From the IMG/VR virus record IMGVR_UViG_3300042522_001048, positions 1 through 30,233 of that record: a stretch of 30,233 nucleotides of DNA; one strand, 5' to 3'. Shown here piece by piece: positions 1 to 30,233 of the stretch. Source of the DNA: a virus. The position numbers were made by a program, and so were the translations under genes. The notes beneath the pieces were generated by a model. The model was not told the origin of the DNA and searched no databases. It saw only the letters and a list, made by a program, of their open reading frames with translations. Within the stretch, counting starts at the first letter, position 1. Each line of letters begins with the position of its first letter.

Positions 1-41
1 GGAGAAGATTAAAAAAGCATACTTTGAGGGCAAGATTCAGT

Positions 42-299
42 ATGAGGAAGGTCATTGATCTTTTTGAGTATAAAAAGAAAAAGCAAGAGCCTTTAAAAAA
101 CGTTCAGGACATAATCCTGAAAAACAATCACCTGAAGACGATAGAGTGCTTATGCCGTGTTGCGCGTTTCCATGCCAACACGGTTGACGATTACAATATC
201 AACGCATCTGTGCATTGCCTAGAGAGCATCAGGCAAGAGATTGACGACCTGCTGGATAGGGTTAAGGAGCAGGGTGGCTGTCTGGTGTTTGACCAGTAG
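42..299 (+). CDS. Hypothetical small protein, possibly 5'-incomplete
   Basis: An 85-residue protein beginning MRKVIDLFEYKKKK, with a basic N-terminus and a largely helical, charged body. I do not recognise the family. The frame stays open upstream to the window edge; TTG at 24 is an alternative start and the true start may lie outside the window. I prefer ATG 42 because the short 'basic residues after IDLF' opening looks like a natural N-terminus, but no clear ribosome site precedes it. Its last 38 bases overlap, tail to tail, the end of the leftward gene 262-681. Function unknown. Confidence 0.55.
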   Translation: MRKVIDLFEYKKKKQEPLKNVQDIILKNNHLKTIECLCRVARFHANTVDDYNINASVHCLESIRQEIDDLLDRVKEQGGCLVFDQ

Positions 300-681
300 G
301 CAGTATCACTTCGTCAAATTCAATCAACGGTGCTTTTTGTCCGTTGGGGTATGTGCGTTCAATGATGCGTTTAACGACTGCACTAAAGTTTTCTGATAAT
401 TCAAACTCAAACTTAGAAAAATACATAGGTGTAAATACTGAATATTCTTTATAAACATCCACCAAATCCCCTACTATCGGTACAGGACTTAACCATTTTT
501 GGTTTTTTTTGGTAACAGTGACGATCCATGTGTCATTTAGGTTGCCAAGGCTATCACACACAAGGGAAAAACCAAGTGATAGTCCTTGGATCAAAAATCC
601 TAGTTCATGCGCAAGAGCCACTTGACTCAGCCGCTTCGTTATAAGCACTGTTCCTATAGGGTATAGTTTGGTCATAATCAT
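262..681 (-). CDS. Hypothetical early protein (139 aa)
   Basis: Not recognised. The protein starts MIMTKLYPIGTV and contains a beta-rich middle (TWIVTVTKKNQKWLSPVPIVG) and a C-terminus rich in proline. I chose ATG 681 because it overlaps the stop of the upstream gene 678-1043 as ATGA, which suggests translational coupling, and a GGAG lies 10 bases upstream. A longer frame from 705 exists but would overlap that gene more and lacks a better site. It is the last gene of the leftward block and converges on 42-299. I see no transmembrane segment strong enough to call. No function is proposed. Confidence 0.6.
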   Translation of the reverse strand: MIMTKLYPIGTVLITKRLSQVALAHELGFLIQGLSLGFSLVCDSLGNLNDTWIVTVTKKNQKWLSPVPIVGDLVDVYKEYSVFTPMYFSKFEFELSENFSAVVKRIIERTYPNGQKAPLIEFDEVILPTGQTPDSHPAP

Positions 682-1043
682 TCTTTTATTTCTCCACAGG
701 CACAAATTCGCTGTTTTTTCACAGGCACAGCTTTTCCTCTGTAAACAACAGAAACCACTTGGACAATCTCAAGGCTTTTAAGCCATCGCAAAGGATCGTC
801 CATTTCACTTAACCAATTCCAACCGCATGGACCGCCCCAACCTCTTGGATTAGGCCAAGGAATTTCGTCAAAGCAAAACTTTACATCACCATCTTCTTCG
901 TTTTTTTCTGCAAAAATTACCTCAGCCTTTTGTTCCTTGTCCCATATCCTAAAATCCCCATGATGCTTTTTATGCCCGTTATCTCTGCAAGTATACGAAC
1001 GGTATAAATCCACCAGCTTCAGGCAAAGTTTATGGTGTCTCAT
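678..1043 (-). CDS. Hypothetical early protein, paralogue of 4703-4987
   Basis: A 121-residue protein (MRHHKLCLKLVDLYRSY...) with no family I can name. It is clearly related to the 94-residue product of 4703-4987 on the other strand: both have an LYRSY box near residue 15, a DFR-W-D box, an LSEM--PL--LKSL-IVQ block and a GK-VPVKK end. This copy has an extra Trp/Gly/Pro-rich insert (around residues 70-85) and an extended tail with CAC. ATG 1043 is preceded by AGGAG seven bases away; an upstream in-frame start at 1073 lacks this. It is expressed leftward, with a candidate promoter and a terminator-like leader at 1079-1192. Confidence 0.75.
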   Translation of the reverse strand: MRHHKLCLKLVDLYRSYTCRDNGHKKHHGDFRIWDKEQKAEVIFAEKNEEDGDVKFCFDEIPWPNPRGWGGPCGWNWLSEMDDPLRWLKSLEIVQVVSVVYRGKAVPVKKQRICACGEIKE

Positions 1044-1078
1044 AATCACTCTCCTTTGCTTGTTTGTACTCAATCAAT

Positions 1079-1115
1079 AAAAAAACGGGGCTTCCCATCA
1101 ACAAAGAAACCCCGT
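1079..1115 (-). terminator. Rho-independent terminator-like hairpin in leader
   Basis: Arms 1085-1094 and 1106-1115 form a 10-bp stem with one G-T pair, followed on the minus strand by seven T (1079-1085 region). The loop is 11 nt. It would end leftward transcripts from 1198-2134, but it also lies downstream of a promoter-like sequence at 1165-1192 and upstream of the 678-1043 start, so it may act as an attenuator. Confidence 0.7.
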
Positions 1116-1122
1116 CCAGTTT

Positions 1123-1149
1123 TAAGTGGCAAGAAACCAAAACCACTTA
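1123..1149 (-). promoter_or_regulatory. Leader stem-loop upstream of terminator
   Basis: Perfect 7-bp inverted repeat TAAGTGG (1123-1129) and CCACTTA (1143-1149) with a 13-nt loop, just upstream (in leftward transcription) of the terminator hairpin. With that hairpin it makes a two-stem leader for the 678-1043 gene. Whether it is an alternative (antiterminator) structure is inference. Confidence 0.4.
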
Positions 1150-1164
1150 TGAGCGTTGGTGTTG

Positions 1165-1192
1165 TTATGACACATACACCAACCATTGTCAA
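1165..1192 (-). promoter_or_regulatory. Candidate sigma70-like promoter, leftward
   Basis: On the minus strand TTGACA (1192 to 1187) is followed after 16-17 bases by a weak -10 (TCATAA or CATAAC) and then AACACC. The spacer GTGTATGTGT resembles the promoter of the 4703 gene. It lies just 3' of the 1198-1596 stop and would drive 678-1043 and 262-681. The -35 is perfect and the -10 is poor. Confidence 0.45.
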
Positions 1193-1197
1193 GGGGC

Positions 1198-1596
1198 TTA
1201 CAGGGTTCTGTATTCTGGGTCATAGAGAAGCCCGTCTGTTTTTTCAATTTCTTCTGTGGACCAAACGTATTTGATGTGTGTGCGCCATTTGTTTGGCTCT
1301 TCCACAGAAAAATCACTGCAAACATCCAGCAATCCGCCTAAAAAATCTTCATATTCATCAGGGGTCAAAAGAAACTCTAATGCCCCCAAATTTACTGTGC
1401 CCTCTTGTTCTTTTGAGCGGATACGAAATAGACTTTTACAGAGCCTGTTCGGATAAAAAACATACGCCATTAAAGTAACATCTTTCCCGATCAAATCCTC
1501 ATCATCAGAAAGTTCTACGTGTTCCAGTGTGTATTTTTCTCTTTCGTACACGTCCGTGCATTCAAAAGGCTTGTTAAAATCTGTTAATGATACCAT
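1198..1596 (-). CDS. Hypothetical acidic early protein (132 aa)
   Basis: The product is strongly acidic at its N-terminus (ELSDDEDLIGKD) and in LLTPDEYEDFLGG, with scattered aromatic residues. I do not recognise a family. The start at 1596 has AAGGAAACCCTT immediately before ATG, matching the ribosome-site style of the other leftward genes. It sits 26 bases beyond the 1623-1865 gene in transcription order and is followed by the promoter/terminator region at 1079-1192. Small acidic early phage proteins are often inhibitors of host enzymes or DNA mimics, but nothing here proves that. Confidence 0.7.
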   Translation of the reverse strand: MVSLTDFNKPFECTDVYEREKYTLEHVELSDDEDLIGKDVTLMAYVFYPNRLCKSLFRIRSKEQEGTVNLGALEFLLTPDEYEDFLGGLLDVCSDFSVEEPNKWRTHIKYVWSTEEIEKTDGLLYDPEYRTL

Positions 1597-1622
1597 AAGG
1601 GTTTCCTTGTTTGTTGTATAGT

Positions 1623-1865
1623 TTACCGTCTTGTCGGTAGATGTGGTAAAATTTGCTTTTTATTCGCATAAACCTTACGAAAAACCGATGCCTTTTTTTC
1701 ACATTCGGTTAAATCATTGCCTGTAAAATGAACCCGCATTGTTCTCTCGATACCGCCGACCACAAACGATTTATAATCAGCCTGTAGTTTCTTTGCCTTC
1801 TTTTCAAAGGCCGGCAATTCATCTTTGTGAATCCCTGTGTAGTAGTATGATAAAATCATAATCAC
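1623..1865 (-). CDS. Hypothetical small basic protein (80 aa)
   Basis: Not recognised. A short hydrophobic/aromatic start (LSYYYTG) is followed by a lysine-rich body (KKAKKLQADYKSF) and an arginine-ending tail. The start is GTG 1865, which overlaps the upstream stop as GTGA, or ATG 1859. No strong ribosome site is visible, so expression probably depends on coupling to 1862-2134. It is the second gene of the leftward early block. Function unknown. Confidence 0.55.
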   Translation of the reverse strand: MIMILSYYYTGIHKDELPAFEKKAKKLQADYKSFVVGGIERTMRVHFTGNDLTECEKKASVFRKVYANKKQILPHLPTRR

Positions 1866-2134
1866 ATGCTTTCTGTTGGTGGATTTTCAGGACTTAATGC
1901 AAGAATAGATTGCCACCGACCTAACGATATAGGGGAACGTGTATTCCCACGTAGCTGCTTTTTACTGGCCTCATAAGGAACAGCTACCCAGCCATCCAAG
2001 GATTGCTCCATAACCTTTCTAAGAAAATTGCGGGCTTCGTAAAGTGAACTTTCTTCGTCAGAAAAAAGAAGGTTTAAAATATCAGCCACGTCGCTTTTTT
2101 TGAGAATACAGGTGTCATCGAGTCTATGTAACAT
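1862..2134 (-). CDS. Hypothetical early protein (90 aa), first gene of left block
   Basis: MLHRLDDTCILKKSDVADI... reads as a small mainly helical protein; the N-terminal third (LKKSDVADILNLLF) could hold a helix-turn-helix-sized pair of helices but I cannot assign it. ATG 2134 has AAGGAAAAAACA just before it. The longer frame to 2197 would place the start inside the promoter and is rejected. It is transcribed from the divergent region at 2135-2207 and overlaps the next gene by four bases (GTGA). Confidence 0.65.
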   Translation of the reverse strand: MLHRLDDTCILKKSDVADILNLLFSDEESSLYEARNFLRKVMEQSLDGWVAVPYEASKKQLRGNTRSPISLGRWQSILALSPENPPTESM

Positions 2135-2145
2135 TGTTTTTTCCT

Positions 2146-2173
2146 TTGACTTTCGTTTGGTTATGTATACCAT
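2146..2173 (+). promoter_or_regulatory. Candidate rightward early promoter
   Basis: TTGACT (2146-2151) followed after 16 bases by TACCAT (2168-2173). The TTTGACTTTC block and the TATACCA block are also found, similarly spaced, at 3254-3283 before the replication gene, so the two look like copies of one promoter type. It would drive 2208-2672. The -10 overlaps that of the divergent leftward promoter. Confidence 0.5.
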
Positions 2174-2191
2174 ACACCAACACAATGACAA
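2164..2191 (-). promoter_or_regulatory. Candidate leftward early promoter
   Basis: On the minus strand TTGTCA (2191 to 2186), 16-base spacer, TATACA (2169 to 2164), followed by TAACC. It shares the GTATAC core (2165-2170) with the rightward promoter, so the two polymerases would compete. It drives the block 2134 to 1198. Confidence 0.5.
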
Positions 2192-2207
2192 AATCAAGAG
2201 ATAAGTT

Positions 2208-2672
2208 ATGAAACATGATGCTTACAAAAGGTCGCGGCTATGGTTAAAATATAATGATGCGTGTAAAAAACTGATTATCGCATTTTTAGACAAGTATTAT
2301 CCTGAGGAATCTTTGGCCACGGTGTATTTTGTTGGGTGGGACGAAAACGATCACACCAATGTTTTTGAATGCTGCGACAGGTATTACGGCATAGACTTTG
2401 TCCAAGAGTGCTTAAAGCTAGATGCCACGTTCGAGGATATGGATTCATACTATGAGCATGTCCTTCAGTGCGGAATACAAGGTAAGGAAGAGGGCATTAA
2501 CTTTAGGACGTGGGTAAAGCATCCTGAAAAAAGAAAGACACCTGAACAGCAGCCTTTTACTGCCCAACAACGGGCAAAGCAGCTTCTTAAACGCTGCCTC
2601 CCCGCTCTTGAAGGCGTGACAATGCATGAATCTTTGGTGGCAGAGATTCAAAAAGAAATTAAACATCTTTAA
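2208..2672 (+). CDS. Hypothetical early protein (154 aa)
   Basis: A protein of unknown family starting MKHDAYKRSRLWLKYNDACKK. It has an N-terminal helical part, a Tyr/Cys-rich middle (NVFECCDRYYGIDFVQ) and a helical charged C-terminus after a Pro/Gln stretch (KTPEQQPFTAQQRAKQ), suggesting two domains joined by a linker near residue 110. ATG 2208 is preceded by AGAGATAAGTT, an acceptable ribosome site. It is the first rightward early gene, reading from the divergent promoter at 2146-2173; a hairpin follows at 2690-2717. Confidence 0.7.
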   Translation: MKHDAYKRSRLWLKYNDACKKLIIAFLDKYYPEESLATVYFVGWDENDHTNVFECCDRYYGIDFVQECLKLDATFEDMDSYYEHVLQCGIQGKEEGINFRTWVKHPEKRKTPEQQPFTAQQRAKQLLKRCLPALEGVTMHESLVAEIQKEIKHL

Positions 2673-2689
2673 GACCGTCTAAAACTATA

Positions 2690-2717
2690 AAGGCCACTTG
2701 TTAGAGCAAGCGGCCTT
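2690..2717. other. Hairpin after 2208-2672, possible weak terminator
   Basis: Arms 2690-2700 and 2707-2717 pair over 11 positions with one A-C mismatch, loop TTAGAG. No T-run follows on the plus strand, so it is at best a weak or Rho-assisted terminator. A second inverted repeat (GGGA--AGG/CCT-TCCC, 2722-2741) follows immediately. Confidence 0.4.
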
Positions 2718-2809
2718 AAACGGGATCAGGGAACCTGTCCCACTGACAATCAAACGTGTCAACTGTCAACGTACAACAGACTTCCTTTTTTGTCAAATTT
2801 TTTGTGTAT

Positions 2810-2825
2810 CGTCGACGAATCGACG
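2810..2825. repeat. Inverted repeat CGTCGA-N4-TCGACG
   Basis: Six-bp perfect arms around CGAA, lying just 5' of TTGACA at 2827-2832. It could be an operator for the downstream regulator gene or an activator site. No partner protein can be named. Confidence 0.4.
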
Positions 2826-2849
2826 CTTGACACCGACGATAATTTCCTC

Positions 2850-2893
2850 TTGCTATTCCATCTTTAATGACATATCATTTGTGTTACAAATGA
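2850..2893 (+). promoter_or_regulatory. Promoter with overlapping operator for the RHH gene
   Basis: TTGCTA (2850-2855), 17-base spacer, TATCAT (2873-2878) form a plausible promoter. A perfect inverted repeat TCATTTGT-GTT-ACAAATGA (2875-2893) overlaps the -10 and the expected transcription start. The next gene, 20 bases on, encodes a ribbon-helix-helix protein; such proteins usually bind short inverted repeats and repress their own promoters, so autoregulation is likely. A second -35-like TTGACA lies at 2827-2832 with a poor -10. Confidence 0.55.
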
Positions 2894-2912
2894 ACACAAC
2901 AAAGAGGACTTT

Positions 2913-3248
2913 ATGACCAACGACACAGAAACCGAATACGAAATATCTAGCTTACCACTTAATGTAAGGGTTCCTTTTGATATCAGGAATTCTCTTGATA
3001 TGAGAGCAAAACAACTTGGCTGGACAAGGTCTCAACTTGTTAAGCAATACCTTGTCAATGCAATTATTAATGACGAATTTGATCAAAAATCTTTAATAAA
3101 AAAAGAAGATGCGGAAACCGAATACCAAAATTTTGTTGGGACATTGGCATGTGGTGAAGTATCAGAACTTGAAAATAATTCTTGGTATGCTTGGGGAAGA
3201 GATTTTGACTATGTGATCAATGTCGTAAAAAAAGGCGAAACTTTGTAA
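2913..3248 (+). CDS. Ribbon-helix-helix (Arc/CopG-like) DNA-binding regulator
   Basis: A 111-residue protein whose residues 15-52 fit the ribbon-helix-helix pattern: a short beta strand (LNVRVPFDI), then helix (RNSLDMRAKQLG), a turn (WTRSQLV) and a second helix (KQYLVNAII). The C-terminal half is acidic and unassigned. ATG 2913 has AAAGAGGACTT before it. The gene is preceded by an operator-like inverted repeat, suggesting it represses its own transcription and perhaps other early promoters. Family members act as dimers gripping the major groove with the strand. Its targets among the other promoter repeats in this window are unknown. Confidence 0.75.
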   Translation: MTNDTETEYEISSLPLNVRVPFDIRNSLDMRAKQLGWTRSQLVKQYLVNAIINDEFDQKSLIKKEDAETEYQNFVGTLACGEVSELENNSWYAWGRDFDYVINVVKKGETL

Positions 3249-3254
3249 ATCCAT

Positions 3255-3283
3255 TTGACTTTCCTGTTAGTGTAGTATACCAA
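3255..3283 (+). promoter_or_regulatory. Promoter for the replication initiator
   Basis: TTGACT (3255-3260), then TACCAA at a 17-base spacing (3278-3283), or TATACC at 15. The predicted start, near 3288-3290, coincides with the 5' end of the first stem of the structured leader. The sequence resembles the promoter at 2146-2173. Confidence 0.5.
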
Positions 3284-3287
3284 CAAC

Positions 3288-3376
3288 ATGGGGCTAGGCA
3301 GTCGACAGCCGAAAGCCCAATTCTTCCTTCCTCGGACGGGTTGCCCCATATTTTATAAAGAGGGAGAAGAGGAAGG
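3288..3376 (+). promoter_or_regulatory. Structured 5' leader, pseudoknot-like SD sequestration
   Basis: Arms ATGGGGC (3288-3294) and GCCCCAT (3343-3349) close a multibranch fold. Inside are a small hairpin (GGC 3297-3299 / GCC 3308-3310) and a 5-bp stem AGCCC (3314-3318) / GGGTT (3338-3342) stacked on the closing stem. The loop of that stem holds CCTTCCTC (3326-3333), an exact complement of GAGGAAGG (3369-3376), the ribosome site of the initiator gene. This would make an H-type pseudoknot hiding the start, as in some riboswitches and phage translational operators. Ligand or protein partner unknown. Confidence 0.5.
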
Positions 3377-3385
3377 TATCACGAA

Positions 3386-4213
3386 ATGAAGCCCCCCTAC
3401 ATAAAGCTATACGTGAAAGATTTTGCCTTTGAGATACAGGGCATGACCAAAAAGCAAATCGGCGAATACGTATTAAAATTCTTAGACGCATACCGTCATG
3501 AATCCGTCCCAGATGAATTATCCACACACAGTATTTTCTCAGAATTGAAAATTTCTTTGGAAAATTACGGTGAAAAATGTGAAAAAAACAAAAAAAACAT
3601 AGAAAAACGATACAGCAAAAAAAACAATGACATTCCTTTAGAATCAGATACTTGCGGCTACCAGTCGAATGAAAATGGTAAACCAGTGGAATACCTAACC
3701 AAGAACCAAGAACCAAGAACCAATAACCAAGAACTATTAAAAAAGAAATCTATAAAGAAAAAAGCGGAATCGACAGCGTTGGTTTGTAAAACCATAACGC
3801 CTGTGAGTTTTCGATCAGCCCCCATCAAAAGCACTACGCTGGAACCCCACTACAGGGACGACCAAGAGTTTATGGCGTTTTGGGAGATGTATCCCAGAAA
3901 GCGCAGGGGTGATCCGCACGCGGCGTACAAGACTTGGCAGGAATTGATTATTTCCGGTGAGGTGAGTACCGAGGCGATTATGCAAGGGTGCCACCAGTAT
4001 GCCAACAGCCGTGAAGGCTCTGGTCAATACGCCCAAGGCTGCCAGAGATGGCTTAACGACTACGGATGGATGAAAAACTACACAACCCACGGAGACCCTC
4101 ATGCAAAATTTAACCCAGTACAAACCATCATCAACCTCAGAGACACAGGAGGAGAACTTAAGGAAGGCATTGATTACACTGTCATTTGTGGTGAACGTGT
4201 CCTCAACTACTGA
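3386..4213 (+). CDS. Phage replication initiator-like protein (DUF1376-like N-terminus)
   Basis: A 275-residue protein. The N-terminus (KPPYIKLYVKDFAFEIQGMT, residues 2-21) matches the start of DUF1376/YdaU-type phage replication proteins. A low-complexity Asn/Gln/Lys linker (residues 100-130) separates it from a C-terminal domain opening FWEMYPRKRRGDPHAAYKTW (from 165) and ending WLNDYGWM (222-229), the usual signature of that replication domain. It probably binds the origin and recruits the host helicase. The linker is encoded by five 7-bp repeats followed by AT-rich DNA, reminiscent of the lambda origin inside gene O. ATG 3386 follows GAGGAAGG at 9 bases. It has its own promoter and leader. 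Confidence 0.75.
   Translation: MKPPYIKLYVKDFAFEIQGMTKKQIGEYVLKFLDAYRHESVPDELSTHSIFSELKISLENYGEKCEKNKKNIEKRYSKKNNDIPLESDTCGYQSNENGKPVEYLTKNQEPRTNNQELLKKKSIKKKAESTALVCKTITPVSFRSAPIKSTTLEPHYRDDQEFMAFWEMYPRKRRGDPHAAYKTWQELIISGEVSTEAIMQGCHQYANSREGSGQYAQGCQRWLNDYGWMKNYTTHGDPHAKFNPVQTIINLRDTGGELKEGIDYTVICGERVLNY
3697..3731 (+). repeat. Five 7-bp tandem repeats: candidate origin iterons
   Basis: AACCAAG repeated at 3697, 3704, 3711, (AACCAAT) 3718 and 3725, followed by a very A-rich stretch to about 3765. It lies in the linker-coding part of the initiator gene. Position, iteron form and adjacent AT-rich segment fit a lambda-type replication origin. Confidence 0.55.
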
Positions 4214-4223
4214 ACAAGGCACG

Positions 4224-4646
4224 ATGGATTTGAAGATTAACGAGTACTGCCGATTGATAAAATTGGAGGGCTATTCTTACGATGTGGTCTTAATGGCCGT
4301 TCAGAGGCTCAAGGGACGTGTTAAGTTTTTTCCCTCATGGTTAGACCTAAAAGAAGAGATCGATGTCTGTAGGTACCTTAAAACGTCAATGGAGGGCAAA
4401 ACAGAGTCGGGGGTAGAGTTTCTTAAAAAGTTATATCCTATGTTGCCAGCGGAGGTGGACCGGTGGCAAGCGGAGGTAGATTTTCGCGCTGTGCAGATAA
4501 AAATTCATGATGACGAGGTGGAGATATGCCTTGAAAAGGCACCGGCGCAAACCATAGTTGAAAAATATGCGAGTTATTTCAATAGGATTTTTCCTGATAA
4601 GCAAATTACGGTGGTTTCATCTAAGGGCGTAAGGGTTAAAGTTTAG
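4224..4646 (+). CDS. Possible helicase-loader-like protein (140 aa)
   Basis: Starts MDLKINEYCRLIKLEGYSYD. Residues 1-50 (LEGYSYDVVLMAVQRLKGRV followed by FFPSWLDLKEEI) resemble the pattern of phage replication helpers of the G39P type: helices, then a 'valine-rich helix, aromatic, Pro-Ser, I' motif. The C-terminal half alternates strands and helices (VQIKIHDDEVEICLE, then APAQTIVEKYASYFNRIF). ATG 4224 has AAGG five bases upstream and sits 10 bases after the initiator stop, so the two are probably co-expressed. A longer frame from 4101 would overlap the initiator by over 100 bases and is not favoured. Loader role is inference. Confidence 0.6.
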   Translation: MDLKINEYCRLIKLEGYSYDVVLMAVQRLKGRVKFFPSWLDLKEEIDVCRYLKTSMEGKTESGVEFLKKLYPMLPAEVDRWQAEVDFRAVQIKIHDDEVEICLEKAPAQTIVEKYASYFNRIFPDKQITVVSSKGVRVKV

Positions 4647-4649
4647 GGC

Positions 4650-4685
4650 TTGACGGTGGTGTGTGTTTGTGTTATGCATACACAA
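4650..4685 (+). promoter_or_regulatory. Promoter with overlapping palindrome before 4703 gene
   Basis: TTGACG (4650-4655), 17-base spacer, TATGCA (4673-4678). An inverted repeat TTGTGT (4667-4672) / ACACAA (4680-4685) brackets the -10, with a palindromic ATGCAT inside, so a regulator probably controls this promoter. The sequence continues into CAACAAC, a feature shared with other promoters in the window. Confidence 0.55.
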
Positions 4686-4702
4686 CAACAAGGGAGTGAA
4701 TC

Positions 4703-4987
4703 ATGAGAAACCATAAAGCCTGCGTGGAGTTAATAAATTTATATCGTTCGTACATTGAGCGAGAGGATCAGGATTTTAGATTGTGGGATGAAGATGATAA
4801 AGCCCACTTTATTGAAGGGCCAAATGAGGAAGGTGCTTTTAAAATTCGTTCTGGTCAATACGGGTTTTTCTTTTTAAGTGAGATGGAGAATCCTTTAAAA
4901 TTGCTTAAAAGTCTTCGGATTGTGCAGTTTACCACCGTTGTTGCTAACGGGAAAGTGGTGCCAGTTAAAAAAAAGAGTGAATCATGA
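4703..4987 (+). CDS. Hypothetical early protein, paralogue of 678-1043
   Basis: A 94-residue protein of unknown family, MRNHKACVELINLYRSY..., sharing LYRSY, DFRLWD, LSEMENPLKLLKSLRIVQ and VPVKK with the leftward gene 678-1043. It lacks the paralogue's Trp/Gly/Pro-rich insert and its cysteine-containing tail. ATG 4703 follows GGGAGTGAATC. It has its own promoter 15-50 bases upstream and its stop overlaps the next start as ATGA, placing it at the head of the 4703-5957 operon. The sequence just before its start is nearly repeated before the next gene (GAGTGAATCATGAG). Confidence 0.75.
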   Translation: MRNHKACVELINLYRSYIEREDQDFRLWDEDDKAHFIEGPNEEGAFKIRSGQYGFFFLSEMENPLKLLKSLRIVQFTTVVANGKVVPVKKKSES

Positions 4988-5241
4988 GTTGGACTGATCC
5001 GCAGCGTAACGATTTGTTTTACCACATAAACCGTATTTGTCGTGTGATGGATATGTATGGCATTGGCACACGTGATCCGAAAAGGGTGTGTGATGCCTTG
5101 GAGGATATGTTGTCCGCGCGTTTTTCGGGGGATGATGTTGTTGTTGCGGTGAAGGCGATTATTCAAAGAACGGGCAGGATTCCTTTGCCTTCGGAGATTG
5201 AGGATTTTATTAAGCAAAAGGAGGAAAGCCATGACGCATAA
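4984..5241 (+). CDS. Possible helicase-loader/inhibitor-like small protein (85 aa)
   Basis: MSWTDPQRNDLFYHINRICRV... is a small helical protein. Its second half, ALEDMLSARFSGDDVVVAV followed by KAIIQRTGRIPLPSEIEDFI, follows the pattern of G39P-like helicase loader/inhibitor proteins (helix ending in paired valines, then a Pro-rich turn before the last helix). The adjacent gene 4224-4646 shows a weaker version of the same pattern. It starts in an ATGA overlap with 4703-4987 and ends 11 bases inside the next gene. Its place in the replication block supports a helper role; the assignment is by pattern only. Confidence 0.55.
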   Translation: MSWTDPQRNDLFYHINRICRVMDMYGIGTRDPKRVCDALEDMLSARFSGDDVVVAVKAIIQRTGRIPLPSEIEDFIKQKEESHDA

Positions 5242-5668
5242 ATACGAAAGAATCTCAAAGGTTATTGTGGAGACTTTTGGTAAAGATATTTTAAACTTTG
5301 ATTGTGAAACTGTTTTGCATATTGATTTTGGGCATCTTGTGGGTTTTGCGTATGCGGTTTTAGAGGAATTTGACGGGCCCCGTGTAGATGATGTTTTATT
5401 GAAGGAATATGAACACGGGCATTCAAAGCATTTTGCTGAAAAGCAGTTAATTTTAGATGCAATAAAACAGCTAACTGAGGAAGGCATTGTGCCTACTCGT
5501 AGGTCTATATGTGATCGGTCAGGTATAGACATAGCCAGAGTATCAAACCTGCTTCAGTCTTTGCGATTGAAGGCCATTTTAGACAGTAGCATGACACATG
5601 GGGGGCGCAGAGTTGGCCGTATGGTTGAATCTTTCTCTATCAGGGAGAATAAAGATGGATCGCATTGA
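5231..5668 (+). CDS. Winged-helix DNA-binding protein (145 aa)
   Basis: Residues 74-118 (DAIKQLTEEGIVPTRRSICD, then RSGIDIARVSNLLQSLRLKA) form a clear helix-turn-helix of winged-helix type: a helix, 'R-S-I-C--SGI', recognition helix and wing-leading strand. The first 70 residues are unassigned but contain LHIDFGHLVGFAYAVL. The start at ATG 5231 has AGGAGGAAAGCC before it and overlaps the previous gene by 11 bases; a longer frame from 5198 is unlikely. It may act in replication or control of early promoters. The 3' end overlaps the next gene by 14 bases. Confidence 0.65.
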   Translation: MTHKYERISKVIVETFGKDILNFDCETVLHIDFGHLVGFAYAVLEEFDGPRVDDVLLKEYEHGHSKHFAEKQLILDAIKQLTEEGIVPTRRSICDRSGIDIARVSNLLQSLRLKAILDSSMTHGGRRVGRMVESFSIRENKDGSH

Positions 5669-5957
5669 AGTGATACAGCGATTAAAGGACGTGTTGCCGA
5701 AAACAGAGGCACCGTTTGTGGATATATTTTTGAAGACCCTTGAGGTTGAGTCGCGTCCGTCTGAGGGCTTGGTGGTTTTAAGACTCCCTGGGCGGCATTT
5801 GGGGAGTGTGATGCAGCTTTATGGATCGGCCCTAGAGAGATGCTTTGAGGAACCCAACGTGTGCATGATGAAGGGCAACAAAGTTGAGTGGATCAAGAAA
5901 GAAAGGGATTATGTCTTGCCAAGGAAAGAAACGAAGGCGATGTGGTGGCAGAATTGA
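5655..5957 (+). CDS. Hypothetical protein (100 aa), end of replication operon
   Basis: MDRIEVIQRLKDVLPKTEAP... is unassigned. A strand-then-helix unit (EGLVVLRLPGRHLGSVMQLY) is followed by a basic tail rich in Lys and Trp. ATG 5655 follows AGGGAG at seven bases and overlaps the previous gene by 14 bases. This is the last gene of the operon: non-coding hairpins and a terminator follow. Function unknown. Confidence 0.6.
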   Translation: MDRIEVIQRLKDVLPKTEAPFVDIFLKTLEVESRPSEGLVVLRLPGRHLGSVMQLYGSALERCFEEPNVCMMKGNKVEWIKKERDYVLPRKETKAMWWQN

Positions 5958-6132
5958 TACAAAAATCCTTGCAATCTGTGACAAAAAGTGATTAAGTTTT
6001 TTGTGTATAAGGCAAGTGAAAGGCCGCATCATGCGGGGTGTTTTGAAAAAAACCTAGCTTGCTTTTGGTTGTCTTGAGAGGATGCAATACAGACAACCTT
6101 AACAAGCCCTAAGCACCTATAGGGGTTTGTTT
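5958..6132 (+). other. Non-coding hairpin cluster after the replication operon
   Basis: No convincing ORF. Successive inverted repeats: CCGCAT-C-ATGCGG (6024-6036); GGTTGTCT (6067-6074) with AGACAACC (6091-6098), 8 bp perfect; and AACAAGCCCTA (6101-6111) with TAGGGGTTTGTT (6120-6131), about 10 bp with wobble or bulge. The terminator 6133-6163 follows at once. It is a structured 3' untranslated region or a separate small RNA. Confidence 0.45.
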
Positions 6133-6163
6133 AAAAGGGACGATTAAACACCGTCCCTTTTTT
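6133..6163. terminator. Bidirectional Rho-independent terminator
   Basis: Stem AAAAGGGACG (6133-6142) and CGTCCCTTTT (6152-6161), 10 bp perfect, 9-nt loop, ending in six T on the plus strand and four T on the minus. It separates the rightward block ending at 5957 from the leftward operon ending at 6162, and serves both. Confidence 0.85.
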
Positions 6164-6428
6164 AATCCAAGATTGAGTAGACGTTTTTTTCTTCGGGTTG
6201 TTTGCGGCGTTTTCGTTTCATGAAAAAGTGGATGGAATCGGCAAGGGATGCTAGGGCAATGCAAAGGCATAGGCTGGCTAGGCCAACGCCTACAGGGGCT
6301 AGGATCACGGGCCAAGGCAAGGACGTGCCATCGTCATTTTTAAGCAAATACAAAAAGCCTGAGCATAGCAGCAAAGACAAAATGATAAAAAACAGATCAA
6401 GGATGATGTAAAAGGATGGGCTTTTCAT
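6162..6428 (-). CDS. Two-helix membrane protein, holin-like
   Basis: An 88-residue protein with two hydrophobic helices (about residues 6-29 and 39-66), a short polar loop (KNDDGTSLPWP), and a strongly basic stretch KRKRRK (71-76) followed by a soluble tail. Size, topology and a charged C-terminus fit class II holins, but many phage membrane proteins look alike and it lies in an early leftward operon, not in a lysis cassette. No endolysin gene is next to it. It is the last gene of the operon; its start overlaps the previous stop as ATGA and its stop abuts the terminator. Confidence 0.65.
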   Translation of the reverse strand: MKSPSFYIILDLFFIILSLLLCSGFLYLLKNDDGTSLPWPVILAPVGVGLASLCLCIALASLADSIHFFMKRKRRKQPEEKNVYSILD

Positions 6429-6778
6429 AGTGTTTCCTCCAGTTTTTTAATCTGTTCTTTCAGTTCTGCGATTTTATTTTTAGTTTCAGCTATTTTTGAT
6501 AGATTCTGAATTTCTTGGTCTATCCACAATTCGCCAGCTTGGTTTTTTAATTCATGTGGGCGATATAAAACTTTGGCGATTGATTGGGATCGACCCATGT
6601 CAAGTTTTTGATAAAAATGTATTTCAATGCCTTCATCGCAAGGCTTGTACCCATCAGTAAGGTAATAATCTTGATCGTAATGCATTCCAAATACAATATC
6701 AAAAAAAAGATTATTAAATTCCTCATTTTTTGACGCTGCGTAATTGACTAAATCGAGCAATTCTTGTCCGTATTTCAT
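6425..6778 (-). CDS. Hypothetical protein with C-terminal coiled coil (117 aa)
   Basis: MKYGQELLDLVNYAASKN... is of unknown family. The C-terminus from about residue 88 (IQNLSKIAETKNKIAELKEQ, then IKKLEETL) shows leucine/isoleucine heptads typical of a coiled coil, so it probably forms dimers or higher oligomers. The middle is acidic and aromatic (FGMHYDQDYYLTDGY). ATG 6778 is preceded by GAGGGGACT; the longer frame from 6820 would enter the neighbouring gene and lacks a ribosome site. It is coupled (ATGA) to the membrane protein gene downstream. Confidence 0.65.
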   Translation of the reverse strand: MKYGQELLDLVNYAASKNEEFNNLFFDIVFGMHYDQDYYLTDGYKPCDEGIEIHFYQKLDMGRSQSIAKVLYRPHELKNQAGELWIDQEIQNLSKIAETKNKIAELKEQIKKLEETL

Positions 6779-6785
6779 AGTCCCC

Positions 6786-7022
6786 TCACGATACGAGTTT
6801 GTGGTGTTCTGTCCATTCACGTGGCATGGACGCTTTAAGCAGCATCAGGTCATGGTTGATGTTTTTGATCTCTGTTCTGCATTCTGCCAGCGTTACGGTT
6901 GCCCTACGGCCTTCCTCGTTGACAAATAGGGCCTTGTGTCCGGCTTCTTCCATTTGGTCCATGCAGCGCGAATAAAAGCCAAGGTCGCGTAGTTTTTTTT
7001 GAATGGTGGTTTGGGTTTTCAT
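6786..7022 (-). CDS. Hypothetical small protein (78 aa)
   Basis: A short helical, charged protein starting MKTQTTIQKKLRDLGFYSRC. Its body, CMDQMEEAGHKALFVNEEGR, shows no family I know. ATG 7022 has AAGGAG eight bases upstream, an excellent site. It is seven bases upstream of 6425-6778 in transcription order and five bases after the 7028-7408 stop, inside a tightly packed leftward operon. Function unknown. Confidence 0.65.
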   Translation of the reverse strand: MKTQTTIQKKLRDLGFYSRCMDQMEEAGHKALFVNEEGRRATVTLAECRTEIKNINHDLMLLKASMPREWTEHHKLVS

Positions 7023-7027
7023 GGTGG

Positions 7028-7408
7028 TTACTCCTTTGTTTTTTGTAAATCTGGGAAAGTTTTTTTAGCTTTGATTAAGGCTTCGTCGAGACGGTCGTAA
7101 TATTCGTCTCCAAGATCAGCTGTAAGAACGTGTGCAAGATTTTTATAATCGTCAAATGCGGTTGCATACTCTGGGTTGCCGTATCGGATACAGCAAGGGC
7201 AGTGTTGGGGGATGGAAGATGGTGTCAGGCCGACACCAAGACGGTTAGTGGGCAGGGGGTTTTCGCGCTCTAATTTTTCTGATATGTGCAAGAGGTGGAT
7301 AGTCAAAAATTCCCTTGTTAGTACAATATCTGAATTCGATGGATAAACATGCTCTGGGAATGCCTCTCTCAGATAGGCATATACTTTGTTCACTCGTGTT
7401 TCAGTCAT
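7028..7408 (-). CDS. Hypothetical protein with CPCC motif (126 aa)
   Basis: Starts MTETRVNKVYAYLREAFPEH. Residues 69-73 (HCPCC) give a cluster of three cysteines and a histidine that could bind a metal, but a second pair of ligands is not obvious. The rest is helical with an acidic C-terminal half (DLGDEYYDRLDEALIKAKK). AAGGAG precedes ATG 7408, and the start overlaps the previous stop as ATGA. Family not recognised. Confidence 0.65.
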   Translation of the reverse strand: MTETRVNKVYAYLREAFPEHVYPSNSDIVLTREFLTIHLLHISEKLERENPLPTNRLGVGLTPSSIPQHCPCCIRYGNPEYATAFDDYKNLAHVLTADLGDEYYDRLDEALIKAKKTFPDLQKTKE

Positions 7409-7665
7409 TGGTTTTCTCCTTTGATTTGGTGGGTCATGATTGGGAATTTAAAGGGGCTATAGGGATTGTATTCTGGCGAGACGTAAGACGTTTCGGCGCG
7501 TTCTTTGCCCCATTTGTTGGTTAAACACGGGCTGTTGAGTTTCTGTTGCTCTAGTAAAATACGGGCGGCGAAGGCTTGCAGTTTTTCGCGTTCATCGGTT
7601 TGTCCAAAGATTTGATTGATGAGATTGTCAATCATTTGGTAGGAAAGGATGTTATTTTGGTTCAT
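7405..7665 (-). CDS. Hypothetical protein (86 aa)
   Basis: MNQNNILSYQMIDNLINQIF... begins with an amphipathic helix and ends in a tail rich in Tyr, Pro and Ser (SYVSPEYNPYSPFKFP). Unassigned. The start at 7665 has AAAGGACCAATCCA before it and lies 14 bases inside the XRE gene, so the two are coupled. A longer frame from 7803 runs antiparallel through the XRE gene and is rejected. It overlaps the next gene by four bases. Confidence 0.6.
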   Translation of the reverse strand: MNQNNILSYQMIDNLINQIFGQTDEREKLQAFAARILLEQQKLNSPCLTNKWGKERAETSYVSPEYNPYSPFKFPIMTHQIKGENQ

Positions 7666-7843
7666 TGGATTGGTCCTTTTGTTTGACAAGGTGCTTGATA
7701 AGCAGCTCCATGGATTTAGGGATGGGGTATTCGCCGGCTTCATAGGATCGGATCGTGCGCACGCATTTCCCCACAAGGGCGCATAGTCCTGTTTGACTGA
7801 CACCCAAGTGTAGCCTTGCTTGTTTAAAATGTTCGGGTGTCAT
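7652..7843 (-). CDS. XRE-family (Cro-like) transcriptional regulator
   Basis: A 63-residue protein that is almost entirely one helix-turn-helix domain (about residues 5-52): FKQARLHLGVSQTGLCALVG, then KCVRTIRSYEAGEYPIPKSM. The helix-turn-helix (SQTGLCALVGKCVRTIRSYE) and the typical E-AG-YPIP end fit the short XRE/Cro group. It probably dimerises and binds inverted repeats; the TGCAA-N3-TTGCA sites in the promoter of its own operon and of the divergent operon are the best candidate targets. Start 7843 overlaps the upstream stop (ATGA). Unlike a cI-type repressor it has no C-terminal peptidase or dimerisation domain. Confidence 0.8.
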   Translation of the reverse strand: MTPEHFKQARLHLGVSQTGLCALVGKCVRTIRSYEAGEYPIPKSMELLIKHLVKQKDQSNEPK

Positions 7844-8277
7844 TTGTGGTGGTTCCTTTGGGGCTTTGGTTCATAGTCGGGATCAAGAAAGAAATCGGTG
7901 TAGGCTTTATAGAGGCCTGATAAAAAGGCTGGTTCCATTTCCTTTCTTTTATTTAGGTCTGGATAGAATTTTTGATGCACTTCTTTGTTTTCATAAGGTG
8001 TTTTGATGACATAGTTTGTGATGGTTTCGTCACCAAAATTTATTGAAAATGTATTGTAAGCAATACTAGGCAAGGCCCATGTTAAAACGAGCTTTCTAAG
8101 GGACGGAGCAACATTGACCTTGGGATAAAGTGGTTCTCCCGTGCGACTGTGATAATACAGCGGCAAAAGATTGCAGATTATGTCTAGAGTTTCACGCTCT
8201 GTTTCAAAAAGCGTGCGATTAAGTTGTGCCTCTAGTGCGTCAAGGCAATGGGTTTTTAAGAAGTTTTCGTCGGTCAT
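7840..8277 (-). CDS. Hypothetical protein (145 aa)
   Basis: MTDENFLKTHCLDALEAQLN... is an unassigned mixed helical/beta protein: an acidic helical N-terminus, a central part with LRKLVLTWALPSIAYNTFSI, and a lysine-rich C-terminal half ending in PQRNHHK. ATG 8277 is preceded by AAGGAAACCAACC, the recurring ribosome site of this phage. A start at 8322 would overlap the 8289-8501 gene. It precedes the XRE gene, sharing ATGA. Confidence 0.65.
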   Translation of the reverse strand: MTDENFLKTHCLDALEAQLNRTLFETERETLDIICNLLPLYYHSRTGEPLYPKVNVAPSLRKLVLTWALPSIAYNTFSINFGDETITNYVIKTPYENKEVHQKFYPDLNKRKEMEPAFLSGLYKAYTDFFLDPDYEPKPQRNHHK

Positions 8278-8288
8278 GGTTGGTTTCC

Positions 8289-8501
8289 TTATTTTGTCTT
8301 GCCCATAATATATTTGTCCCAAGCCATTTGCTCGATCAAAGAGAATGTGGAGGGTCTTTTGTTTTCATGATGTATCACTAGCACGCCGTTTTTTGTGTAG
8401 CGTTTCTGGGCCCATTTGCAAATCACGGAATACCTTTTTTTGTATTCCTCTTCTACTTCGAAATTGGGTTCAAATACTTCTGCGGTGAAGGTTATTGTCA
8501 T
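8289..8501 (-). CDS. Hypothetical small protein, first gene of leftward operon (70 aa)
   Basis: MTITFTAEVFEPNFEVEEEY opens with a beta hairpin-like strand pair and an acidic helix, then a basic segment (KRYSVICKWAQKRYTKNG) and a strand GVLVIHHEN. Unassigned. ATG 8501 is preceded by AAAAGGAAACCAACC. A start at 8543 would fall within the promoter and is rejected. It is the first gene read from the leftward promoter at 8532-8560. Confidence 0.65.
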   Translation of the reverse strand: MTITFTAEVFEPNFEVEEEYKKRYSVICKWAQKRYTKNGVLVIHHENKRPSTFSLIEQMAWDKYIMGKTK

Positions 8502-8531
8502 GGTTGGTTTCCTTTTGTTGATGATAGATAT

Positions 8532-8560
8532 ACAATACTGCAATACTTGCAGTCTGTCAA
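8532..8560 (-). promoter_or_regulatory. Strong leftward promoter with TGCAA operator in spacer
   Basis: On the minus strand TTGACA (8560 to 8555), exactly 17 bases, TATTGT (8537 to 8532). The spacer holds the perfect inverted repeat ACTGCAA (8537-8543) TAC TTGCAGT (8547-8553). A protein bound there would block polymerase. A further half-site TTGCAG lies at 8569-8574. It drives the operon 8501 to 6162. Confidence 0.75.
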
Positions 8561-8674
8561 GGAAGAAATTGCAGCTTCATTACATTTTTTTTATTTTAGG
8601 TTTTTGGGGGATTTTCTTTCGCCCTCCCTCCATTTTGCCGAGTACGCTCAAGAATAAATACTACACTAGTCCAG

Positions 8675-8688
8675 TTTTCTATAGAAAA
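8675..8688. repeat. 14-bp perfect palindrome
   Basis: TTTTCTATAGAAAA reads identically on both strands. It lies between the divergent promoters and could be a regulator site, or a chance result of local AT-richness. Confidence 0.4.
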
Positions 8689-8736
8689 AGGCACAATATA
8701 TAGAGAGATTTTTTTTGAAAAAATAAAAAAAAGGTG

Positions 8737-8765
8737 TTGACATGCTGCAAGAATTGCATTATGTT
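8737..8765 (+). promoter_or_regulatory. Strong rightward promoter with TGCAA operator in spacer
   Basis: TTGACA (8737-8742), 17 bases, TATGTT (8760-8765). The spacer contains TGCAA (8746-8750) GAA TTGCA (8754-8758), closely matching the operator of the divergent promoter (CTGCAAG-ATTGCA shared). The transcript then reads ACATAACAACAACAC. It drives 8815-10529. Confidence 0.75.
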
Positions 8766-8791
8766 TGTACATAACAACAACACAACAAGCG

Positions 8792-8818
8792 TAACCAACA
8801 AAGGAAACCAAGCCATGA
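8792..8818 (+). repeat. 27-bp direct repeat, copy 1 (gene leader)
   Basis: This stretch, from TAACCAAC to the ATGA of the clamp-like gene, is identical at 9505-9531 before the ArdC-like gene. It carries the ribosome site AAGGAAACCAAGCC. A recent duplication or recombination hot-spot for gene shuffling is possible. Confidence 0.85.
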
Positions 8819-9486
8819 CCAACGAAACCACAAACCAACTAAACCTTACCTTAACCCTCGATTATAGAGCCCTAAAGGCTGCTGCTATGGCTTGCATCCA
8901 AAAGCAAGATAGATTCTCACACCGCAAAGCCATGCACTGTGTTGCTTTGGATATATCACCGCAAGGCGTGATCGCTGTTGCCACAGATGGCCATACTTTG
9001 ATTGCCATGAAAGCGGGGGAAGGCGTTACAGACGTTGAGCCTGTAACCGTATTGATTCCTTTTGAAGCCATTGACCGCTTAAAACTATCCAAAGCCACTA
9101 ACGATTGCATTGTGACTTTGACTGGCAGTAGTACCAAATGGGGATTTATAAAAGTAACTGGCACATTGTTGCATGACGGATCCAGCGTTGCCTTTACGGG
9201 TGAAGAGGAGTCTTTCCCCGATTGGAGAAGACTTTTTAAAGACTATTTCCCTCAAGGTTGCACAAGTCACACAAACGTAGGGCATTTTAATCCCGCGAAC
9301 ATCTCCAAAATGCAGCAAGCCTACAGTCTTTTTCTTACCAAGAAAGACAAACTAAAATTTGTTCAAATTATCCACAATGGACAAAACGCCGCCCGCGTTG
9401 TTTTTGACGGCGTTGACGGTGAAGGCCTCATCATGCCTTTAAAGGGCAACGATTCTTTTCCTTCACTTGCAACATGGACAAAATAA
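8815..9486 (+). CDS. Sliding-clamp-like (DnaN-like) protein, short
   Basis: A 223-residue protein. Residues 50-85 (GVIAVATDGHTLIAM then a turn and VLIPFEAIDRLK) carry the typical beta-clamp signature 'strand, A-TDGH-L, acidic turn, IP-E'. The FPDWRRLF block, about 130 residues in, corresponds to the 'fPD(y/w)--l' region of clamps. Bacterial DnaN is about 370 residues in three domains, so this is a shorter version or only part of the fold. It could form its own ring or interfere with the host clamp. Start 8815 carries AAGGAAACCAAGCC; the frame extends into the promoter but is rejected there. Assignment by motif only. Confidence 0.65.
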   Translation: MTNETTNQLNLTLTLDYRALKAAAMACIQKQDRFSHRKAMHCVALDISPQGVIAVATDGHTLIAMKAGEGVTDVEPVTVLIPFEAIDRLKLSKATNDCIVTLTGSSTKWGFIKVTGTLLHDGSSVAFTGEEESFPDWRRLFKDYFPQGCTSHTNVGHFNPANISKMQQAYSLFLTKKDKLKFVQIIHNGQNAARVVFDGVDGEGLIMPLKGNDSFPSLATWTK

Positions 9487-9504
9487 AAATCACCAACCTA
9501 ACCC

Positions 9505-9531
9505 TAACCAACAAAGGAAACCAAGCCATGA
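9505..9531 (+). repeat. 27-bp direct repeat, copy 2 (gene leader)
   Basis: Identical to 8792-8818, ending in the ATGA of the next gene. It supports ATG 9528 as the true start because the same ribosome site and spacing are repeated. Confidence 0.85.
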
Positions 9532-10313
9532 AACACGACTACGAAACAATCCTAAACGAGGCCCTGGAAAACGAAGGAATCATGAACGAACAGTACACAG
9601 CCTTTCACGAATACAGCGTGGGAAATCAATTTATGGCCAGATGCCAACTCAGAAAATGCGAGCCAATCAAAACCTTTAAAGGATGGCAGGCACTAGGGCG
9701 CACGGTGAAGAAAGGGGAGAAGGCAATCTCTCTTTTGTATCCGTACATCTTTGCAAAAGACAAAGAAGACCCAAGCGGCGAGAGTGTCACAGTCTTTAAA
9801 CCGCGAAACCTTTGGTTTGGATTGTCACAAACAGAAGGCAAAGACTACAAACACGAATTACCGCCAGAAGTGACTAAAGACCGACTACGAAAAATGATGC
9901 TAAACCTAAAGATCACAGGCGAACCCTTTGAACACATGAACGGCAACGTTATGGGATACGCAACAGCCAAAAGAACCGTTGCCATTAACCCATTGTGCAA
10001 GGATCCCTTGCCTGTCCTGTTTCACGAAATAGGGCACGTCCTTTTGGGACATCCTGAAGACATCCACGAATATAGGGCAACCCGAAACGTATGCGAAGCC
10101 GAAGCGGAAAGCGTGTCTTATCTCACCATGGCTTGCTTGGGACTACATACAGAAACAACCAAAGGGCATTCATCGCGCTACATCAAATCTTGGTTAGAAA
10201 ACCCCAAGAACGATATGCGCCTGAACAAGGTTTTTAAGGCCGTGGATGACATTTTAAAAGCCATGGCACAAGAACCTAAAGAAATACCTCAAACCCTCTT
10301 AATCGCAGCCTAA
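9528..10313 (+). CDS. ardC: ArdC-like antirestriction protein with HExxH metallopeptidase
   Basis: A 261-residue protein with the ArdC order: an N-terminal ssDNA-binding-like domain (residues 20-75, FHEYSVGNQFMARCQ then IKTFKGWQALGRTVKKGEKA), a spacer, and an ImmA/IrrE-type zinc metallopeptidase with HEIGH at 166-170 and Glu ligands in CEAEAE (189-194). The C-terminus has SSRYIKSWLEN, also an ArdC feature. ArdC proteins protect incoming DNA from restriction or bind ssDNA; the role in this phage is inferred. ATG 9528 follows the same leader as the clamp-like gene. The gene lies 41 bases after it in the rightward early operon. Confidence 0.85.
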   Translation: MKHDYETILNEALENEGIMNEQYTAFHEYSVGNQFMARCQLRKCEPIKTFKGWQALGRTVKKGEKAISLLYPYIFAKDKEDPSGESVTVFKPRNLWFGLSQTEGKDYKHELPPEVTKDRLRKMMLNLKITGEPFEHMNGNVMGYATAKRTVAINPLCKDPLPVLFHEIGHVLLGHPEDIHEYRATRNVCEAEAESVSYLTMACLGLHTETTKGHSSRYIKSWLENPKNDMRLNKVFKAVDDILKAMAQEPKEIPQTLLIAA

Positions 10314-10325
10314 AGGAACAGAATC

Positions 10326-10529
10326 ATGATTACTCTAATCATCCTCATAATCAACATGGCAAACATTGAGCCACAACAAACAATCCACACGCAAAAATTC
10401 ACAACAAAAGAACAATGCGAAAGTGTAGGGAAGGAAATCCTCCTGATGGAATACGAGCAACTTCAGAAACGAGAAGCATTGAACAAAGACAAGAAGAACT
10501 ATCAGATCAGCTTTAAATGCGTGAAATAG
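10326..10529 (+). CDS. Small protein with hydrophobic N-terminus (67 aa)
   Basis: MITLIILIINMANIEPQQ... begins with a short very hydrophobic stretch (residues 2-10) that could be a signal or membrane anchor, followed by a polar, Lys/Gln-rich body (LQKREALNKDKKN). Unassigned. A ribosome site AAAGGAAC precedes ATG 10326 by six bases. It is the last gene of the early operon; polypurine repeats and a terminator follow. Starting at MANIEP would remove the hydrophobic segment. Confidence 0.6.
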   Translation: MITLIILIINMANIEPQQTIHTQKFTTKEQCESVGKEILLMEYEQLQKREALNKDKKNYQISFKCVK

Positions 10530-10592
10530 GGAGAAAGAGCGAAAAGAAAGCGAAAAAAAGACGTGAGAAAGAGGCGAGAAAGACGTGAGAAA
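10528..10592 (+). repeat. Polypurine tract with 11-bp tandem repeats
   Basis: Sixty-five bases with only seven pyrimidines on the plus strand. The end consists of three 11-bp tandem units: GACGTGAGAAA (10560-10570), GAGGCGAGAAA (10571-10581), GACGTGAGAAA (10582-10592). It lies between the early operon and the terminator/terminase genes. It may be a packaging or activator site. Confidence 0.7.
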
Positions 10593-10646
10593 TAATCTCA
10601 TAAAATTGTATCTTTAATTTCTTTCTGGTTTTTTTGACGAAAAATT

Positions 10647-10676
10647 GCCTTATGCTTTTGCATAGGGCTTTTTTTT
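10647..10676 (+). terminator. Rho-independent terminator of the early operon
   Basis: Stem GCCTTATGC (10647-10655), TTTT loop, GCATAGGGC (10660-10668), 9 bp with one T-G pair, followed by eight T (10669-10676). It separates the early operon from the late operon. Confidence 0.85.
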
Positions 10677-10680
10677 GTTT

Positions 10681-10705
10681 TTGTTGTGTATTATATACAT
10701 ATAAG
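10681..10705 (+). promoter_or_regulatory. Weak candidate late promoter
   Basis: AT-rich TATATACAT (10692-10700) and TATAAG (10700-10705) precede the terminase gene, but no TTGACA-like -35 is visible. The TTGTGTA--ATACATA core resembles the other promoter regions in the window. Lack of a -35 suggests that an activator or the 11-bp repeats are needed; inference. Confidence 0.35.
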
Positions 10706-10716
10706 AAAACCTAATT

Positions 10717-11124
10717 ATGGATTGCAAGATGGTATCAAAAACGCCCGAGATCACACGCAGGGCTGGACGGCCTACAGGCAGCACAAAGAAGAAATACCTA
10801 ACGCCGCAACGTATGCAGGACGTGGAGGATACTCTCACACTGTTGACAGGCAAAGCATACGAAGACAGCCCGACAGTGCCCAAAGGATGGGACGTTGAGA
10901 AATGGGCAGAGAACGCTTGCTATAGAGCAACGCAGGTTGTTTGGGGCATTCTTAACGAAAAGGACTCCGACAGCCTCACAGCCGCCCAGATTATCTTCAG
11001 GCTTGCCAAGAAGCTAGAGAGCAAGAACGCATCCAGACAGGCCGTAGAGGACACAATAAACGCTCTAGCAGCAATCAAGCACGTGATCGTAGATGCAAAA
11101 ATTGACCAAAGCCAAAACAGCTAA
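10717..11124 (+). CDS. Terminase small subunit (probable)
   Basis: A 135-residue protein directly before the large terminase, the usual place of the small subunit that recognises the phage genome and starts packaging. It opens with a basic segment (RRAGRPTGSTKKK, residues 14-26) and continues as helices. I cannot point to a certain helix-turn-helix, so the call rests mainly on order and size. The start is ATG 10717 or ATG 10729; neither has a good ribosome site. If transcription starts near 10712 the message would be almost leaderless. It overlaps the next gene by 32 bases. Confidence 0.65.
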   Translation: MDCKMVSKTPEITRRAGRPTGSTKKKYLTPQRMQDVEDTLTLLTGKAYEDSPTVPKGWDVEKWAENACYRATQVVWGILNEKDSDSLTAAQIIFRLAKKLESKNASRQAVEDTINALAAIKHVIVDAKIDQSQNS

Positions 11125-12418
11125 AGCGCGCGCACCCAAAGCAGCGATGCCAAAGGTGGAAGAGATAACAGGGCGCACGCTTGATATCCCCGTCGCTAGG
11201 GTTTTTCAGCCTCTCTTGCAGTCCGCACGGTACAAAGGTATTCACGGCGGCAGGGGATCAGGTAAATCAACGTTTGCGGCGCAGGCCGTGGTGACACAGT
11301 GCCTCTTTCGCCCTGGATTGCGTGTGGTGTGTGTGCGTGAGACGCAAAACAGCTTGAAGGAATCGGTTTACCAGTTAATTGTGGACCAGATAAACAAGCT
11401 AAGCGTTGCCTCAGCGTTCAACGTGCAATCATCGCGCATTATCACACCCGGAAATGGATTGATAATCTTTGCAGGGATGCAGGATCACACGGCCGAAAGT
11501 ATCAAATCCCTTGAAGGCTTTGACATTGCATGGTGTGAAGAGGCCCAGACCATGTCCAGCAGGTCACTGGAGATACTGCGGCCAACCATCCGAAAGATAG
11601 GCAGTGAATTGTGGTTTACGTGGAACCCAAGAAACGCCAGTGATCCCGTGGATCAACTCTTGCGGTGTGAACAGCCACCAAAGGATGCCATTGTAATCAA
11701 GGCCAACTACAACGACAACCCATGGCTGCCTGATGTTCTAAACGAAGAGCGTCTCTATGACCAGAAATTCAAACCAGACAGATACGGCCATATATGGCTT
11801 GGTGAATACGAACCAACGGCCGTAGGGGCAATATGGTCAAGGCAGATACTACACGAGAGCAGACGGCACGATATGCCAGATATGGAGCGCATCCTTGTTG
11901 CTGTTGACCCGAGCGTCACAGCGGGAGAGAATGCAGACGAGAATGGGATCATCGTCGTGGGCAAGGGAGCAGATGGGCGCGGGTATGTTTTGGATGATGT
12001 AAGCCTGAAAGGCACACCGGCACAATGGGCACAAAGAGCCATAGCCGTATATGACCAGTATCAGGCCGATGCTATTGTGGCAGAGGTGAATCAGGGTGGT
12101 TTAATGGTTAAGAATACCATCATGGCCGTGCGTCCTAACGTGCGTGTGATAGAGGTGAGAGCGTCAAAGGGTAAGCATGTAAGGGCAGAGCCTATCAGTG
12201 CCCTATACAACCTTGGCCGCATATCGCATGTGGGCACGTTTCCCGATTTAGAGGCGCAAATGTGCAAAATGACGGCGGCGGGATATGATGGGGAGGGATC
12301 GCCTGACAGGGTAGATGCGCTTGTGTGGGGATTCTCACAGCTTTTTGAACAGCTGGCCAAGGGTAAGCCGAAGTTTACAAAGCCCGTGGTACTTAACGCC
12401 AACTACAGGTTTTACTGA
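11093..12418 (+). CDS. Terminase large subunit (ATPase-nuclease)
   Basis: A 441-residue packaging motor. Walker A is GGRGSGKS (residues 52-59), Walker B region FDIAWCEEAQ (143-152), both as in PBSX/P22-type Terminase_3. The C-terminal RNase-H-like nuclease domain shows VAVDPS (Asp 272), AIVAEVNQGG (Glu 331) and DRVDAL (Asp 405, Asp 408), giving the expected acidic metal-binding residues. It translocates DNA into the procapsid and cuts it. ATG 11093 overlaps the small subunit by 32 bases; a later ATG at 11147 is possible. The stop overlaps the next start by one base (TGATG). Confidence 0.95.
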   Translation: MQKLTKAKTAKARAPKAAMPKVEEITGRTLDIPVARVFQPLLQSARYKGIHGGRGSGKSTFAAQAVVTQCLFRPGLRVVCVRETQNSLKESVYQLIVDQINKLSVASAFNVQSSRIITPGNGLIIFAGMQDHTAESIKSLEGFDIAWCEEAQTMSSRSLEILRPTIRKIGSELWFTWNPRNASDPVDQLLRCEQPPKDAIVIKANYNDNPWLPDVLNEERLYDQKFKPDRYGHIWLGEYEPTAVGAIWSRQILHESRRHDMPDMERILVAVDPSVTAGENADENGIIVVGKGADGRGYVLDDVSLKGTPAQWAQRAIAVYDQYQADAIVAEVNQGGLMVKNTIMAVRPNVRVIEVRASKGKHVRAEPISALYNLGRISHVGTFPDLEAQMCKMTAAGYDGEGSPDRVDALVWGFSQLFEQLAKGKPKFTKPVVLNANYRFY

Positions 12419-12924
12419 TGAGAAGCCTACGCATTAAACAGGAATTCTATTTGGTGTTTTTGCCGTTTGATAAGTCTGAATTTACCACACGATGGGACAG
12501 AATAAGGTTTAGGGCCTTGTCATGGCTTTACGATAAAGGCAAAGGTGATTTTAATGACTTTGGCCATGTGTATATCTTTTTGAAAAAGGCGGATATGCAC
12601 GTTTGCTTAAGTCGAACGCAATGGGGGTATTATTTGGACGCGCAGCGTATGGGGGCACTGTCTCAATCTCTTTTGTTAACAGAGCAAGAGGCCTTTGGGG
12701 TTCTTTTAAAGAAAGAGTATCCACAAAGCAATGCCATTGTGTCCGTTAAGACAACAATATCGCCCAAAAGGTTTTACAAGAAGACGATACACAGTGGGAA
12801 TTTATGTCATCATGTGGCTTGTAATGTCTTAGGTATTGCAGAAAAGATAAAAAGTCCTTATGGATTGTATAAATACTTGGTAAAAAATGGGTCTTTTGTG
12901 GTTAAGGAGCATTCAAATGGTTAG
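12418..12924 (+). CDS. Possible papain-like-fold phage protein (168 aa)
   Basis: MRSLRIKQEFYLVFLPFDKS... The protein has GHVYIFL (residues 49-55) and, near the C-terminus, LCHHVACNVLGI followed by SPYGLYKYL (146-154). The pattern 'C--(h)---LGI---(s/t)PY-LY-YL' occurs in small phage proteins with a papain/NlpC-like fold that follow the large terminase in podoviruses. Candidate catalytic residues are Cys 130 or Cys 135 and His 50, but I cannot confirm. It starts one base inside the terminase stop and ends eight bases into the next gene. Confidence 0.55.
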   Translation: MRSLRIKQEFYLVFLPFDKSEFTTRWDRIRFRALSWLYDKGKGDFNDFGHVYIFLKKADMHVCLSRTQWGYYLDAQRMGALSQSLLLTEQEAFGVLLKKEYPQSNAIVSVKTTISPKRFYKKTIHSGNLCHHVACNVLGIAEKIKSPYGLYKYLVKNGSFVVKEHSNG

Positions 12925-13192
12925 TAGTGTTTTGCCTTTGGCGTTTGGAGCCATTTCTGGTGGGATAGCCGCCAAAAGACAGCAGAAAGCGGCCAAGAGC
13001 GATGCCAAGGCGCAGTCGGTAGAGCAAGACAAGATTGCCCGAGCCCAGATGCAGCAGGAAAAGACGTTAAAGGACCAAGAGAACGAACAAAAGCGGTTAC
13101 GGTCCGAGCAGTTACGGGCATTGCGGGGCAGGAATGGCGCAAGGTCGTTAATTACCACGGGTGAAACTGGATTAACAGGATTGATAGGGTAG
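12917..13192 (+). CDS. Small structural protein (91 aa), hydrophobic start and coiled coil
   Basis: Begins with a hydrophobic alanine/glycine segment (SSVLPLAFGAISGGIAA, residues 3-19), then a long Lys/Gln/Glu-rich helix (about 20-70), probably a coiled coil, and ends RGRNGARSLITTGETGLTG, an arginine-glycine motif often seen in small proteins next to portal genes. AAGGAG lies five bases before ATG 12917; a start at 12887 is not favoured. A role in the head-tail region is inferred from place and form only. Confidence 0.65.
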   Translation: MVSSVLPLAFGAISGGIAAKRQQKAAKSDAKAQSVEQDKIARAQMQQEKTLKDQENEQKRLRSEQLRALRGRNGARSLITTGETGLTGLIG

Positions 13193-13194
13193 AT

Positions 13195-13461
13195 ATGACA
13201 AAAACAATCACAAAGCCTATTAAAAAGATTATAAGTCCGGTTAAGAATGTTTTGGGAGGAAAGCCCAAGAAACAACCCGCTGCGCCTGTAAACAGCAATA
13301 ATCAGGCCACAACGGCAGACATAAAGCCGAATGACCCACGCTTGGATATGTCCCCTGATCAGATTTTGGCGGAGCGCAAAAAGAAGACAAAAACCCGCAT
13401 GGGAAGAACACGAGACACCTCTTTGCTTTACGATAGCAATTTACCTGTAACGATTGGTTAG
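13195..13461 (+). CDS. Small basic protein before portal (88 aa)
   Basis: A lysine-rich N-terminus (MTKTITKPIKKIISPVKN) is followed by a proline/asparagine-rich linker and RKKKTKTRMGRTRDTSLLY, with the GRTRDTS part resembling the arginine motif of the preceding gene. Unassigned; a basic virion protein that contacts DNA or the portal is possible. It lies two bases after the previous stop and one base before the portal start, so it is part of the same late unit. Confidence 0.65.
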   Translation: MTKTITKPIKKIISPVKNVLGGKPKKQPAAPVNSNNQATTADIKPNDPRLDMSPDQILAERKKKTKTRMGRTRDTSLLYDSNLPVTIG

Positions 13462-13462
13462 C

Positions 13463-15064
13463 ATGTTAGACGTTGAAACAGTCTTAAAAAGACACCAGAA
13501 AGCCCAAGGCGAAAAAGACGAAAACAGGTCTTTGTTTGAGGAGGTGATAAACTACGTTCACCCGTTCAAAAACACCTATAACAAAAACTCTTCGCACGAA
13601 GCGAATCAATCAAACACTTTGCAGCATGACAGCACGCCGCTTGTGTCTGCTATCAATTTTATCAACACCTTGTCAAAAAAGTTTACGCCGCAGTTTACGC
13701 GGTGGGTTGAACTTGAGGTTGGGCCTGGTATGCCTGATGAATACCGCAATACGTTTGATAGTGCCTTGGAAAAACTAAACGAATTGATCTTTTCGTTTAT
13801 TGAAACAAGTAACTATGCTGCGATTAAACCAAGGGTGTATTTTGATCTTGGTATTGGCACGGGATGCTATGACATCATGCCAAATCCGAATCGCAATGAA
13901 AACCCTTTGCTGTTTTTGGATCAGCCGCTTGTGGATTTAAGCCTTGTTAGTCGTGCCGATGGTTTTATCAGCATGAAATTTATTGATAAAACCGTCAAAA
14001 ATTGTGACTTGAAAGCCATTTATGGGGGCCAGTTAGATTTAACGGGGGAAATAGAGCGGAGCATTAAAGAAAAGCCTGATGTCAATATCAAGATTGTGGA
14101 GGCTGTCTATTGGTCGGATGAAAAGAAGCTATGGTATTTTGAGGTTATTCACCACCAGTTAAAGCACAAGATGCTTAGTATTCCTTACCGTGAGTGTCCA
14201 CGCATCACGCCGCGATGGTTGACGATACCAGGGCAATCGTTTGGCGTAGGGCCGTTCACGTTGGCTTTGTCGGACATTCGGCAATTAAACTCTTTGCGGA
14301 TGTTAGAGCATCAATCGGCAGCGTTTAGCACGTTTGGGGCCTATACTGTGGCAGGTATGGACACCATGAATCCGACAAATTGGGTAATGCAGCCCATGTC
14401 ATTCTTTCCTGTGGAGCGGAATGGTGGGCCAGATGGTCCAAGCATTGCGCCATTTCCAAATGTAGGGAATTTCCAGTCACAGGAATATATGATTTCGGGA
14501 ATGCAAGATCAGGTTAGGCAGATTATGCTGGATCGCCGGTTGCCCCCTGAAACAGCGCAGCCCAAAACGGCTTTTGAGATTGCCGAGCGATTAAAAGAAC
14601 TGGAAACAGACATTGGGGCAGCCTTGCCGCAGTTGTACTATGAGGATGTGATGCCAGCCACGCGCCGAATTGTTTCGATATTGCAAGAAAGCGGCCATTT
14701 AAACGGCATTTTGCAAAAAGAATTAGGGGCTATCAAGGGCATTAACCTTGCGGATTGGCTCAATGGTTATGCTTTAAAGATCAAAATCACCAGTCCTATA
14801 TCGCGTTTGCAGTCTGTGCAGGATGTGCAAGCCTTTACACAAGGGTTTAGTATTTTGCAAGGCATGATGCCTGAAATATCTACCATGTCCCTTAATCTTC
14901 CTAAAACGGTGCATTGGATTTTTGATAAATTGGGCGCACCAAATAATCTTTTATTATCAGAGGAAGCTTTACAGCAGTTACAGCAGCAGTTACAACAGGC
15001 GGCGGCGCAGGGTGCGGCGCAAATACAACAACAAAGTCAACCACAACCGTTAGGCGTTGCATGA
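13463..15064 (+). CDS. Portal (head-tail connector, T7 gp8-like)
   Basis: A 533-residue protein, almost the length of T7 gp8 (536). Its opening (a helical start with NRSLFEEVINYVHP), the LSLVSRADGFISMKFID region and the helical C-terminal part (PETAQPKTAFEIAERLKE) match the head-tail connector family. It forms the dodecameric ring through which DNA enters the capsid. The C-terminus is unusual: a glutamine-rich stretch (LQQLQQQLQQAAAQ and QIQQQSQPQPLG). The start is ATG 13463, one base after the previous stop. It shares ATGA with the next gene. Confidence 0.9.
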   Translation: MLDVETVLKRHQKAQGEKDENRSLFEEVINYVHPFKNTYNKNSSHEANQSNTLQHDSTPLVSAINFINTLSKKFTPQFTRWVELEVGPGMPDEYRNTFDSALEKLNELIFSFIETSNYAAIKPRVYFDLGIGTGCYDIMPNPNRNENPLLFLDQPLVDLSLVSRADGFISMKFIDKTVKNCDLKAIYGGQLDLTGEIERSIKEKPDVNIKIVEAVYWSDEKKLWYFEVIHHQLKHKMLSIPYRECPRITPRWLTIPGQSFGVGPFTLALSDIRQLNSLRMLEHQSAAFSTFGAYTVAGMDTMNPTNWVMQPMSFFPVERNGGPDGPSIAPFPNVGNFQSQEYMISGMQDQVRQIMLDRRLPPETAQPKTAFEIAERLKELETDIGAALPQLYYEDVMPATRRIVSILQESGHLNGILQKELGAIKGINLADWLNGYALKIKITSPISRLQSVQDVQAFTQGFSILQGMMPEISTMSLNLPKTVHWIFDKLGAPNNLLLSEEALQQLQQQLQQAAAQGAAQIQQQSQPQPLGVA

Positions 15065-15345
15065 ATTTAGACAATCCTTTAAATTTTACCTTAAAAGGGC
15101 AAAAAGAAAACCCTATTTTACAGCAACATAAAAGGCTGGCTTTGGATTTTTACCATGTGTTCAATTCCCCAGCAGGGGAGAGAGTTTTGGCATTCTTGAA
15201 ATCAAAGACATTGGACCAGCCTTGCTGGAATCCTGGTTATGGAGAGAATGCCGAAAGGACTGCCTATGCACGAGAGGGGCAGAATAATATCGTTCGTGAA
15301 ATCATCAAAATGATACAATTTGGAAAGGAAACACCCAATGAGTGA
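15061..15345 (+). CDS. Bbp19-like small phage protein
   Basis: A 94-residue protein whose core fits the Bbp19-like pattern found next to portal and scaffold genes: 'F-SPAGE-VLAFL' (residues 34-46), a central aromatic/glycine part (PCWNPGYGENA) and 'YAREGQNNIVREIIKMI' (69-85). The biochemical role of the family is unknown. It starts in an ATGA overlap with the portal and ends eight bases inside the scaffold gene, so these three are probably translated together. Confidence 0.75.
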   Translation: MNLDNPLNFTLKGQKENPILQQHKRLALDFYHVFNSPAGERVLAFLKSKTLDQPCWNPGYGENAERTAYAREGQNNIVREIIKMIQFGKETPNE

Positions 15346-16183
15346 TGCTGAAAGTTTGTTAGGCGATGCGTCTTTAGCGGCCCCTGTTGCCACCACAGAA
15401 GGGCAAGAGCCTGTTATTGTCACCCGTCCTGATAATATCCCTGAGTCTTTCTGGGATGCAGAGAAGAATGCCCTTAAAACGGATGATTTGCTAAAGTCCT
15501 ATGATGATGCAGAAAAACGCGCCAAAGGATTGCGGGACAAACTGGCTAAAGGTTGGCAGAACGTGCCTGACGATGCCACAAAATATGCGTTTGAATTGCC
15601 AGACACCTTTAAGGAAACGTTGGCAGACGGTGAATTAAACGAAGATATGGTCGATTTTGCCAAGGCAGCAGCGTTTGAGTCTGGCCTTTCTCAAGAGCAA
15701 TTTAATAATTTTATGGGAAGAATTATTCCCCAGTTACATGAATACGGGATCAACTTAGATAACAGAGAGCCAACGCCTGAAGAGATTGAGGCCCAACAAA
15801 AAGAGATTGCCGAAGCCAAGCAAGCAGAATTTCAAAAATTAGGAGATGGCGCGGATAGAATTATTGCCAGCGTGAGAGCAAACCTTGAAACCATTAAATC
15901 CCAAAACATCTTTACAGAATCAGAGTTAGACTTGATTCAAAATGGCCTAGGGTCATCGGCGGATGGTGTGTTGGTTTTAGATAAGATGTTTACCAAGATG
16001 TTTGGGCAAAAGACGGCCATTACGAATTTTGATGTGAAAGCATCGTCTTTTGGTGTTATCACGGAAGATGCTTTAAAAGATCGTCTTGATGATAGAAGAA
16101 ACGCAACAAATTCAGCATTTTATCAAGAAACCCAACGAATGATAGAGCAATACGGGGAACAAAAAAAACGCATGCAAAAATAG
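15338..16183 (+). CDS. Capsid assembly scaffold (T7 gp9-like)
   Basis: A 281-residue acidic, helical protein between portal and capsid, as in T7 (gp9, 307 residues). Features include a disordered acidic N-terminus with PDNIPESFWD, a charged helix (EIEAQQKEIAEAKQAEFQKL) and a basic end (EQKKRMQK), typical of scaffolds whose C-terminus touches the capsid shell. It shapes the procapsid and then leaves. GGAAAGGAAACACCC precedes ATG 15338; a start at 15320 is less likely. A 129-base gap to the capsid gene follows. Confidence 0.85.
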   Translation: MSDAESLLGDASLAAPVATTEGQEPVIVTRPDNIPESFWDAEKNALKTDDLLKSYDDAEKRAKGLRDKLAKGWQNVPDDATKYAFELPDTFKETLADGELNEDMVDFAKAAAFESGLSQEQFNNFMGRIIPQLHEYGINLDNREPTPEEIEAQQKEIAEAKQAEFQKLGDGADRIIASVRANLETIKSQNIFTESELDLIQNGLGSSADGVLVLDKMFTKMFGQKTAITNFDVKASSFGVITEDALKDRLDDRRNATNSAFYQETQRMIEQYGEQKKRMQK

Positions 16184-16312
16184 ATATTTACAAAGCGTTA
16201 TTGTTGTTTTATGTTGATAAAAAAACGACCTATTTTTAGGCCCGCATCTTGCCCCTAATAAAAAAATAGCCCTCTCGTTGATCGTGAAAAATCAATTTAA
16301 AAAGAGGGACTT
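16184..16312 (+). promoter_or_regulatory. Structured leader of major capsid gene
   Basis: A 129-base gap. A hairpin pairs CCCTCT (16270-16275) with AGAGGG (16303-16308), which is the ribosome site of the capsid gene, and an inner stem TTGAT (16278-16282) / ATCAA (16291-16295). A short CCTA-TTTT-TAGG element lies further upstream. No good promoter is visible. The hairpin would reduce or time translation. Confidence 0.45.
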
Positions 16313-17194
16313 ATGTCGTCTTTACAGCAGGCCAATAACTTTGCTATTGAGTTTGATCTAAAAACAAAACTCGATGCAACATTAGAAGATACAAAATTAC
16401 GGAAAATATGCCAGGTTCGTCAAGGTGTTGTGGGTTCAACCACCACGTTTAACAGAGTTGGTTTAATGACGACAAACCAGCGTACAGTGGGTGCTGGCCC
16501 GTTACAGGCTCAAGATGTGGCCCAAAGCCACGTTGTTGCGACTATTAGCGTGTTTGATGCCGTCACAATGCTTGATGACACGGAGATGGATCGTATTACG
16601 TATGATTTGAAATCGTATTTGATTAAAGCAGCCAGATCAGCGGTGATTAACCGTATTGAACAGGTCATTATCAATGCCATGAACACGGGTGCAAGTGCCA
16701 CAATTTCAGTAGGTGCGGATGGTACAAACTGGACACTGGCAAACATGATTGAGTTGGCAAACATTTTTGACCGATTGAACATGCCACAGCAAGGGCGTTA
16801 TTTTGTTGTTCACCCAAACAGCTTAAAAGCGGCTTTGCAGCAAAGCACGGTAACAAGTGCTGATTTTAACACTTTGATGGCTCTTATGGGGTCCACAGGT
16901 GATTTAACGGGCAAATCTTACCTTGGTTTTGAGTTTATTGTCATGGGTAACTTAGATACACCGGAAGGTGGATTGCCGTTTAACGGTACAACAAACGTGC
17001 GGACAAACTTTGCTGTTTGTGCGGATCATGTAGGTCTTGCTTTTAACCGAGACATTCGCACAAAAGTGTCTATGATTGACCGTGAAGATTCATGGCAGAT
17101 TATGGCTTCTGTTTCGGTAGGTGCTGTTGGTATCGGCAGTACGCAAGCTGGAAAAGAAGGAATTTACAGATACTTAATTGACGAAGCAGTTTAG
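16313..17194 (+). CDS. Major capsid protein
   Basis: A 293-residue protein following the scaffold gene. It has the look of a HK97-fold capsid: an acidic start region (AIEFDLKTKLDATLEDTKL), a helical spine (LIKAARSAVINRIEQVIINA), an alternating beta/helix middle and a well-ordered beta C-terminus ending VGAVGIGSTQAGKEGIYRYL. It is shorter than T7 gp10A (345). Hundreds of copies form the head. GAGGGACTT before ATG 16313 is sequestered by a leader hairpin. I see no sign of the T7-type frameshift product. Confidence 0.85.
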   Translation: MSSLQQANNFAIEFDLKTKLDATLEDTKLRKICQVRQGVVGSTTTFNRVGLMTTNQRTVGAGPLQAQDVAQSHVVATISVFDAVTMLDDTEMDRITYDLKSYLIKAARSAVINRIEQVIINAMNTGASATISVGADGTNWTLANMIELANIFDRLNMPQQGRYFVVHPNSLKAALQQSTVTSADFNTLMALMGSTGDLTGKSYLGFEFIVMGNLDTPEGGLPFNGTTNVRTNFAVCADHVGLAFNRDIRTKVSMIDREDSWQIMASVSVGAVGIGSTQAGKEGIYRYLIDEAV

Positions 17195-17202
17195 GAGAAC
17201 TT

Positions 17203-17535
17203 ATGCCTTATATCGCAAGAAATCTCGTTTCCGTTGGGGGCGAACACTCAGGAACATCAGTTATTACATCGGGCGTGGCTCGCCGCGCTCCTATGCAATT
17301 TACTTATGGAACATCGGATTCTATTACCACATGTCGTGCCAGTGGATATTTTAACAATGCAGCTAATCTTCTTAGAAAGGGCGATCTAGTGACAATTACC
17401 AGTTACTCAGGTGCTGATTTTGAGACAAACGCTGCCGTTACTATTTCTGGTTATCAAAACATGGTTGTCTTAACGAGCGTCAACGGTGTTGTGGACTTAT
17501 CGGACGGATCATCTATTGGTTTAACAAACACTTAA
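17203..17535 (+). CDS. Probable capsid-associated (decoration-like) protein
   Basis: A 110-residue beta-rich protein with repeated short strands (TTCRASGYFNNAANLLRKGD, LVTITSYSGAD, AAVTISGYQNMVVLTSVNGV). It directly follows the capsid gene with a TAGGAGAACTT ribosome site, the place where a decoration, fibre or capsid stabilising protein is often encoded. The family is not recognised; a gp17-independent minor structural role is equally possible. A 15-base gap separates it from the tail tube gene. Confidence 0.6.
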   Translation: MPYIARNLVSVGGEHSGTSVITSGVARRAPMQFTYGTSDSITTCRASGYFNNAANLLRKGDLVTITSYSGADFETNAAVTISGYQNMVVLTSVNGVVDLSDGSSIGLTNT

Positions 17536-17550
17536 TAATTTGGGCTTGTT

Positions 17551-18177
17551 ATGAGTTCGCGTGAAAGCATCGCATCGCAAGCCCTATCCCTTTTGGGGGC
17601 CAACACTATTTCAAGTTTTGATGAAGGCACCAATGAAGCCAACATCATAAACGATCATTATGACCAGTTTATTCGGAATATGTTTAGTGTATTTCCCTGG
17701 TCTTTTGCCACGCGCAAGGTGCAGCTAGAGCAATACAGCAGCAATCCTCTTAATGAATTTTCTTTTCAATATGTGCGGCCCGATCAGGCTTTGTATATTT
17801 TTAAGCTATTTAATTCCCTAGAATATCATGCTCAAGCCATTACAGATTTTGACACCCTAGAGGATTTTGTCCTTTGCAATTACGATGACCCCATTATAGC
17901 ACAGTATTCTGTTTACAAAGAGGAAAATCTTTGGCCTGGCTATTTTGCGGAATTTGCCGTCAATGCCCTTGCAGCAACCATTGCCGTGCCTGTGACGCAC
18001 AATGCTGATTTGGCAAGATTGTATGATGAAAAAGCTTATGGTCCCCAGCAATCGGTAAGAAAGGGCGGATTATTTGCACGGGCGGTGGGTTCAGATTCCC
18101 GTCAAAAGCCCCCAGTTATGCTTAATGGCAACCCTATTATTGCCTCTCGTTATGGGTGGCGAGGCTATGGTTATTAA
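17551..18177 (+). CDS. Tail tubular protein A (T7 gp11-like)
   Basis: A 208-residue protein (T7 gp11 has 196). The opening ESIASQALSLLGANTISSFD plus EGTNEANIINDHYDQFIRNM, followed by 'F-WSFATRKVQLE', is the recognised start of tail tubular A; the motif 'W-GYFAEFAVNALAATIAVP' near residue 130 is also typical. It forms the adaptor ring between portal and nozzle. ATG 17551 has only weak ribosome signals and comes 15 bases after the previous stop. The stop overlaps the tail tubular B start by one base. Confidence 0.9.
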   Translation: MSSRESIASQALSLLGANTISSFDEGTNEANIINDHYDQFIRNMFSVFPWSFATRKVQLEQYSSNPLNEFSFQYVRPDQALYIFKLFNSLEYHAQAITDFDTLEDFVLCNYDDPIIAQYSVYKEENLWPGYFAEFAVNALAATIAVPVTHNADLARLYDEKAYGPQQSVRKGGLFARAVGSDSRQKPPVMLNGNPIIASRYGWRGYGY

Positions 18178-20516
18178 TGCCTGTCGTAAGAGTTGACCAA
18201 AGAAAATGGACCAAGGGTGAACTTGACCCTGAAATGTTGGGTCGTGGTGATATTGATCCCTATTATGGGGCATCCTCAAGGCTTCTGAACGTGTTTACAC
18301 TACCTCAAGGTGGAGTACAGAGGAGCCCAGGGTTAAAATGGGTTGGCAGGGCTTTAAAACGGGTTACACGGGCCACGCCAACGCTTATCACTACGCCCAA
18401 TGGTGGAACGGGAGCCAATGCCAATGATGCCAATACGGCCACAGAGCTTGTGTCGACAACAAATATAGGGACGCAAAACCCTTATGTGTTTGTTCAGTAT
18501 GATATTGGGGCTTCCATTCGTGTTGGTTATGTTCGTGTTACGGGCTTGCGGTGTTCCACGGGATCGGTTGCGGATGTTATTCTTCAGCGGAGTGTGGATG
18601 GTGTCGTTTGGACAAACATTCGGACAGACACATTAACCACGTCTGATTTGAGTTATACGGCAAGAATCCAAACAAACGGGCGGTATATTCGTATTGCTCG
18701 CATTGGAACAACAAACTTGCCATCGACCACGCTTGCTATAGATGAATTAGAAGTTTGGAGCGAAGGGGCGGAAAGTGCCATTAAGTATTTGAATTTTGAG
18801 TTTAATACAGACGACACATATCTTTTTGTTGTGACGGAATTTAACATCGCTGTCTATCGAAATAGCGTGTATCAGGTGGATTTATATGCCCCTCAGTTAT
18901 TTAATTCCAAAATACCGTTTTTGAACTGGACCCAGAATGCAGACACATTGATTTTGGTTGAACAGACTATGCAGCCTTTGAGAATCACGAGGTTTTCAAA
19001 TACATCGTGGCTTATTGAAACCATCACGTTTGATTTTATCCCTAAGTTTGATTTTACGCAAACAACGGCCAATCCGTCAGCGACATTAACGCCGGATGCT
19101 GTTTCAGGGAATGTGAAATTGACATCGTCGGTGTCTGCCTTTGTTTCTGGGGATGTAAACCAGTATATTGAGGGCAATGGTGGGTATGGCAGGATTGTGA
19201 AGTATATCAATTCCACGACCGTTATTTGTTATATGGAGATTCCCTTTTTCAGCACGGATGCCATGACAAGTGGTTCATGGGCTATTGTAGGTGATTTTGT
19301 TAGCACATGGGGTGGAGGTAGAGGATGGCCTAGAACGGCTGTTTTTTATGAAGGCAGGCTTTGGTTTGGGGGCTCTCAGGATAGGCCAAGGACAGTTTGG
19401 GGGAGTCGGGTCAATGACTTTTATAATTTCAACCCTGGGACCGCTTTAGACACGGACGCTATAACCATTGATGTGGCTGGGTCCAACAATGAATTAAATT
19501 CAATCACGGCTATTTTTGGTGGCAGGGATTTGTTGGTTTTTACCACGGGCGCGGCGTATGCGTTTATTAAAAATTTGGACGAGGTGATAACGCCCACCAA
19601 TGCCTATTTGCCGCCACAAACCAACATAGGAGCATCGGAGAATGTTCGTTTGGCGGATATTGAAGGGATCGTTTTTTATATTCAGCGCGGCGGGTCCAGT
19701 TTACGGCAGTTTGTTTTTACGGACACCCAAGCTGCTTATACGTCCCCCATTGCGTCACGGTTGAGTTCGCATCTTTTGAAAAGCCCTGTTTCCATGGCCT
19801 TAAGAAAGGCTGTATCGACAAATCAAGGATCGTATTTGCTGATTGTCAATGGCGATGGATCATTGACCATTGCCAACATATCCACAGAAGAAGACATTTT
19901 TGCTTTTTTTGACAGAGAAACGTCTGGTGGGTATTTCCTGCAAGCAGGGACTGTTTTTGACAGGATGTATGTGGCAGTGAGAAGGGGCACAGAAATTGAG
20001 ATTGAGGAGTTTGTTTTTGACCATATTTTGGATTCTTCAACCCGTATAACCACAGGTTTGCCCGCGCAATCCTTTTCAGGGTTGGATTATCTTAATGGCA
20101 AAACGGTCAAGGTGTGGGCGGATAACAAGCTATTGCCTGATGTGACTGTGACCAATGGGATTGCGACAATATCGGCACCCGCGACATCTTTTGTGGAATT
20201 TGGGTTTAATTTCACGCCTATGATAAAAGATTTGCCGTTGACAAAAGAAACCAGCGAGGCGAGGCTTGGCGTTAAAAGGCATGTAAATCAGATTCATATT
20301 CGTGTATATGATACAACATCTATGAATGTGAATGGAAATGAGGTGAATTTTTTTAAAATCACCAACACGCCGACAACCAATGCTATATCTCCGTATACGG
20401 GGGTTGTTTCTGTTTATGGGAATAGAGGATGGGACAATGATGGGATTATTTCGATAACGCAAACAAAACCCGGGCCTATGGAAATTTTAGAAATCAGTAA
20501 ATACGTGGATACATGA
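18177..20516 (+). CDS. Tail tubular protein B with inserted lectin-like domain (T7 gp12-like)
   Basis: A 779-residue protein (T7 gp12, 794). Its start WTKGELDPEMLGRGDIDPYY plus 'LLNVF-LPQGGVQRSPGLKWV' is diagnostic. The second signature, 'YLNFEFNTDDTYLFVVTEFN', resumes at about residue 204. Between them (residues 68-197) sits a beta-sandwich-like insert with DIGASIRVGYVRVTG, VILQRSVDGVVWTNIR and GRYIRIAR, the pattern of F5/8 type C (discoidin-like) domains. The nozzle thus may carry a sugar-binding module. ATG 18177 overlaps the previous stop by one base. Confidence 0.9.
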   Translation: MPVVRVDQRKWTKGELDPEMLGRGDIDPYYGASSRLLNVFTLPQGGVQRSPGLKWVGRALKRVTRATPTLITTPNGGTGANANDANTATELVSTTNIGTQNPYVFVQYDIGASIRVGYVRVTGLRCSTGSVADVILQRSVDGVVWTNIRTDTLTTSDLSYTARIQTNGRYIRIARIGTTNLPSTTLAIDELEVWSEGAESAIKYLNFEFNTDDTYLFVVTEFNIAVYRNSVYQVDLYAPQLFNSKIPFLNWTQNADTLILVEQTMQPLRITRFSNTSWLIETITFDFIPKFDFTQTTANPSATLTPDAVSGNVKLTSSVSAFVSGDVNQYIEGNGGYGRIVKYINSTTVICYMEIPFFSTDAMTSGSWAIVGDFVSTWGGGRGWPRTAVFYEGRLWFGGSQDRPRTVWGSRVNDFYNFNPGTALDTDAITIDVAGSNNELNSITAIFGGRDLLVFTTGAAYAFIKNLDEVITPTNAYLPPQTNIGASENVRLADIEGIVFYIQRGGSSLRQFVFTDTQAAYTSPIASRLSSHLLKSPVSMALRKAVSTNQGSYLLIVNGDGSLTIANISTEEDIFAFFDRETSGGYFLQAGTVFDRMYVAVRRGTEIEIEEFVFDHILDSSTRITTGLPAQSFSGLDYLNGKTVKVWADNKLLPDVTVTNGIATISAPATSFVEFGFNFTPMIKDLPLTKETSEARLGVKRHVNQIHIRVYDTTSMNVNGNEVNFFKITNTPTTNAISPYTGVVSVYGNRGWDNDGIISITQTKPGPMEILEISKYVDT

Positions 20517-21064
20517 CCTCTAGCTTTCTTCCTTCAATGACCTCTATAGCAACAAACGTTGCGGGGCTTTTTGGCGATACGCCACAAGGTGTGGGTGGAT
20601 TGACGGCCTTAAGCACATCGGGATTTATGGCCAAACAGAGCCTCCTTTCCGACATTGCCAAGCCTGCTTTGGTGGGATTTGGGGCAGGAAGTCAGATTGG
20701 TTCAGGCTATGCCCAAAAATACAGTTTAAAAACCCAAGCGCGGGATGCGGAATTGCAAGCCAAACAAGAGGAATTGAATGCTTTTTCCCAGCAGAATTTC
20801 TTTCAGCAAACCTTGTCTGAGAATTTCGCTTCACAAACGGCAAAACTGGCGGCAAGGGGTATTCTTACAACAGGTCCGTCTTCGTTTGCCTTTGCCAGTC
20901 GTTCGGCGCAAAACACCACAAAAGACATTGAAACGGCAAAAATGTCAGGCTTAGTGCGTTCGAGCCAAGCACGGCGCACGGGGATCAGTTTAAGCAAGCA
21001 ATCAAAGCAAGCCGTGCAAGGTGGTTTTGGCAATGCCTTTTCGTTTTTGGCTGAGGCATTTTAA
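20513..21064 (+). CDS. Internal virion protein (T7 gp14-like)
   Basis: A 183-residue protein (T7 gp14 has 196). A glycine/alanine-rich hydrophobic N-terminal third is followed by a helical, glutamine-rich body, with KAAARG-like LAARGILTTGPSSFAF at about residue 112. It lies in the gp14 position after tail tubular B and before two long virion proteins. gp14-type proteins are ejected first and form an outer-membrane channel. The start overlaps the preceding stop as ATGA. Call by order, size and composition. Confidence 0.75.
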   Translation: MTSSFLPSMTSIATNVAGLFGDTPQGVGGLTALSTSGFMAKQSLLSDIAKPALVGFGAGSQIGSGYAQKYSLKTQARDAELQAKQEELNAFSQQNFFQQTLSENFASQTAKLAARGILTTGPSSFAFASRSAQNTTKDIETAKMSGLVRSSQARRTGISLSKQSKQAVQGGFGNAFSFLAEAF

Positions 21065-21066
21065 CA

Positions 21067-23052
21067 ATGGTTTCTTTAATCCCCATTGAGCAACAAAGAA
21101 CGCAAGGCGTTGTTGACTTGCCTGGTGCACCCAACGTTGAAATCCAAACGGGCATGGAAAGTTTTGCCAGAGCGGCCTTTGGGGCGGCGGGTGCTATTGA
21201 TAAAGCCAACCAAGAGTCTCAGATACGCGCCCAGAGAGAATACGAGCAAGAGTTAAAAATTCAGTCTATGCAGTTAGAGACTGAAATGACAACGCAGATA
21301 TTTGATTTAAATAACAAATATGCCTATGCGCCCGATGATTTAGGGCAGGCCATTGATGCCTACAAAAAAGACTTCATGAAAAACATTATTGATCCAGGGC
21401 AATATGCTGTTTTTGAAAATGCTTTTGAAATGAAGAAAATGTCTTCGGTGAATGCCGCTTTGCAGAATTATAAAAAGCAAAACGTGCAATTTACCGAATT
21501 GAACGCCCGTAAATTGGTGGATTCAAATTTAAATGCCATGAGCCAAACGGCATCTCAGTTTTTTGGGCAAGAGCAATCCGCGCAGGTCACGAGTTCCATG
21601 GCGATTATGCAAGCCTATAATGGTATCTTGCAAACCTACAATCAGACGGATTCGGACGGCAATTTGATTTTTACGCCGCTACAGATTGTTGATGGCATAC
21701 AGCAGGCAGACAAAAACCTGAATGAAAGCCTGTTTAATGGGTGGCTTAATAGCCAAACAAGCGAGGAGGAAGTCTTTCGTGTCCTTCAAGGCGGACAATT
21801 AAACGTGTCATTGCCAGATGGACAAGGCGGAACAAATACCATTAATATCTTGTCGGGCATGGACCCCAATTATTTACGGGGTGTCCAAGAAAAAATTATT
21901 GCCCGCAAAGAAGGGCAATCCAATAAAATCAATACTGCCTTAGAAAAGAAAGAATATGCTAAGTATTTTGCCCTCAAAGGTACGCCTATTCCGTCTTTGG
22001 ATTTAGCAGACCCAGCATCTTTTGTGGAAAGAAAAAAGTTTTTTGATGACCAAAGTCAAAACGATCCTAATCTTCGTGGTGTTTTTTTTCCTCTTTTAAT
22101 GAAAGAGGAAGTGGATGGCATCGCGTCGCAGGTGGAATCTTTACCAGCCAACCAACGCGGGGCGTTTTTATCGGAATTAACAGAAAAAAACTCTAACGCC
22201 ATTAACGATGAAATTCTTTCTTCTCTTTTTGAAAAAGACCCTAACCTTGCTTTAGCCACAAGCTATTCCAAAATTGATGATGGCATCACTAACAACATCA
22301 TTTTTGGGCAGGAGTTAAGAAAATCAAAATCCGTAGAAATGGATGAAGCCGCAATTAAAAAAGATGCTATTGCAGACCTTAATGGCGTAGAAAACCCAGA
22401 GTTTAGGGAAATGGCCATTCAGGGAATCTTAAACATGGCCGCTGTAGAGGCTGCCAACGGAAAAGATATAGCCAATGATGATAGTGCTATAAAAGCTATC
22501 AAAGAAAAAATGGGCCTAAACGTCTTAGAATACAAAGGAGGGCGCGTTCTTCCTTTTCGGAAAGATGGCAAATATGTCACACAAACGGAATTAAAAGATA
22601 CTTTGAATACTTTGGATAACACCTTCCTAAAAAGCATAGGCCATGCCGTACCTGGTTATTTTGACACTAAGCAAAAGAAGTTTGTCACTATTGACGTGGA
22701 AGACGTGCTGAACAAAGCCACGCTAGGGACGTATTCCAACGGCATGTATAACGTCAAGGATTCCACTATTGAATGGGCAGCCTTGGATGCTAACGGGCAG
22801 CCTCTTGTGGATGATTTTGGGGACGTGAAGCCTTTTATGCTGAATATGATTCAGATTACCAAAAAAGATAATATACAGCCTACAAAGCCACAGCCATTAC
22901 AGCCCTCTAAAGTTCAGTTTAATATACCAAAAAATATAAATCCTTTTGAAGGTTTGCCAACTCAAGATCAACGTGGATCAACGGGAATTGATAAACTAAA
23001 AAGTGATGCAGATTCTGTTATTAAAGATTTAGAAAAAAGTCTAGGGATGTAG
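21067..23052 (+). CDS. Large internal virion protein (T7 gp15-like position)
   Basis: A 661-residue, mostly helical protein (T7 gp15 has 747) with a long coiled-coil-like N-terminus (SQIRAQREYEQELKIQSMQL, from about residue 48) and a Pro/Gln-rich linker near the C-terminus (QPTKPQPLQPSK, about residue 598). It sits between gp14-like and gp16-like genes, so it is the gp15-equivalent ejection protein that travels into the cell with DNA and lines the periplasmic tunnel. No enzymatic motif is visible. ATG 21067 is two bases after the previous stop. Confidence 0.75.
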   Translation: MVSLIPIEQQRTQGVVDLPGAPNVEIQTGMESFARAAFGAAGAIDKANQESQIRAQREYEQELKIQSMQLETEMTTQIFDLNNKYAYAPDDLGQAIDAYKKDFMKNIIDPGQYAVFENAFEMKKMSSVNAALQNYKKQNVQFTELNARKLVDSNLNAMSQTASQFFGQEQSAQVTSSMAIMQAYNGILQTYNQTDSDGNLIFTPLQIVDGIQQADKNLNESLFNGWLNSQTSEEEVFRVLQGGQLNVSLPDGQGGTNTINILSGMDPNYLRGVQEKIIARKEGQSNKINTALEKKEYAKYFALKGTPIPSLDLADPASFVERKKFFDDQSQNDPNLRGVFFPLLMKEEVDGIASQVESLPANQRGAFLSELTEKNSNAINDEILSSLFEKDPNLALATSYSKIDDGITNNIIFGQELRKSKSVEMDEAAIKKDAIADLNGVENPEFREMAIQGILNMAAVEAANGKDIANDDSAIKAIKEKMGLNVLEYKGGRVLPFRKDGKYVTQTELKDTLNTLDNTFLKSIGHAVPGYFDTKQKKFVTIDVEDVLNKATLGTYSNGMYNVKDSTIEWAALDANGQPLVDDFGDVKPFMLNMIQITKKDNIQPTKPQPLQPSKVQFNIPKNINPFEGLPTQDQRGSTGIDKLKSDADSVIKDLEKSLGM

Positions 23053-23055
23053 TCC

Positions 23056-24477
23056 ATGGACGGCATCGCCTCTTTTTTAAAACCTTATTCCCCCAGCAAG
23101 CCAGACATTGCTGTTGATTATAGCCCCGATTCCTTTTTAGAGAATGCCCAAGCGCAGTTTTGGAGCATGGCCTCTAACGAAACCACCACCTATCGTGATT
23201 TACGCCAGATCAGAATGGAATCCGACCGCTTAGATGCGCTGCGTCCTTATATCGGTGACAATCCTGATTATACCAAAATGGCGGGATTTGAAACGCTAAC
23301 AGAAGAAGACAAAGCTCTTGTACGTGGGGAATTTTCTTTATCGAGAGTGTTTTTAGGCGATAGCAAAGAAGCCGCATTAAAAGCAAACCAAATCAGAAAC
23401 ACCCTTCTTGATGGCGTTGTAGATGGGCTAAGAGCGCAAGGACAAGGGCAAGACCTGAAAACATCTAAAGAGATGATGTCCACCATTGTTGAAGAAGCCA
23501 AAACTTACCAACAAGAAGCTAACGTCAAATTCCGTGGCTCAACGAATCTCAGTGCTATTGGGGGCCTTTTGGCAGGGGGTGCAGCGGGATCATTGGTGGA
23601 CCCCGTCAATGCAGTAGCCACCTTTATAGGGCCAAGTGCAGGTGTTAAGTTAGGCAAGGCACTATTGCAAGGTTTTGCGCTTAATGCAGGTGTTCAGGCC
23701 GTCCAGCAAGAAACGGATGAGTTTCGAGAATGGAAGCAGCAACTGGGCGCAGAATGGGGCATAGAAGAACGTCTTTCTAACATTGCCTTTGCAGGTTTTG
23801 CGGGTTCTGCTTTTGAAGGCATTGCGCGTGGTTTAAAAGTCCTACCGAGTGTATCCATGACAGCGGCGGAGCATTTATTCAGAAACAAAAAAGCCAGTGC
23901 TGGTGGCGGTATAAACACCCAAGCCTTGGCTGATGAATTGGCAATTAAAGCCAGACAAGCGCATATCATGGAAACGGCCCCTGATAATTCTATCAATGGG
24001 CTAAGGAATCATGAAGCGGCTTTGCGTGATTTGGATAATGGGAAGCTGGATGTCCCAAGTGTGGATAACCAACGGTTTAAAGATGATATTATCAATTCTA
24101 AAAACATCATAACCGACGATATGCCCAATTCTTATAGGGGGCTAAAGGAATCTATTAAACAAAATACCGCTGTGAACGTAGCGGCGGCAGACAATCAATT
24201 TGACGTACAAAAAGAATCCGCTTTTTTCCCCAAAGCCAGAGAAGACTTTAATCCCCAACAAATAGTCAATCCACCACCGAAACAATTATCATCCTTACAA
24301 ACAGAGATGGAGCGGGCCGCAGACCTTAAACTGAGTGCTTTTGAAGGCATGGTAGAGCGTGACCCCGAGGCGTTTGTTGTGATTGACGGCAATGCAACGC
24401 GCGTAGCAGACATCTTGGAAACAGTGAGGGAATTTGATAACCATGTGAATGCGTTTAAAGCCTGTGGGATATTATGA
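23056..24477 (+). CDS. Internal virion protein, gp16 N-part-like (473 aa)
   Basis: The N-terminus includes SPDSFLENAQAQFWSMASNE; a gly/ala-rich hydrophobic block (IGGLLAGGAAGSLVDPVNAV, about residues 167-186) probably contacts membranes during ejection. I see no transglycosylase catalytic motif, unlike T7 gp16 whose N-terminus is a transglycosylase. Its length plus that of the next gene (473 + 820 = 1293) is close to gp16 (1318), so the two may be a split gp16. It overlaps the next gene as ATGA. Confidence 0.7.
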   Translation: MDGIASFLKPYSPSKPDIAVDYSPDSFLENAQAQFWSMASNETTTYRDLRQIRMESDRLDALRPYIGDNPDYTKMAGFETLTEEDKALVRGEFSLSRVFLGDSKEAALKANQIRNTLLDGVVDGLRAQGQGQDLKTSKEMMSTIVEEAKTYQQEANVKFRGSTNLSAIGGLLAGGAAGSLVDPVNAVATFIGPSAGVKLGKALLQGFALNAGVQAVQQETDEFREWKQQLGAEWGIEERLSNIAFAGFAGSAFEGIARGLKVLPSVSMTAAEHLFRNKKASAGGGINTQALADELAIKARQAHIMETAPDNSINGLRNHEAALRDLDNGKLDVPSVDNQRFKDDIINSKNIITDDMPNSYRGLKESIKQNTAVNVAAADNQFDVQKESAFFPKAREDFNPQQIVNPPPKQLSSLQTEMERAADLKLSAFEGMVERDPEAFVVIDGNATRVADILETVREFDNHVNAFKACGIL

Positions 24478-26936
24478 ATGATTTTTTAGATTGCTTAAAA
24501 GGCCAACTGCCTAACGACCTTTATAAGCGGGCAGAAAAGGCTTATGAACAGAACCGTAAAGCCTTTGAATCCGAAATGGGATCAGAGGAAGCCAAGGTAA
24601 AGGCCACGCAGCGCACAACAGAGTTTTTTGACGAATACCTAAAAAAGCAAAAGAACAATCTCCTTACCACCGCCCAGCGTTCTTTAGAAATGTGGGATGA
24701 GGTGAATCGCCTTAAAGGCAATAAAACATCCGATTGGGCTTATGCCAACGTCATTTTGGAAAGAATCGGCGACCAACAAGCCTACAATCGCGGCCTTGTT
24801 GCCAAAGTGATGAATACGTTTATTGAGAAATACAAACCCCGTTTGGGTGTGTTTCGTCCTGCTGAAAACATATTTATGACAAAACAAGTCTATCGTGAAA
24901 TGTTTTTGGAGAATACGGGCGATGTCGATGCCCAAGGATTTTATAAATCCTATGATGATACGCAAAATTATCTTATAGACCAACTTAATGCCCATGGGGC
25001 CTCTATCAACAAAAGGGCAAAACGCCAACCAGGCCAGTTTCATGACAGCGAATTATTAAAATCTGTATCGCCGGAAGAATGGTGGAGCCGCATATCCCCT
25101 TTGTTGGATAGAACGGCAATGATTGATAAAAAAACGGGCGCACCGCTTGATGACGCAAACCTGAAAAGAATTTCTTTAAAAATATATGATGAAATTACAA
25201 CGGGTATTGGTGAGGGTAATCTTCTTCGTTTAAGCAGTGGCGATCCTGCTACGGTCAAACCCAAAAGCATTGTGGACCGATATTCTGATAAACGGTTTTT
25301 TGTTTTTAAGGATGCGGATTCATTCTTTGCTTATAACGATATGTTTGGCAGCGGAGACGAGGGCCTTTATAATTCCATGATTGATGAATTAGGCGGCATG
25401 GCAGAGGATTTGGCGGTATTGCAAGTCATGGGCCCAAATCCCGAAGACGTACATAAGTACATGATGAGCCGCATTTCTTTTGATCCAGACAAAAGCAATG
25501 AGTGGGGCAATTACCGCCAAGAACAAATCGAAGGGGCTTTCCGTATTCTTACAGGGAAAGATTATGCTGTGGGAAATCCCCATTGGTCCATTAACACCTA
25601 TTCAACCATGCGAAATTTATTTACAGCGGCCCGTTTGGGATCAGCAGCCCTTCTTACTCCATCAGATGCCGTTTTTGCTGCCAACGCTCTTAAAATGAAT
25701 GGCATGTCTGCAACCAAGGGGTTTATCCGTTATTTTGGTAGCCTTAATCCTTTAAAGCAAAGCGATAGAATACTAGCAGCTAATCTTGCTTTAGCAGGGG
25801 ATGTTGTGACAGATGGATTTATCATGGCGTCCCGATATGGGGAAATAGAGGCTATTGGGAAATCAAAAGCCGTAGAGTTTTCACAAAAAGCTGCATCGGC
25901 AGTAATCCATCTTTCGGGCTTAAAAACCATGACCAACCACGTTAAAAAAATAACGGGGTTAGAGTTTTATGGGTATTTTGGGGCGCATATTAAGGCCCAA
26001 ACGCCTTGGGCAGAGTTAGACCGCGATTTACTAGAAGCCTTTGACCGATACAATATCACGCAAGACGATTGGGCAAAAACACTTAAAACAGGAACGTTAT
26101 CCTTAGACGAGCAAGGCAACACAGCCTTTATGAACGTAACGGAATGGACGGATAAAGAGTTGGCCAGTAAATATGGCACATTCGCCGCAGAAATGATGCG
26201 TAAAGCATCCAGCGAACCATCTATTATGCTGCGCAGTGCCCGTACAGGATTTGGGTCAAACAAAAACTCTCTGAAACGTTTAATAGCAACGGATGCTTTT
26301 TTTCTAAAAAGTTTTGCCATGTCAACGGTGATTAACCATTTAATCCCTGCTTTTGGAAGGGCGTTTAAAAGGGGAGAGTTTGGAAGTCTTGGCGTTTTGC
26401 TTATTGGTGGGACAATTATAGGGACCATGACATCGCAATTACGAGAAGTAGTTTCAGGGAAAGACATGAGAGAATGGGATAATCCAAAAACGTGGGCGGC
26501 GGGGCTTTTGTCATCGGGAGGTTTGGCGATTGTGGGGGATTTATTGTTTGGCCAATATACCCGCAATGGTCAAAAAGCATCCGACCTTTTAGGTGGATGG
26601 TTAGGCAATACAGGAATCACGCTTGTGGATATTATTAGTGGTTCTTTTGGAAAAGCCCTAGACCCTGAAAAGGAAACAAACTGGCTAAGAGATTTTTATA
26701 AATACGCACAAAACTTTATCCCTGCTAAAAACCTTTGGTATTCCAAAATGTTCACGGATCGCTTTATTTGGGATAACATAGAAAGACTGGTAGACCCTGA
26801 TTTTGACAAGAAGGTTGCCAGAAATGAAGCTAGGGTTCGTCGTGAAACAGGCCAAGGTTTTTGGTGGCCAAGAACATCCACATTGCCAACAAGAGAGCCT
26901 GTTGTAACCAAAGGAATACCCGATGTGGGCAGCTAG
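24474..26936 (+). CDS. Large internal virion/ejection protein (820 aa)
   Basis: A long helical protein. The N-terminal half is charged (AEKAYEQNRKAFESEMGSEE), the middle carries FAANALKMNGMSATKGFIRY, and the C-terminal third has several short hydrophobic glycine-rich segments (about residues 635-655, 672-695, 705-730), as expected for a protein inserted in or moved across a membrane. It follows the ejection proteins in T7 order and is the best gp16 C-part counterpart. ATG 24474 is coupled to the previous stop. The C-terminus (residues 815-820) overlaps the next gene by 14 bases. Confidence 0.75.
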   Translation: MNDFLDCLKGQLPNDLYKRAEKAYEQNRKAFESEMGSEEAKVKATQRTTEFFDEYLKKQKNNLLTTAQRSLEMWDEVNRLKGNKTSDWAYANVILERIGDQQAYNRGLVAKVMNTFIEKYKPRLGVFRPAENIFMTKQVYREMFLENTGDVDAQGFYKSYDDTQNYLIDQLNAHGASINKRAKRQPGQFHDSELLKSVSPEEWWSRISPLLDRTAMIDKKTGAPLDDANLKRISLKIYDEITTGIGEGNLLRLSSGDPATVKPKSIVDRYSDKRFFVFKDADSFFAYNDMFGSGDEGLYNSMIDELGGMAEDLAVLQVMGPNPEDVHKYMMSRISFDPDKSNEWGNYRQEQIEGAFRILTGKDYAVGNPHWSINTYSTMRNLFTAARLGSAALLTPSDAVFAANALKMNGMSATKGFIRYFGSLNPLKQSDRILAANLALAGDVVTDGFIMASRYGEIEAIGKSKAVEFSQKAASAVIHLSGLKTMTNHVKKITGLEFYGYFGAHIKAQTPWAELDRDLLEAFDRYNITQDDWAKTLKTGTLSLDEQGNTAFMNVTEWTDKELASKYGTFAAEMMRKASSEPSIMLRSARTGFGSNKNSLKRLIATDAFFLKSFAMSTVINHLIPAFGRAFKRGEFGSLGVLLIGGTIIGTMTSQLREVVSGKDMREWDNPKTWAAGLLSSGGLAIVGDLLFGQYTRNGQKASDLLGGWLGNTGITLVDIISGSFGKALDPEKETNWLRDFYKYAQNFIPAKNLWYSKMFTDRFIWDNIERLVDPDFDKKVARNEARVRRETGQGFWWPRTSTLPTREPVVTKGIPDVGS

Positions 26937-27231
26937 ATTTTGGAGTAAACGGTTTTGGAGTGGCCGGTATTGGACACCCAGTGACACTGAGGAAGAAATT
27001 ATTTATGTTCATGTCTATCCCCCTATCAATGGGCAATTATTTGTTCCACCACCGCAAAAGACTTTTTTTATTCACAATTTGCCGTTAATAGGTAAAGTAA
27101 TTGTGAATACGCCTTTTAAAGCATTCTTTAGAAAAGAGTTTATCAATAAGGGACAAGTTCAATCTGAATTAAATGCCCGTACCCAAGTAGAAGGAATTAA
27201 AGGTTATGTCGGTAAAATCCCTACAAGTTGA
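26923..27231 (+). CDS. Small aromatic virion-block protein (102 aa)
   Basis: Starts MWAARFWSKRFWSGRYWTPS, a Trp/Arg-rich beginning often found in small proteins encoded between ejection proteins and tail fibres, followed by a beta-rich, proline-containing part. The sequence AAAGGAATACCCG before ATG 26923 gives a good ribosome site. It overlaps both neighbours (14 and 26 bases). The family is not identified; a tail-fibre accessory role is inferred from place. Confidence 0.6.
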   Translation: MWAARFWSKRFWSGRYWTPSDTEEEIIYVHVYPPINGQLFVPPPQKTFFIHNLPLIGKVIVNTPFKAFFRKEFINKGQVQSELNARTQVEGIKGYVGKIPTS

Positions 27232-27610
27232 TTTTGGGTCGCCTGCCCCTATTCGCTTGGACTTCAATCTTGCCAGCGAGTTCCCAGGCAAATCCGCTTC
27301 AAACATCACAGAAGTGTATTGGTCCTTAAAACGTTCCGATAGAGATGCAGATAACAAGTATGTTTTAAAACAATTCACAACGGGAGGCGTGAGTAAAGAA
27401 AATATCACGGCTGAAAACGGAGAAAGCCTTGTGAGGTTTTCCGTGGTTCTTTTGCCAGCAAATTGGGCGAATCTATCGGTGGGAGAATACATCCTTGTGG
27501 TGGGATTTAAACTAGATAGCCAAGGACCAACGGAATTAAGTTATCTTTTGAAAGGAGATCAATACACCAAACTTCGTATTCTGTTTAGGCAGCGTGCGCT
27601 TACCGCCTAA
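27206..27610 (+). CDS. Small beta-rich tail protein (134 aa)
   Basis: MSVKSLQVDFGSPAPIRLDF... is mainly beta strands (LRFSVVLLPANWANL, GEYILVVGFKLD), a layout similar to N-terminal domains that bind phage tails to receptor-binding proteins (BppU-like), but I cannot prove it. It stands immediately before the tailspike and overlaps its neighbours by 26 and 1 bases, so it may link spike to tail or act as an assembly factor. AAAGG precedes ATG 27206. Confidence 0.6.
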   Translation: MSVKSLQVDFGSPAPIRLDFNLASEFPGKSASNITEVYWSLKRSDRDADNKYVLKQFTTGGVSKENITAENGESLVRFSVVLLPANWANLSVGEYILVVGFKLDSQGPTELSYLLKGDQYTKLRILFRQRALTA

Positions 27611-29706
27611 TGCCTACTATTGAAGTTCCTTTTAATGGATACTTTCAATCTAAGTTTGACACACTTGGGTTTCCGTTTAATATAGATTTACCTGAATTTG
27701 TTGCAAATTTCTTTGAGGAGCCTTTCTTGGCATTACCATTTATCACACGGCAAGATATAGGACTGGCAGGGGATGGTGTCACAGATGATTCGTTTCTTTT
27801 AAATAGAAAGATGCGGGAATTGTGGGACGATGGTCTAAGTGCCGTGTTTTGGCTAGACCCACAAGAGGGAAAATCATTTTATTTCAATGCCAGTGTGGAC
27901 GTTCGCTCTAACCAATGGGTTATCTTTTCTAGCCGTTCAGAAAAAAACAATATCACTTTTGGTCCCAATGGAAGAATGCGGATTTTTGGCGGATTGGATG
28001 AAGACCCTGATGAAAACCTGCCTAAGTTAGGCGCAACGTCTACAGAAGGCAGCACAACGCTTTTTATGGGGCCTGAACCAGAAAGCAATGCCTCTTTATT
28101 TCAAGTGGGACAACGGATCATTATTCGTGGAAAAACGGATGCCAACGGCGTGGCTTTGCAAAAAGAAGACAATGTTGTAACGGCCATTAACACCAGCCTG
28201 AACACCTTGACTGTTTTAAACCCTTTAGAGTTTACTTATTTGCCTGTGTATCCACCAGGGGACTTTGAGGCCAAGCAAGGGATACCCGATAGGTCGTTTG
28301 TCACGCGCTTAATCTCTTATGACCTGACGGCCAATACAACGGTCGGCAGCCCCATTATTTCTCTGGTATCTACAACAGGGTTGGCGGTTGGCGATTGGAT
28401 GTATTTATTTGACGAAGGGGTGGCCAAAGATGTCGGAGGCACGTCGGGAAACTTTATCCGTCAAGAAGTGGGAAGAATCATTGCCATTAACGGCCTTAAT
28501 GTCACTTTAAACCATGGGGTGTACCATCAATATCTTACCAGCAAAACAGCACGAGTCACCCGTTTGGATGCCGTAGGCAATGCCCGTATTACAAACGCTA
28601 GGGTATCATGGAACACGCCGTCATCGGAAAGAGATAATCATGCTTTCTTTGTGGGGTATGCTTATGATTCCATGATTGATAATTGCCATGTTTCTGATGA
28701 GGCAGGATTTGGAAACATTGGATCGTGTTTCCGTTTAGACATTGGTTATAATAACAAGATTCAAAATTGTTCTGGGCGGAATCCTTATCTTATTGGCCCT
28801 GGACTTGGGTATGGAGTTTCTATGTACGGTTCCACATCGTGCATTTCGGATAATTGCCACATGGACGGAATGCGTCATGGGTTTATTCTTTTTAAAGGAA
28901 CAGCGGGATGTTTGGTTACCAACACCACCATTGTTAATTCTACCATTTCAGACATTGATTTGCATGGGGCCAATGAAATTTACAATACCTTCCGTGGATT
29001 TAAGATTGTTGCGGGTCCAACAATTTCAGCCGATGCCAATGACAAAAGCGCAATTAAATTAGGAAATGAATTTCACTTAGCAGGGGCTTCCCACAACATT
29101 ATTGAAAACGGAGAGATTGATTTTTTTGATACTACCCATGATACCAATGGCATTGATATATTGCCTACCAGCAACTACAACATCGTTAAAAATGTGGTCA
29201 TTAAAAATCCTTCGACTGGCATTTTAATCATAGACCAAGACGATGATGCTCTTCCTGGGGATGCTAATCTAAAAGCAGAATTTAATAAAATTGAAAACGT
29301 GGACATTTACAATGCGTCCGATCGTGCCATGAGATTGCGCGGCAATGCTAATGGGTCCACAACCCGCATCATCAAAGATTTGGAGTTAATCAATATCAAA
29401 ATGTATGGATGCACGCGCCACATTGACCTTGTCCAAGCGGAAAACGTGTTGATTAAGGATTGCCAAGTGACAAGACCTGGGGACACAACAACTTATCCAT
29501 ACTGTGTGGATGCCACAAATGTGTTGGGATTGAGAGTTTCTCAGAATTATTTTGAAAAAACGCAACGCGCTGTAAGGATTCAGGATTGCCCATCGGCCAG
29601 AATTATTGATAATACGTTTGTGGATTTGATAAGTGTATCTTCGGCAATCAATGACGTTTCGGGCAATACAAGTGCAACGCTAACTCCTAATACGGATATT
29701 CCTTAA
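27610..29706 (+). CDS. Beta-helix tailspike (putative depolymerase)
   Basis: A 698-residue protein. An N-terminal particle-binding segment (about 1-45) is followed by GDGVTDD (54-60), the hallmark entry of pectate-lyase-type right-handed beta-helix tailspikes. From about residue 330 the sequence repeats short strands with Asn/Gly-rich turns (NIIENGEIDFFD, NYNIVKNVVIKNP, NKIENVDIYNASDRA), i.e. stacked coils. Such spikes trim surface polysaccharide for host recognition. Catalytic residues cannot be identified by eye. The start overlaps the previous stop by one base. Confidence 0.85.
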   Translation: MPTIEVPFNGYFQSKFDTLGFPFNIDLPEFVANFFEEPFLALPFITRQDIGLAGDGVTDDSFLLNRKMRELWDDGLSAVFWLDPQEGKSFYFNASVDVRSNQWVIFSSRSEKNNITFGPNGRMRIFGGLDEDPDENLPKLGATSTEGSTTLFMGPEPESNASLFQVGQRIIIRGKTDANGVALQKEDNVVTAINTSLNTLTVLNPLEFTYLPVYPPGDFEAKQGIPDRSFVTRLISYDLTANTTVGSPIISLVSTTGLAVGDWMYLFDEGVAKDVGGTSGNFIRQEVGRIIAINGLNVTLNHGVYHQYLTSKTARVTRLDAVGNARITNARVSWNTPSSERDNHAFFVGYAYDSMIDNCHVSDEAGFGNIGSCFRLDIGYNNKIQNCSGRNPYLIGPGLGYGVSMYGSTSCISDNCHMDGMRHGFILFKGTAGCLVTNTTIVNSTISDIDLHGANEIYNTFRGFKIVAGPTISADANDKSAIKLGNEFHLAGASHNIIENGEIDFFDTTHDTNGIDILPTSNYNIVKNVVIKNPSTGILIIDQDDDALPGDANLKAEFNKIENVDIYNASDRAMRLRGNANGSTTRIIKDLELINIKMYGCTRHIDLVQAENVLIKDCQVTRPGDTTTYPYCVDATNVLGLRVSQNYFEKTQRAVRIQDCPSARIIDNTFVDLISVSSAINDVSGNTSATLTPNTDIP

Positions 29707-29786
29707 TGGCCAATCAGACCATCACAACGGGAACGCCTGCATCGCCGATCAATTATGATGATGCCTTGATCGAGAGGTGGCTGTGA
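29706..29786 (+). CDS. Tiny 26-codon ORF, possible gene remnant
   Basis: MANQTITTGTPASPINYDDA followed by LIERWL and a stop. It starts at the TAATG junction with the tailspike stop and overlaps the next frame's GTG as GTGA. The opening resembles that of longer fibre proteins, so it could be the 5' end of a gene broken by a frameshift, or a short leader peptide coupling the downstream gene. Too short to call a function. Confidence 0.35.
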   Translation: MANQTITTGTPASPINYDDALIERWL

Positions 29787-30233
29787 CGTTTTCTGTCGCT
29801 GGATCAATCATCACGCAAGCTAACGAGTCTGGCATCGCCATCACGGCGGCTGCTTCCATCACGGGCGGGGTGCGCTTTACATGCACGCAATCGTATGCTG
29901 TGGGGAACGTGGTGCGGATCACGGGCACTACGAACTACAATGGCAACTGGATGGTGGCCGCTGCAACCGGCACGACGTTTGACGTTCTGAAAAGTGCCCA
30001 AGGCACAGGGATCACGTTCGTTTCAAGTCAATCTGGAACGGCGGCGCGTGGCGATTCAAGTCTTGCTGGGTTGAGCGGCCTTGCGGGTGTGACAACTTCA
30101 AGTGTAGACGCTTCCAGCGGTTATGTGATTTATTTGTTAGGCGATAACGTCAAGTTACAGGTTAATGGCACCCTGATTATCGGAGGTCTGCGAGAGGTCA
30201 ACTCGACCCTTCTTGGTCACAATGAACAACTGG
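29783..30233 (+). CDS. Partial tail-fibre-like protein, cut by window end
   Basis: The frame is open from GTG 29783 to the end of the window (150 codons, no stop). It begins VTFSVAGSIITQANESGIAI and contains 'G-VRFTC-QSYAVGNVV' then 'RITGTTNYNGNWMVAAATG-TFDVL', a beta motif that is common in phage tail proteins (some annotated with an FCCH-type domain). GAGAGGTGGCT precedes the GTG. Base composition in its first 340 bases is near 57% GC by hand count, against about 43% before it. The protein's end and any attached domains lie outside the window. Confidence 0.65.
   Translation, partial: MTFSVAGSIITQANESGIAITAAASITGGVRFTCTQSYAVGNVVRITGTTNYNGNWMVAAATGTTFDVLKSAQGTGITFVSSQSGTAARGDSSLAGLSGLAGVTTSSVDASSGYVIYLLGDNVKLQVNGTLIIGGLREVNSTLLGHNEQL

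Follow-up and report, generated by a model that had tools for sequence, protein, structure and literature searches.

The question raised by this locus, part of a 30,233-base viral record from IMG/VR (the window, meaning the whole stretch of DNA that was analysed), is whether its two divergent promoters are switched together through one shared operator and, if so, which protein would read it. The twin divergent TTGACA-N17-TATnnT promoters with TGCAA-N3-TTGCA in their spacers, as set out in a preliminary description of the locus, were borne out base for base: the leftward promoter (minus strand, 8560-8532) reads TTGACA-GACTGCAAGTATTGCAG-TATTGT and the rightward promoter (plus strand, 8737-8765) TTGACA-TGCTGCAAGAATTGCAT-TATGTT, and in both the spacer is exactly 17 bases, positions 4 to 16 of which are taken up by the repeat. 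The sequence said to be common to the left and right repeats is likewise present, the stretch CTGCAAGnATTGCA occurring in both. The features of the region are as follows.

6162-7665, minus strand: remainder of the left operon, small proteins at 7405-7665, 7028-7408, 6786-7022, 6425-6778 and 6162-6428
7652-7843, minus strand: third gene of the left operon, a 63-aa XRE (HTH_3-type) protein, the proposed repressor
7840-8277, minus strand: second gene of the left operon, 145 aa, no known family; in relatives usually directly before the XRE gene
8289-8501, minus strand: first gene of the left operon, 70 aa, no known family; varies between phages
8502-8531, minus strand: leader with the shared AAAGGAAACCAA-CCATG ribosome-binding block
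8532-8560, minus strand: leftward promoter of the XRE operon; -35 TTGACA at 8555-8560, -10 TATTGT at 8532-8537
8537-8553, no strand: left operator ACTGCAA-TAC-TTGCAGT, 7-bp arms; core TGCAA-N3-TTGCA at 8539-8551, in the spacer
8569-8573, minus strand: additional half-site TGCAA, close upstream of the leftward promoter's -35 and 22 bp away from the left operator
8737-8765, plus strand: rightward promoter; -35 TTGACA at 8737-8742, -10 TATGTT at 8760-8765
8746-8758, no strand: right operator TGCAA-GAA-TTGCA, 5-bp arms, in the spacer
8815-9486, plus strand: first gene of the right operon, 223 aa, weakly like the DNA polymerase III beta clamp
9528-10313, plus strand: second gene of the right operon, an ArdC-like anti-restriction protein with a zincin-type domain
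10326-10529, plus strand: 67-aa ORF, also found after ArdC in related phages
10647-10668, plus strand: terminator-like hairpin followed by T8, which would end the right operon ahead of the terminase genes

The two operators are the only exact TGCAA-N3-TTGCA sites in the 30,233 bases, and no other sigma70-like promoter between 5,000 and 14,000 ranks as high as the two that hold them (10 of 12 matches). The composite TTGACA-N3-TGCAA-N3-TTGCA was seen twice against 1.3e-4 expected under a first-order Markov model of the window, a post hoc figure, so that the conservation of promoter and repeat carries more weight. In the left operon the start and stop of the XRE gene overlap the adjoining genes, and the small proteins at 7405-7665, 6786-7022 and 6162-6428 are conserved in all eight genomes of the group that were compared. 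The clamp-like product of the right operon matched Pfam DNA_pol3_beta_2 below the cut-off (E 0.01), PHROG 947 (processivity factor) with E 7e-4 and PHROG 3007, labelled RusA-like, with E 3.5e-13, and the ArdC-like product matched Pfam ArdcN with 34.2 bits (cut-off 22.6) and an anti-restriction PHROG with E 2.4e-12. Since a terminator-like hairpin lies between them and the terminase genes, these right-hand genes appear to form an early unit apart from the structural genes. The ribosome-binding block AAGGAAACCA stands close before the ATG at only four starts in the window (8501 and 8277 on the minus strand, 8815 and 9528 on the plus strand), all of them in the left and right operons, and in relatives the block occurs in operator-controlled cassettes. 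As a separate observation, the first early gene on the right encodes this short clamp-like protein, relatives of which were found in four other contigs, one of them (L076, 43% identity) without the operator.

In order to assess conservation, the search of related phages for the motif that had been proposed earlier was carried out as a DNA scan of IMG/VR with TTGACANNNTGCAANNNTTGCA, which gave 70 loci. Promoter and repeat were found again as a composite in about 26 further viral contigs of the group, these being the loci with the window's extended form, TTGACA-NN-CTGCAA-NN-ATTGCNG-TA, and several carry two or three copies. A looser DNA pattern lacking the -35 gave mostly chance matches and was used as a control only. 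A separate query with the XRE protein returned 21 IMG/VR contigs encoding a close relative (83-95% identity), and in all 21 an operator promoter lies upstream of the XRE gene, the distal operator arm being TTGCC rather than TTGCA in most relatives. Of the whole records searched, 16 contain the XRE gene, and all 16 have two to four copies of the operator promoter; a reversed control pattern gave no instance. The copies are divergent in the window and in four of its closest terminase relatives and tandem in the others, are often far apart as well, and precede different accessory genes. Grouping of the four leading genes downstream of the operators gave 37 families, almost none of them annotated. 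No such promoter was present in the stretches searched of terminase relatives at 65% identity or less.

Alignment of the XRE-operon promoter from 22 sequences showed near identity from TGCAATTTCTTCC via TTGACA-NNCTGCAANTATTGCNG-TATTGT to the CAAAAGGAAAC ribosome-binding block. This block, from half-site to ribosome-binding site, is conserved in 22 of 22, whilst the DNA on its upstream side comes from contexts that are unrelated and the gene that follows is variable. The extra TGCAA half-site at 8569-8573 forms its left edge and is possibly a second, weaker operator; its first four bases, TGCA, never vary in this synteny alignment, and its final A is replaced in a single one of the 22 sequences; at one locus (L084) the half-site is TGCAT and is accompanied by a second arm, TTGCC, resembling a second, weak operator. 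Both the conserved half-site and the inclusion of leader and ribosome-binding block in the shared unit go beyond the preliminary description.

The XRE gene accompanies the operator. An XRE profile built mostly from the window's group and the relative at L042 matched 23 of the 70 viral loci against none of 78 control loci, the latter carrying a similar 17-mer without the promoter. Among the 23 are loci of other phages or operons (L042, L026/L030/L031, L010, L014, L018 and L021); L042 has a 71-aa XRE protein (44% identical), two operators and an ArdC-like gene, and at L010, L014, L018 and L021 a DUF2442-like protein with a C-terminal HTH adjoins the site. Conservation in relatives thus gives good support to the suggestion that the repeat would act as a shared operator switching both operons together, and co-occurrence of operator and XRE gene equally supports the XRE protein at 7652-7843 as the candidate binder, by far the best one.

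The family and fold of this protein were assessed by profile searches and structure prediction. Against Pfam HTH_3 the XRE protein scored 20.9 bits (E 3.8e-4), below the curated cut-off of 23, which one relative just reaches. An earlier model built on a shallow alignment, in which 16 of the 17 sequences were almost the same, merged two helices and gave no useful fold matches. The AlphaFold model from alignment A3 is a canonical HTH (pLDDT 94) with helices at 3-13, 17-24, 28-36 and 43-59, of which 17-24 and 28-36 form the helix-turn-helix, and together with matches to XRE structures it places the protein in the lambda-repressor-type HTH fold. The nearest structures were Aca2 (Z 10.0), HigA2 (9.8), NE0471 (DUF2442-HTH type, 9.6), Aca10 (9.6) and MqsA (8.6), with Aca1 also present; the best neighbours are thus small autorepressors, and the list leaves room for other families. 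In sequence, a profile of close relatives matched the phage 434 repressor best among solved structures (E 3e-4), and matches to named Aca proteins were distant (Aca10, 7xi5, E 0.002; Aca2 and Aca1, about 3e-5 with a mixed profile).

The recognition helix begins V28-R29-T30-I31, with Arg29 as its second residue. In alignment A3, Arg29 is present in 24 of 24 HTH sequences from operator-bearing loci and Tyr34 is invariant, and two aligned phage XRE relatives without the operator (L315 and L316) have other residues at position 29. Arginine at this position is common among XRE proteins generally, and its conservation is therefore compatible with TGCAA specificity and does not prove it. At five of the seven loci of this second group (L316, L317, L318, L319 and L321) a promoter carries TTGACA-N3-TGTCAA instead, which is suggestive only. 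The phages with TTGACA-N3-TGTCAA encode a different small XRE protein (MTKKQFIELRESMQLTRMQ...), and their repeat includes the -35 and has the same three-base centre with a different half-site.

We consider it probable, with good confidence, that the XRE protein acts via TGCAA-N3-TTGCA as an Aca-like autorepressor and controls an early regulon with several promoters. Host RNA polymerase would read both strong, near-consensus sigma70 promoters early in infection. We infer that the XRE protein then binds the single 13-bp operator that each promoter carries between -35 and -10, and that it represses rather than activates: a dimer would set one recognition helix on each TGCAA half-site and exclude polymerase. 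The protein would in this way shut down its own operon together with all others that carry the operator (in this phage the clamp-like/ArdC operon), and expression would come as an early burst, with coordinated repression afterwards, as it does in anti-CRISPR operons under Aca control. In relatives the promoter-operator-leader block would be a portable unit, two to four copies per genome standing before rapidly exchanged small genes and all answering to one XRE gene. Counting against this model, the 63-aa protein has little space for a separate dimerisation domain.

In order to establish whether the operator occurs outside viruses, 84,980 bacterial and archaeal genomes were scanned at the DNA level only with the pattern TTGACANNNTGCAANNNTTGCANTANNNT. 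The operator lay in a promoter spacer at 44 loci against about 2 expected from simple base-count arithmetic. A same-strand gene for an XRE-type HTH protein followed within 900 bp at 36 of the 44 loci against 0 of 78 controls with the mixed profile, which includes sequences from some of the tested loci; a more independent profile gave a weaker but still clear result in the same direction. Most of the 44 loci are promoters of XRE-nucleotidyltransferase fusions, whose start lies some 47 bases downstream of the first -35 base, or of DUF4160 followed by DUF2442-HTH, the HTH protein being presumably of the DUF2442 type (Pfam gave only HTH there). The same operator is thus linked to other XRE regulators. 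At L254-L297, from Lachnospiraceae and other Clostridia and including many XRE-nucleotidyltransferase fusions, the promoter of these fusions holds GTGCAA-N3-TTGCAC, predicted to be a very regular autoregulatory site. A literature search found no published operator of the sequence TGCAA-N3-TTGCA.

These chromosomal operons raise the alternative that a host-encoded XRE regulator reads the phage operators and so ties the phage early operons to the state of the host, which we regard as unlikely. Along with the use of the same operator by chromosomal DUF2442-HTH and XRE-nucleotidyltransferase operons, it draws on a phage, G023, with six copies of a very similar promoter; a search of G023 for a regulator of the Arg-29 XRE type found none recognisable. 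G023 and also G024, which has two copies, count against the autorepressor model. G023 (50 kb; loci L058, L066 and L329-L331) has its six promoters, TTGACA-N3-YGCARCNNTTGCAC-TA or close to it, between 10031 and 22258, all on the minus strand. The site can therefore exist without a visible phage regulator, and may be read as well by a host protein or by a phage regulator of an unrelated kind. Against control by the host, operators and XRE gene go together in all records of the window's group in which both are visible, and the distant terminase relatives lack the promoter in the stretches searched.

The preliminary description had also suggested that the region could be the phage's decision switch, and this was not upheld. 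A divergent pair of operons around an intergenic region with operators, together with an XRE protein that might serve as CI or Cro, does recall a lysis-lysogeny decision region, and an O-like replication protein is encoded in the same phages. Neither a tyrosine integrase (PF00589) nor a serine recombinase (PF00239) was found in any of 11 records, namely the window and ten related ones, several of them 38-40 kb, which may be fragments. No CI-type partner was found, each of the three group records searched giving a single HTH_3 match; a second, possibly HTH-like protein of 92 aa with no family assignment is conserved in the phages. The divergent layout is not kept among relatives, in which the copies often stand in tandem and far from one another, and the same type of site on both promoters means that they would be repressed alike and so would not set up two opposed states. 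On the missing integrase or resolvase and the single type of site at both promoters we reject a lysis-lysogeny switch, which we judge quite improbable.

That the repeats are incidental, either recent duplications of one promoter or a hairpin or terminator with no bound protein, seems to us very improbable. The copies are indeed similar and the left repeat scores as terminator-like. Transcription, however, is expected to start downstream of the repeat and would not include it, for which reason the terminator or hairpin reading of the left repeat was rejected; moreover the arms are kept where the flanks of the copies differ, and unrelated bacterial operons with HTH genes have the repeat at the same promoter position. 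Activation by the XRE protein from within the spacer is hardly credible: MerR sites do lie between -35 and -10, as these do, but MerR-type activation requires a spacer of 19-20 bases, the 17-base spacer here is already optimal with good -35 and -10 boxes, and the structural neighbours are repressors.

Amongst known systems, the proposed autorepressor resembles the Aca proteins (Aca2 of phage ZF40, Aca1 and Aca10) and their acr-aca operons, in which a small HTH protein is encoded in the operon that it controls, as proposed here. An inverted repeat lies within the core promoter of the XRE protein's own operon; for Aca1, Aca2, Aca3 and Aca10 published work supports repression from a site within the core promoter that keeps polymerase off, and an in-core-promoter repeat is predicted for each bacterial Aca family (PMC8434428, PMC9410906, PMC9410881). 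The modelled HTH-domain fold is shared, and an arginine on the recognition helix is shared with Aca2, where R30 is needed (PMC8434428). Unlike Aca2, the XRE protein has no C-terminal dimerisation domain, and the operators differ in sequence from those of Aca10 (ATACGCTCATTGAGCGTAT) and of an Aca2 probe with TTCGCAATTGCGAA (PMC9410881). A further difference from Aca systems is that several promoters per genome share the site in the window's phage group. No anti-CRISPR gene was recognisable among the operon proteins examined, most of which have no family; because no anti-CRISPR neighbour was identified and the sequence similarity is distant, we do not file the XRE protein as a named Aca.

In the archaeal virus SIRV2, many small, dispersed, fast-evolving early genes carry one regulatory sequence, and repression by one small HTH protein, Aca8, is proposed (PMC11065993). 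The window's group is similar in that several early units share one regulatory sequence, but in SIRV2 the promoter is of the archaeal TATA/BRE type, the protein a winged HTH and the copies about 11, as against a sigma70 promoter, an XRE fold and 2-4 copies here. The bacterial DUF4160/DUF2442-HTH and XRE-nucleotidyltransferase operons share the TGCAA-N3-TTGCA core in the same promoter place, upstream of an HTH with Arg at the R29 position; unlike the phage system they have single promoters in separate operons, mostly in bacterial genomes, their arms are usually GTGCAA-N3-TTGCAC and other domains are fused to the HTH. The antitoxin MqsA also has the HTH fold and binds 5-bp half-sites three bases apart (AACCT-N3-AGGTT), so that the three-base centre and half-site length agree and the half-site sequence differs; unlike the XRE protein it has an extra zinc domain and a toxin partner. 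Phage 434 and lambda-type CI/Cro proteins share the HTH_3 fold, but no multi-operator OR/OL layout, second regulator or integrase was seen in the window's group.

Aca-type control is already known, and the variant proposed here is a multi-promoter early regulon with an XRE protein. A putative target site can thereby be assigned, from sequence alone, to a class of very small XRE proteins, and one repressor probably serves several interchangeable early cassettes in bacteriophages, a one-repressor, many-cassette design of which an archaeal virus is the main example known to us. The operator, short and specific, is easily searched and could serve to compile candidate genes for counter-defence; one of its neighbours, ArdC, is already of that type. 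It could also predict the operators of two bacterial HTH operon families. More tentatively, the operator promoter and ribosome-binding block might be a mobile tag, such that genes acquired behind it join the early regulon of one XRE protein; that these would be mostly counter-defence proteins is a biological role that we infer, and we hold the whole proposal to be doubtful. Were it true, a search for the tag would reveal new anti-defence genes in uncultured bacteriophages, and phage regulons and chromosomal toxin-antitoxin-like operons would be connected by one TGCAA-N3-TTGCA code, that of the Arg-29-type XRE proteins.

Comparison with cultured phages gave one doubtful match for the XRE protein and only distant matches (<60% identity), spread over many hosts, for the terminase and two conserved proteins. 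The phages are also strongly mosaic: when 10717-30233 of the window is compared with G001, G003, G007, G009 and G010, one and the same early region is seen to adjoin packaging and structural genes of at least two unrelated sets, with different terminases. In G007 (10822-11442, minus strand), G009 (31184-31804, minus strand), L062 and L071 pentapeptide repeats, some 140 residues long, are fused to the XRE protein, which then has 206 aa in total and an HTH part that is nearly unchanged.
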